From positions 38,246,867 through 38,310,866 of the forward strand of contig NC_088868.1 of NCBI RefSeq assembly GCF_032884065.1: a stretch of 64,000 nucleotides of DNA, written 5' to 3'. Source of the DNA: Artemia franciscana. Taxonomy: Eukaryota; Arthropoda; Branchiopoda; Anostraca; Artemiidae. Positions 1 through 64,000 of the stretch are shown one piece after another. The notes beneath the pieces were generated by a model that worked only from the letters and a program-made list of their open reading frames with translations, had not been told where the DNA came from and did not search any database. How positions within the stretch are numbered: the stretch's first letter is position 1; every line of letters begins with the position of its first letter. A program made the position numbers and the translations under genes.

Positions 1-466
1 GAGAAATGACACATCCCTCCCTTTTTGTTAAGTAGTCCTCATACAAAAATGCTTAGTTCTTCTTCCTGTTTTCTTCTTTTCCATACTCTTAAGACTTAAT
101 TCACTCATTGAAAATAGATAATTTATATCTTTCTGTGTCTATCTATTTCTTCCTTCTGTCCCATTTCATTATATTTTTCCAACTTCTATTCAATACATTC
201 TTCTATGAAAATATAGGTTTTTAATTAAAGTTCTCCAAAATTTTCCCCTTCATTACAATTGTGCGTATAATTTGCAATCTTTTCGTCTCCTTAGTTCAAA
301 TACTGATTCATCATACAAATAAGTCATGTAATCTTTTTATGTTTCAATCATAGGAATAAATATCTGCTGTAGATCTTTCTCTATGATTAAATCTTCTTCA
401 ATACCAAATCAACAAATATTTTCGCACTATATTTGACTCTATATTTATTTGTACTGTTATTTACAG

Positions 467-614
467 TTTCATTGCTGAGTTATTTAAGCGTAAAATGGTC
501 AAAATTGATTTAATGAGCCAATTTTTGTCTACATTGTTTCATTGCGGAGAATTTGACGATATTGACGATCTTTGTAGCTTGATCTCCATGATTGGAAGGC
601 CTTATGACCGAGAG
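467..614 (+). CDS. Internal exon, MIF4G-domain (eIF4G-like) protein
   Basis: A polypyrimidine-rich stretch ending TTTACAG precedes this 148-bp open stretch, and GAG|GTATAT gives a donor after it. With one base completing the previous codon, the exon encodes 49 residues beginning FIAELFKRKMVKIDLMSQFL and continuing through DDLCSLISMIGRPYDRE. The F-I-x-E-L-F-K-x-K-M start, the central LC-x-L-x-x-x-IG stretch and the final D-x-E match the MIF4G helical-repeat region of eIF4G (RFIGELFK...ECLCxLLxTIGxxLDxE), which in that family binds eIF4A. No upstream or downstream exon of the domain was recognised nearby, so introns must be long or this is an isolated gene fragment. The family call is from motif memory. 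CWC22, UPF2 or another MIF4G protein is less likely, and a pseudo-exon is possible. Confidence 0.5.
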
Positions 615-2636
615 GTATATTTTTATAGCTTTAATAATTTTAAAATTACCGTAGATTTAAAATATTCATCGATTTCTGAGAATGAAAAAATTTCAAGTTT
701 TTAAAGCCATTTTGTAAACAGACAAGTAACCAGATAAATATATGAATTTTTTTTGGTGATTTATTGAGCATGATATAGCCTATTCTGATGAAGAAAGTAA
801 AAAGGAAAATGGGAGAGACGAATAAACATTATAAAATCAGATTAAATGTACAAAATATGAAGTAGAAGGTAAAAAGTAACACTTCTCCAAAGCTTGGGAT
901 ATACGACACATACCTGTATTTACCCTAATATGTCTGATTAGGCTATTTTACTTCAGATCCATGTTGTATTAGGCTAGATTGATTTTAAATTTAGATATAT
1001 TTAGCTTTATATAATATATATCCGTTTTAGTAAAATAACTCACAAAGATGTACTAAATAAGAATTATTTAGAACGACAATCTATGCAACTATCAATGCAA
1101 AATGTGCCTTGATGTTTGCACATGCAATTACTTGAAAAGTCCAATAACAGTTATTATTTTTTGACGTTAGTGACTCATTCCACATAAAGCTTGGCTGTGA
1201 GAGATTGGACGTTTAAACTGATATCGCAATAAGAGAATAACTTCTGTGTTATTTGTTTTAAAATGTAAGTAGAGGAAAGTAGGCGGGATTGTTAAAGGCA
1301 GCAATCTTCGCACAATTATAATACCAATATAATGGTAAAGATACAATTGCATCTCTATTTTAAAATATACTCTTAATATGATGATAATATTGGCATATTC
1401 GCCCAACCAGAATTGTAGCAGCTTCACTTGTATTGTGGCCTGCTAGTGGCGGAAGAAAAATATTGGAACATCATATCAAGAAATGAGTGAAAACCCTGTA
1501 ACTAGTTATACTTGACAACGTTATACTTGACAACGTTATACTTGACAACGTTTCGGTACGTCAACCAAGGTTTGGCACTTTAACCATTCAAGGATTAGTG
1601 ATGATTCCACAGATATCTCGCTTCAATATATTTGCAGACTTCAAAAGCCATCTGATTGAATGTTTTGGCTTCCTAAAGGTTGACAGCATCCAGTGCCATT
1701 GAGCGGGTGAAGCGTTATCCAACCCAATGATGTTACCGGAACGGGCTGGTCCTTAATTTTTCCCTATTTTCTAAAAATTCACTACCCTCTCTTAATGGTC
1801 ACATTCTCTTAAAGACAGCTGGAATGCCAGTAAATCGAGGAAGGACAGTATTGGATTGAAATTTTGACTTACTAAGGGTTTAACTCCCACATGTGAAGAT
1901 GGTTAACCTTCTCTTATTCTCTTTTAGGCCTCTTTTTCCTCCAACTTTCCAGTTTAGTCCCCCTTAAACGCTCTTTTTCTCTTTTAGGAATAGTTGCTTA
2001 TGTTTCAGCTGCTTAGAGATAACGATCTGAAATGGAGAAAAATACTTGACAAGCTGCAATATTTTGTGGTTGTTGGATAAACACCTCATGTTTTACGTTT
2101 AGAATACATTTAGTTATGGTTCACTCTATATATTTTTTCAAGTTCCGTCCATGGCACAAGATAAAATAATTTCCCATATTTAGTTTCAAATGGATTGTCG
2201 AAAAGAAAGGACTATAATTTTGTTCAATCGCAAAAAATATTTGTATGTGCTAAAGGACCATTTTATGGATGTAGCAGTGGCCTTTAGATTTTGAGAAACC
2301 GTTGTTTTGGTATCATTTAAAAATTGCCCCACGACCCCTCTATGAACAATACCTTTTTTGTTATAAAAAAAATTAAGATTCTTGCTCTGAGAATCAAGAT
2401 CCTGACTAAATTTTCGTGAATCGGTGCCCTTCTGCTCGGATTGTGTTGAATTCATTTCGAATCCAGTATCTTTTTATGATACTCTTTAAACTTATAAAAA
2501 GAAAGAAAACCTTTTTCCCATTGTCTACATGATCCGTATCAAATTTAATAGAAAAACAACTGTTTCCTTCTTTTGAAAATCTAAATTTTTTACACATAAG
2601 GTACACGTTTGTCGACGAAGTACATTCTTTGATAAA
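615..2636. other. No gene seen; AT-rich non-coding
   Basis: AT-rich sequence without a convincing exon, possibly intron downstream of the MIF4G exon. The only structure noted is the short tandem triplet at 1506-1550. Confidence 0.4.
1506..1550. repeat. 15-bp tandem repeat, three identical units
   Basis: The unit TTATACTTGACAACG is repeated three times without a mismatch at 1506-1520, 1521-1535 and 1536-1550. Confidence 0.9.
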
Positions 2637-3180
2637 TCAAATAAAAAAAAAACAAGTTGTTTTAGCTGAAAGTAAGGAGTGACGTTAAAACTTAAAGCGA
2701 ACAGAAATTACTTCGAATATGAATGAGTCTGCTCCCTCCTCTCCGCCCCGCTCTTTACGCTAAAGTTTGACTCTTTCTCTCAACTCTACTTTTAAAAACA
2801 GAAAAGTTTTTAGCGTAAAGAGGGGGCGTTGCGGAGGGAGCAGCCCCTTTCATATTCGAAGTAATTTCTGTTCGTTTTAAGTTTTAATGTCGCTCCTTAC
2901 TTTCAGTTAGAAAACTTGTTTTTTTTTAAATTTAATTTCTGAATGTTTTTGAATTAATGCATGTTTTTATTTTGGCTCTCCGCATATGAATAATTAAAAC
3001 GAAATTCGCATATTTAATTATTTGGCTAAGTGGCTTTCTCATAGTTTTGATTGAATGAGTTTGAAAAAAAGGACGGGGGAGGAGGCCTAGTTTTTCTCCA
3101 ATTTTTTGGTTACTTAAAAAGGCTACTAAAGCTTTTAATTTCTTACTAACGTTTTTACTAATAAACGATATACGTTACTT
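2637..3180 (-). repeat. F1 interspersed repeat, tail part (copy a, split by RTE-1)
   Basis: This is the palindromic tail of repeat family F1. Arms at about 2637-2790 and 2805-2930 read CTGAAAGTAAGGAG... inward and pair over more than 100 bp, with a GC-rich stem section (around 2735-2760 against 2818-2850). The conserved F1 body follows (an AGGAGGCCTAG segment and a TTACTTAAAAAGG segment), but it stops abruptly at GTTACTT, 3174-3180. The missing F1 continuation resumes at 9957, so this copy is interrupted by the RTE-1 insertion. Confidence 0.85.
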
Positions 3181-3698
3181 CTATATCTTTCTTTGGAAAA
3201 TTTAATTAAAATATCAAGGGGGTCTTGTTGCAGTAGAACGAGTGAGGTTAGGAACGAGGAAGCAGAATAGGGAAAAGTTAATTAGTCTGGAGGCCATTAA
3301 GAGCACTATGGCGAAAGATAAATAATCTTCGCTCTCCTTTCCTTAAGCGTGACAATATTGGCTCTTTGAAAAAGGGAGACGAAAGGAGTTTTGCCCTCGG
3401 ATGGCAAACAGGGAAGGGCAACAGGGGAACAATTATCATTAACTGATTTAGTATCCAAACTTTCATCTATTTCTTTCTTTGGAAAATTTAATTGGAGTAT
3501 AAAGGGGGCCTTGTTGCAAAAGAACGAGTGAGATTTGGAAAGAGCAAGCAGAACGGGGAAAAGTTAATTAGTTAGGAGGCTATTAAGAGCATTATGGCGA
3601 AAGGTAAAATAATCTCCGCTCTCCTTTCTTCAAACGTGACTAGATTGGCTCTTCGAAGAAGGGATACGAAAGGGGTTTTGCCCTCGGATGGCAAACAG
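3181..3698. repeat. Direct duplication, two ~231-bp units
   Basis: Units at 3181-3411 and 3467-3698 (offset 286 bp) both begin CTAT(A/T)TCTTTCTTTGGAAAA and end in CCCTCGGATGGCAAACAG. They differ by scattered substitutions. They sit at the extreme 5' end of RTE-1, against the interrupted F1 sequence. Confidence 0.8.
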
Positions 3699-3752
3699 CC
3701 TAGGCGTACAAATTAGAGGAAAACGTTCAAATAGTATTATTTAGGAGCTTTA

Positions 3753-5990
3753 GGTTTTCTATAGGGTGTTAGCTTGTGAGATGTTTCAAACAGGCTAAAT
3801 TGGCTACTTAGGTCTACTTTTGCAGTATTAGCAGAGTTTCTAATAAGTTTTCTTCTTCATTTAAATTCTCAAAGGTGTTTTCTATAGGGTGTTGGCTTGT
3901 GAGATGTTTCAAACAGGCTAAATTGGCTACTTAGGTCTACTTTTGCAGTATTAGCAGAGTTTCTAATAAGTTTTCTTCTTCATTTAAATTCTCAAAGGTG
4001 TTTTCTATAGGGTGTTTGCTTGTGAGATGTTTCTAACAGGCTAAATTGGCTACTTAGGTCTACTTTTGCAGTAATAGCAGAGTTTCTAATAAGTTTTCTT
4101 CTTAATTTAAATTCTCAAAGGTGTTTTCTATAGGATGTTGGCTTGTGAGATGTTTCAAACAGGCTAAATTGGCTACTTAGGTCTACTTTTGCAGTATTAG
4201 CAGAGTTTTTAATAAGTTTTCTTATTCATTTAAATTCTCAAAGGTGTTTTCTGTAGGGTGTTGGCTTGTGAGATGTTTCAAACAGGCTAAATTGGCTACT
4301 TAGGTCTACTTTTGCAGTGTTAGCAGAGTTTCTAATAAGTTTTCTTCTTAATTTAAATTCTCAAAGGTGTTTTCTATAGGGTGTCGGCTTGTGAGATGTT
4401 TCAAACAGGCTAAATTGGCTACTTAGGTCTGCTTTTGCAGTATTAGCAGAGTTTCTAACAAGTTTTCTTCTTCATTTAAATTCTCAAAGGTGTTTTCTAT
4501 AGGATGTTGGCTTGTGAGATGTTTCAAACAGGCCAAATTGGCTACTTAGGTCTACTTTTGCAGTATTAGCAGAGTTTCTAATAAGTTTTCTTCTTCATTT
4601 AAATTCTCAAAGGTGTTTTCTATAGGGTGTCGGCTTGTCAGATGTTTCAAACAGGCTAAATTGGCTACTTAGGTCTACTTTTGCAGTATTAGCAGAGTTT
4701 CTAACAAGTTTTCTTATTCATTTAAATTCTCAAAGGTGTTTTCTATAGGATGTTGGCTTGTGAGATGTTTCAAACAGGCTAAATTGGCTACTTAGGTCTA
4801 CTTTTGCAGTATTAGCAGAGTCTCTAATAAGTTTTCTTCTTCATTTAAATTCTCAAAGGTGTTTTTTATAGGGTTTTGGCTTGTGAGATGTTTTAAACAG
4901 GCTAAATTGGCTACTTTTGTCTACTTTTGCAGTATTAGCAGAGTTTCTAATAAGTTTCCTTCTTCATTTAAATTCTCAAAGGTGTTTTTTTTATAGGGTG
5001 TTGGCTTGTGAGATGTTTCAAACAGGCTAAATTGGCTACTTAGGTCTACTTTTGCAGTATTAGCAGAGTTTCTAATAAGTTTTCTTCTTCATTTAAATTC
5101 TCAAAGGTGTTTTCTATAGGGTGTTGGCTTGTGAGATGTTTCAAACAGGCTAAATTGGCTACTTAGGTCTACTTTTGCAGTATTAGCAGAGTTTCTAATA
5201 AGTTTTCTTCTTAATTTAAATTCTCAAAGGTGTTTTCTATAGGGTGTCGGCTTGTGAGATGTTTCAAACAGGCTAAATTGGCTACTTAGGTCTACTTTTG
5301 CAGTATTAGCAGAGTTTCTAACAAGTTTTCTTATTCATTTGAATTCTCAAAGGTGTTTTCTATAGGATGTTGGCTTGTGAAATGTTTCAAACAGGCTAAA
5401 TTGGCTACTTAGGTCTAAATTGGCAGTATTAGCAGAGTCTCTAATAAGTTTTCTTCTTCATTTAAATTCTCAAAGATGTTTTCTATAGGGTGTTGGCTTG
5501 TGAGATGTTTCAAACAGGCTAAATTGGCTACTTTTGCAGTATTAGCAGAATTTCTAATAAGTTTTCTTCTTCATTGAAATTCTCAAAGGTGTTCTCTATA
5601 GGGTGTTGGCTTCTGAGATGTTTCAAACAGGCTAAATTGGCTACTTAGGTCTACTTTTGCAGTATTAGCAGAGTTTCTGATAAGTTTTCTTATTCATTTA
5701 AATTCTCAAAGGTGTTTTCTATAGGGTTTTGGCTTGTGAGATGTTTCACAAAGGCTAAATTGGCTACTTAGGTCTACTTTTGCAGTACCAGCAGTATTTC
5801 TAATAAGTTTTCTTATTTATTTAAATTATCAAAAGTGTTTTCTATAGGGTGTTGGCTTGTGAGATGTTTCAAACAGGCTAAATTGGCTACTTAGGTCTAC
5901 TTTTGCAGTACTAGCAGGGTTTCTAATAAGTTTCCTTCTCAATTTAAATTCTCAAAGGTGTTTTCTATAAGGTGTGGCTTATGAGGTGTT
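3753..5990. repeat. Minisatellite array, 123-bp unit, about 18 copies
   Basis: Unit starts are visible at 3753, 3874, 3997, 4120, 4243, 4366, 4489, 4612, 4735, 4858, 4981, 5106, 5229, 5352, 5475, 5588, 5711 and 5834, with a decayed partial unit from 5957. Each begins GGTGTTTTCTATAGGGTGTT and ends in TTAAATTCTCAAA. Most steps are exactly 123 bp and units differ at few positions, apart from a short deletion in the 5475 unit and a small insertion near 4985. Units have no open frame. The array lies within the inferred 5' region of RTE-1. Confidence 0.95.
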
Positions 5991-6020
5991 GCATTGCAAT
6001 CAGGCCAAATGGGCTATTTA

Positions 6021-6335
6021 TCAGTTAATTATTAGTTAACATGCTAGGTTTTGGTAGAGGACAATAGAGCTTTTTTGTGTTTTCTTTATTTTAGGGTATA
6101 AATTAAAAGGAAAGTTGTACCTTATTACAATTATTAATTAGTTGCAATAGTTAGTTAATTATTAGTTTGCATGGTAGGTTTTAGCAGAGGACAAAAGAGC
6201 TTGTATATGTTATTTTTGTCCTTTACTTTATAGTCTAAATTAAAGTAAAGCTGCAATTTACTGCAACTATTTATTAGTTGCATTACTTAGTTAATTATTA
6301 GATAATCATGCTAGGTTTTGGTGGAGGACAACAGA
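6021..6335. repeat. Degenerate tandem repeat, ~130-bp unit, about 2.5 copies
   Basis: Units start near 6021, 6151 and 6287, each with TTAATTATTAG followed by ATG(C/G)TAGGTTTT and GAGGACAA. They are more diverged than the adjacent 123-bp array and lie between it and the RTE-1 leader. Confidence 0.75.
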
Positions 6336-6339
6336 TAGA

Positions 6340-7172
6340 GGAATGTCCTACAGATAGGTAGAGTAGCTCCATAGGAGGCTTAGACCAAGTAGGACCTTGT
6401 CCCAGTTGTGCCCATAATAGAAACTGGGAAACTCTTCCCTGGGGGTCATAATTACAGGTGGAGGAGGAAGAAGGCCCCTCAAATGTACACTCAGCAGGGC
6501 CAACTTTCTCCCAGTAATGGGTTAAATTGCATGGTGAAGCAGAACACCATCGTGGGAGGATCCTCTATGGGAGGACAACTGCGACAGGGCGTAAGATCCA
6601 GATTTATGGACAACAGCCTCTGTAAAGGGCTGTCTCGACCCTTTCGGGGTACCTGCAAGACTGGGAAACTTGCGGTCAATTTTTCCCACCTGAGGAGTGG
6701 TGCCCCTCGAGGAAATTATAGCCTAGTAAACAACACAGCACACGTACGGGATTCTGATTATTGGATAATTTTCTGGGCTTGGTTTGTTTTGATGGGCGTT
6801 TTCGGGCTGAAAAACCTCTTCCTAGTTAATTTATCTACTATGGGCTGCCTCCCCGTAGTAGCATAACAGTTGTAGGCGTGAATATATAATGAGTCGGAGG
6901 TAATAGGCTTGGGATTGTCTGTGCAGGATTTCGACTCTTGTTGATAGAAGAGCATCGCCAAGTGCTGAAAACCATGTTGTGACCAAGATGGGCCCAGGAT
7001 TGCACAAAGCCTCCAACTTACTGGAGGTCCCAGGGACTTCTTGCTGTCCGGTTCTAAGCCGGCTGAAGCGCTTCGGTGTAGACTTTATAAGATATGTTGG
7101 TCCCCATCCTGCACTGGTATCCGGGATCACTGCTTTTCTTGAGGCCAAAATAATTTCAAAGATTTAAAGAAC
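6340..7172 (+). other. RTE-1 leader (5' untranslated region)
   Basis: This GC-richer stretch is shared almost base for base with RTE-2 from about 6585 (RTE-2 44913) onward. RTE-2 lacks everything upstream. A 152-codon open frame occurs at 6408-6866 but matches no protein I recognise. RTE-2 carries a deletion relative to it near 45018, and open frames also occur on the opposite strand, so I treat the region as non-coding leader. Confidence 0.6.
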
Positions 7173-9942
7173 AAGAAAATTGGAACTTGGAATGTTACGA
7201 CGTTAAAAAATGACTATCGCATCGACATTTTGACTGACGAATTCAGACGGTTTGAACTGGATTTATTAGGACTTTCAGAAACTTATATCCCAGGGGTAGG
7301 AAGCATGAAATTAGGTGACATAGAATTTGTTTACTCAAGCAGGAAGGATGGGGTACATAGACAGGGAGTAGGGCTCATGATGAATAAGGAAGCTGCTAAG
7401 TCTTGTTTAGGCTGGGAAGGTATTAATAATAGAATACTAATTGCTCATTTTATGACTAAAAAGTTTAGGGTATCAGTTATAGTAGTATATGCCCCCATTG
7501 AACCAACTGATGGAGATACTAGTGACTCAGATGAATTTTACTTACAGTTACAGGAGCAAATAGATAGGGTACCAGGTAGAAATATGGTGTTTGTGCTAGG
7601 AGATTTTAATGCCCAGGTTGGTAGAAATAGGGATGGATGGTATCCTAGCCTAGGTAAATTTGGTGTAGGAAAAGAAAACAGGAATGGCTATAGGCTTTTG
7701 CAATTTTGTAGGTATAACAACCTAGTTATAACCAATACGGTGTTTGGTCACAAAATGGCCCATAAGTTGACATGGTATTCACATGACGGTAAGACAGCAA
7801 ACCTTATTGATTATGTTATTGTAAACAGAAGACTAGCAGGATCAATACAAGATACTAGATACCGTTATTGATGTTAAAAGGAAAGATCACCATCTAGTAG
7901 TGTCCAAGGTTAATTTAAAGCTGAAATTTCGGAAGGGTAACTCCCTCCCGGAAAGTTATGATGTTGGTAGACTTCAGGATGAAAAATTGATGTTTCCAGG
8001 AACAGTTGAGTACTAAACTTGAGGGTTTAAAATTTGACAATGTGGAAGATGGATGGAATAATTTCAGTAAAACAATTTGTGAAGTTGCTGATGGTGTCCT
8101 AGGGAAGAGTGCTAAGACTGTAACTAGGAATATTAGTGAAAAAGATTTAGGTTTAATAGAGAGTAGAAGGGGTTTGTATAAGAATTATCTGAGTGATAGG
8201 TCGTATGAAAACAAAAGGAATGTAAAGAAAGTGGAGAAAGCATTAAAAAATGAACTAAGGAGATGTGAAGTGGAGGCGATGGATAAAATTACTGAGGATC
8301 TGGAAGATGCGGCTAGACGGCATAATAGTAAAATATTATACTGGCATGTTAATAAATTGAAAGGGAGTAGGCAATCCGGACTAGTCCCAGTTAAAGATAG
8401 AAATGGGGCCACAATTAGTGATAAGGAAAAAGTTAAAGAAAGATGGGTGGAACATTTTGAGAATGTGCTAAACCGAGATACAGTTGCAGGAAAAGATATA
8501 GATGAAAATGATAAAGTTTGTGACAGTACTAAAAGGATTAAAAAATAATAAGGCCCCAGGTGCTGATAGTATGATTAATGAGTTTCTTAAATATGGTGGC
8601 TCTGAGGTTAGGAATAAGCTACTGAAGATTATGAACATGATTTTTGAAAAAAATCATGAGACATGCTGAGACAAGCAATCTGAGATATGACAAAAATCAA
8701 TCTGAGACATGCTGTAGACAAAGTTTTAAGGGAAGAACAATGCGGTTTGAGAAAAGGTAGAGGATATGTCGACGATGTATTCACTCTTAGGTTAATAATT
8801 GAGAAGTCCCTTCGTTGTCAAACACCTTTGGTCCTTAGTTTTATCGATTATGAGCAAGCTTTCGATTCTGTTGATAGAACAGCGTTAACAAAGGTCTTAT
8901 CGTTATATGGTATACCAGAAAAATACATTAAAGTGATTTGCGCTATGTACGAGAATAATACTGCTGCGGTTAAGGTAGGAAATGAGGTTAGCAACTGGTT
9001 TTGTATTAAATCAGGAGTTAAGCAGGGTTGTGTTCTATCCCCCTTTATATGTATCATTTTGATGGACTTCGTCTTAAGGAGCACAGGAAAGGCAATTGGA
9101 GACCATGGAATCAAAAGGGAGGAATAATGCTCCTGGACTTAGATTATGCTGATGATTTAAGCATATTAGATGAAAGTGTGAGGAAAATGAATGAATTTTT
9201 AGAGGTTTTACGAGTTCAGGGTGCTAAGATAGGCTTGAAAATTAATGTTAAGAAGACTAAGTCACTAAGGCTAGGAATAAGTGAAGATGAACAGGTGACA
9301 TTAGGTAACGAAAAGATTGATCAGGTTGGGAGCTTCAGTTACCTTGGTAGTATTATTAGTAAAGATGGTGGGAGCAGTGAAGATGTTAAAAGTAGAATAG
9401 CTAAAGCTCAGGGTGTTTTTTCACAGTTAAAAAAAGTTTGAAAGAATAGAAAGATAAGTCTACAAACCAAAATTAGAACATTGGAAGCTACAGTGATGAC
9501 AGTGGTCAAATATGGCTCTAAAGCATGGGCACTCCGAAAAGCAGATGAAAATTTACTAGATGTTTTCCAGAGAAATTGCCTACGGATTGTTCTGGGTACC
9601 CGGCTGACTGACCGTATTTCAAACAGTAGGTTGTACGAAAAGTGTGATTCAATCCCGCTTTCTGGGGTTATAATGAAAGAAAGGTTGAGATGGATAGGCC
9701 ACGTTCTACGGATGAAGGATGACAGATTACCAAAGATTGTCCTTTTTGGCCAACCGTCTGGGGCTACACGGAAAGCAGGTCGTCCTTGTCTGGGTTGGGA
9801 GGATGTCATAAATAAAGATTTAAAGGAAATGGGAACTTCCTGTTAGGGTGTAAAGAGGGAGGCTTTAAATAGATTAGGTTGGAGGAGGATCGTGCGTAGC
9901 TGTGTTGGCCTCAGGCGGCTTGGTGCTGCAGTGAGTTATTAG
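7173..9942 (+). pseudogene. RTE-1 endonuclease/reverse transcriptase ORF, inactivated
   Basis: The single RTE polyprotein frame is recognisable against RTE-2 but broken. The RTE-2 start codon position reads AAG here (7173-7175). An 11-bp loss near 7858 disrupts the frame after the endonuclease domain, which still shows GDFNAQVG and LIDYVIVNRR. About 50 bp are missing near 8527. Around 8650 roughly 140 bp, including the first reverse-transcriptase motifs, are replaced by about 48 bp of filler. The RT motifs [25 protein letters not shown] and DYADDLSIL survive at about 8837-9170. The C-terminal segment ([18 protein letters not shown], 9700-9755) is present but frame-shifted. The frame ends at a TAG that begins the (TAG)n tail. 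Identity to RTE-2 in shared parts is very high, so the damage looks recent. Confidence 0.85.
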
Positions 9943-9957
9943 TAGTAGTAGTAGTAG
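9940..9957 (+). repeat. (TAG)6 tail of RTE-1
   Basis: Six TAG trinucleotides follow the last sense codon directly. The first TAG is the stop codon. The tail abuts the GTTACTT duplication and the resumed F1 sequence. Short microsatellite tails are usual for RTE elements. Confidence 0.85.
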
Positions 9958-10943
9958 TTACTTGCAAATTAGCTTACGTAGCGAAATTCTGCATTCGCAT
10001 GTCTTATTACGTATATAAGGGGGTCCAACCCCTCGTCAGTACCTTGCTCTTTACACTGAAGCTTAAATTTTAATTAAATTAAATCAAAGACCGTAGAATA
10101 AATAGTTGAAATTACTAAAAATACTTTAGCGTAAAGAACAAGGTATTGGGGAGAGGAAGAGGTGAACCCCTCATATGTGTAATAATTTATGCTTGTTTTA
10201 TGTTTTAATGCTGCTCCTTACTTCCAGTTAAAAAAAACTTTTTTATATTTTTTTTTCATTTTTCTTTAATAATGCTATAAAAACCTGCGCTCCCTTCATG
10301 AAAATTTTCTTCCGTCATGACAAATTCCTCGATGAAAAGTTCTCCCTTCATATTCCCCTCTTCTCAACCCCTACCCCTAACCAAAATATACCATGGAGAC
10401 GTCTGTATAGTTCCAAAAAACCATTACTATATAAGCGCTGGTCAAAGTTTATAAATTGTAGCCCCTCCCACGGGGACTCTGGGAGAGTAAGTCGTCCACG
10501 AAGACGTAGTTATAAGGATTTTGAACTCTGCTGAATAAAATTGTTTTCTCGGAATTTTGATCCGGGGACATTGAGAAAATAATTACCGTTGGAGGGGGCC
10601 TAGGTACCCTCCAATTTTTTCGGTCACTTAAAAAGGGCACTAAAACTTTTTATTTCCGTTAGAATGAGCCCTCTCGCAATATTCTAGGACCACTTGGTCG
10701 ATACAATCACCCCTAGGAAAAAAATAAAATAAACACGCATCTGTGATCTGCCTTCTGGCAAAAACTGCAAAATTTTCAGGCTCGTAACTTTTGATTGTAA
10801 GACAAAAACTTTTACGTCCGAAATCAGCATTAAAATGCGATTCTTTTGATGTAGCTATTGGTATCACAATTCTGTTTTTAGAGTTTTTGTTGCTATTAAG
10901 CTGGGTCGCTCCTTACTACAGTTCGTTACCAAGAACTATTTAA
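9957..10943 (-). repeat. F1 interspersed repeat, head part (copy a)
   Basis: This continues the F1 copy broken at 3180. It carries the inner hairpin module (CTCTTTACACTGAAG around 10050 against CTTTAGCGTAAAGA around 10125), the conserved body, and the head hairpin near 10919-10938 (a mutated form of CAGTTCGT-TACC-ACGAACTG). Confidence 0.85.
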
Positions 10944-11033
10944 TTAGCTCATTCATTATGTATACATGATATATCTCATATATGAAATATGAGGTACATG
11001 TGGCCGTGAGGACTGATTTTTTCTCCTTTTTAG

Positions 11034-11273
11034 TATAAGAGCCGAGTGGCAAAAGCCAGAAAAATGGGTCAGTCACCAAGATGGGGAGTTAAAAGTATCG
11101 AAGCGTTTATGGACCAGTTGAAGGAATTGGCTGAAGAAGAAACCACGCAATCTTGTACAAAATTCTCGATAACCATGTGTGAGTTGACCTTTAAGCAGCA
11201 AACATGTTCGGGAAAATGTGAGAATTGTTCAACTTGGAAAACCCGTCTTAAAGAAATCTGGCATAGTCTATAG
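11034..11273 (+). CDS. Possible 3'-terminal exon, unrecognised protein
   Basis: A strong acceptor (a T/C-rich run ending TTTTTAG at 11033) opens directly into a phase-0 frame of 79 residues ending in TAG. The acceptor's own TAG closes this frame upstream, and no ATG precedes residue 11, so the protein would enter from an upstream exon. The peptide starts YKSRVAKARKMGQ, has a probable amphipathic helix (SIEAFMDQLKELAEEE) and then a cysteine-rich end (C-x7-C, then C-x3-C-x2-C in CSGKCENC) before RLKEIWHSL. The cysteines could bind metal, but I do not recognise a family. An AATAAA-like motif lies well downstream near 11560. It may be a chance open frame. Confidence 0.35.
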   Translation, partial: YKSRVAKARKMGQSPRWGVKSIEAFMDQLKELAEEETTQSCTKFSITMCELTFKQQTCSGKCENCSTWKTRLKEIWHSL

Positions 11274-13630
11274 CCAGGGTATATGAAGCACAAGTATCAA
11301 ACTTTAATTTGTTGACCATTCCTTCTTAATTCTAATTTTGTGATTAATAAGATAAAGATTATACATGGTTATATATGTTATTGCTTTTTCTCCGATTATA
11401 CAAAGCAGAATTGAAAGAGGATTTATCCGGCCTCGTTCTTTTTTTTTAAATTCAAGTAGTTTTAATAGCCTTTTCAAGAAATGCTTATATTATTTTCTTG
11501 TTTTTCTGAGACTTACAATAAGTTTATGACAATTTACTTCTTGATGTTCAAAGTAAATTAAATAAAATAAAAGCCGTATTCCGTGAAAACTCTTTCATAT
11601 ATTACGGGGTAGAAGCGTTGACATCACCAGTTTTTTCCTTGATTTATACCATTTCAAACAATTTGAACTATTCGTAATTCCTTAGCTATATGAGATAAAA
11701 AATCTTATATAATAAAATCAGTAATTATATTAAACACACACACATATACATACTATCTCTTTAAACAAGCAATAATTGTTTATTCACGTATTTATTCAAT
11801 TTTTCTCGAAAACGGTTCTATATTTTTCAGGAAAATGGGGATCCTTGGATTTTCTGGCCTTAAAAATCGATCTATATTTGTCGAAAGTTTGAGAAACTTC
11901 GTTAATAGTCTTAATTTTGGGAAAATTATGTCATTGACGTCATATTTATGAATACATTCGAAAAGCATGCAAACGTCGTGATTACCTAATTAGTGGTTGT
12001 ATCGTTTTCAGTGTCTATGACACAGGCGAAATTACGCAAAAAATACGGTTGGTCAGAAAAATCATGATTGCTCTCATATTTATGATTACGTTTTATGAGA
12101 ATAAACTACATGCGAATAAATTCCGCTTCCCCCTCCTCAGGAATGAAAGTGTCGTTTTTATATCCATGACGCATGTGACATTAAAAAAGGAACATAAAAA
12201 GGAACAAGTATGGAATACCAAGTGTAATTAGTGTATTTACAAAATATATTTTTTGTTGAGGAGTGATTGATTTTTTTCTTCTATCACTTACTTTGATCAA
12301 AATTTCTTCACTTTCTTGTTGAAATTCTCCCTCAATCCTTTGCAAAGAAAATTATGTGATTTTAACAACTTCCTTATTTTATCTACTCAATTAAATAAAA
12401 GTTCCAGTTTCGCTTCTTTCCCTCGTGGTATTGCTCTCGCTGAAACACTAAATCCTTATAATCTCTGCATAATAAACGTTTTGATAAGATACAAGTCAAA
12501 GATCAATCTCATCTTCTTCTAAGAATTACTATTGTTTTTATTCAATGTCAAAATATGTCATGGGGATTGAAGATCGAGTGTCCTGCTCATTTGATCCCTG
12601 GTACGTGTAATGTAAACTGTGTATATCTGTTTGGTCATTGAAGAGGGATTAATTCAGAGGTGTTTCTTACGTTTTTTAACCGCGATCGATGCCAAATTGA
12701 CTAAACTGCAAGTTTAGTGTTGCTGAGAATTGATGCCACAAATTGGTTAGTACAACCTGTTTAGTAACTGAAGTCTATTTTACCTCAAGTTAGTTTTGAT
12801 AAAATAGGAATTGAGACATAATAGTTATTATAAAAAGTAATAATGTATGCCGACTATGCAAATGCATTGAAACCACCGACTACTCTAGCATCAGAGGTTA
12901 GTTTGGTATGTCCTACAGTCTAACTTGGAATATCAACAGTAGAACAACAGGGCCGGTAGTTAAATTTACCAGTGCCCTGGTTGGTGTACTTACTAATCCC
13001 AATGCATTTTACTGGAGTCCTTTGTGGTCATATTTTAGACAAAAATATTTTTTTTGTTACTTTTATTCACTTCTTCCTAACTTACTTAAGATATGCAAGG
13101 AGAACACTTCACATTTTTCTTGCCTTTCATACAAATAGTTTGACTACATGTCTTTTGTCTCCGATTAGAAGTGCAATACATCGTATCTAGGTTGATTTCA
13201 ATGCATTAAATTGTGGGTTTCTAATCCCAATATCTTGAATTCGTCCACTTGTCTCTTACGGGATTCTCCCCAAAAGTTTAAATAAGTCAGAATCTTAACC
13301 TAATTTCTCCAGAAGATAACCAGACTTGTGGTCTCTTTTTGCTCAAATTTCAAATTTTTCATAGTCAGATTGAAAACTGCCAATAAATCAACCAAATATA
13401 AACGACCTACCATGCCTGTGAGTAGTGACAGTCCAATCTATTTCATGAAACCCATAGCCATTAGTCACATATTCCTTTAAGATGACCAGCGATCCCCTCA
13501 TTACCCAGGTCTTATTAATTTTCTAAAAAACGCAAATGCATGTTACGTCATTGGAAATGTTTACTTCGGGTCGATACGTAATTGGAGTTGAGGGAGATGC
13601 AATCATAGTTTTTTTTAATTGTTATGTATT
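11274..13630. other. No gene seen; AT-rich non-coding
   Basis: Only short open frames without recognisable motifs or splice context were seen. A short CA/TA-rich patch lies near 11735. Confidence 0.4.
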
Positions 13631-13639
13631 ACGTCGTTT

Positions 13640-14612
13640 TTGAGTCCACTGGTCAAGTTTTATCAAGACATTTATCTTCAAAACGGTTTTTAAGACCTTT
13701 TTGTTCAAGACGTTTTTCAAGATGTTTCGAAAGATTTCAAGACGTTTTTTCCAGGACGTTTTTCCAAGATTTCTTTAGTTCTTACGTAATTGTAAATGTT
13801 CACCATTGTTACGAATAATGTATTCTCACATGAATTGTTTATTCAGGGCCCGTGGGGAACCTCTGCTTGTAACTGTAAAGGACACACACGCGGGTGTTAC
13901 GTAATACTTTATGATATTTTGTTTTCTTTCAATATATTTTTGTCAGGGAACCTTTATTAACTAAAGATTTTTCTCCCTGATAGGACTCGAAAGGCAATTT
14001 TCTTCCAATGGAACAGCAGTCTAGACATTAAACGGAACAGAGGATTTGTTTTGCCTGGAATTGGTTATTTCTTAGAATGCATTAGCCAAACCAAAATATT
14101 AGAAAGGCGTTCATAATCCAGGTATCTAGGATGCGGTTCCATTTGAGGGAAATGGCCTTTCTTGTCATAATTGGGACAAAAGTCTTTAGTTAATAAAGGT
14201 TCCCCGAGAAAAACACATTGAAAGAAAATAGAATCCAATAAAGTGTTACGTAGCACCCACGTGTGTACCCTCCACGGTTAAAAACGGGGGTTCCCTTCTG
14301 GTCCTGAAGAAATAAGTCATGTTATAATCTGTCATCCGTAACACTGTTAAACATTCCCCCTTACGTAAGAAGTAAATAAATTTTGAAAAAAACGTCTTGA
14401 AATGTCTTAAAACGTCTTGAAGAAAAATTTTCACAAAAATTTCTTGAAATTTCTTGAAGTGTCTTGAATAATGTCTTGAAGAAAAATTTCCCAAAAATGT
14501 GTTGAAACGTCTTTAAAAAACGTTTTGAAAATCTCTTGGAGAAAAATGTCTCAAAAAATGTCTTGAAACGTTCTTCAAAAAAAGTCTTGAAGAAAAATGT
14601 CGTAATAAAACT
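13640..14612. repeat. Foldback (long inverted repeat) with CAAGACGTTTTT-type sub-repeats
   Basis: The left arm (about 13640-14030) and right arm (about 14115-14612) are imperfect reverse complements. Clear matches include AGGGAACCTTTATTAACTAAAG (13948-13969) against its complement at about 14180-14205, TTTCTTTCAAT against ATTGAAAGAAA, and the GTTACGTA segment. The outer part of each arm is a run of degenerate 10-20-bp repeats of CAAGACGTTTTT (left) or its complement AAAACGTCTTGA (right). The spacer is under 100 bp. No coding capacity. Confidence 0.75.
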
Positions 14613-14639
14613 CCTCCGCTTGACTAGCAGACTCCTGCA

Positions 14640-15825
14640 AAATCGGGTGTAGAACCAATACGAAGGTAATATAAAATTACTACAAAGTTTGATCTAGAAC
14701 CAACACGACAGTAAGATAACATTACTGGAAAATATGGTAAATGATCAGTACGAGAAAATAATTACTTCAAATTTTGCTAAAGAACCAGTACTATAGTAAT
14801 ATAAAATTACTATTAAATTTGGTGCTAACCAGAGCTTTCGTTACACTGAATGGTGTCTTGAAGAACTTCAACATCAAACCTAGGCCACTCTGACAGGATT
14901 AGCGTTTTTTTACTTCAGTATAAGACGCACAATAATGACACTGAGTCCAACCAGTCCACACAAATTCCACTTTACCAATACCAATAAGCTGCCCTAGAAG
15001 ACGAAGAGTATTCATTCAAAACGGAACTGAAATTTATATACTACTGAAATTTTTGAGATAACTGAAATACTACTGAAAATTTTCATACTACTGAAATTTA
15101 GCGTTTATTGGAATTTTTTTCCCGAAGAACATCAAAAATTAGTCATACAGCAAGATTAATCAAAACAACCGACAAGGGATCTTTATACAGAAAGTCTAAG
15201 TATATATAGTATCTTTAAGTAATTAATTCATTAATCAATTCAACCTCAATGAAAGAAAACCACTCTAATTGTTACAATAACAATGTAAACAAAATAATTA
15301 ATGTTTCGTTTTCTTAACTTTTTCACACGGCGAATTTCGATTTTGATAAACATTAATCTAAAAAACGCTTTCCGAAAAAGAAGTTTTTTGAAGAAAAGTA
15401 GAGATCGCAATAAACTTAAGATCAGAAGAAACAGAAACCTACAATAAATCAACCTCGAAATGACCAGAAGTTATTATTAAGGAATAAATGAAACACTTAA
15501 CGAACAAAAATAAAATAAACTTTCTTAGCGAAAAAACTTACAACAGATACTAATACAAATATACAAAAGAATCTTAGAACGAATAAAGCATACGTTAAAA
15601 AGCAAATCAAGCTTAAAATGAACAAAAATGTTTTGCCTTTCAAGTATAAATGAAAACCAAAGCGAACAGGAATCAAATAAACAATCATAGAAAATAAACA
15701 TACAATATGCTCTAATATAAATGAATAAAAATTTTAAAACGAGCGCAACTTAAATTGAATATGAAATTAAGCTTGAGACGACCCAACATTATTACAAACA
15801 AGAGTTTTGGTTGTGCCTCCTTCTT
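14640..15825. other. AT-rich non-coding; part resembles 61.1-61.3 kb
   Basis: 14650-14830 repeats the phrase AACCA(A/G)(C/T)ACGA(A/C)(A/G)GTAA with AAATTACT at ~70-bp spacing. About 15360-15720 carries GAACAGGAATCAAATAAACAA-like phrases similar to 61085-61300, suggesting another interspersed repeat. No gene seen. Confidence 0.35.
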
Positions 15826-17632
15826 TCAAACAGTTCGTGGTAACGAACTGTAGTAAGGGGCGACCCGGCTCAATAGTAACCAAAACTCTAAAAAATGTTT
15901 GATATCAAATATCAAATTGTGTCAAATATCAAATATCAAATATCAAAAAAAAAATGTTTGATATCATAAAAAATTTTGATATCAATAGCTACATCAAAAG
16001 AATTGCATTTTAATGCCGATTTTAAATATATATGTTTCATCAAGTTTAGTCTTACCCATCAAAAGTTACGAGCCTGAGAAAATTTGCCTTATTTAAGAAA
16101 ATAGGGGAAAACACCCCCTAAAAGTCATAGAATCCTAACGGAAATGACACCATCAGATTCAGCGTATCAGAGAACCCTACTGTAGAAGTTTCAAGCTCCT
16201 ATCTACAAAAATGTAGAATTTTGTATTTTTTGCCAGAAGACAGATCACTGGTGCGTGTTTATTTGTTTGTTTTTTTTTTTTTTCCAGGGGTCATCGTATC
16301 GACCAAGTGGTCCTAGAATGTCGTAAGAGGGCTCATTCTAACGGAAATGAAAAGTTCTAGTGCCCTTTTTAAGTGACTGAAAAAATTGGAGGGCATCTAT
16401 GCCCCTCCCATGCTCATTTTTTTCCCAAAGTCAACGAATCAAAATTTTGAGATAGCCATTTTGTTCAGCATAGTCGAAAACCATAATAACTATGTCTTTA
16501 AGGATGACTTACTCCCCCACAATCCCTGGGGGAGGGGCTGCAAGTTACAAACTTTGACCAGTGTTTACATATAGTAATGGTTATTGAGAAGTGTACAGAC
16601 GTTTTCAGGGGGATTTTATTTTTTGGGGGGTGAGGCTGAGGGGAGGGGGCTATGTTGCAGGATCTTTCCTTGGAGGAATCTGTCATGGGGGAAGAAAAAT
16701 TCAATGAAAAGGGCGCAGGATTTTCTAGCATTACTATAAGAAAACAATGAAAAATAAACATGAAAACGTTTTTTCAAATGAAAGGAAGGAGTAGCATTGA
16801 AACTTAAAACGAACAGAGATTATTACGCATATGAGGGGTTCTAAAAATACTTTAGCATAAAGAGCGAGGTATTTAGGAGGAGATAAATACCTCGCTCTTT
16901 ATGCTGAAGTATTTTTAGTAATTTCAACTATTTATTCTACGGCCTTTCTGATTCAGGGGTCATTCTTAAAGAATTGGGACGAAACTTACGATTTAGTGTA
17001 AAGAGCGAGGCATTAACGAGGGTACAAACCCCCTCGTATACATAATAAAAATATAAGATTATGAAAGTTTGTTACGTAAGTTAATTCTTAAGTTACGTAT
17101 ATTTTTTACTAATAAAAACGTTCGTTAAAAATTAAAAGTTCTAGTTGCCTTTTTAAGTAACCGAAAAATTGGAGGGCAACTAGGCCTCCTTCTCCACCCC
17201 TTATTTCTCAAAATTGTCTGATCGAAACTAAGAGAAAGCCATTTAGCCAAAAAAAGAATTAATATACAAATTTCATTTTAATAATTTATGTGCGGAGAGC
17301 AAAAACCAAACTTGCATTAATTCAAAAACGTTCAGAAATTAAATAAAAAAAATAATCTTTTTAGCTGAAAGTAAGGAGCGACATTAAAACTTAAAACGAA
17401 CAGAAATTACTCCGTATATGAAATGGGTTGTCCCCTCTGCAATCCCTCACTCTTTACGCTAAAGTTTGACTCTTTGCCACAATTCTACTTTTTAAAACAA
17501 TTAAAAGTTTTAGCGTAAAGAGCGAGGGATTGCGGAGGGGACAACCCATTCCATATACGGTTTAATTTCTGTTCGTTTTAAGTTTTAATGTCGCTCCTTA
17601 TTTTCAGCTAAAAAGATTAGTTTTTTTTTATT
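15826..17632 (+). repeat. F1 interspersed repeat, full-length (copy b)
   Basis: It begins TCAAACAGTTCGTGGTAACG, whose inner 20 bases form an 8-bp stem with a GGTA loop. It runs through the conserved body and an inner hairpin module (about 16795-17045), and ends in the outer palindrome at 17341-17632, arms of about 120 bp around a ~35-bp loop. The head contains GTAAGG(A/G)GCGAC and the tail ends with its reverse complement, so the element has short terminal inverted repeats besides its hairpins. It encodes no protein. Confidence 0.85.
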
Positions 17633-17639
17633 AATCACT

Positions 17640-18155
17640 ATAAAAGTCTAAGGCCTATTGCGTCACTGGCGCTTTACTGAAAACTACATGTCTTGAACAG
17701 CCTTAGAAAGCACAAATAAAATCAAACTGGATATTTGATATATAATGATATTATGGTTAGAAAGATCATCAGTTGAAGATATTATTATAGTGTAATTTTT
17801 ATCTTCATTTTCAATGCTGTAATAACTGAAAAAGACAATATATGTAATATTATTCATTTTCAGTGAAGCACCAATGAAGCAGTAGGCCTTAGACTTTTAA
17901 AGTTAGGGAAGGGGTCAAAATTCCAACTCTTGTTTGTAATGTAACTATATTTGTCTTGAACAGTTGAATTAAACTGAACATTTGATGTATAATCCCGTTA
18001 ATTATTAATAGCTCATCAGTTCAAAATTTAATTTTTCAGTAATTTTTACGTTCATTGTAAATGTTGTAATAAGTACAAAGAAATACATTTTGATACAATT
18101 CGTTTTCAGTAAAGCACCAATAACGCAGTAGGTTTTGAATCCCCAATACTTTTGA
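17640..18155. mobile_element. Small TIR (MITE-like) element with a third arm copy
   Basis: About 44 bp at 17640-17683 (AAGTCTAAGGCCTATTGCGT...) recur as the reverse complement at 17858-17902, bounding a 262-bp element. A third, diverged copy of that arm (TTTTCAGTAAAGCACCAATA...) occurs at 18105-18150, and the sequence between (from about 17945) resembles 17690-17860. This looks like a TIR element with a partial tandem duplication. No coding capacity. Confidence 0.6.
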
Positions 18156-20190
18156 AAAAATATATTGTTAATAAGTTTTTTTCAGGTGGGGGAGGGGGGT
18201 CAGGCCATGGAGGCAGTTCCGAGGGTCTGTTCCCAGAATTTAAATCAATAGATTTTTTGGTGTGAGGTTGGTTTATCAGGCCATGGAGGACCAGAGGTCA
18301 CCTCCCATAAGTTTTGGAATAAAATATTGCTAGGGGGTTCAGGCTAGGGCTGATTTCCCATTATTTTTGGAATAAAAATATCGTTAATAGGTATTTTTGG
18401 GGGGATGGGTGGGCCATTAGGGAAGGCCAGGGGTCTGTTACTTAAAATTTTGGAAAAAAGTATCGTTAAAATTTTTTTGAGTGGTGTTTTGGGGTTGGGC
18501 TTATTTGACCTTTTAACTATTCTAAAAACTAAAAAGTGGCTATCTAAAAATCTTGATCCAATAGGGTTTAGGTAAAGAGGACAGAAGGCAAGCTCCCTCC
18601 TGACCCTTTTGATTCTTGAAAAGAGAACTATAACTTTCAATTCTCATTAAAACGAGCCTCCTCCGAAGCTCATACGAACATTTCTTCTATAAAAACGCTA
18701 TAAACACCAGGGGCATAATTTACAACGCTTGCCCCAGGGTTTCGGTTTTTCTTATGACCCAGAGTTCTTATTTAATGAGCTTGGATCTGTTTTGGACAAA
18801 ATGGCTATGTTAAAAATTTGGTCGGACGTATTTGAGGAAAGGAGGGTTGGTAGGTGGAGGATTGTTGTCTTTGGATCACTTTTGATTTGCAAAAAGGAAA
18901 CTAGCCCTTTCAATTTATAGCTATTTGAGTCCCTTTCGAAGTTAACCTTTTTCAAAAGAGCATAGTTTACAACCCTTCCCTGAGGCTGTGGCATGGGTTG
19001 TGTCCACCTCAAAGATTGGGTTATTTGATCTTTAAACTATTTACAATAGAATGACCATCTGGAAATTTTGATTGGAAACATTTGGGGAAAATGGCATTGG
19101 GGTGGGGGGGGGACTTGTTGCCCTCTAATCATTTGTGACTCTTAACAAGGGTATTGGAAATTCCAAATAAAAATCGAAAGAGTCCCCTCATAAGTTCGTA
19201 CTACCATCCCTTCCATAGAAATCCTATATGTCCCTGGGGCATATATGTCACCCTTGGTTCTCGGGTGCATTGTTGTCTATAAAGTTTTCTTATGATCTTT
19301 GGTCTATTTTGAACAAAATGGCTATATGAAAAACTCGATCGGACATATTTAGGGAAAATAGGATTGGAAGGGAGGGGCTAGTTAACATCGGACAACTTTT
19401 GACTCTTCAAAAAGAAATTATATCCTTTCAATTTCTAGACATTTGAGTCTCTTTATACGACCATCTTTTCCATGAGAACCTTATATGTTCCCGTGGCATA
19501 AGCTATGTTGACGCTGAAGTTTCGATATGTCTGTTCGTTGGGCCATTCCAAACAAACTAGCTATCTCAAAAGTTTTATCGGACGAATTCAGGGAAAAGAA
19601 GGTGTGTGTTTGGGGGAGGAGGTAAATTCCCTCCAATCACATTTGACTTACAAAGATGTAACTAGAACTTACAATATCCTATCAACTGAGCCATCTCTTA
19701 AGTTCATACGATAACCCCTTACATTAAAACCTTATATGCCCCCGGGCTTTAGTGGATCATATCGACCCAAAAGTTTTTGTTTTCTAATGCTTGAACTATT
19801 TTTTATAAAATGGCTATCTCAGAATTTTATTGGATGGGTTTGGGGGAAAAGGGCATGGAAATGGGGAGGGGGCGGGGTTGGATTTCCTTATGATCTCTTT
19901 TGAACTTTCAATTTCCAATCAAATGAGTATAACTGAATTTTGTAAGAGCATCCCTTCCATAAGAACTATATATGCCCAAGGTATAACTTACAATGCCTGG
20001 CATCGGGCACTTGGGAGGCTTTGTCGACGCTGGATTTTTTATTATCCGACCTTTATCGGGAACATTTGGGAAAAAAGGGTGGGGGGCTAATTGCCTTTGA
20101 TCACTTTTGATTCTTAAAAAAGGTACTAGAACATCCAACTTTCAACTTAATGAGCCCCCTCCATAGTTTATATGACTACCCCTTCATAAA
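18156..20190. repeat. F2 degenerate tandem array, ~290-bp units
   Basis: Recurring ordered phrases mark five to seven diverged units: a GGCATAA(C/T)TTACAAC segment, a TTTGAACAAAATGGCTATCT segment, a GATCGGACGTATTTGGGGAAA segment, ATCACTTTTGACTCTTAAAAA, and CAATCAAATGAGCC. Examples of the ACAAAATGGCTAT phrase lie near 18795, 19313 and 19806. Open frames here are short and not conserved. Confidence 0.65.
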
Positions 20191-20494
20191 AAGGGTCTCT
20201 TTTAAAAAATAATAATAATAAAACATTGGAGCCTTGTGTCCTTTACCTCTGATTTACCTCTTCACAAATAAAACGTGTTTCAATATCCCATTTATAAACC
20301 CATTATGTTGTAGACTAATTTCTTGTTATCCAAATAAAATATAAACAATAAGAGTAGGGAAAGAATCCGTTCTTTATTGTTGTTCCAACTAATTGCAAAT
20401 AACAAATATGAATTAAACAAAAGTTCACTATAGTTCGAGTTCAGCCATCTTGGTTCTTTGACATATAAGCGTGATGAATCCCTTTTATCTACTT
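20191..20494. other. No feature seen
   Basis: AT-rich sequence with a short (AAT)n-like stretch near 20210. Nothing recognised. Confidence 0.4.
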
Positions 20495-22166
20495 AATTAA
20501 ATAAAAAAAAACAAGTTTTTTTAAATGAAAGTAAGGAGTAACATCAAAACTTAAAACGAACAGCAATTACTCCGCATATGAAAGGGGCTTTTCCTTCTCA
20601 ACGCCTCGCTCTTTACGTTAAAGTTTGACTCTTTTTCTTTTCTACTTACTACTTTTTAAAACAGTAAGAAACTTTAGCGTAAAGGGTGGGGCGTTGAGGA
20701 GGAAAAGCTCCTTTCATATGTGGAGTAATTTCTGTTCGTTTTAAGTTTTAATGTTGCTCCTTACTTTCATTTAAAAAAACCTGTTTTTTTATTTAGTTTC
20801 TTGACGTTTTTGAATTAATGCATGTTTTGATCTTGGCTCTCCGCGCATTAATACTTAAAGCAAAATTGCATATTAATTAATTGCAATTAATCGGAAGATT
20901 TTGACAAAAAAGGAGTGAGAGAGGAGGCCTAGTTCCCCTCCAATTTCTTATTACTTAAAAAGGTAACTAGAACTATTAAGTTTTTACAAACGTTTTCATT
21001 GGTAGAAATTATACGTAACTTACGAATTAACTTACGTAACGAAATTCTATATTCGTATGTTTTTATTGCGTATATGAGGGGGTTCAACCCTCGTCAATAC
21101 CTCGCTCTTTACACTAAAGCTTAAATGTCCCAATTCCTTAAGAATGACCTCTGAATCACAAAGGCCGTAGAATAAATAGCTGAAATTACCAAAAATACTC
21201 TAGCGTAAAGAATGAGGTATTACGAGGAGGTAAACCCCTCATATGCGTAATAATTTTTGTTCGTATTAAGTTTTAATGCTGCTCCTTACTTTCAGTAAAA
21301 AAAACTTTTCATATTTATTTTTTCATTGTTTTTTCAAATAATGCTAGAAAATCCTGCACCCCCTTCATTGAAATTCTCTTCCCCCATGAGAAGTTTATCC
21401 ATGGAAATATCCTCCAACGTAGCCCCCCCCCTCAACTCGCCACCCTTAACCAAAAAAAAACCTTGAAAACGTCTGTACACTTCCTAGTAACCATTACTAT
21501 ATGTAAACACAGGTCAAAGTTTGTAACTTGCAGCCCCTCCCACGGGGACTGCGGGGGAGTAAGTCATCCGTAAAGACATTGTTATTAGGTTGATTGTCTA
21601 TGGTGAATAAAATGGCTATCTCAGAATTTTGATCCGGTGACTTTTGGGGAAAAATGAGCGTGGGAGGGGGCCTAGGTGCCCTCCATTTTTTTCGGTCACT
21701 TAAAAATGGCACTAGAACTTTTAATTTTTGTTAGAATTAGCCCTCTTGCGACATTCTAGGACCACTCAGTCGATACGATCACCCCTGGGGAAAACAACAA
21801 CAAAAAAACAAATAAACACGCATCCGTGATATGTCTTCTGGCAAAAATGCGAAACTCCACATTTTTGTAGATAGGCGCTTGAAACTTCTAGAAAATGGTT
21901 CTCTGATACGCTGAATCTGATGGTGTGATTTTCGTTAAGATCATATGACTTTTAGGGGTTGTTTTCCCGTATTTTCTAAAATGAGGCAAATTTTCTCAGG
22001 CTCGTAACTTTTGATGCGTATAACTGATCTTGATGAAACTTATATATTTAAAATCAGCACTAAAATGCGATTCTTTTGATGTAACTACTGGTATCGATTT
22101 TATAGAGTTTCGGTTACTATTGAGCCGGGTCGCTCCTTACTACAGTTTGTTACCACGAACTGTTTG
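20495..22166 (-). repeat. F1 interspersed repeat, full-length (copy c)
   Basis: The outer palindrome lies at about 20495-20794, with stem section GGGGCTTTTCCTTCTCAACG at 20584 and its matching complement near 20690. The body follows, with an inner hairpin at 21100-21240 and the head hairpin at 22142-22161 followed by TTTGA. Its palindrome stem belongs to a different sequence subgroup from copies b, d and f. Confidence 0.85.
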
Positions 22167-22172
22167 ATATTG

Positions 22173-22198
22173 ATAGGTAGGTAGGTACGTAGGTAGGT
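22173..22198. repeat. (TAGG)n microsatellite
   Basis: Five TAGG-type units, one with an ACG interruption, lie just beyond the head end of F1 copy c. Confidence 0.8.
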
Positions 22199-22370
22199 TT
22201 TATTCGTAACCTCAATATAAACATAAATAAAAATGACACTACTTATAAATTACTACAGCAAAAAGAAATTCCTAAGGATCTGTGCTGCAAATTTCTGTTA
22301 TGGTTTATATCTTATAAATAAATATTTAAACATAACAACTCATGATTATCCACCTAGCATATTCTATATA

Positions 22371-23848
22371 TTAAATAAAAAAAAAACTAATTTTTTTAGC
22401 TGAAAGTAAGGAGCGACATTAAAACTTAAAACGAACAGAAATTACTCCGTATATGAAATGAGTTGTCCCCTCCGCAATTCCTCGCTCTTTACGCTAAAGC
22501 TTTTAATTGTTTTAAAAAGCAGAATTGTGGCAAAGTGTCGAACTTTAGCGTAAAGAGCGAGGAATTGCAGAGGGGACAACCCATTTCATATACGGAGTAA
22601 TTTCTGTTCGTTTTAAGTTTTAATGTCGCTCCTTACTTTCAGCTAAAAAAATTAGTTTTTTTTTATTTAATTTCTGAACGTTTTTGAATTAATGCAAGTT
22701 TGGTTTTGGCTCTCCGCACATAAATTATTAAAATGAAATATGTATATTAATTCTTTTTTTTGGCTAAATGGCTTTCTCTTAGTTTTGATCAGACGATTTT
22801 GAGAAATAAGGGGTGGAGAAGGAGGCCTAGTTGCCCTCCAATTTTTCGGTTACTTAAAAAGGCAACTAGAACTTTTAATTTTTAACGAACGTTTTATAAG
22901 TAAAAAATATACGTAACTTAAGAATTAACTTACATAACAAACTTTCATAACCTTATATTTTTATTATGTATACGAAGAGGTTTGTACCCTCGTTAATACC
23001 TCGCTCTTTACACTAAATCGTAAGTTTTGTCCCAATTCTTTAAGAATGACCCCTGAATCAGAAAGGCCGTAAAATAAATAGTTGAAATTACTAAATACTT
23101 TAGCATAAAGAGCAAGGTATTTATCTCCTCCTAAATACCTCGCTCTTTATGCTAAAGTATTTTTAAAACCTCTCATATGCGTTATAATCTCTGTTCGTTT
23201 TAAGTTTCAATGCTACTTCTTCCTTTCATTTGAAAAACCATTTTCATGTTTATTTTTCATTGTTTTCTTATAGTAATGCAAGAGAATCCTGCGCCCTTTT
23301 CATTGAATTTTTCTTCCCCCGTGACAGATTCCTCCAAGGAAAGATCCTCCACCATAGCCCCCTCTCGTTAGCCCCACCCCCAAACAAAATAAAATCCCCC
23401 TGAAAACGTCTGTGCACTTCCCAATAACCATTATTAAATGTAAACACTGTTCAAAGTTTGTAACTTGCAGCCCCTCCCCCAGTGATTGTGGGGGAGTAAG
23501 TCATCCCCAAAGACATAGTTATTATGGTTTTTGACTATGCTGAACAAAATGGCTATCTCAAAATTTTGATCCGTTGACTTTGGGAAAAAAATGAGCGTGG
23601 GAGGGGGCCTAGATGCCCTCCAATTTTTTTGGTCACTTGCAAAGGGCACTAGAACTTTCCATTTCTGTTAGAATGAGCCCTCTTGCGACATTCTAGGATT
23701 ACTTGGTCGATACGATGACCCCTGGGGAAAAAAAAACAAAACAAAAAAACAAACAAATAAACACGCACCCGTGATTTGTCTTCTGGCAAAAAATACAAAA
23801 TTCCACGTTTTTGTAGATAGGAGCTTGAAACTTCTACAGTAGGGTTCC
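22371..23848 (-). repeat. F1 interspersed repeat, head-truncated (copy d)
   Basis: The outer palindrome is at 22371-22670 and an inner hairpin at about 23085-23170 (CCTCGCTCTTTATGCTAAAG arm). The conserved body stops at about 23848, shortly after CTACAGTAGGGTTC, without the head hairpin. Confidence 0.85.
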
Positions 23849-24356
23849 TACCCAATTCCTTAACGATGCCACTCATTATTTCCGCCTGAGTAAATACATT
23901 CAATGTCACCTTCTTTCATGTATCCTATTTCTTAGATACAACTTTCTAAAACTACAAATAGAATTTTCCTCCGCTTTGTTTAGTTCCAAGAAAATGATTA
24001 TATATTGGCTGAAATATTTGATATGATATATTTCTTCCTTTTGATATGAATATATTTCTTGATAATGAAAAATCTTTTAAGTTTGAAGTGTAAAAGTCAA
24101 GTCTTCAGCTTTTGAATTCGTCAGTTATAATGTCAATAAAATAGTTGTTTCTAACGTTGTAACATTCTAAGCAATGTTAATTCAAGTTATTGAAAATATT
24201 ATCGCATAAGAAAAAGTAATGGTCCTAGAGTCCCTTTTCTGGATTGATCTTTGAAAAACTAATGTGTAATAGAGAAAGACTTTAATATCAACAATAATAA
24301 TTGCAATATTAAATTGGTATAAAGCACCTCATTTCAAAAACGATTCTTCTCTGTCA
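23849..24356. other. No gene seen
   Basis: AT-rich spacer, probably 3' flank of the minus-strand gene at 24357-25022. Confidence 0.4.
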
Positions 24357-25022
24357 TTATTCTTTATTTCCATTATTACATCCGCACAAATAACAGTTCA
24401 AATCCAATCCTTCTTCTACAGGTGATTCCACTTCTGAACTATCTCCTTTCCCTGTTTTTTCTTTTTGTTGTTTCTTTTGTTTATTTTTCTTTTGTTTATT
24501 TTTCTTTTGTTTCTTTTTTTGTTTATTTTCTCTTTTTACTTCTTTCGAATCTGCGCCCTCATATTCTTCTTCTACTTCTTCTTCTTCCTCTTCAGAACTA
24601 TCTCCATGACCTTTTTTTTGCTTCCTATTTTTCTTTTTTTGTTTTCTTTCTGTCCTCCCTTTATATGCTTCTTCACCCTCCAACTCTTCCTCTTCTAATG
24701 ATTCTACTTCAGAACTTTCTCCTTTCATTTTTTTGATTTCCTTTTCTTGTTTCTTTCCCCTTCTCTCTTCTTTTGGATCTGCACCCTCTGATCCTTCTCT
24801 TGCTGATAGTTCCACTTCAGAATTATATTTGACTGGTGGTTCTAGTTTCGAAGCTTCTCTTTTCCACCTGTAACCATTGCTATAAGGGTTGTATGATGGT
24901 TTGCCATATTTAAATGAAGGCTGTTGGCTAGAATAGCCATAAAATTGGTGGTACTTTGTTTCAGCATCTAGTAGTACTACTTCGGTCACTATGACAGCAA
25001 CGCCAACAGCAAAAAGAAAGAT
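24357..25022 (-). CDS. Last exon of a secreted, Glu/Lys-rich, C-terminal Cys protein
   Basis: On the minus strand an acceptor (TTTTTCTTAG, AG at 25024-25023) opens in phase 0 into 221 residues. The acceptor's TAG closes the frame upstream and no in-frame ATG follows for some distance, so the start codon must lie in an upstream exon. Splitting the signal peptide after its first few codons is common in arthropod secreted and cuticular genes. Residues 1-18 are hydrophobic (IFLFAVGVAVIVTEVVLL), like a signal peptide core. Residues 24-53 are Tyr/Ser/Asn/Pro-rich, followed by a dibasic Lys-Arg at 54-55. Residues 56-205 alternate acidic blocks (DSSEEEEEE) with Lys/Gln blocks (KQKKNKQKK). The last 14 residues hold three cysteines (CYLCGC). 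I recognise no family. Possible roles are a matrix or mineral-binding protein or a processed prohormone. The strongly patterned frame supports a real gene. Confidence 0.6.
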   Translation of the reverse strand: MFLFAVGVAVIVTEVVLLDAETKYHQFYGYSSQQPSFKYGKPSYNPYSNGYRWKREASKLEPPVKYNSEVELSAREGSEGADPKEERRGKKQEKEIKKMKGESSEVESLEEEELEGEEAYKGRTERKQKKKNRKQKKGHGDSSEEEEEEVEEEYEGADSKEVKRENKQKKKQKKNKQKKNKQKKQQKEKTGKGDSSEVESPVEEGLDLNCYLCGCNNGNKE

Positions 25023-25699
25023 CTAAGAAAAAGCTAACATTATTCTAGTAGAATTCTTTAATATGGCTTTTTTGTGAGATAATAATTTATATTTTCGATA
25101 AAACATATAATTATGTTTTCATTATATTAATGATGATGTTATCAAGCTATATTAATGATATTATCAAATCATATTAATAATGTAACATCATTTTATATAA
25201 ACGATGTTATCTTTTAGTGGACATCATTTAAGATTCTGGCTAAATAGTACTTTGTTATGCAAATATTATAGAGAGTCTCTTTTTCTTGATTTTGTTTTGA
25301 AATTAACCAGTTTTTGAATTTAACAGAGCATGAGAAAACTATAGCAAAAAACAGTAAGTAAGATCGTGGGGTGGGTGAATTTTATGTGTTTTGTGGGGTT
25401 TGAGCATATCGAATGGATAAAGCTAAATTTATTACTCTGGAGGTTGATTTGTTTTCTAAAAAAAATTTGCAAGCCATTGTCAACAATAACGTTCTTGATG
25501 AACATGTAAATATTATTTTCAATATATTTTCTTCCTGACCAAAAAGTATAGAGTGTTTTACACTTTTGTTAGTGTTGTTTAATAAAGAAAACAATTTAAG
25601 ACAATTTTATTATTTGACTAGTGAACTGCTGAGAACTGGTAATATAAGTGTTGCAGGAATTGTTTTGTGTTTTTTTTGGTTTAAAACTTTCTTTGGGGT

Positions 25700-26495
25700 A
25701 TGATAATACTTATTTTATAATAATTTCATCCTTAACAAAAAAAATAAGGCATTCAATGATGATTGGATTTCAAAAACAAGAAAAATATTTAAGGTTACTT
25801 TGTTATTTAACCGGTGAATTAGATATTTCCAGGGTCTCTAATCTTCCCCTCTTAGTAACTTCATTATGGATGCATAAAAATAAAAGTTGATGAAAAATTT
25901 TTGGAAGAAGTTAATAGATTGGAGGATGGATCAACTACTAATAAATCTGAAGAAGTGGCTGATATTTTCAATACTTATTTTGTAATTATAAGAGAGAAAA
26001 TTGTTTCCTCTGTAATGAACCAGTTTTATTCACACGTTGATAAACATTTTTCTTCGTACCTTCAATCTTTTCAAATAAATTTAATTTCTCTTGCACCTAT
26101 CTCTCAGTATGAAATAACGAAAACAGTTTTTGATGTAAATCCTTGTAATTCAGCAGGAACAGATGGGTTTACTTCTATAATTGTTAAGGAAACGTTGTCT
26201 GCATTAGTTTTTAATTAGGCTTACAGCATATAAATAATTTTTCATTGAAACGAGTTTTTCCATCTGATTTTAAAAAAGCGAAAATAATTAGACTTAACAA
26301 AGGTAACTCTCGTGATAAATCATCCAACTACAACTCTATTTTGATTTTATCAGTTTCTTCAAAAATATTTGAGAAAGCGATTAATAAAAGGTTATGTGAT
26401 TTTCATAAATCGTCTAATTTCTTCACAAATTCCCAATCTGGGTGTTATGGTTTAACACGAAGTTTGAAACATTATTTGCCCTACTCTAATTTAAT
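25700..26495 (+). pseudogene. LINE (CR1/Jockey-type) ORF2 fragment, decayed
   Basis: Frame-shifted remnants of a non-LTR retrotransposon ORF2. From about 25750 one frame reads a DDWISKTRKIF-like segment typical of the linker between endonuclease and RT. At 25901-26210 is EEVNRLEDGSTTNKSEEVAD followed by IFNTYF, and later a DVNPCNSAGTDGF block (the start of the RT domain). At 26245-26499, after stops, is FPSDFKKAKIIRLNKGNS and a SKIFEKAINKRL block (RT motifs 1-2). Catalytic motifs further downstream are absent, so the copy is truncated before RT motif 3. Confidence 0.65.
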
Positions 26496-26689
26496 ATAAT
26501 ATAAATTAATTTCGTGTGCTTTTTCTTTTCTCAATAGTATTTTTTGGGTTAAAAATAAACGATGAACATGATGAATGCAAAACATGAGCGGTGGTCTGTA
26601 CTGTGTTTGTAAATATTTATAGCTATCAATGTAGTTTTACTTCGTCTGTTCTACTGATCTGTTAGTCTATTTTATTATACTAATTTTAT

Positions 26690-27685
26690 GGCACTTGGTA
26701 TTAATCAAGTGACATATAGCGATTGCAAATTCTGTCGGTCTGTCTGTTCCGCTTTTGTTCGTTTAGGCACTTCCAGATAATCTAGGACGATGAAATATGG
26801 CAGGCGTATCAGGGACCAGACGCAATTAAATTATAAATAGTCTTTTTCCCCGATTCGACCATCTGGGGGGGGGGGTGTCGGTTATTTTGGAAAAATTAGA
26901 AAAATGAGGTGTTTTTAACTTACGAACAGGGGATCAGATTTTAATGAAATTTGACAGTTAAATGGATATCAAGTGTCAGAGCTGTCATTTTAAATCCCAA
27001 AAAGATCCGATGACATTGGGAAGAGTTGGAGGGGGGAACCTAAAATCTTGGAAAACGCTTAGAGTGGAGGGACCAGGATGAAACTTGGTAGAAAAAATAA
27101 ACACGAGTCCTAGATACGAGATTGACATAAATGGAACGGATCCCCTCTTTTTGGGAGAGTTGAGGGGAGGGTTAATTATGAAAAATTAGAAAAACGAGGT
27201 ATTTTTAACTTGCTAAGAAGTGATGGATCTTAATGAAATTTCCTATTTAGAAGGACTCGTAGCTCAGACGTCTTATTTTAAATTCCGACCGGATCCAGTG
27301 TCATTGGGGGGAGTGGGGGGCTGGAAATCTTAGAAAACACTTAGAGTGGAGAAATCAGGATGGAACTTGATGGGAAGAATAATCACAAGTCCAAGAACGT
27401 GACTGACATAACCGGACCAAATCAACTCTCTTTGGGGGAGTTGGGGGGGGGTAATTTGGAAAAATTAGAAAAATGAGGAATTTGTAACTTACGAACGGGT
27501 GATCACATCTTAATGGAATTGGATATTTAGAAGGATCTTGTGCTTCAGAGCTCTTATTTTAAATTCCGACCAGATCTGGTGACATTAGGGGGAGTTGTAG
27601 GGGGAAACTGGAAATCTTGGAAAACATGAAAATTGAGGATCTTTATCTTACAAATGGGTGATCGGATCTTAATGAAACTTGATAT
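26690..27685. repeat. F3 repeat array, ~300-bp units (left part)
   Basis: It starts with the dyad CACTTGGTATTAATCAAGTG (26692-26711), followed by GTCGGTCTGTCTGTTC and CGATTCGACCATCTGG. It then repeats a unit containing TTAATGAAATTTGA, CAGAGCTCTTATTTTAAAT, GACATTGGGGGGAGTTGG, AATCTTGGAAAACGCTTAGA and GATGAAACTTG at about 300-bp spacing. The array is cut at about 27686 by a minus-strand LINE and resumes at about 29837. Confidence 0.7.
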
Positions 27686-29836
27686 ATTTATTTATTTATT
27701 TTCATTATTCCCTCAAAAAATGAGGAGTACGCCACAATATAATATAAAGAAAAGACAAATGATAACACTTACAATCAAAACCTATCAAATATTGATCAAA
27801 CACTTAAAAAGACAGGGAAAAAAGATACAAAAACACTTGCTAAATAGTTTAGCCTATAAATTATCAAGAGCCAGAACTGTTACAAAAAAAACGGAAATAA
27901 ATTGTGGTCTAAAAGGTTAATTTTCGCCTTATCTTCAAATATTTTATATTTTTTCTTTATACAGACTACAGGATCCTTCACTTTAAGCCTTAAAACAATC
28001 TCAGTGTTACTAAAAGAAAGGGGGAAACCAAGTTAAAATTTACAAAATTTAAAATAAGAAACTTTGTTGGGCGAAAGATCAGAAGGTCTGAAATTACGGA
28101 AGAGGAGGGACGGGAACAATACGTGAGGCAGAGCAACGGCGCTATACATACGACCAAGGACGTCCCGACGGTAAAGACCCCGAAATCGAATTAAAAGACC
28201 AAATGCCTTGCGTACTTTCATCTGAAAATGCTGAACCATGACTGGTTTAAAATCTCTTGTCGAAGCAGCATAAGGTAATCCCAAATAAGTGACTACTGGC
28301 GACGACTGAAAAATAACACCATTGCCGCAATCGAGAGTCGCCAACAATTTACAACAAAAAATTGACTTAAACAATTAATTAAAGTATTAAAATTAGAAAC
28401 AAGACTAGACTTGAACCGGCTTAGAGGGATAATGTCATCAGCATATGCAATGTAAGACAGATTTCGAGATAATGAAACAAAAGAGCAGGAAAGAAAATTA
28501 AGGGCAGTAGCTAAACATGAATTGAATATATAAGGAGAAATAATTCCTCCTTGTCTAATTCCTCTACCCACTTGAATTAATTTGGACTGAGATGAAGAGG
28601 AACTCAGACAAATGCGGATCTTTAATCCAGAATACCAAGAGCAAAGGACTCGAATGACAGCTAAGGGGCAATCGAGCATGGATTAAAGCGAGCAGTGCCG
28701 ATGCATGAGAAATGTTATCAAAGGCCCCTTTGATATCAATTAAAAGGGCGTATAGCGGTTGACCAGAGATTCTCGCTTCTTCATTAACTTTGCTGAAAGA
28801 TGCATGGACGTGGTCACATCCCAAACTTCTCTTCAAAACAATTTGATTAGAACCAGTGTCAAGAATTTCAAGAAGATCCTTCAAACACAACTCAAACACT
28901 TTCCCAATCATAGAACCCCTAGTAATTGGCCTCCAGGAACTACAAGATGACAAGTCTTTTTTCCCGCTCTTAGGAATAGGCGTTACTATGCCAATATAGA
29001 ATGACGATGGTACTAAACCAGTAATAAGTAAAAGGTTGAAAAATGCCAGTAGAGTAATAAGAAAACGAGAAGAAGAAAGTTTGAGGTGATTAGCAAATAC
29101 GCCATCATGATCCTTAGCCGACTGCGCCTTTAACGTTTTGATTGCTCCACGTAACATATCCTAAGAAATCTTGGAATCAGTTGAAAAATTCTTCAACCTT
29201 TTGTCTAATTGCAACACAACACTGTTAGAATCGTGCGAAGTCGACAACTTAGAAAAGTAATTTTCCCACTCTTTTAGCGATGGTGTGGAATTAGTATCAG
29301 GCATGTTAGTCCGCCTATTGCCTCGGAGAACGTTTCAAAGGAGATTCTTGTCCTTGTCGTTATCAATGTTGGAAGAAGTTTCTTCTATGACCAGGTTATT
29401 ATGACGACGGAGCTCCGCTTGGAATTTGGCCTTTCTCTTTTTCATTAGCAAAAAAGCTGAATGCGAGTCTTTAGGCTTACCAAGCGCCCGCCATTCCCAA
29501 TACGCTTGTTTTGCCGCCTTATTAGAATTTACCAAAAAAGGATTGAGGCTCCAAAAAGGTTTCTGTGCGCCCAGTCTTATCATATTAGTAGGAAAAACTG
29601 CCGCAGCACCATACTTTAAGCAATGGATTAATTCAAAATAAAGACAATTAATAGTCAAAGAAGGATTACTGTCCATTGAATCCAAACAATCAGGAATAAA
29701 AACTTTATCAATTAAAGTCCCAACTCCTTCTTGGTAAAGCGGTTTAAAATTTAGATTCCAATCAACCCGATCAAAAAATTTAGGGAGCTTATTATCAGAA
29801 AAACGAACTGGGGAAGGACGAGAAGCAAATCTTATG
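27686..29836 (-). mobile_element. 5'-truncated LINE nested in the F3 array, RT remnants
   Basis: Read on the minus strand, the frame from 29836 to 29335 is open and encodes the linker before the reverse transcriptase. The RT follows at 29157-28564 with LKAQSAKDHDGV, TPIPKSGKKDL, and FDNIS in a LLIDIKGAFDNIS block (motif 3). At 28679-28293 are GIRQGGIISPYIFN (motif 4) and IAYADDIIPLS (the YADD active site). 28374-28033 carries the C-terminal ALPHVLF segment, which also occurs as ALPHILY in the LINE at 58.1 kb, so the two are related. Frameshifts and an internal stop make it inactive. Its 3' end is an (AAAT)n-like tail at 27686-27705. It has no endonuclease, so it is 5'-truncated. Confidence 0.75.
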
Positions 29837-30990
29837 TCTTAGATGCTCCATTCTCAATTCGAATCGAATCTGGGGACAAAGGGGGCTGGAAGGGGAAAAC
29901 TGAAATCTTGGAAGCTAGAAATCTTGGAAAACGCTTAGAGTGAAGAGATCGGGATAAAACTTGATGGGAACAACAAGCACAGGTTTGAGATACGTGATTG
30001 ACATAATAGGAACAGATCCGCTTTCTTTTGGGGAGTTGGGAAGATTTCCAGTGCTTTGGCGAGTTCGGTGTTTTTGGACGTGCTAGGATGATGAGAATTG
30101 GTAGGCGTGCCAGGTACCTTCACAAATTGGCTTGATAACAGTCGTTCTCCCGATTCGACCATCTGGGGGCCTAGAGGGAGAGAAAAAATTTAAAGAAATG
30201 AGGTATTTTTGACTTACGAACGGGTGATCGTATCTTAATGATATTTGATATTTAGAAGAACCTTGTGTCTCAGAGCTCTTATTCTAAATCCCGACTGTAT
30301 CCGGTGATATAGGAAGAGTTTGAGGAAGAAACGGAAAATCTTAGAAAGCACTTTGAGAGAAGAAATTGAGATGAAACTTGTAGGGAAGAATAAGTGCAAG
30401 TCCTAGATAAGTGATTGACATAATTGGACTGAACCCACTCTTTCTGGGGGAGTAGGGGGGGCATTGATTCAAAATAATTAGAAAAGTTGGGGTATTTTTA
30501 ACTTCAGAATGGGTAACTATGTCTTAATGAAATTTTATATTTAGAAGGAATCCATTTCTCAGAGCTCTTATTTTAAATCCCGACCAGATCTGGTAACATT
30601 GGGGGGAGTTGGAGGGGGAAACTAGAAATCTTGGAAACGCTTAGAGCGGAGAGATCTGGATGAAATTTGGTGGGTAGAATAAGCAAATGTTGTAGATACA
30701 TGATTGATGTAACTGGACTGGATCAGCTCTCTTTGGGGAAGTTAGGGGGTCCAGTGCTTTGGCGAGTTCGGTGCTTCTGGACGTGCTAGGAGGACGAAAA
30801 TTGGTAGGCTCGTCAGGGACCTGCAAAGAGTTATTTGATAAGGCCCTTTTCCCCGATTCAACCATCAAGGGGGCTGAAGGGAGAAGAAAAATTATAAAAA
30901 ATGAGGCATTTTTACTCCCGAGTAAATTTTGATATTTAGAAGGACCTCCTGTCTCAGAGCTCTTATTTTAAATCCCAACCAGCAGTAAGC
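29837..30990. repeat. F3 repeat array (right part)
   Basis: This continues the units of 26690-27685. Phrases such as CAGAGCTCTTATTTTAAATC (near 30560 and 30954), CTAGGAGGACGAAAATTGG (30786) and CGATTCGACCATCTGG (30151) recur. Confidence 0.7.
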
Positions 30991-31009
30991 CACTGATTTT
31001 CCTTTTAAA

Positions 31010-31870
31010 TCATTCTATTGATTCTCAGAATTTTGCTAGAGTTCATACTATATACGCTCTTGACTCTTGGCTCTTCCGACCTCGTCACAGGTGCCTTATG
31101 AGCTCTTAGCCCTTTTTCTTTGTTATATTCGCTTTTTTGTGCTTGCTATTGTTGAGTTACGTGTACTTTTGTTTTGCTTTGTTTATTAATTTTTCTCTGT
31201 ACTCCACTGTTTATACTTTTGTATGTTTTGGGTTATAAATATTATTATTATTATATACTTTCAGTTTCTCCATAATTTACTTTTGTGGTCAATTCTTTTC
31301 AGACTTAATCACGACATTAAGAAATTACCACCATATTACCTTAATCAATGTTTGTTCTTCCAATCACAAGATTTACATAATTATAGCACTTGACTGTCTA
31401 TATTGACAAGTATTGTGCTGAGAATTCTAAATTTGCTCTGTTTGTGTCGATAGCGCAGAACTGGGATGCTCCCGAGGATCTTATTGATAAAATTACTTCT
31501 ATCCAATTAAAAAAAAAGGATCTTAAATTTAACTTAGTTCAACATTATCTTTGATTTAGCGTCTGTCTAATAAGATAATATTATTAGCATGCTTTGTTGC
31601 TCTGCTCAATCGTAGGGCTCTCGGCTATCTTCTACTGTTATTATACACTTAATAATGTTGAAGTTTGATTGTTTTTATGAATTTTGGGCTAGCTGCTATT
31701 TTCATATTACTGTTCTGGTATTTTATCTTTGCTGTCGGTTTTATCTTTGTACTATAGTAGTATTTGTTATGTTATTGTTGTCTAGGCCTAGTTTTTCAAG
31801 ATTTTCTCAGCATGGGCCTGTGTCACATATATACTTGTATATTTGAATAATAAAAATAGTGAACTTGATT
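31010..31870 (+). repeat. Probable LINE 3'-end remnants
   Basis: Two T-rich stretches end in microsatellite-like tails: an (ATT)n run near 31228-31250, and AATAATAAAAATAGTGAACT near 31845. Both resemble 3' untranslated ends of CR1/Jockey-like elements. No coding motif remains, so the call is tentative. Confidence 0.3.
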
Positions 31871-32602
31871 GAACGAACTTGAATAATGATTAGAACCTCA
31901 GAAAAAGAGTAACAACAGCAGTCAAATATGGGCCGTTGTATATGTATCAAAGCTGTAAATTAAGGAATTCTGAGGTTACTGTTAATGAGTTTGGTGTCTA
32001 GAAATTATATTTTAACGGAATATCTTTGGAATTGGACTTTATCTTGAATAGTCCTAATTTTCGTCAGGTATAGCCAATGAAAATGCCAAATATGCCATTT
32101 TTCTGATTTATCTGCTTTTTCTCCTATCTGGGGAACAAATAGAAATGTCACGATTGACAACACATTCCAAACCGTTTGAATATGTTTGGCTCGGATACGT
32201 TTCACGTATCCAAACCAGAAGCCCAAGGACTTTGAATACAAAAAAAAACACCAAAGGTGGTGATGAGACATTTGACCAGCTGTCTTGTTCCAACAGGTGA
32301 CCCATGTGCATGTTTTTTGGGCCTATCCACATCGAGCATATCTACAGTTACGCCACCTGCTCCTTCACTATCTCTAAATCTGGTGGAAAACGACATTATC
32401 AAAAGACTTTTGGAAATATTCTATTCAAAGAGTTTGCCCGGTCGCTTATGACACTTTAGAGTCTACAACTTAGCAGCACTCGATCGGACTTGATATTAGT
32501 CTAACAGTGGATACGATGGGTAAAACACATTTAAAGACATTTGTGGAGGGGATGAAAACGACATTTAGCCTTTACCGTTTGATTACCAATTTTCGCAACA
32601 AT
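31871..32602. other. No gene seen
   Basis: Short open frames on both strands between 32000 and 32450 show no recognised motif or consistent splice signals. Confidence 0.35.
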
Positions 32603-33860
32603 TGTTTGTTTTTTCCCCAGGGGTGATCGTATTGACCCAGTGGTCTTAAAGTGTCGCAAGAGGAATCATTCTAACGAAAATTAAATTTTCTACTGTCCTT
32701 TTCAAGTGACCAAACAAACTGGAGGGCACCTAGGCCTTCTCCCACGCTCATTTTTTTCCCAAAGTCACCAGGTCCAAATTCTGAGATAGCAATTTTATAG
32801 TCAAAAAGCTAATAACTATGTCTTCAGGGACGACTTACTCCCCCCACAGTCCCTATAAGAGGGGCTGCAAGTTACAAACTGTGACCAGTGTTTAAATAAA
32901 GTAATGGTTATTGGGAAGTGTACAGACGTTTTCAGGGGGAGGAGGTTATGCGGAGGGAACAGACCATTGAAGAATTTGTCATGGGGGAAGAGAATTTCCA
33001 TGAAGAGGACTCAGGATTTTCTAGCATAAAAAAAAAAACAATTAAAAAAATAAATATGAAAAAAAATTTCAACTGAAAGTAAGGAGCAGCATTAAAACCT
33101 AAAACAAACAGAAATTATAACACATATGAGGGGCTCACCTCCTTCTAATACTTCACTCTTTACGCTAAAGTATTTATAGTAATTACAACTATTTATTCTA
33201 CGACCTTTGTGATTCAAGGGTCATTCTTAAAGAATTTGGACAAAATTTTAGCTTTAGTGTAAAGAGCGATGTATTGAAGAGGTGGCAAACTTCCTCATTT
33301 ACTTAATAAAAATATACGAATATAGATGTTCATTACCTAAGTTAACTCGTAGGTTATGTATATTTTTTCTTATAAAAAAGTTCGTAAAAAATTAAACGTT
33401 CTAGTTACCTTTTTAAGTAACCAAAGAATTGGAGGTTAACTAGGCTTCCTCCCCTGCTCCTGTTTTCTTAAAACCGTCCGATAAAAACTATGAGAAAGCC
33501 ATTTAGCCAAAAAAATTAATATGCAAATTTCGTTTTAATTATTCATGTGGGGAGAGCCAAAATCAAAACATGCATTAATTAAAAAATGTTCAGAAATTAA
33601 ATAAAAAAAACAAGTTTTCTTTTACTGAAAGTAAGAAGAGAAAGAAAGTTTAAGAAAGTTTGGCTGTTCCCTCCTATACGCCCCGCTCTTTACGCTAATT
33701 TTTTTACTGTTTTAAAAAGTAGATGTGAGAGAAAGAGTCATATTTTAGCGTAAAGTTGAGGAGGGAACAGTCCTTTTCAAATACGGAGTAATTTCTGTTC
33801 GTTTAAAGTTTCAATGTCGCTCCTTACTTTCAGTAAAAAAAAACTTGTTTTTTTATTTAA
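32603..33860 (+). repeat. F1 interspersed repeat, head-truncated (copy e)
   Basis: It starts within the F1 body at a T-rich run followed by CCCCAGGGGTGATCG, without the head hairpin. It contains the inner hairpin arms (33150-33290) and ends in the outer palindrome at about 33597-33860, whose stem reads GGCTGTTCCCTCC on the left and its complement on the right. Confidence 0.8.
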
Positions 33861-35009
33861 ATGCGTAATGTGCCTAGACCAAAAGTATAAGCAAGAAAGA
33901 AACATCATTTGTCTATTTTTGTCAAGTGAGGAGAAACATTTTCCTCAGAATGTTAGACTTCTATAAAATTTCAAAATAAGCACATTGATATAAACTTAAA
34001 CATTTTGTAGAAAAATCAAGGGTAATTTGAACAAAAACGAACGTATTATCATTTTTGGTGTTAATTTAATAGGTAACGAAAATTTTTGATCTGAAAGGTC
34101 AAAATTTTGATTCTACACGAATTTTATTGACTTTTACGTTTCAATTTTGAATCTTGATCCATAGCATAAAATATTTAATTGATAAAAAGATGGTCTCACA
34201 AAGAAAATAGAAGACAATAGGTATTAATTGCTTACATATTTCATTGTTGACTCTCAGTATGAAGTTATCGCTGCAAAGATTAAAACCCACTGATGCATCC
34301 TATAAAAATTCAGCTTTAAATATAGGTACAACATCTTAGAATTACATTACTAATGTTGGTAGATGAGTTTATGGGCGTGGTTTTTGACAAAAGAAAAAAC
34401 CCTAGTCAGTGGATTAATTAATCAACTTCAAATAACAATAAATCACTACATGAAAATAAAAGCGATGTCAGTGACTTAGCAAATATTTAGGCATATATCA
34501 GGCTAATATTTGTATCCCTCTTTGCAACAGTCACTGACTAAGACAGTGAGAAAGGTAACGGGCTTACGGAAAAGAAAACTGGCAATTAAGGTAAAAAAAA
34601 AAGAAAGGAAACAGAAATGTTCCAGATAAAACAATTACCTACTTTTTAGTTATCTTAACTTCAAAAAGCTCTCCCTGTCACTTTCACTTAAACACTCTCA
34701 CAAATCGTCTCTTACTGAGACAATTCTTACAGACATTAATAGTGAAGCTTAGCTATTAAGTATAAATCCCTCCTATTACCATTTAGAATTCTTTAGGACA
34801 AGAGAAAAAAGATATCCAGCTCCTTTAAAATAGTATAAATATTTCATTTATTTGTGCACAACAAAGTTAATACTGTAGAAACTTCATATTCTATTATTTG
34901 GCACAAAATGAGATAAAACATAAATAAATTAATCAATCAATTTAATACTAAAAGAAAAAGCTATTACAAACGTGAAACAGTTATTAAGCCCAAGAGTGTT
35001 TCCTTGTAA

Positions 35010-35048
35010 TTGGCCTATACGGCCCATGGTAATGGGCCGTATAGGCTA
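35010..35048. repeat. Perfect short hairpin in the left arm
   Basis: GCCTATACGGCCCA at 35013-35026 pairs perfectly with TGGGCCGTATAGGC at 35033-35046 across a 6-base loop. The right arm of the large palindrome lacks it, so it arose or inserted after the duplication. Confidence 0.85.
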
Positions 35049-35309
35049 ATATACGGCCAATATACCATATAGGCCAATATACCTCAATACAGGTCAGTGA
35101 CCCAATAATAAATCAATTCTTTCGATTTACGAATAAAACAAGTTCTATTAGTAAGATCCACAACTAAATTTTTATTTACTTCTGCGATACACTTTTAATG
35201 TTAGAAGGACAACCAGCTTTCCCTCAATATTTAGAACAGTTATTTTGTATTTAATGGTAAAAATACAAAACCGCAAAACAACAATGATTGAGACCTAAAA
35301 AGTTTAAAC

Positions 35310-35396
35310 AGATCGGGATGGAGGAAGAGCGGACGTTGCTGTTTTGGCCTCAAATGGGTTGGTGTTGTGGAGAGTTGTTAGTACTAATAATAGTAT
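35310..35396 (+). mobile_element. 3'-end fragment of an RTE relative
   Basis: This stretch aligns with the last ~85 bp of RTE-1 and RTE-2 (GGAGGAAGAGCGGACGTTGC against GGAGGAGGAGCGTGCGTAGC, then TTGGCCTCA and a final GTTAGTACTAATAATAG tail). It is clearly diverged from both. It sits inside the spacer of the 3.2-kb palindrome. Confidence 0.65.
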
Positions 35397-37115
35397 TATC
35401 TTTGTTACAGGTCAGTATGGTCTAGGCCTCCTCTTTGCTTGTAAGCACATATTAATTAGAATATCTCTTGTTGAACAAGGTTAATAATCTCAGATTGAAG
35501 GCAAAATCGAGATAATTTTATATAGTAAAACGCCATCTATGCTAGGTTTAAAAAGGTCAATATTGAGATTCCTTAAATAAGGGGATCGACAGAAATATAT
35601 ACTCTCTGTAGATTTAATCTCTGACAAAAGTTTTAACAATATTAGTTTTGCGTTTTTTATTTTTTCCATCAAATGTTAAGTAAGTTTTATAAACACGGAG
35701 GAAAAGCTAACGGTCTTGCTAAGGTCAAAAGCATTTTTCTGAAAGTAAATGGAGATCTGGATGTTGGATTGTACTAATATAACTATCTTCAATCTTAAAT
35801 TGAAAGTGCTGATTTACTGCTGGGTCACTGACCTGTGTTTGAGGTTTATATATTGTATCATTGTGTGCCAAATAATAAACCTTGCGAGTTTCTACACTAG
35901 TAGCTAGGTCGTATACAAATAAATTAAATGTTTATGTTATTTTGTGCCAGGCAGTTATCTTTTTTCTCCTATCCCAAAGAACTGTAATTGGTAATAGGAG
36001 GGGTGTTTTCTTATTAGCTAAGTTCCATTATTAATGTCTGTTAGAATAGTCTAGGTAAGAGACGATTTGAGAAAATGAATAAGTGAATTTGACAGGAAAA
36101 CTTTTTGAAACTAAAAAAATAAATAAAAATTAATGCAGGTAATCAGGTAATCGTTTTATATATAACCTATAATTCCGCTTTTTTTCTTACTATTTTCTTA
36201 ACCGGTCTTTTATTTTTCGTAAATATTCTACATTATAGAAAATTATTATATTCTATATAAAATTCTGTATTCTACGTTATAATTTGATTTTTATTTTTTT
36301 AAGTTCCATTATTCTTAAGCCGGTTTTTCTTCCTTAAGCCTTTTCTTTCTTTTTTTTCTTACTTTCGATTTTTTCTGTTTTGTTTTTTCTCTTTCTCTTT
36401 TCTTTCGATTTTTCTTTCTTTTTAAAGAGTGAAAGACAAGTTTTTTTTAACCCCTCTCCTTTCTCGCTGTCAAGAGTCTGTGATTTTACCAAAAAGATAT
36501 ACTAATGTCAGGCTAATGAATGCCTAAATTCTTCGTTAAGTCAGTAAAAACTTCTATTTTACCATGTAGGGGATTTTTTATCGTCTCAAATTGAATAATT
36601 TACACACTGAGTGGGTTGATTTCGTCAAAACCACATCTATCGGCTCATCTTCCCGGATTTGGCTATGTAATTTTTAAGATGCTTTACTTATATATAAAGC
36701 TGAATTTTTATAGGATGCTTCAGTTGGGTTTTAATTTTTGCAGGAATCATTTACATGCTGAGAGTTCACAATGAAATACGTAAGTATTTATTAACTATTG
36801 ATTTCCATTGTCTTTGTGACACAACTTATTCATCACCTAAACCTTTCATTTCATGGATTATTTGTCAACATTGGCAATTAAAAATTGACAGAATTCGGAG
36901 AGAAACAAAACTTTGACCTTTCAAATCGAAGGTTTTCGTTACATATTAAATTTACACCTTGAAAGGTATAATATCTTCTTTTTTTATAATTACACATCAT
37001 TGTTCTACTAGTTAAATTTAAAGCAAGCTTAAATTTATATTAGTATGCTATACTTTAAAGTTTAAATAAAGTTTACAGTTCTGAAAATTATTTTCTTCTC
37101 ACTTGACAAAAATAG

Positions 37116-37688
37116 ACTTACGGTAATTGTTTTAATAGGCTCACTTTGAATTTATGTATCTAAACATCAATATTAGTATAAATACTTCGAATGTCTCGCT
37201 CCGTGAAGTAAAAAAAAAATGTGATGCAAGTCACGAGTCCAGCTATAAGCTTGCCATCCTATAAGTGAACCAATAAAAGTAAAAAATTATGAATTTCTTT
37301 TCATAAAAAAAACAAAAAAACTAATGCTTGAATTCACTTTAGGTCCGCTTGATTATTCAGAGGCAGTGTAATAGCACTGTCTAAGTAAAGAATGATTTAA
37401 GCATAACGTTTGATTTTTTTTCACCAGGGAACTTCGAATTGAAAGGGCTGTCGTAAAAACTTCAAAAGGAGCTCTTGCCATCAGACATTAAAGTTTATAG
37501 TGTGGTTCCTACACGTCAAAAGCTATCGGAGGGCGACAAGCACTGATTCTTTCCCTCCCCCCCTTTACCACAAATATATCTGATTAAAATGTTAAGAAAT
37601 TCATTTTCTTCGAAATATTGAAAAAGGGGGATGTGTTTGACCTCTACTGCTTAGAAACACTAAAGGCATTCAGGTGGTTCTTTATGGG
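37116..37688. other. No gene seen
   Basis: AT-rich spacer between the large palindrome and the GC-rich hairpin. Nothing recognised. Confidence 0.4.
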
Positions 37689-38062
37689 AATAATATGAAA
37701 AAAAACTTGGTTTTCTTAAAGAGTTAAAGAGGCTGCGTCCCAAAGTCGAACCTTAAAACGTACAGAAATTAGGAGAGGCAGTTGGGGGGCTGCCGCCCCT
37801 CAAACCCTCCGCTTTTAAAGACTCTTTTGTACAGGTTGTTTTTTTAACTAAAAGAGGGCCTTTCCGAAGTGAAGAGCGGGGGGTTAGGGGGGCGGCAGCC
37901 CCCCTACAACAAAAAACCTGTACAAAAGAGTCTTTAAAAGCGGAGGGTTTGGGGGGCGGCAGCCCCCCAACTGCCTCTCCTAATTCCTGTACGTTTTAAG
38001 GTTCGACTTTGGGACGCAGCCTCTTAAACTCTTTAAGAAAACGAAATTTTTTTCATATTATT
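37689..38062. repeat. GC-rich long hairpin, ~150-bp arms
   Basis: Arms 37689-37840 and 37907-38062 are nearly perfect reverse complements, including GGCTGCGTCCCAAAGTCGAA, a GTACAGAAATTAGGAGAGGC section and GGGGGGCTGCCGCCCC. The ~66-base loop is itself G-rich. The section CCTTAAAACGTACAGAAATTA parallels CTTAAAACGAACAGAAATTA in F1 palindromes, so this is probably a diverged F1-type hairpin. Part of one arm recurs directly at 38133-38189. F1 copy f starts 200 bp further on. Confidence 0.9.
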
Positions 38063-38132
38063 TCTGAACGTTTTTCTACAATCCATGGTGGATGTAATTT
38101 AATAATTCCTGTACTCCTCGTAGAGGAATTAG

Positions 38133-38189
38133 GACTGCCTCTCCTAATTCCTGTACGTTTTAAGGTTCGACTTTGGGACGCAGCCTCTT
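38133..38189. repeat. Third copy of the GC-rich hairpin arm (fragment)
   Basis: These bases repeat 37969-38024 in direct orientation almost exactly (ACTGCCTCTCCTAATTCCTG onward to GGGACGCAGCCTCTT). Confidence 0.9.
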
Positions 38190-38253
38190 TCGATGAGACA
38201 ATATCATGGGGTAAAGCACAAACTAGAATCTTTACAAGTCGAACCTTGTTGGA

Positions 38254-39996
38254 ATTAAATAAAAAAAAAAAACAATTTTTTTAGCTGAAAGTAAGGAGTG
38301 ACATTAAAACTTAAGACGAACAGAAATTACTCCGTATATGAAATGGGTTGTCCCCTCCGCAATCCCTTGCTCTTTACGCTAAAGCTTTTAGTTGTTTTAA
38401 AAAGTAGAATTGTGGCAAATAGTCAAACTTTAGCGTAAAGAGTGAGGGATTGCGGAGGGGACAACCCATTTCATATACGGAGTAATTTCTGTTCATTTTA
38501 AGTTTTAATGTCGCTCCTTACTTTCAGCTAAAAAAATTAGTTTTTTTTATTTAATTTCTGAACGTTTTTGAATTAATGTATGTTTGGTTTTGGCTCTCCG
38601 CACATAAATTATTAAAATGAAATTTGTATATTAATTCTTTTTTTTTGGCTAAATGGCTTTCTCTTAGTTTTGATCAGACGATTTTGAGAAATAAGGGGTG
38701 GAGAAGGAGGCCTAGTTGCCCTCCAATTTTTCGGTTACTTAAAAAGAGAACTTTTAATTTTTAACGAACGTTTTTATTAGTAAAAAATATACGTAACTTA
38801 AGAATTAACTTGCATAATAAACTTTCATAATCTTATATTTTTATTATGTATACGAGGGGGTTTGTACCCTCGTTAATACCTCGCTCTTTACACTAAATCG
38901 TAAGTTTTGTCCCAATTCTTTAAGAATGACCCCTGAATCATAAAGGCCGTAGAATAAATAGTTGAAATTACTAAGAATACTTTAGCATAAAAAGCGAGGT
39001 ATTTATCTCCTCCTAAAAACCTCGCTCTTTATGTTAAAGTATTTTTAGAACCCCTCATATGCGTAATAATCTCTGTTCGTTTTAACTTTCAATGCTACTC
39101 CTTCCTTTCGTTTGAAAAAAACGTTTTCATGTTTATTTTTCATTGTTTTCTTATAGTAATGTCAGAAAATCCTGCGCCCTTTTCATTGAATTTTTCTTCC
39201 CTCATGACATATTCCTCAAAAGAAAGATCCTCCAACATAGCCCCCTCCCCTCAGCCCCACCCCCAAACAAAATAAAATCCCTCTGAAAACGTCTGTACAC
39301 TTCCCAATAACCATTACTATAAGTAAACACTAGTCAAAGTTTATAACTTGCAGCCCCTCCCCCAGGGATTGTAGGGGAGTAAGTCATCCCCAAAGACATA
39401 GTTATTATGGTTTTCGACTATGCTGAACAAAACGGCAATCTCAAAATTTTGATCCGTTGACTTTGGGAAAAAATGAACGTGGGAGGGGGCCTAGATGCCC
39501 TCCAAATTTTTTGGTCACTTAAAAAGGGCACTAGAACTTTTCATTTCCGTTAGAATGAGCCCTCTTGCGACATTCTAGGACCTCTTGGTCGACACGATGA
39601 CCCCTGGAAAAAAAAAACAAAAAAAAAAACAAATAAACACGTACCCGTGATTTGTCTTCTGGCAAAAAATACAAAATTCCATATTTTTGTAGATAAGAGC
39701 TTGAAACTTCTACAGTAGGGTTCTCTGATACGCTGAATCTGATGGTGTCATTTTTGTTAAGATTCTACGACTTTTAGAGGGTGTTTCCCCCTATTTTCTT
39801 AAATAAGACAAATTTTCTCAGGCTCGTAACTTTTGATGGGTAAAATTAAACTTGATGAAACTTATATATTTAAAATCAGCATTAAAATGCAATTCCTTTG
39901 ATGTAGCTATTGATATCAAAATTCAATTTTTTTTTAGTTTTGGTTTCTATTGAGCCGGGTCGCTCCTTACTACAGTTCGTTACCACGAACTGTTTG
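38254..39996 (-). repeat. F1 interspersed repeat, full-length (copy f)
   Basis: The outer palindrome spans 38254-38554 with the GGGTTGTCCCCTCCGCAATC stem subtype. The inner hairpin is at about 38985-39055, followed by the body, and the head hairpin CAGTTCGTTACCACGAACTG at 39973-39992 followed by TTTGA. It is the most complete copy in the window. Confidence 0.9.
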
Positions 39997-40489
39997 ATTA
40001 TTTATTTTTAAATTCATGATATAAATACCTGTCAATATAGTTCACAAGAAAATAACTCCGTTTTGTTGGTGCAAAAAAAAAATCGTAGGTCAAAACCATT
40101 AAAGCCAGATTTAATTCTTTTTCTTTGAGAGGAATCAGGACTTTCCTGAACGTTGAGCAATATCTGTATTGAAAATATTTCAACTTTGTTAATTTAGATA
40201 ATGAATTTTAATCAGATGTCTTTGGGGATATTGCAACTAAATAGAGCATGGAGAGAGGACCGGTAGCACTCCAACCTTATTTCAACATTCCCCTTAACAT
40301 GCCCTTAAAGTTTACTTAATACTATGAGCTGTTCTCAACATATTGAAGATACTTCTTTTCGTAAAACTCGATGCACATAGTTTTTTTTTTATTTTGTTGA
40401 AAATACCGTTAAATATTTCCCAAGTAATGTGACGGTTAACACAGTCAACTGTTCTTTAGATATTGCTGGTATTTAAAAGCTTGTTGTGA
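39997..40489. other. No gene seen
   Basis: AT-rich spacer. Nothing recognised. Confidence 0.4.
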
Positions 40490-41030
40490 ACCACGGAGGC
40501 ATAGTTACTTAACCATGGATAAAATATAATCCTCATCTCAGAATTTTGAACGGACGCATTAGAGGAATAAATGGTGGTTGGGAGGGAGAGGCTGTTCGCC
40601 CTTCAATGACTTTTGATTCATACAAATTGAACTGTAACTTTCGATTTCTAATCGAATGATGCTCCTTCCAAACTTATACGACCATCTCTTCCATAAAAAC
40701 CATATATTTCAACAATGGTAACTCGCATAGCTTACAGTTTGGACCCTGGGGGCTCGGTGCGGGGGTTGTCAATCACGAAGGCATTTTTTTTTTGATTTTA
40801 GTATTATATCGGACAAATTGTTATGTCAAAATTTTGATCGTATGCATTCGGAGAAAAAAAGTGTGGGGAGACTGGTGGCCCAATTCTCACTTTTGACTCT
40901 TAAAAAACATCACTAGAACTTTCAATTTGCAATTGACAGAGCCGTCTTTAAAGTCTAAGTGAATACCCCTTCCAGATGAAATGTGTCTGGGAGAGATTGC
41001 AATACAAACATCGTTAAAGCCTCATTTTTT
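40490..41030. repeat. F2 repeat, about two diverged units
   Basis: The F2 phrases recur in order: CTCAGAATTTTGAACGGACG, GACTTTTGATTCATACAAA, CCATAAAAACCATATAT, then TTTTGATCGTATGCATTCGG and CTTTTGACTCTTAAAAAAC. Much diverged from the 18-20 kb array. Confidence 0.55.
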
Positions 41031-41339
41031 TACTTTTTGTTTTTCTTTAGTTAAGACTTAAACAGGGAGCCAGGAGTAAGTTTGGTGTTACATACTTAAT
41101 AAATTCTAATTACTTCAGCTTTAATTTATCTTATTTTTTCGCCAATAGGGAGTTTTATGGTAGTCATTTGGGGAAACCTGATAAGATGTGATTATAAGTC
41201 AACCCTGCTCCTCCTAGGCCCCTTTTCGCTGCCATCCCTCCAAAAATATCCCATCAAAATTTCATCATAGCCATTTTGTCCAATATAGCTGAAAAGTACA
41301 ATAACCCTTGAAAATTCCAACTGAAGGGGGTGACTTCAA

Positions 41340-41437
41340 CCGGGTGATCACACTTATTCCCTGTGTAAGATATTCCACTCATTTGGACTCATACTCATTT
41401 GGAATATCTTACATAGGGAATAAGTGTGATCACCCGG
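41340..41437. repeat. Hairpin: 37-bp stem with one mismatch, 24-base loop
   Basis: 41340-41376 (starting CCGGGTGATCACACTTATTC) is the reverse complement of 41401-41437 except for one position. The loop contains a doubled ACTCATTTGG/ACTCATACTCATTTGG phrase. Two 16-bp direct repeats of GGATACAAACCAGCAT follow at 41444-41475. Confidence 0.95.
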
Positions 41438-41674
41438 ATGTAGGATACAAACCAGCATAGGATACAAACCAGCATATAACAAAATTTAAATACAGGCTTT
41501 AAGCAGGATATCTCCTAAAACGCCTCAGTATAACTAGGAAATTAAATACAAGCTGATTATCCCATATGACCCTATTTTTCTATCTTTTTTAAATAAGTTA
41601 AAAAAAAGAACGAAAATGCCTGAAGAGCAAAAAGAATAGTTACAAGCACTTAAATTTAATTGTAAATAGCTATT

Positions 41675-41764
41675 GTTCAATTCAGCTGTACAATTCATAG
41701 AGATAACAAAAACAGACCTGTTCAATTCAGCTGTACAATTCATAGAAATAACAAAAACAGACCT
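41675..41764. repeat. 45-bp tandem duplication
   Basis: GTTCAATTCAGCTGTACAAT... at 41675-41719 is repeated at 41720-41764 with one substitution. Confidence 0.9.
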
Positions 41765-42149
41765 AAGAACATTGGTGAGCTACTTCCGAGATTAAAAAGC
41801 CAAGCTCTGACATTCCTCAAGAAAATTCAAAACACAACAAACCAAGATAATACCCTCCCTATATTCTCGAAAGAAAAGCTCCTAACAGCATATAAAAGCA
41901 TGTTTGTCTACACGAGTTCACTAAACAAAATAAAATATAGGATAGTAACATTTGAACAAACAAAGAACGTAAAAGAATATTTGCATTAAATACGAATCTC
42001 AACAGAAGCAAAGTGCGGTCTGAAACAGGTGAGTTGCATGAAAAATTGTTCTAAATCTCTTTAAACTGAGCCATGACGGCTCAGTAGGTGGAGTTGACAT
42101 CCTCAAACACGTATATACTGAACCTTTCAACAATGCTGAAAAACAGTGT

Positions 42150-42690
42150 CTCAAATTTTGTTTGCATGTTTGTTTTGGGAAAGGATGGGCGTACGGGAGG
42201 GGGGATTCTTAAATAGACCCAGACCTGATGATCCAGAAACAGTACCGGGTGCGCCATTTTTAATAATTGATGTATGTGCCGACCCCCCCCCCCAGCACAG
42301 AAGAAGTGACGTTGCTCTTAAATCAATTTTGACCATTGAAAAAAGGCACTATAGTTTCTGATTTTAAATCAAATGGGCACCACCCGAAGTTTATATAAAC
42401 ATTCATTCCATAATTACTTCATATACACCAAGGGTATAGCTTAAAACCCTTACCCCAGGGCTCTGGGGGCTTGATTCAACCCTGAAAGCGTTGTTTTTTG
42501 AATGTTTTGAACAAAATGGCTATCTTACAAATTCAATAAGATATATTTGATGAAAAACAGAGGTAGTTGGAGGGGGGGAGCTAGTTGATCTCAATCACTT
42601 TTGACTCTTAAAAGGGAACTAAACATTCCCATTTGTAACCGAATTATGGTTAGAAATACTACCTCTAAAGTTTATAACACCATTATGTTC
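42150..42690. repeat. F2 repeat, about two units
   Basis: It contains F2 landmarks such as TTTGAACAAAATGGCTATCT (near 42508), ATCACTTTTGACTCTTAAAA (42593), CCCTTACCCCAGGGCTCTGG (42448) and a G-rich segment. The short open frames here are repeat artefacts. Confidence 0.55.
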
Positions 42691-42695
42691 TATTT

Positions 42696-42971
42696 GACGA
42701 GACAATTCTAATTAGCAATGACCTAGGAATCAAACAAACTGTTCGCGAGGCAATCGAAATCAAACGAAATTTAAATAGTAATACATCCCTAAATAGAGAC
42801 TTGGGTGAATACATACTCAACCCTATGTACACAAAATTAATTACAGACAATAATCTAATTCAAAATAAAACAAAAATAGGAACGAATAAAAACAAGCCCA
42901 ATCCCAAGAGAATTACAAGATTAGCTGCAGAGAACACAAATATCGAAATAAGAAATTATTCCAATTTTTAA
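42696..42971 (+). pseudogene. Penelope-like element fragment (end of GIY-YIG region)
   Basis: A 91-codon open stretch ends in TAA. It contains TVREAIEIKRNLNSNTSLNR followed by DLGEYILNPMYTKLI. The pattern REAIEI(K/R)...LNRD.G.Y.L corresponds to the C-terminal part of the GIY-YIG endonuclease region of Penelope-like retroelements. The GIY-YIG catalytic part and the reverse transcriptase are absent, and F2 repeat lies immediately upstream, so this is a truncated 3' fragment. The following ~220 bp, with a terminal hairpin, are probably its 3' tail. Confidence 0.6.
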
Positions 42972-43200
42972 TAAATACAGTTAGTTCAATGAATGAGCCT
43001 TTTTAGCTTCTAAGATGTTACTTTTTATCACACAGTCTTGGCTGAACTTTTCGTTAAGAAGTAATGATAAGAAGGCTATTTATAAAAAAAAGAATGGATT
43101 TTTAACCGAAAACTTTTATTGTAAGTGTTTTATTGTATATTATTTTCTTTGCTGAAGACGGCCCTTAGAAATAGGGCCGAAATATTCAAATAGGTTTTGT
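42972..43200 (+). repeat. Probable 3' tail of the Penelope-like fragment
   Basis: AT-rich sequence ends with GCTGAAGA, then a 7-bp stem CGGCCCT/AGGGCCG (43159-43165 and 43173-43179) and AAA. The arrangement is reminiscent of the compact structured ends of Penelope-like elements. The hammerhead core is not convincingly matched. Confidence 0.4.
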
Positions 43201-43229
43201 TGGTTCAATGTCTTGGGAAAAGAGTCCTC

Positions 43230-43790
43230 ATTATTCTCTCATCTGTAGTTGTAATATACAACCATCCCTTTCATAAAAGCCTTAAGTGCCCCCTGAGCAT
43301 AACTTACAACCTTTGCCCCCAAGCTCTGGTGATTTGTATTAACCCAAGAAGCAGTGTTATAGGATTTTTGGACTATTTTGAACAAAATACTAATCTCAAA
43401 ATTTGGGCTCTTAAAAAGGGAAGCAGAACTAACCAAAAATTACCAATCTAATGAGATCCCTTCCTATGTTCTTACGACCATCCTTTCTATAAGAACCTTA
43501 TTTGCTCAAAGGGCATAACTTAAAACCCTTGTTCTGAGTTTTTTTTGGGGGGAGGCTTATCATCCTGAAACACAGAATTTAAATACTTTTTAACTCTGCT
43601 GAACAAAATGACTATCTCAAAATTTTTATTGGATCTGTTTGGGGAAATGATGGTCGTAAGGAAGGATCTCTCCAATCACTTTCCATGATCTAAACAAACT
43701 ATGGCCCTCTCAGTTTCCAACTCAAAGAGCCGTTTTATGAAATTTCCTACTATAACAACCAGACTTGTCTATAACCAAAGAAACAATAAA
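43230..43790. repeat. F2 repeat, about two units
   Basis: F2 landmarks include GAGCATAACTTACAACC (43296), TTTGAACAAAATACTAATCT (43377), GGGCATAACTTAAAACCC (43511) and GAACAAAATGACTATCTCAA (43603). Confidence 0.55.
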
Positions 43791-44050
43791 TAAATAAATA
43801 ATACAATGTGCCAACATTGTTCTTTACTTAGCCAGCACTATTGCGATATCAATAATGATTAAAAATCTATATAATTTACAGAGGTTCCAACAATCCTGAC
43901 TATCCAGCAAGAAACTCAGAGTCAAACCTTAGCTTTTTATACGTTTTTGCATTGAATATTTTATTCTTCTTCATAATGCCCCTATTCCACAAGGCTACAA
44001 CCTTAGCCACTAGGAGAAACTAATTTAAATATTCAAATGGTGCACATAGT

Positions 44051-44183
44051 TTATTTTAGGCTTTTACATTTTTTCGTCAGAGATTTTAAGGCTGCCGTGT
44101 CAGCTTTTTTCCATTGATCCAATTTAACAGAATCCATAAAAGTGTATCCACCAATTGTATAGAGTCGACATCCTGGGCGCTTC
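44051..44183 (-). CDS. Likely 3'-terminal exon, unrecognised protein
   Basis: On the minus strand a run of twelve T followed by ACAG forms a strong acceptor (AG at 44185-44184). One base completes a codon, then 43 residues run to a TAA at 44053-44051: KRPGCRLYTIGGYTFMDSVK, then LDQWKKADTAALKSLTKKCK and SLK. A consensus AATAAA lies 86 bp past the stop (43965-43960), as expected for a last exon. The LYTIGGYTF stretch is loosely kelch-like, but the fragment is too short to assign. Upstream exons would lie beyond RTE-2 at higher coordinates and were not found. Confidence 0.45.
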
Positions 44184-44511
44184 CTGTAAAAAAAAAAAAG
44201 GTGCTTAAGACAAATGTCTTTTTCATTTAAAAACTAATTTGGGACTTATTTCTCAACAGCTACTTGGAAACTTCCCTTTTACTAATTCATTCACAAGTCC
44301 AACCTTTTTAAACTTACTTTAAGTTAAACATATTTTTGGAACTTTACCCTTTATAACAGACCATCAAAAAATAAGGTCACTATTAAACTTTGGTCTTAAA
44401 TCCGACTGGTGGGTGATTTACTTAGGTTTTCTTCTTAAATCCCTTAATTTAACTTTTAGTGTCTTACACTCTCAGTGTCTTAAAAAAATGTTCTCAGAGT
44501 ATTACAAGTAG

Positions 44512-44537
44512 GAGGAGGGGGTGGGGGGGGGGGGGTA
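44512..44537. repeat. Poly-G tract
   Basis: A run of 13-14 G preceded by GGAGGAGGGGGT. It could form a G-quadruplex on the plus strand. Confidence 0.85.
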
Positions 44538-45496
44538 TCTCGTCTTTTTTTGCAATAATAAATTGCAATCTCAGACCCACTCCTCTTCATACTTAAAGAC
44601 CATAGATCTAAAGTTCGTCTTCGACTAAATCTTTGTAACAAAAGTAGAATTATCAAAATTTTACTAATTATTAAACAGAATTAAGATTTCCCTTATCAAT
44701 TATTCTTATCGAATAGAATTTATAATTTTTCTTTATTGTTTCATTATTTGAATTTGGTTTATAATTTGGGATTTCATTATTTATTTGGTAAATACTTTTT
44801 TCTCATTTACATAAGATAACAATTGAATTTACTTCACGGGTAGGAATCAGATTTGTAAATAATAAACTTTGGTAAAACATAAGAATTGCTTTGGTGAAGT
44901 TTAAGCTAGATTCTGCGGCAGGGCGTAAGATCCAGAATTATGGACAACGGCCTCTGTAAAGGGCTGCCTCGACCCTTTCGGGGTACCTGCAAGACTGGGA
45001 AACTTGCGGTCAATTTTTGAGTGGCGCCCCTCGAGGAAATTAAAGCCTAGTAAACAACACAGCACTCGTACGGGATTCTGATTATTGGATAATTTTCTGG
45101 GCTTGGTTTGTTTTGATGGGCGTTTTCGGGCTGAAAAACCTCTTCCTAGCTAATTTATCTACTATGGGCTGCCTCCCCGTAGTAGCATAATATTTGTAGG
45201 CATGAATATATAATGAGTCGGAGGTAATAGGCTTGGGACTGTCTGTGCAGGATTTCGACTCTTGTTGATAGAAGAGCATCGCCAAGTGCTGAAAACCATT
45301 TTGTGACCAAGATGGGCCCAGGATTGCACAAAGCCTCCAACTTACTGGAGGTCCCAGGGACTTCTTGCTGTCCGGTTCTAAGCCGGCTTAAGCGCTTCGG
45401 TGTAGACTTGAGAAGATATGTTGGTCCCCATCCTGCACTGGTATCCAGGATCACTGCTTTTCTTGAGGCCAAAATAATTTCAAAGATTTAAAGAAC

Positions 45497-46687
45497 ATGA
45501 AAATTGGAACTTGGAATGTTACGACGTTAAAAAATGACTATCGCATCGACATTTTGACTGACGAATTCAGACGGTTTGAACTGGATTTATTAGGAGTTTC
45601 AGAAACTCATATCCCAGGGGTAGGAAGCATGAAATTTGGTGACATAGAATTTGTTTACTCAGGAAGGATGGATGGGATACATAGACAGGGAGTAGGGCTC
45701 ATGATGAATAAGGAAGCTGCTAAGTCTTGTTTAGGCTGGGAAGGTATTAATAATAGAATACTAATTGCTCATTTTATGACTAAAAAGTTTAGGGTATCAG
45801 TTATAGTAGTATATGCCCCCATTGAACCAACTGATGGAGATACTAGTGACTCAGATGAATTTTACTTACAGTTACAGGAGCAAATAGACAGGGTACCAGG
45901 TAGAAATATGGTGTTTTTGCTAGGAGATTTTAATGCCCAGGTTGGTAGAAATAGGGATAGATGGTATCCTAGCCTAGGTAATTTTGGTGTAGGAAAAGAA
46001 AACAGTAATGGCTATAGGCTTTTGCAATTTTGTAGGTATAACAACCTAGTTATAACCAATACGGTGTTTGGTCACAAAATGGCCCATAAGTTGACATGGT
46101 ATTCACGTGATGGTAAGACAGCAAACCTTATTGATTATGTTATTGTAAATAGAAGACTAGCAGGATCAATACAAGATACTAGGGTGTATAGGAGTGCCGT
46201 TATTGATGTTAAAAGTAAAGATCACCATCTAGTAGTGTCTAAGGTTAATTTAAAGCTGAAATTTCGGAAGAGTAACTCCCTCCCGGAAAGTTATGATGTT
46301 GGTAGACTTCAGGATGAAAATTTGAGAAAAAAATTCCAGGAACAGTTGAATACTAAACTTGAGGGTTTAAAATTTGACAATGTGGAAGATGGATGGAATA
46401 ATTTCAGAAAAACAATTTGTGAAGTTGCTGATGGTGTCCTAGGGAAGAGTGCTAAGACAGCAACTAGGAATATTAGTGAAAAAGCTTTAGGTTTAATAGA
46501 GAGTAGAAGGGGTTTGTATAAGAATTATCTGAGCGATAGGTCGTATGAAAACAAAAGGAATGTAAAGAAAGTGGAGAAAGCATTAAAATATGAACTAAGG
46601 AGATGTGAAATGGAGGCGATGGATAAAATTGCTGAGGATCTGGAAGATGCGGCTAGACGGCATAATAGTAAAATATTATTAAAATAA
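45497..46687 (+). CDS. RTE-2 ORF, first part: AP-type endonuclease and linker
   Basis: 396 residues beginning MKIGTWNVTTL. The exonuclease/endonuclease/phosphatase fold motifs are complete: TWNVTTL (Asn), SETH (catalytic Glu), VVYAPIE, LLGDFNAQVG (Asp, Asn), LTWYSRDGKTANLIDYVIVN and SKDHHLVVSK (the Asp-His pair). This domain nicks target DNA to prime reverse transcription. Similar domains are often annotated as craniofacial development protein 2-like because RTE endonuclease was captured in that gene. Residues 240-396 form a basic, helical linker toward the reverse transcriptase. The frame ends early in the 40-bp insertion. RTE-1 shows the same protein continuing with YWHVNKLKG. Confidence 0.85.
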   Translation: MKIGTWNVTTLKNDYRIDILTDEFRRFELDLLGVSETHIPGVGSMKFGDIEFVYSGRMDGIHRQGVGLMMNKEAAKSCLGWEGINNRILIAHFMTKKFRVSVIVVYAPIEPTDGDTSDSDEFYLQLQEQIDRVPGRNMVFLLGDFNAQVGRNRDRWYPSLGNFGVGKENSNGYRLLQFCRYNNLVITNTVFGHKMAHKLTWYSRDGKTANLIDYVIVNRRLAGSIQDTRVYRSAVIDVKSKDHHLVVSKVNLKLKFRKSNSLPESYDVGRLQDENLRKKFQEQLNTKLEGLKFDNVEDGWNNFRKTICEVADGVLGKSAKTATRNISEKALGLIESRRGLYKNYLSDRSYENKRNVKKVEKALKYELRRCEMEAMDKIAEDLEDAARRHNSKILLK

Positions 46688-46719
46688 TAATATTAATAAT
46701 ATTAAATTAAAATAATATT
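46680..46719. other. 40-bp AT-only insertion in the RTE-2 ORF
   Basis: Relative to RTE-1 (8331-8349) 40 bases consisting only of A and T are inserted between TATTAT and ACTGGCATG. They contain in-frame stops and shift the frame by one. The insert is made of AATAATATT-like phrases resembling its flanks, suggesting slippage or templated repair. Confidence 0.85.
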
Positions 46720-48461
46720 ACTGGCATGTTAATAAATTGAAAGGGAGTAGCCGATCCGGACTAGTCCCAGTTAAAGATAGAAATGGGGCCACAATTAGTG
46801 ATAAGGGAAAAGTTAAAGAAAGATGGGTGGAACATTTTGAGAATGTGCTAAACCGAGATACAGTTGCAGGAAAAGATGTAGATGAAAATGAAAAAGTTTG
46901 TGATACCTTGGATGTGAAGGAAGATTTGTTTAGTGAGGAAGAATTAGCGACAGTACTAGAAGGATTAAAAAATAATAAGGCCCCAGGTGCTGATAGTATG
47001 ATTAATGAGTTCCTTAAATATGGTGGCTCTGAGGTTAGGAATAAGCTACTGAAGATTATGAACATGATTTTTGAAAAAGGGGAAGTACCCAATGATTTTA
47101 GGAAAACCTTAATTAAACCACTGTATAAGAAAGGTGACAAGAGTGAATGTCGGAATTATCGAGGCATTAGTCTGGTCTCTGTAGGTAGCAAATTACTGAG
47201 TAATATGATACTTTTTAGACTGAGACATGCTGTAGACAAAGTTTTAAGGGAAGAACAATGCGGTTTTAGAAAAGGTAGAGGATGTGTCGACCATGTTTTC
47301 ACTCTTAGGTTAATAATTGAGAAGTCCCTTCGTTGTCAAACACCTTTGGTCCTTAGTTTTATCGATTATGAGCAAGCTTTCGATTCTGTTGATAGAACAG
47401 CATTAACAAAGGTCTTATCGTTATATGGTATACCAGAAAAATACATTAAAGTGATTTGCGCTATGTACGAGAATAATACTGCTGCGGTTAAGGTAGGAAA
47501 TGAGGTTAGCAGCTGGTTTTGTATTAAATCAGGAGTTAAGCAGGGTTGTGTTCTATCCCCCTTTATATGGATCATTTTGATGGACTTCGTCTTAAGGAGC
47601 ACAGGAAAGGCAATTGGAGACCATGGAATCAAATGGGGAGGAAGAACGCTCCTGGACTTAGATTATGCTGATGATTTAAGCATATTAGATGAAAGTGTGA
47701 GCAAAATGAATGAATTTTTAGAGGTTTTACGAGTTCAGGGTGCTAAAATAGGCTTGAAAATTAATGTTAAGAAGACTAAGTCACTAAGGTTAGGAATAAG
47801 TGAAGATGAACAGGTGACCTTAGGTAACGAAAAGATTGATCAGGTTGGGAGCTTCAGTTACCTTGGTAGTATTATTAGTAAAGATGGTGGGAGCAGTGAA
47901 GATGTTAAAAGTAGAATAGCTAAAGCTCAGGGTGTTTTTTCACAGTTAAAAAAAGTTTGGAAGAATAGAAAGATAAGCCTACAAACCAAGATTAGAATAT
48001 TGGAAGCTACAGTGATGACATTGGTCAAATATGGCTCTGAAGCATGGACACTCCGAAAAGCAGATGAAAATTTACTAGATGTTTTCCAGAGAAATTGCCT
48101 ACGGATTGTTCTGGGTACCCGGCTGACTGACCGTATTTCAAACAGTAGGTTGTACGAAAAGTGTGGTTCAATCCCGCTTTCTGGGGCTATAATGAAAGAA
48201 AGGTTGAGATGGCTAGGCCACGTTCTACGGATGAAGGATGACAGATTACCGAAGATTGTCCTTTTTGGCCAACCGTCTGGGGCTACACGGAAAGCAGGTC
48301 GTCCTTGTCTGGGTTGGGAGGATGTCATAAATAAGGATTTAAAGGAAATGGGAACTTCCTGGGAGGGTGTAAAGAGGGAGGCTTTAAATAGATTAGGTTG
48401 GAGGAGGAGCGTGCGTAGCTGTGTTGGCCTCAGGCGGCAAAGTGCTGCAGTGAGTTATTAG
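46716..48461 (+). CDS. RTE-2 ORF, second part: reverse transcriptase and C-terminal domain
   Basis: The frame opens after a TAA at 46713-46715 within the insertion and continues to the natural stop. RT landmarks appear in order: [30 protein letters not shown] (motifs 1-2); [32 protein letters not shown] (motif 3, catalytic Asp); [14 protein letters not shown] (motif 4); [10 protein letters not shown] (motif 5, catalytic Asp pair); and [12 protein letters not shown]. The C-terminal part carries [20 protein letters not shown] and [11 protein letters not shown], a conserved tail of RTE-like proteins. All catalytic residues seen are intact. No ATG starts this segment, so translation would need the upstream ORF. 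Apart from the insertion the element looks recently active. Confidence 0.85.
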
Positions 48462-48583
48462 TACAAGTAGTAGTAGATAAATAACCATAATTAGTTTGGA
48501 AAGTTTTTCCACCACGATTAATTTTACTAATATTTTTTTTTTTTTCGGTGTCATTAAGGGTATTCATGTAATTTTTGGGAAGC

Positions 48584-50587
<2,004 letters not shown>

Positions 50588-51725
50588 AATATTAAATAAA
50601 TAAAAACAAGTTTTTTTAACTGAAAGTATGGTGTAGCATTAAAAATCAAAACAAACAGAAATTATTAAGCATATGAGGGAGTTTGCCACCTCGTCAATAC
50701 CTCGATCCTCACGCTTTAAATTCAAATTTTATTCCAATTCCATAACAATAATCTCTGAATCACAAATACAATTTGGTTATAATCAAAAACTCTTTTGAGG
50801 GGCGAACCCCTCATATACGTAATAATTTGTGTCGTTTTTTACGTTTTAGTGTTGCGCCTTACTTGCAGTTGTAAAAACACGCTTTTTTATTTAATTTCAG
50901 ATCGGTTTTTAAATAATGCTGGGAAAACTGGTGCTCCGCCATGAAAATCCTCGTTTCCCATTGAAATTTCCTCCACGGTAAGGTCATCTTACATAACCAC
51001 CTCCCCCTGAGCCCCCCCTCTCAACCCACCATAAAAAATACCCCTGAAACGTCTGTAAACTCTTAATAACCAAAATTATATATATAAACAATGGGCCCAG
51101 TTTATAAATTGCAGCCCTTCCCCCGGAGACTGTTGGGGATTAAGTCGTCCTCAAAGAGTTAGTTATTAGATTTTTTACTATGCTGAACAAAATGGCTATC
51201 TCAAATAAGGATCCGAGGAACATTGGGAAAACAAAGGGCCAGAGGGGGCTTATTTACCCTCCATTTTTTGGTCTATTAAAAAAGGCACTAGACTTTTTAA
51301 TTTTCTTACCCAATGAACCCTTTTGCAACATTCTAGGACCACTGGGTCGATACGATCACCCATGGGAAAAAAAAATAAATGCACATCTTGGATCTTTCTC
51401 TAGCAAAAAGTTCAGAATTCCACATTTTGCAGATTGGAGCTTGAAGCCTCTACAATAGGGTTCGTTGATTTGAAAATTGAGGGTGTGATTTTTTAGATTA
51501 TATGATTTTCAGGGTTTTTTCCACTTTTTTCGAAAATAAGGTAAATTTTCTCAGGCTCATAATTGTTGACTATTAATGCTAAACTTGATGGAACTTCCAT
51601 ATTTAAAATCAGCATAAAAATCAAATTCTTTCGATGTATCTATTGATATCAAAATTCCTTTTTTTAGCGTTTCGGTTAAAATTGAGCCGGGTCACTCTTT
51701 GCTTAAATTTTGTTACCACGAACTG
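50588..51725 (-). repeat. F1 interspersed repeat, diverged and internally deleted (copy g)
   Basis: It has a tail-type start (TAAATAAAAACAAGTTTTTT), then only the inner-type hairpin (GAGGGAGTTTGCCACCTCGT against GAGGGGCGAACCCCTCATAT), the body and the degraded head around GTTACCACGAACTG at 51712-51725. The outer GC-rich palindrome and part of the body are missing. A short duplication of the head (ACCACGAATTGAGCCGGGTA) follows at 51733-51752. Confidence 0.75.
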
Positions 51726-51897
51726 GTAACTTACCACGAATTGAGCCGGGTAACTATTTGGTTACACCACCTAGAATCATTGTTTTGTAGTTGGTTTGTG
51801 ACAGTGAAAAATGAAGAGAACTAACCTAGAAAATTTCCGTAACGTATCCTCCATTTAGCAAGCAAGACAGAACCATTTCAGCAGGCAAGTTACTTTT

Positions 51898-51990
51898 TCA
51901 AACAGTTCGTGGTACCAAATATGCATTAAGCCAGCGACTGAATATTAACCAGAACTCTTAAAAACATAATTTTGATATTAACAGACACGT
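51898..51990 (+). repeat. F1 head fragment (copy h)
   Basis: It starts TCAAACAGTTCGTGGTACC and follows the F1 head for about 90 bp (AACCAGAACTCTTAAAAA, AATTTTGATAT) in the opposite orientation to copy g. The second half of the head hairpin is lost. Confidence 0.7.
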
Positions 51991-52769
51991 AACAAAATGG
52001 CTTATTTTACTGATTCTAATTATATAAGATTCAAGATTTTTTATTTGAAACGAAATATAGACAAAGAAAGAGTCTTCAAGTAAAGCCAAGAGAGTGCCAA
52101 GCTCGAATCGAAGGATCATCTAATATCAAAGATATATTTTTATGATCCATACAAATAAAATAGACAAATTAAATGCCACACATCTAATGATTCAAATTCC
52201 CCAATTTCTATCCTAACCGACCAAATTTTTTGCAAATAAAAAGAATTTCAAACTCCTCTAAAATTGCTTAATCACACTAGGTAACAGCCAAAGTCGCCAG
52301 GGTTTTCTCAAGCGATTTAGACTCATTTTGGTGTTCTGAGTCTGAATATCACATTAATTTTGCTCTATCAGGTCAATATTTTGAAATACAGCCATAGGTC
52401 TACCTGACGAGCTGTACATATGCTAAAATCAGAGGTTTTGAGTTAAATTATATTATTCTTTGAGGAAATGATGAACGAAAACATTATGTTATTTCGTTAA
52501 AATGGCTGCATATGTGTATGAATGATTGGTAGTTTATTTCAATAACCCTTAGTCAATCGAATCGATTCTAAATTTCATTGTCTGATATTAACCTGCATTC
52601 TTCTATTTATTTCACTTGATTAATATGTCTTTGGCACGAAGGTAATGCAGCAATGATCATGATGTTTTCTGCTAGGATCATGGAATGATCATGTAATGCA
52701 ATGATTACGTTTTCTACAATTGTGATGTTTTATACCTTTAGAGATTACACGCTCTCAGTGAACAATAGG
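51991..52769. other. No gene seen
   Basis: AT-rich spacer with repeated GATCATG phrases near 52655-52700. No coding evidence. Confidence 0.4.
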
Positions 52770-53385
52770 ATCATCATAGGATTTGTAAAGCACGTCTACA
52801 AGACTTACTTTGAAGTCAAACTCGGTAAATCAAGATTAGTCTTGCGCACCGCAGACAGTGCACAAGATGTACGTGTGATACCTCGGACTGTTGACGAAGG
52901 ATGCAAAAACTTCACTGAAGGCTGGGACTTCGATGGTTTGGAGGGAGCCGTTGGACCTTTCGTCGTATTTTTACTTCTGTGGCATAAACGCTACTGGCAT
53001 CAACTGGATGAATCGACTCAGCCTCAAGTACCCGAACTTCCTTCTGCCTGCTGTCTAGCTGCTCGCTGCGAAGAAAATCCTGCACCAGTGTTCATAGAGC
53101 TTCTCGACACCGAGACAAGGCCACCAGTACAGACAAGGGAGGATATACAGAAGAGGAGTGTAAAGCACACAATGGTCTGAGGCTCTTTGCGCAAAGCAAG
53201 CTTAATGATCTGGTTCTGTATATCAGCCTGTCGAAGACTACCTCCAAGCTATTGGTCCCCAGAGTTAAAGAGAAAAACTACTTGGTGAAGAAGTGCGTAT
53301 CACTTTCTTTTGTAGAAGGTATGAGGACAAAATTGGCTACTTCCACCAGGAAAAAGCCTCGTATGGTGCCTATATGTCACCGGTC
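52770..53385 (+). pseudogene. Decayed copy of a multi-copy invertebrate protein family
   Basis: Three frames in succession keep pieces of one protein. 52770-53180 has HVYKTYFEVKLGKS and later CEENPAPVFIELLDTE. About 53182-53300, in a shifted frame, has LFAQSKLNDLVLYISLSKTT and KLLVPRVKEKN. 53293-53365 has EVRITFFCRRYEDKIGYFH. The order (Y-x-x-YF-x-x-KLG; a proline-rich PVF-x-EL; LF-Q-x-x-LNDL-x-x-x-LxLSK; RITFYRxRxE) matches a widespread uncharacterised family in arthropods and cnidarians whose members are often repeated in genomes. I know no function. The Cys/His pattern expected after KLG is replaced by unrelated sequence. Two frameshifts and a stop make it non-functional. Confidence 0.5.
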
Positions 53386-54374
53386 TTTTGGGTAAACTTG
53401 AAACTTCTCAATACAATCTGTGAGATTGGTGACTATTCATTGACAGCAACAAGCACTCTTTTAAGTGTGTACTCCACAACAGGAGCCAGTTCGCCTTCCT
53501 CTTTTGCAAATATTATGACTTATGCTTATCAAATTTAATGAAGTAAATAAAAATTGAATTTGGATACGTTGACTGCTATTTCTTTAGGAAAATGGAAGAA
53601 ATCGTCAGAGGTTTCTCAACTGAGGATCCGCAGCTTGTTGGTTTTTACGCAAAACAGATTTTCTAGAAATCGTGACCTGATTTCGCAAAACCAAGATCAT
53701 TTTTAGACTGAGAGCATCAAAATTAGTCTATTTCATCTGGAAGACCCTGGACAGTTTTCAAAAGATTTTTTTGTTGCTCAGTGCTCTAAGTCAAATTGAA
53801 AGAATTTAAATCGAATTCCATATTCTTTTTACCAAACGGTTGTATCTTTAAGAGTTCTATTTTTATCTTCAAAAATGGACAAAAAAAGTAACTTAGGATT
53901 AGGGGGAGAATCGAGATCTCTCTTAAAAATATACTTACATAAGGTGTATTTAAATTTGGATGGACTAGGTAGAAAGTTGAATGTTCTACAAAATTAGTGA
54001 TCTAGAAATTGTCTGGCCCTTTTTAATTCTTGGATTTTGACTGAAGAAACGGAAGAACCCATTGTTTAGCTCGGACAGCAAAAGACATTTTTCAAGCACG
54101 AATGCACCAGTCCTGGCAAATCTCCAAGACTTAGCTAAATGTAAAAACTCTGTCAAATCTTTAAATAGATTTCTTTTCGTGAACAACTAAATAATAACCT
54201 TTTTCTGGGTTTTAAACAAAGCTGTCTGACAAGTTTTTATTTGCAATCTCTCGACAAACGAAGATCTCTTACGAAACCTGTTTGACTAGTTTGTAGCAAG
54301 AAATTAGACACTTCATTTAGCCATCAAGCAGTGAATATAATTAGGAATTCCGATATTTATAGGCAATCACGCTG
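53386..54374. other. No gene seen
   Basis: AT-rich spacer upstream of the LINE. Short open frames only. Confidence 0.4.
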
Positions 54375-54529
54375 CGATAAAGGTGGCGAGAGAAAAGTAA
54401 GCAGAAGGGGGTGAGTGAGTTGGTAGCAAAAGCCCTGGTACCCACCGGGCGTGCCCCTTAAATTGCGGGGACAAGGTAGCCAACCCTCTATACTTCCCTT
54501 ACTTTTCTCGTAAGGAAACCACCGGTAAA

Positions 54530-55636
54530 ATGGGTGATAACCTAGTACAAAATTCAGTACTGAATTTTATCTCAAGAGCTATGATAGTAGGTGTGAAAAC
54601 AAATGTTTTTACTAGGCGAGGACTCGAGTTTTTCAGCCGTGAAGCGATTTTAGAAGCAAGAGAAATTATCTATCGCAAGTCTAGGGGAACGTGTAATAAA
54701 ACACGTAAGGACGAGAGCAAATTGATGGACATTGCGAAGATGTTCGCTCGCTGTGCCAAAGAAAAGAGACAGCTTCCTGAATTCGTTATTTTTGAGCCCC
54801 AAGAAGTTCCCGCCTGCAATGAAGGGATCGCTGCTTGTGTAGTGTCCACTGTCAACGAGATGAATCGCAAGTTCAATGTCCTGCTTGACCTTTTGAACCA
54901 GAAACCATTACAGTGGCCTGAAGGCAACCCTGTTGCTGCTCAAGCTAATGAGTCTACTCCTTCTCCTCCGTCTTACTCAGTAGTCTTGAAAAAGCCTCCT
55001 CCTACCGTTGTTACCGCAGAAGAAAGGAAAAACTTCTTGTCGAATATTTGTGGTGATGCTTTGAATGATGATGATTTTGAACTCCATCGAGGGAAGTACG
55101 AATGCCGCCTCGTAACTAAGAACAAATCTAAAGCAGCGGTACTAGCACCATCTATTAACAAAAAATCGCCTGAAACACTGGCAAGCGTTAAAACTCCCAT
55201 TTTCATTGGTATGGTCACGTTTGTCCCAGCTCATATTAATGGTGACGCGCTTAAGAGAATTATACCGAATTGTGAAAAAGCTGATGAATGTGGCAAAACC
55301 AGATCCTTCAAATTATAATTCTAATCCCGCCAGCATCTGAACCACGCCATGAAAAACCCTCCTAAGATTGACTTGGAGTGGTACCCCATCGAGGAATTTA
55401 TCTTTCTTCCAAAGCGCTGCTGTAACTGCCAGAATTTTGGTCATATTTCTGCTACCTGTTCTAGCCAGCAAATTTGTCCTCGACGCGGAGAAGGAGGTCA
55501 TGTCTCTAGCCCCAACCAGTTCTTTGGATACCCTATAGCATGCACCCTCTGCAAATCAAAACGCCACACTTGCCATTCCTTCAACTGCCCCACAATAATA
55601 AAAATCATCAGTGAACTGAAGCGGCCCAATGTCTAA
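54530..55636 (+). pseudogene. LINE ORF1 (gag-like, zinc knuckles), two nonsense mutations
   Basis: One frame of 369 codons from ATG at 54530 to TAA at 55634-55636, interrupted by TAA at 55316 and TAA at 55322. Residues 1-125 are basic and helical, 126-165 are Pro/Ser-rich, and 166-262 contain an RNA-binding-like region. After the stops, WYPIEEFIFLPKRCCNCQNF leads into zinc knuckles: a complete C-x2-C-x4-H-x4-C (CCNCQNFGHISATC), a degraded second one (CPRRGEGGH, the second Cys changed to Arg) and a third (CTLCKSKRHTCHSFNC). ORF1 proteins of this type bind element RNA. Confidence 0.8.
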
Positions 55637-56345
55637 TAGTCCTGCCTGTGTCAAAATTACGTCATGGAACATGAACGGAGGAGTCCCCAACAAACTTGCC
55701 ATAATTCAAAAATATTGTGCAGACTGTGACATTATGTTTATACAAGAACATATGGTCTCTCCTCACAATATTTCTCTCCTAATGTTCTCGCACGAATTTA
55801 CTTTTTACTTTGAGCTGGCAAAAATTCGGTCTTTCGTACGCCCCTCCGGTGGCTTGGCGATTATTTGCCACCCATATATTGAAAGTAAGGTGTTATTTAC
55901 GCATGATCACTTCTTGGATATATTTTACGGCAGTATTGCATTCTTCAACGTATATCTTCCTACAAACTACCATAATGATATATTGGAGCGAAACTTTATG
56001 AACGCAGTTCGTGAACTAGCGAAGTGCCTGAAGTCAGTGACCCAGAGAGATTTGCAATGCGCAATCACGGGGGACTTCAACTGCAACCTGCTTGACAGCA
56101 CGTGTGCCCGTAGTCAGCTTCTAAACGGCATCTTTGATGACAAACTTATTATCCTCCCAAAATACAGTGATTACTCCTTCGTTCATAATTCTGGGTCCGT
56201 TTCAAACATTGACCACACGGCCTGCTCTAAGAATATTAATGGAAGTTTAACTGTTCTAAAAGACGCTGTCTTCACTGATCACTTACCCCTACTAGCATCT
56301 CTAAGCATAAAACCAGCTCTGCGTCAACCCAAAAATGACAAGTGA
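55629..56345 (+). pseudogene. LINE ORF2, AP endonuclease part
   Basis: ATG at 55629 overlaps the ORF1 stop (ATGTCTAA). The 238-residue stretch shows ITSWNMNGG, MFIQEH (catalytic Glu), GGLAIICHP, ITGDFNCN (Asp-Asn), SNIDHTACS and TDHLPLLASL (Asp-His). All landmark residues are present. The frame stops at 56345 and continues in the same frame at 56382 (VLNSLLVKIRILF), so a nonsense change separates it from the linker. Confidence 0.8.
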
Positions 56346-56979
56346 AAAGTAGTAAGTGAATGGGATAAAATTAATACTACTTTGTGTCATCAGGTGCTGA
56401 ACTCACTTCTTGTAAAGATACGAATCCTCTTCCACTTACTCCAAGTGAATTCGAATTTTGATCCCGCAGATGTGAGAGTACTCATCAATATATTCTGTGC
56501 CGAAATTACTCACTCGATCCTCTTAGCTGAGAAAATAGCAGTTCCTACTAGAAAGGTTAGAATGAAAACAGAAATTCACAAATTCTTGCAAAATCCGGCC
56601 CTAGTTAAGTGTTGCAACGATTCTAAGTTTTGGGTTTAGAATCTGGCAAGATTATGATAGGCCCAAATCCGGTCCTGTTAACTCGGTCCGTTTATGGACG
56701 AAATGAAAATTTGACAAGCAACTGAAAGCTCATCGTACCAAATTAAAAGAAGAGTACTCCTCCATAATCGTAAGTGACCCAAAACTAATCTGGAAAGCCC
56801 GGTTGAGCGAACCGGCCGCCGGAAAACCACATGATTCGATTAGCGAAAAAAAAATAGGAATCGTACTTTTCCAACGAATTCAGTGCCCCCGACCCAATTA
56901 CGTTTAATCCCTTCGCAAACCGGCTAGAATCGGTATTATCCAACCAATGTGTCCCTGATTTTGTCATTACTTACGGAAG

Positions 56980-58379
56980 CGTACATGAAGCTATTTTAAA
57001 GCTGAAGAGGAAACATTCCCGTGGTGTAGACGAACTGTGCGCACTAAATCTGCTACACGGTACCACTATACTTATTGAATATCTGACGCTGCTATTCCAG
57101 ATTATTTTCACCACTGGTATTGCACCTGACTCTTTTTATATCGGTTTGCTCTCGCCAATCCTTAAAAAAAGGAAACCACAAGACCAATGCTCTTCGTACA
57201 GGCCAATCACTGTTGCTCCAGTGCTCTGTTAAGTTCTAGAGATCTTAGTCTCAAAAGAAATTCAATATTCGTGCCGAATGCCTGACCACCAGTTCGGTTT
57301 CCGACCCGGTCTGGGTTGTGCTCACGCTCTCTTCAGTCCTGCCGCTATTCTAGCAGGTTCTCACGAATCTGGTGACCTTATAGTGATTGTTGCTTTTGAT
57401 GTGAGTAGAGCGTTTGATTCATCGATTCACAGTCAGGCCCTTTTAGCCGCTTACCAGCAAGGTGTAAACCTTCGTGTCACTAGCATACTGTACGATATAC
57501 ATTGCCGTTTAAAAGTGTGTATAAAGATAGGTAACCGCATCACATCAGTGGTTCTTCCAGTAAAGAAAGGTGCCCGCCAGGTAAAAAAAAGGTAAAGGAT
57601 ACGGCATTAGACTTTTAAAGTCCGTACCGGCGGTGCTGATCTCCGTTTCTTGGCCCTTCAGCCGGGAAGTGCAATGGGGATTACGCCAGGGCTCATTATT
57701 ATCCCCAAGTTTGTACAATAACAGTGTTTTAAATGCCCAGGCATGTGTCAATGTTTTTTTTATCTCCAGGAATATAAATGTGTCGCTACTTACATACGCG
57801 GACGATCTGTTAAATCTAAGTCGGTCTATTAGGGGTCTGCAATTGAATTTCTTGATTCTACGTGATGAATACCGAAAAATCGGCCTGGCTTTCAATGCTT
57901 CTAAATCTGCAGTTCTTTTTTTTCAACGATAGCTCTTCTCAGCCTGAACACCTCCTGCTGGGTAGCGAGTCAATTACCGTTTCATCTCACGTCGTGTATT
58001 CGGGTCTACCCATAGGCCGTAACCTTAACGAAACTCGTCTACTGCTCGTCAAACACATCGAGAAAAACTCCGCACCGCGTATGGGTCCATAGTCACCAGC
58101 AGACTCCTCTTATGCCGAAAGTATCTCGCGAATATGTACAACGCTGTCGCACTGCCGCATATTCTATATGTTGCGCCATTTTTGAATTTATTAACTGACA
58201 CCCAAAAACATAAGCTCCGGTCCCTTTATTTTAGGTTCGCGAAGTTCCTGCTGCGATGTCTCTTGTGGACGAGAAATACTTATATGATTGATAAACACAG
58301 GATTGCAGACCCCAGTATCGCGGTAAACCGGTTGATTTCTAATTTTCAGGCAAAATGGAACCACCCCTGGCTTCTATAG
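56980..58379 (+). pseudogene. LINE ORF2, reverse-transcriptase and C-terminal part
   Basis: RT remnants: AILKLKRKHSRGVDELC, TTGIAPDSFYIGLLSPILKK (motif 1), SSYRPITVAPVL then a stop, HQFGFRPGLGCAHALF (motif 2), VAFDVSRAFDSSIH (motif 3), VQWGLRQGSLLSPSLYN (motif 4, frame-shifted) and LLTYADDLLNLS (motif 5). About 70 bp around 57570-57640 look inserted or rearranged within motif 3-4. The C-terminal segment (VALPHILYVAPF, YFRFAKFLLRC) follows to 58379. Several stops and frameshifts. Confidence 0.8.
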
Positions 58380-58502
58380 TTCTTGATTGTGTATTTTTCC
58401 ATGCTGTGTTTTAAATTTCTCTCCGTTTTTCTTCTCTTTTTTTCTTTTATTTTTTTTTTCATTGTACTCCGTTTTGTTCCATGTGAAAAATACGGGTAAT
58501 AA

Positions 58503-58622
<120 letters not shown>

Positions 58623-59470
58623 GTTTATGGGTGATCTGGTGCTAATTAAATTGAGCCTTAGGCAAGAAATATATTTACTCAAGTTAAGTTTTACGTGTGA
58701 AACTTATTAAAAAACTGAATTTTGAAGAAAATTCAATAGTAGAATAGAGCCCCTTCCTTTTCATCTTCAAATTTTATTCAGCCAGAAAAGTTTGGTAAGA
58801 TGTACTTAAGGCGAAAACTACAAGTAACAACAAAAAGCAGGAATCCCATTGGTTGGCCAGTTTAATAGAAATTTTCCAATTCCAACTTTTCAGTGACTTG
58901 AATTCTATTAAAGCATCAACGACGCACTCGTGCACAGATCCCGTGACTAAGTGGTATTTCAAGCGTATTTTGGTTTCAAATGTTTCTCAGCTGATTTTTA
59001 CAAAAAAGCTTATATCTTTTCTTACATGGATTGAGTTCTTGCCAGGGGCTCCTTAATCTCACTCTCTCTAGCCCAGAAGTCATGAAAAAAACCATTAGGA
59101 CTCGCCAGAATACCGCTTAGAGATTTGAGAGTCAATTACGCTGTTGCCACACAGACAAATAGGCTGTATACAAAATTGTACATGCTTTAAGAGGGGCAAA
59201 TCCAGCGGCATATTCTAACGTTGCCCTTAAAATGGGTGATTTTCTTATTTTAATGACTTTTATTCGTGTAATTGATAATACAATGACCTGTTTTGGCTTA
59301 GAAGAGGCTGAAATAGTCATTATCGGAAAAATGTATTATAAGGCCCTCGCTGTTCATCGCCTTTTAGTAAATAGACACGGAAATATTCTCACGATTTCTT
59401 ACTAAAGTAAAAACTGCTTGTACATGAATAGCTCCAATTTTTTTTAACGCAAATAGTAAAATAAACGTAC
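58623..59470. other. Probable intron/3' part of the sulfotransferase gene
   Basis: It lies downstream (minus strand) of the sulfotransferase exon. An acceptor-like TGACTATTTCAG on the minus strand near 59306 would add a serine and two residues before a stop, but no terminal exon could be confirmed. Confidence 0.3.
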
Positions 59471-60265
59471 CTCATTTCCTCAATAAGACTGTCGCCAGTC
59501 AGGTTCTTTTTCCCTGACAAACATCGCTCAATGACCTGATTTCTTGCCGATGATAATTTCTTCTTTTCTTTTTCCATCCTCTCATATCCAAATTCCTTAA
59601 CGTTTTTTTCAAAAACCTTTCTTAACCTTGTATAGAGAAAATTATCTGCTTTTAGCCACCTCCTTAACTTGTCAGCCTGATCAGCAGACAATTTTAGTTT
59701 ACTTTCTTCTTTCCTGGCGTTTAGTTTGAAAAACACAAAATCTTTACAATCCCAGCATAATAAGTGTTTTAGCAAGACCATTGACTCCTCGAATTTTTCA
59801 ACAACCATTACAAGGTCAAAGTTCTTTTCGACTTCGTCTGTAAATTTTTTTACCTTATCCTCGTTATCAAAATCTGGCACCGGAAATCCAAGATCGAAGA
59901 GCATTTGATTTCGTCCAGCTACATTGTTTATTCTCACTAATTCCAAATCTTTCAGATTATCTAAAAACTCGGGCATTGTCAAATTTCCAAAAAAATTAAA
60001 AAAATCATAATAGCCATAAATAGATTCAAAGTGATCTGCTGGCTCTCGAATAATGGTAATACAAGTCGGGTTCCCACCTAGGGCTTGTTTTATTGCTGTA
60101 TGATTCCATCTTGTGTGAATGGTCATTACATCATACCCTAGATGGTGCCATGGTGCGTCTTCAAACCACTTTGTTGAGAAAAACTCTAGAGTACCATTAT
60201 AGCGACCATTGTAGTTCCGCCACTTTAATGGAAGAATGACATTTAAGTCATTTATGTATGCATAC
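59471..60265 (-). CDS. Exon of a Gal3ST-family (galactosylceramide) sulfotransferase
   Basis: Minus-strand acceptor TTTTGTTGTAG (AG ending at 60266) and donor ATGAG|GTACGT (GT at 59470-59469) bound 795 bp, 264 full codons plus split codons at both ends. Gal3ST enzymes are Golgi type II membrane proteins that transfer sulfate from PAPS to galactose. Here the core shows VILPLKWRNYNGRYNGTLEF, HLGYDVMTIHTRWNHT, and CITIIREPADHFESIYGYYD, the 3'-phosphate-binding motif (RxP...S.Y.Y). RINNVAGRNQMLFDLGFP and a VEKNFDLVMVVEKFEESMVL block also fit the family. Sequons NGT, NHT and NLT are present, and CWDC and the C-terminal CLSGKK could form disulfides. The signal anchor and the 5'-PSB (K-x-H-K-x-x-S-S-T) must lie in upstream exons at higher coordinates, not found here. 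The frame is undamaged, so the gene is probably functional. Confidence 0.85.
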
Positions 60266-61362
60266 CTACAACAAAAGTTTTTGAAGTACATTCACCGAAA
60301 ACGAAGTTTAATTACGAAAGTGAAGTTTAGCGTACCATTCTGGAAATGGCTTTCTCTTCTAAACAATTAAATTTTATCTTCAGTAGCTCAAAATTCTTTC
60401 AATTACCAGAAAAAAGATAGATTTTTATAAGAATTTGAGGAGCGGGGAGAATATTGTAATATCATTTTTAGTCTACATTTTATTTTTTTAGGCATAAATT
60501 GCCAACCCCAAAACAGTTTTATTTGGATTTATAATTTTTTTGTATTTTGAATTGTAATGAATTTATTTGCTTATAGAGAAAGAGAGAGAAGGAAAAAAAG
60601 AAAGAGGAATAGAAAAAGAGAAAAGGAAACAGAGAGAAGGATAAGGAAATTGATATTATGATAAAGGCACAAATTATATTTCTAAAAAATATCTAAGTTG
60701 GTTCTTCTTTTGTACAATTGTGGGACACCAGTTTCTGAATTGAACAGACAATTAGGTTGGTTAATCAATTTATGAATTGAATAGGCAATAAGCTCTTTTT
60801 TTTGTATCAACTGTGCAACTATACCGAACAAAATATCCTATCTATCGTCTTTGACGACATTAGTAAAAACGATTGAAAACACAATTTTCAAAAAACAATA
60901 AAGTAACATATTGAAACTTTAAACAAGATGAAATTAGATCTTACAGTGATTGGAACTTAGATTACGTTTAAAAAGCTGATATTTCTTATTGCCAAGCCAT
61001 GTTAATATGGGACTAAGCAATCGTTCCAGAAATTATTATTTTTCTAAATAAGATAAGCTATTTCATACTGTATCTTAGACGCTTTATTTTATAAATTGAA
61101 AAAAAAACGTTTTCCACGAGACAAGTTTTTCAAAGAAAAGTAAATAGATGCAAGGAACCAAGACTGAGCATAAGTAAAGTAAAATTATCTTCCAAGAGTG
61201 GAAGTATCTCAATTCACCATCAATGAATAAATAAAACCCGAAACGAACAGAAATTACAATAAATAACTGAGTCAAACTCAAAACGAGCAGAAACAAACAT
61301 GAGTAAGGCTGACAACCCCCATACCTTCTCAAAATCAGGACCTAATTTGTACTTAATTACAA

Positions 61363-61367
<5 letters not shown>
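60266..61367. other. Intronic/non-coding, with a polypurine tract
   Basis: Upstream of the sulfotransferase exon on its strand, presumably intron. 60574-60650 is an almost uninterrupted run of A and G. 61085-61300 resembles 15360-15720 (GAACAGAAATTACAATAAA phrases). No exon recognised. Confidence 0.4.
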
Positions 61368-61564
<197 letters not shown>

Positions 61565-61689
61565 TTAAACAACCGATACTTATTGCTTAAAGTCTTTTAG
61601 TCTTAAAGTCTTTAAATCAATAGTTTTGATTTGTTAAAGTAAAAAACTGAAAAAATTGAGATTGTATCTGTTTTCTTTAACGTACAAAT

Positions 61690-62130
61690 AATGTTCTGGT
61701 CTTAAGAAGGTATAGGGGCTTCTTACCTTCCTTTCAGCTCTGGGAGATGGGACAATCCTGAAGGCATTATTATATGTTCTTTGGACTACTTTTTACTAAA
61801 TGGCATTATCAGAATTTTGATCAGATACGTTTAAGGAAATGAAGGTGACGGGGGAAGGGGAACTGTGTGCTCTCCAATCACTTTTGACTCTTAAAAGAGA
61901 ACTAAAACCTTTAATTTCCAATCAACTGAGCCTCCTCTGAAGTTCATGCGACCACCACGTCTATAAAAACAATTTATGTCCCCGGCGCACAACATACAGT
62001 ATTCACCTCCAGGCTGTGGGGGGGGGGGGTGTCAACCTGAAAGCCTGATTACAAAATTTTCGGACTATTTTGAATAAAATAGCTATTTCAAAATATCTAT
62101 CTTATGCATTTGGGGAAAAGAGAACGTATG
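61690..62130. repeat. F2 repeat, about 1.5 units
   Basis: F2 landmarks: TTTGGACTACTTTTTACTAA, ATCACTTTTGACTCTTAAAA (61879), CCAATCAACTGAGCCTCCTC (61918), and TTTTGAATAAAATAGCTATT (62069). Confidence 0.6.
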
Positions 62131-62340
62131 GTGTTATTTTTTTTGTTTACCCTGTTTTTGTGTTTGAGGTGAGTTTTTTATTCTTTTCGTTTCACATTGA
62201 AGTGACTTTTCAAATCTATAAAAAATTATATTTTATCCTTGAATGCCACAACTACAATTGTGAGAAAAAAACGGTATACCCTGTCTTTTTACAATATCAA
62301 TATTAAAACAACTTACCAAACTTATGATTCTTAAAGAAAA

Positions 62341-63920
62341 TTAAATAAAAAAACAAGTTTTTTTTAAATGAAAGTAAGGAGCAACATTAAATCTTAAAAT
62401 GAATAGAAATTACTCAGTATATGAAAGGGGCTATTCCTCCTCAATGCCCCGCTCTTTACGCTACAGTTTGACTCTTTCTCTTAACTCTACTTTTTAAAAG
62501 AGTAAGAAACTTTAGCGTAAATAGCGGAGCGTTGAGGAGGAAAAGCCCCTTTCATATACCGAGTAATTTTTGCTCGTTTTAAGTTTTAATGTTGACCTTT
62601 ACTTTCATTTTAAAAAAAGCTTGTTTTTTTTATTTAATTTCTGGACGTTTTTGAATTAATGCATGTTTTTATCTTGGCTCTCGGCACATAAATAATTAAA
62701 ATGAAATTTACATATTAATTAATTGCAATTAATCGGAATATTTTGAGAAAAAAGGAGCGAGGGAGGAGGCCTAAGTTGCCCTCCGATTGTTTGATTACTT
62801 AAAAATGCAACTAGAACTTTTGATTTTTTACGAACGTTTTCATGAGTAAAAAATATACATAACTTGCGAATTAACTTACGTAGCGAACTTCTATGTTTCT
62901 ATATTTTATTATATTCTATTCTATATTTTACGTAGTGAACTTTTATTGCGTATATGAGGGGGCTCATTCCTCGTCGATACATCGCTCTTTACACTTAAGC
63001 TTAAATTTTGTCCCAATTCCTTAAGAATGACCCCTGAATCGCAAAGGGCGTGGAATAAATAGTTGAGATTAGTAAAAATACTTTAGCATAAAGAGCGAGG
63101 TATTACGAGGAGGTAAACCCCTCATATGCGTAATAATTTCTGTTCGTTTTAAGTTTTAATGCTGCTCTTCACTTTCAGTAGAAAAAATTTTTCATATTTA
63201 TTTTTTTCATTGTTTTTTGAAAAACTCGCAAAATCCTACACCCCCTCCATTCAAAGTTCATTCCCCCATGGAAAGATCCCCCCACGTAACCCCCCCCCTC
63301 AACTCTCCTCCTTCCAAACCAAAAAAATCTCCCTGAAAACGTCTCCACACTTCCCAGTAACCATTACTATATGTAAACACAGGTCAAAGTTTGTAGCTTG
63401 CAGCCCCTCTCACGGGGATTGCGGGGGAGTAAGTTGTCCCCAAAGACATAGTTATTAGGTTCTTTGACTATGGTGAATAAAACGGCTATATCAGAATTTT
63501 GGTCTGGTGACTTTGGGGAAAAATGAGCATGGGAGGGGGCCTAGGTGCCCTCCCATCTTTTTGGTTACTTAAAAAGGGTACTAGAACTTTTAATTTCCTT
63601 TAGAATGAGCCTTTCGCGACATTCTAGGACCACTGAGTCGATACAATCACCCCTGGAAAAAAAAACGAAAAAAAACAAACAAAAACACAAATAAAGAAAC
63701 ATCCGTGATTTGTCTTCTGGCAAAAAAATGCGAAATTCCACATTTTGTAGATAGGGGCTTTTGATGGTTAAGATTAATCTTGATGAAACTTATATATTTA
63801 AAATCAGCATTAAAATACAATTCTTTTGATGTAACTATTGGTATCAAAACTCTATTTTTTAGAGTTTCGGTTACTATTGAGCCGGGTCAATTCCTTGCCA
63901 CATTACCACGAACTGTTTGA
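62341..63920 (-). repeat. F1 interspersed repeat, full-length (copy i)
   Basis: The outer palindrome is at 62341-62638 (stem subtype GGGGCT(A/T)TTCCTCCTCAA), the inner hairpin at about 62975-63125, then the body, and a slightly degraded head ending in ACCACGAACTGTTTGA at 63905-63920. A short piece of the body near the head is deleted (63755-63765). Confidence 0.85.
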
Positions 63921-63976
63921 CTAAACAGTCATATTAAAAGCTAAGACGAGCAGAAATAAAACATGATAAAATCAGA

Positions 63977-64000
63977 TCAAACAGTTCGTGGTAACGAACT
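63977..64000 (+). repeat. F1 head, runs off the window (copy j)
   Basis: TCAAACAGTTCGTGGTAACG starts another F1 copy in the opposite orientation to copy i, 56 bp beyond its end. Confidence 0.8.

Follow-up and report, generated by a model that had tools for sequence, protein, structure and literature searches.

Tandem 123-bp monomers in variable number head an RTE-type retrotransposon of Artemia franciscana

The window, the whole analysed stretch of 64,000 nucleotides from A. franciscana, contains a retrotransposon inserted into copy a of the F1 repeat (Table 1). F1 ends at one GTTACTT and picks up again at the next. When the flanks of 3181-9956 were joined, they aligned straight across all six other F1 copies in the window that span the site. 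In these copies the uninterrupted site is present once, as GTAACTT (4), ATAACTT (1) or ATAACCT (1). A seventh F1 copy (50591-51725) has no site region and was excluded from the empty-site comparison. The 7-bp duplication and the continuity of the joined flanks in six F1 copies bear out the sequence-only reading, which had taken everything between the two GTTACTT words as a single insertion.

Table 1. Features of the F1 insertion and of the second family copy in the window.
Feature	Positions	Strand	Details
Target-site duplication, left copy	3174-3180	.	GTTACTT, 7 bp, in F1 repeat
Putative 5'-transduced flank	3181-3753	+	antisense fragment of another LINE; 286-bp unit 3181-3466, second, partial unit 3467-3698, then 55 bp
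Tandem array	3754-5990	+	18.3 monomers of 123 bp, 93% matches; 5' end of element proper
Linker, P133 type	5991-6346	+	2.4 units of ~136 bp (6023-6335), 78% matches; boundary with last partial monomer (~5990/5991) approximate
RTE leader	6347-7142	+	start common to both subfamilies
ORF2	7143-9942	+	AP-type endonuclease, then reverse transcriptase; stop TAG 9940-9942
(TAG)n tail	9940-9956	+	
Target-site duplication, right copy	9957-9963	.	GTTACTT
RTE-2, second family copy	44913-48479	+	

ORF2 of the window copy is broken in frame and partly deleted, its endonuclease and reverse transcriptase frames lying at 7143-7871 and 7991-8548. The tail's first TAG doubles as the stop codon, which leaves almost no 3' UTR. 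The segment 8702-9960 matches RTE-2 at 97%, with interruptions. RTE-2 ends in the stop TAG followed by TACAAG and TAG repeats, and TAG tails were also found in L039-L042 (longer reads of L011, L010, L012 and L036). As had been claimed, RTE-2 is 5'-truncated, since it starts inside the leader at the equivalent of 6579. Matches on RTE-2 were obtained to PF03372 (AP-type endonuclease; 45467-46687, E 4.7e-8) and, on its reverse transcriptase frames, to PF00078 (non-LTR type; E 3e-33). The reverse transcriptase matched 10 PDB sequences, LINE-1 ORF2p and R2 among them. A very short 3' UTR and a simple-repeat tail instead of poly(A) are RTE traits, and the C-terminal motifs would also point to the RTE clade. 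By its features we class the element among the non-LTR retrotransposons and, probably, in the RTE clade, a name based on this anatomy and on the C-terminal motifs.

The array agrees with the roughly 18 monomers reported earlier. When the genome was searched with an array/leader query, the array was carried by all 40 copies scored at the junction; these were the best of 2680 first-look candidates, hence selected by similarity, and 37 rows were full-length. At least 2.09 monomers were held by 29/29 other loci read. A monomer-only query returned 18 further arrays, all running on into RTE linker or body: 11 into the P133 linker (in one of them, L084, the read ends within the linker), five into a different linker, Q, and two into internal RTE sequence. 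The monomers had been assigned to this RTE lineage from the window, and both searches support that assignment; other RTE copies do carry them, and no array was seen at the same place without the RTE in alleles or relatives. The 123-bp array is almost certainly part of the element. The two travel together, both subfamilies have the array, and 5' truncation cuts it at scattered places.

The second subfamily has linker Q, unrelated to P133, between array and leader. The stretch that tethers the array to the coding region is non-monomeric and comes in two alternative forms. Each linker meets the leader at a fixed place. Linker junctions were found at 207 and 216 places for the two subfamilies and leader starts at 419, while reversed controls gave 0. 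The ~136-bp linker units have no detectable relation to the 123-bp monomer, and comparison with shuffles gave no sign that monomer, linker unit and 286-bp unit share an origin. An open frame of 157 aa in the leader (6393-6866) has no Pfam match. The monomer length is divisible by 3, yet stops occur in all six monomer frames, and a coding repeat was rejected.

Copies hold between 2 and about 51 monomers, with more than 10 in 7/27 copies; monomer number showed no link to copy divergence (27 copies, rho -0.03). In a duplicated pair of loci with flanks identical at 272/279 positions, the arrays measure 2377 and 2733 bp. If the assembly is correct, the two copies of this locus differ in array length. 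Of the monomers, the two nearest the 3' end are position-specific across copies, with distances of 0.046 and 0.057 within position versus 0.085 and 0.082 to others; six of 123 columns were omitted, so that all values are slightly low, and L015 and L026 were both included. Position specificity is much weaker in the monomers farther 5'.

The extra 573 bp at the 5' end of the window copy lie inside its GTTACTT target duplication and, from 3294 onward, are host flank at another RTE copy, C12. A doubled 231-bp segment had been described here. Indeed, 3181-3411 and 3467-3698 are 87% alike; the repeat period, though, is really 286 bp. Strong genome matches to the doubled segment were found at only three places. 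Across 3425-3753 the window shows 96% identity with the left flank of C12. C12 matches 3294-3753 in 444/463 columns, and the junction of segment and array is the same base for base. A variant seen in 3/181 monomers occupies the first full monomer in both copies. Rare variants common to the two bodies number only three, not above other copy pairs. The C12 RTE copy is located inside another LINE, with the doubled segment as its left flank, and has its own target duplication, ATTTAGGAGCTT, present on both sides. Both C12 flanks are matched by 10/26 members of that other LINE family, with collinear order in 10/10. An automatic search in which the C12 segment was counted as insert gave a 9-base word, CTTAAGGAG, that is common to the outer flanks and adjoins neither end.

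Because 3181-3753 corresponds to the left flank of an RTE copy that has its own duplication within another LINE, the window copy very probably arose by 5' transduction of the C12 host flank. A transcript would have been initiated upstream, in the antisense fragment of the other LINE, read through array and element, and then been reverse transcribed into F1. Upstream of the match, that is of unit position 114, the C12 sequence differs, so C12 as it is today is not the exact parent. Given such a transduction, the element proper would start at 3754 and comprise 3754-9956; the doubled segment, correctly placed inside the insertion by the sequence-only reading, would not be part of the element as had been assumed. 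This traceable event would place the start of at least one productive transcript outside the array, 573 bp or more ahead of it. The segment also stands upstream of the C12 array in the same phase, and, together with its position between the window copy's two GTTACTT words, this would fit a full-length element spanning all of 3181-9956 from which other copies lost the doubled segment through 5' truncation. Such an origin is improbable, since the other LINE family resumes 3' of the C12 RTE, with a target duplication, and since strong matches are so few. In addition, no doubled segment was present in the 118-461 bases that were read ahead of six long-array insertions, which hold about 51, 48, 24, 21.5 and 21 monomers and, in the C3 pair, 19-22. 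An 88-bp array beside 286-bp units on C19 was considered as a further RTE part and rejected, being present nowhere else in the search.

The length of the arrays, up to about 51 units, is satellite-like and would suit an origin in which RTE copies inserted into, or joined with, a pre-existing 123-bp satellite. That origin is extremely unlikely. In the arrays read, the 25 bases just ahead vary by copy and are not array (with the exception of L015/L026, which are one insertion), array, linker and leader are joined in one orientation with fixed phases, the flanks in the window form an empty site once joined, and no RTE-free array occurs among the 40 array places listed. A passenger minisatellite, with a single origin in the lineage's 5' UTR and length changes by slippage or unequal exchange, is a serious possibility at somewhat under even odds. 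The monomers would then have no promoter role, and transcription would start upstream, or in linker or leader. The differing lengths in the duplicated pair are consistent with a passenger, as are the spread of 5' ends over the monomer, the lack of a conserved core beyond chance (both below) and the one transcript that apparently began outside the array. However, both subfamilies keep the array, the fixed junction phase and the position-specific 3' monomers, which a pure passenger would easily lose.

Mouse L1 offers an analogy that makes a promoter role of the monomers plausible, and we give even odds to their being promoter or regulatory units. In such a role they would act as promoter or enhancer units in tandem, and might survive 5' truncation because a copy retaining a few would stay transcribable, as in mouse L1. 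Insertion 5' ends did not cluster within the monomer (26 ends, Rayleigh p 0.73), and no common start site was found in a small sample of 33 ends (Rayleigh p 0.67), of which the best 2-nt window holds four (scan p 0.19). Both tests omit L026 (flank as L015), L009 (the window itself) and L030 (5' end outside the locus). L014, whose 5' end was first read inside the doubled segment, was omitted from the 26-end test and entered the 33-end test at phase 1; the latter omits L098 (array reaching the stretch edge) and counts the two C3 places as one. No significant conserved core was detected in 177 monomers (all columns, without L026; permutation p 0.33). An initiator-like TCATTT was rejected: CATT occurs in 125/177 monomers, but the 5' ends do not gather there. 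No stable RNA fold of one monomer was found on either strand (z -1.1 and -1.3). Rfam returned 11 matches for window 2600-11000 at E up to 5, none above the gathering score, and a hairpin-ribozyme match at 3406-3448 was far too low (25.3 vs 65 bits). As a separate observation, the apparent start of at least one productive transcript outside the array, that of the transduced copy, runs against a promoter role.

Taken as a whole, the data are best explained by an RTE-type element with a heritable, length-variable 5' array of 123-bp monomers, followed by linker, leader and ORF2; for this account as a whole, with the transduction and the putative promoter role, we put the probability at roughly 0.7. 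More tentatively, at a little below even odds, this Artemia lineage may have acquired, in evolution independent of rodent L1, a monomer promoter that can expand to about 51 units, with turnover fast enough to be visible between duplicated loci. Exchange of the linker while the promoter was kept would then account for two lineages of ~200 leader-containing copies each, with common monomers and distinct linkers. The best-known promoters built of monomers are those of mouse L1, and Artemia would be a second, unrelated case with longer arrays. The about 420 leader-containing places, the two linkers and the duplicated loci would allow fixed monomers and array growth to be compared, which could show whether tandem 5' units shield a retrotransposon from 5' truncation.

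RTE elements usually have short 5' UTRs, and a tandem-monomer 5' region was not found for RTE in the open literature searched. SLACS, a non-LTR element of trypanosomes that starts with ~185-bp tandem repeats, belongs to another clade and differs in its fixed target and its repeat. In 5' transduction by L1 and SVA, the new copy carries the upstream flank of its source at the 5' end; unlike in those cases, a likely source region can be named here (C12), and the transduced piece is an antisense LINE fragment. The element resembles members of the RTE clade (RTE, BovB, Rex3, locust Rter) in its AP-type endonuclease, reverse transcriptase and near absence of a 3' UTR; for 3' UTR and short simple-repeat tail, the relevant passages on Rex3 (PMC6274825) and locust Rter (PMC3391268) served as comparison. 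According to PMC6454616 and PMC9022269, mouse L1 (L1Md A, Gf, Tf) has a 5' UTR of head-to-tail monomers whose number varies by copy, a tether that is not monomeric separates this array from the ORFs, and 5' truncation falls within the array. How the monomers duplicate is called unclear there (PMC6454616). Promoter activity has been measured for mouse L1 monomers; for those of Artemia it is putative. Mouse L1 type A has a common truncation site, as against none seen in our 33 ends, and the Artemia element differs in clade and in monomer length (123 vs about 200 bp). Its arrays are also longer, with 7/27 copies above 10 monomers and a maximum of about 51, while one of the cited passages names seven mouse loci above 10 beside percentages out of 5765. 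Common to both are variable 5' monomer arrays, a tether and 5' truncation within the array.

The RTE-type retrotransposon copy of the window (G000:C6:38246867-38310866) interrupts copy a of the F1 repeat. GTTACTT is found on both sides of the break (chance probability of a 7-base match at a given breakpoint, 6e-5), and the flanks, once joined, align across the same place in six further F1 copies within the window; a seventh, at 50591-51725, lacks the region around the insertion site and was left out of this comparison. Together, these data indicate that 3181-9956 arrived as a single piece, as the sequence-only reading had proposed. Clear target duplications were present in three of six copies checked: 7 bp in the window, 12 bp in the copy on contig C12 and 14 bp at locus L042, where 23 unexplained bases separate the duplication from the first monomer. 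L041 had a weak 7-bp duplication that does not abut the 5' end, and none was visible at L039 and L040, the latter ending in an AT run. Six F1 repeats contain a self-complementary stretch of ~300 bp, perhaps a MITE-like element; the stretch in copy a obtained a weak Rfam score as a plant miRNA precursor, under the gathering score.

Coordinates of features in the window
Feature	Position	Description	Source
F1 copy a	2634-3180, resuming from 9957		self-comparison
GTTACTT	3174-3180 and 9957-9963	present twice	
F1 self-complementary stretches	2634-2938, 17342-17632, 20495-20798, 22370-22671, 38257-38556, 62338-62640		self-comparison
123-bp tandem array	3754-5990	18.3 copies, 93% matches	Tandem Repeats Finder
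136-bp tandem units	6023-6335	2.4 copies, 78% matches	Tandem Repeats Finder
Leader open frame	6393-6866		
281-bp tandem repeat	26886-27626	related units close by at 29910-30982	
Long (AT)n run	48586-48765	~90 units	
Open frames	54419-56345	resembling ORF1 and endonuclease of an additional LINE	by eye
300-aa open frame, minus strand	59389-60291	reminiscent of galactosylceramide sulfotransferases	
Long (AT)n run	61368-61560	~96 units	

Array and element go together. The sequence-only reading had proposed that this RTE lineage may carry the monomers, and the same succession of array, linker and leader indeed recurs elsewhere: a query across it (5937-6800) was matched in all 40 best-scored copies of 2680 genome candidates, 37 times over its full length and three times from query position 6, 24 or 26, a selection by score that favours complete copies. 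At least 2.09 monomers lie 5' of the linker in all 29 loci read besides the window. A monomer-only query, free of the bias toward complete copies, gave 396 candidates; with the best 40 scored, the matches listed fell into 40 distinct array places. The first 40 copies already included 22 of these; the other 18 were new, and each was read for 600-820 bases on its 3' side. Eleven lead into the linker termed P133, five into the other linker (Q) and two, through a deletion, directly into internal RTE sequence. The P133 linkers of L081 and L084 carry deletions; the reads of L084 and L079 stop within this linker, and the leader junction of L079 was listed by a genome-wide pattern count. No RTE-free array was found among the array places listed, the new ones being read at their 3' side.

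Linker Q measures ~260-325 bp, has many TATG and AT repeats and ends at the leader start common to P133 copies. Of 2878 candidates for a Q query, the best 40 were scored, and each runs from monomer through Q into the leader. Across the entire assembly, pattern counts gave 419 places for the leader start (at most 2 mismatches), 216 for the Q junction and 207 for the P133 junction (at most 3 mismatches each), while the reversed control patterns gave 0 in every case. Since 5 of 33 positions distinguish the Q from the P133 junction pattern, one copy is unlikely to be counted twice. Nearly every leader start thus seems to have one of the two linkers, the sum being no exact partition since the mismatch limits differ.

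Counted per copy, as the sequence-only reading had suggested, monomers number 2.1 to 18.3 (median 5.1, 28 copies). Among selected long arrays, two have about 51 (C1:2862426-2868745) and 48 monomers (C1:57230958-57236819), and others elsewhere 24, 21.5 and 21, counts that assume an uninterrupted interior between the two ends read. The mean difference over linker and leader is 3.6% (29 copies). On contig C3, an inverted duplicate (G000:C3:31715900-31720100 and 31730900-31734620, ~15 kb apart) apparently derives from one RTE insertion. Its flanks are identical in 272 of 279 columns, but the arrays measure 2377 and 2733 bp, which suggests, provided that the assembly is right, that arrays change in length once inserted; the pair is useful to measure array turnover. 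Among 181 monomers, the two adjoining the linker are position-specific across copies and the others much less so. Turnover seems to be placed at the 5' side, with the 3' pair kept.

The doubled segment 5' of the array (3181-3753) had been read as part of the element. Its strong genomic places, with the best 40 of 80 candidates scored, were three: one in the window, one at the C12 copy and one on C19, this last with no RTE within the 1500 bases read on either side. Identity is 67-89% in the remaining 37 listed matches. Of these, 26 were read (L047-L072), and they belong to a common dispersed repeat, whose opposite strand encodes reverse transcriptase pieces in several copies (RVT_1 E 3.1e-5, 24.2 bits, under the Pfam cut-off of 29.6). 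The C12 RTE begins at monomer phase 1 directly after TATTATTTAGGAGCTTTAG and, after its TAG tail, ends in TATTCATTTAGGAGCTTAAG. Ten of the 26 repeat members align to the C12 flanks on both sides of the RTE, collinearly in all ten (64-82% identity; L061, L070 and L047 are examples). We infer that the doubled segment is target DNA at C12 and not part of the RTE. An automatic search that took it as part of the C12 insert yielded only a 9-base shared word abutting neither end. At C19 (L044, G000:C19:6277825-6281351, RTE-free over the stretch read), three different tandem arrays stand next to each other. Judged by eye, one has a unit of about 112 bp and one a unit of about 88 bp, and the third consists of 2.4 copies of the 286-bp unit of the doubled segment; a search with the ~88-bp unit found no other place.

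The array junction is identical base for base in the window and C12 copies, their flank is identical in 444 of 463 columns, and a variant present in 3 of 181 monomers occupies the first full monomer of both. The simplest account is that C12 or its allele was the source of a 5' transduction, a transcript having carried the upstream flank into the window copy. If so, at least one transcript would have started no less than 573 bp 5' of an array. Against C12 as a simple parent stand its lack of the outermost 113 bases present in the window segment, its 8.5 monomers versus 18.3, and the three rare variants shared by the two bodies, no more than by other pairs.

We give a probability of about 0.5 to the reading that the monomers act as repeated promoter or enhancer units, of which truncated daughter copies would keep some. 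The main rival is a passenger minisatellite, that is, an array without a promoter role. A single start site in the monomer, with complete reverse transcription, would pile up insertion 5' ends there. No clustering within the monomer was detected for 26 ends (Rayleigh p 0.73) or, with 7 added, for 33 (Rayleigh p 0.67; best 2-nt window 4 ends, scan p 0.19), and truncation points are scattered along the array. Such scattered ends lend a promoter no support; they are compatible with one because ends are few and truncation is extensive. An exceptional conserved core was not found in the monomer (least variable 20 bp, p 0.33).

RTE-2, the second, 5'-truncated RTE copy of the window, matches PF03372 (E 4.7e-8), PF00078 (E 3e-33) and solved structures including LINE-1 ORF2p and R2. 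The (TAG)n tail of the window copy begins with the ORF stop codon. Of the 28 copies read (L014-L042 without L036), 20 have in the leader an uninterrupted frame of 147-158 aa, possibly ORF1; that of the window had no Pfam match. No RTE element with a 5' tandem-monomer array was found described in the open literature searched, including passages of PMC6454616, PMC9022269, PMC6274825, PMC3391268, PMC11492255, PMC10827361, PMC3747384 and PMC2861651. In mouse type A L1 monomers, 5' ends pile up at one place in the monomer (PMC6454616), unlike those of the Artemia RTE. The provisional assignment to the RTE clade rests on anatomy: the RTE-2 domains and the stop codon within the TAG tail agree with that of RTE elements, as comparison with Rex3 (PMC6274825) and the locust RTE element Rter (PMC3391268) suggests.
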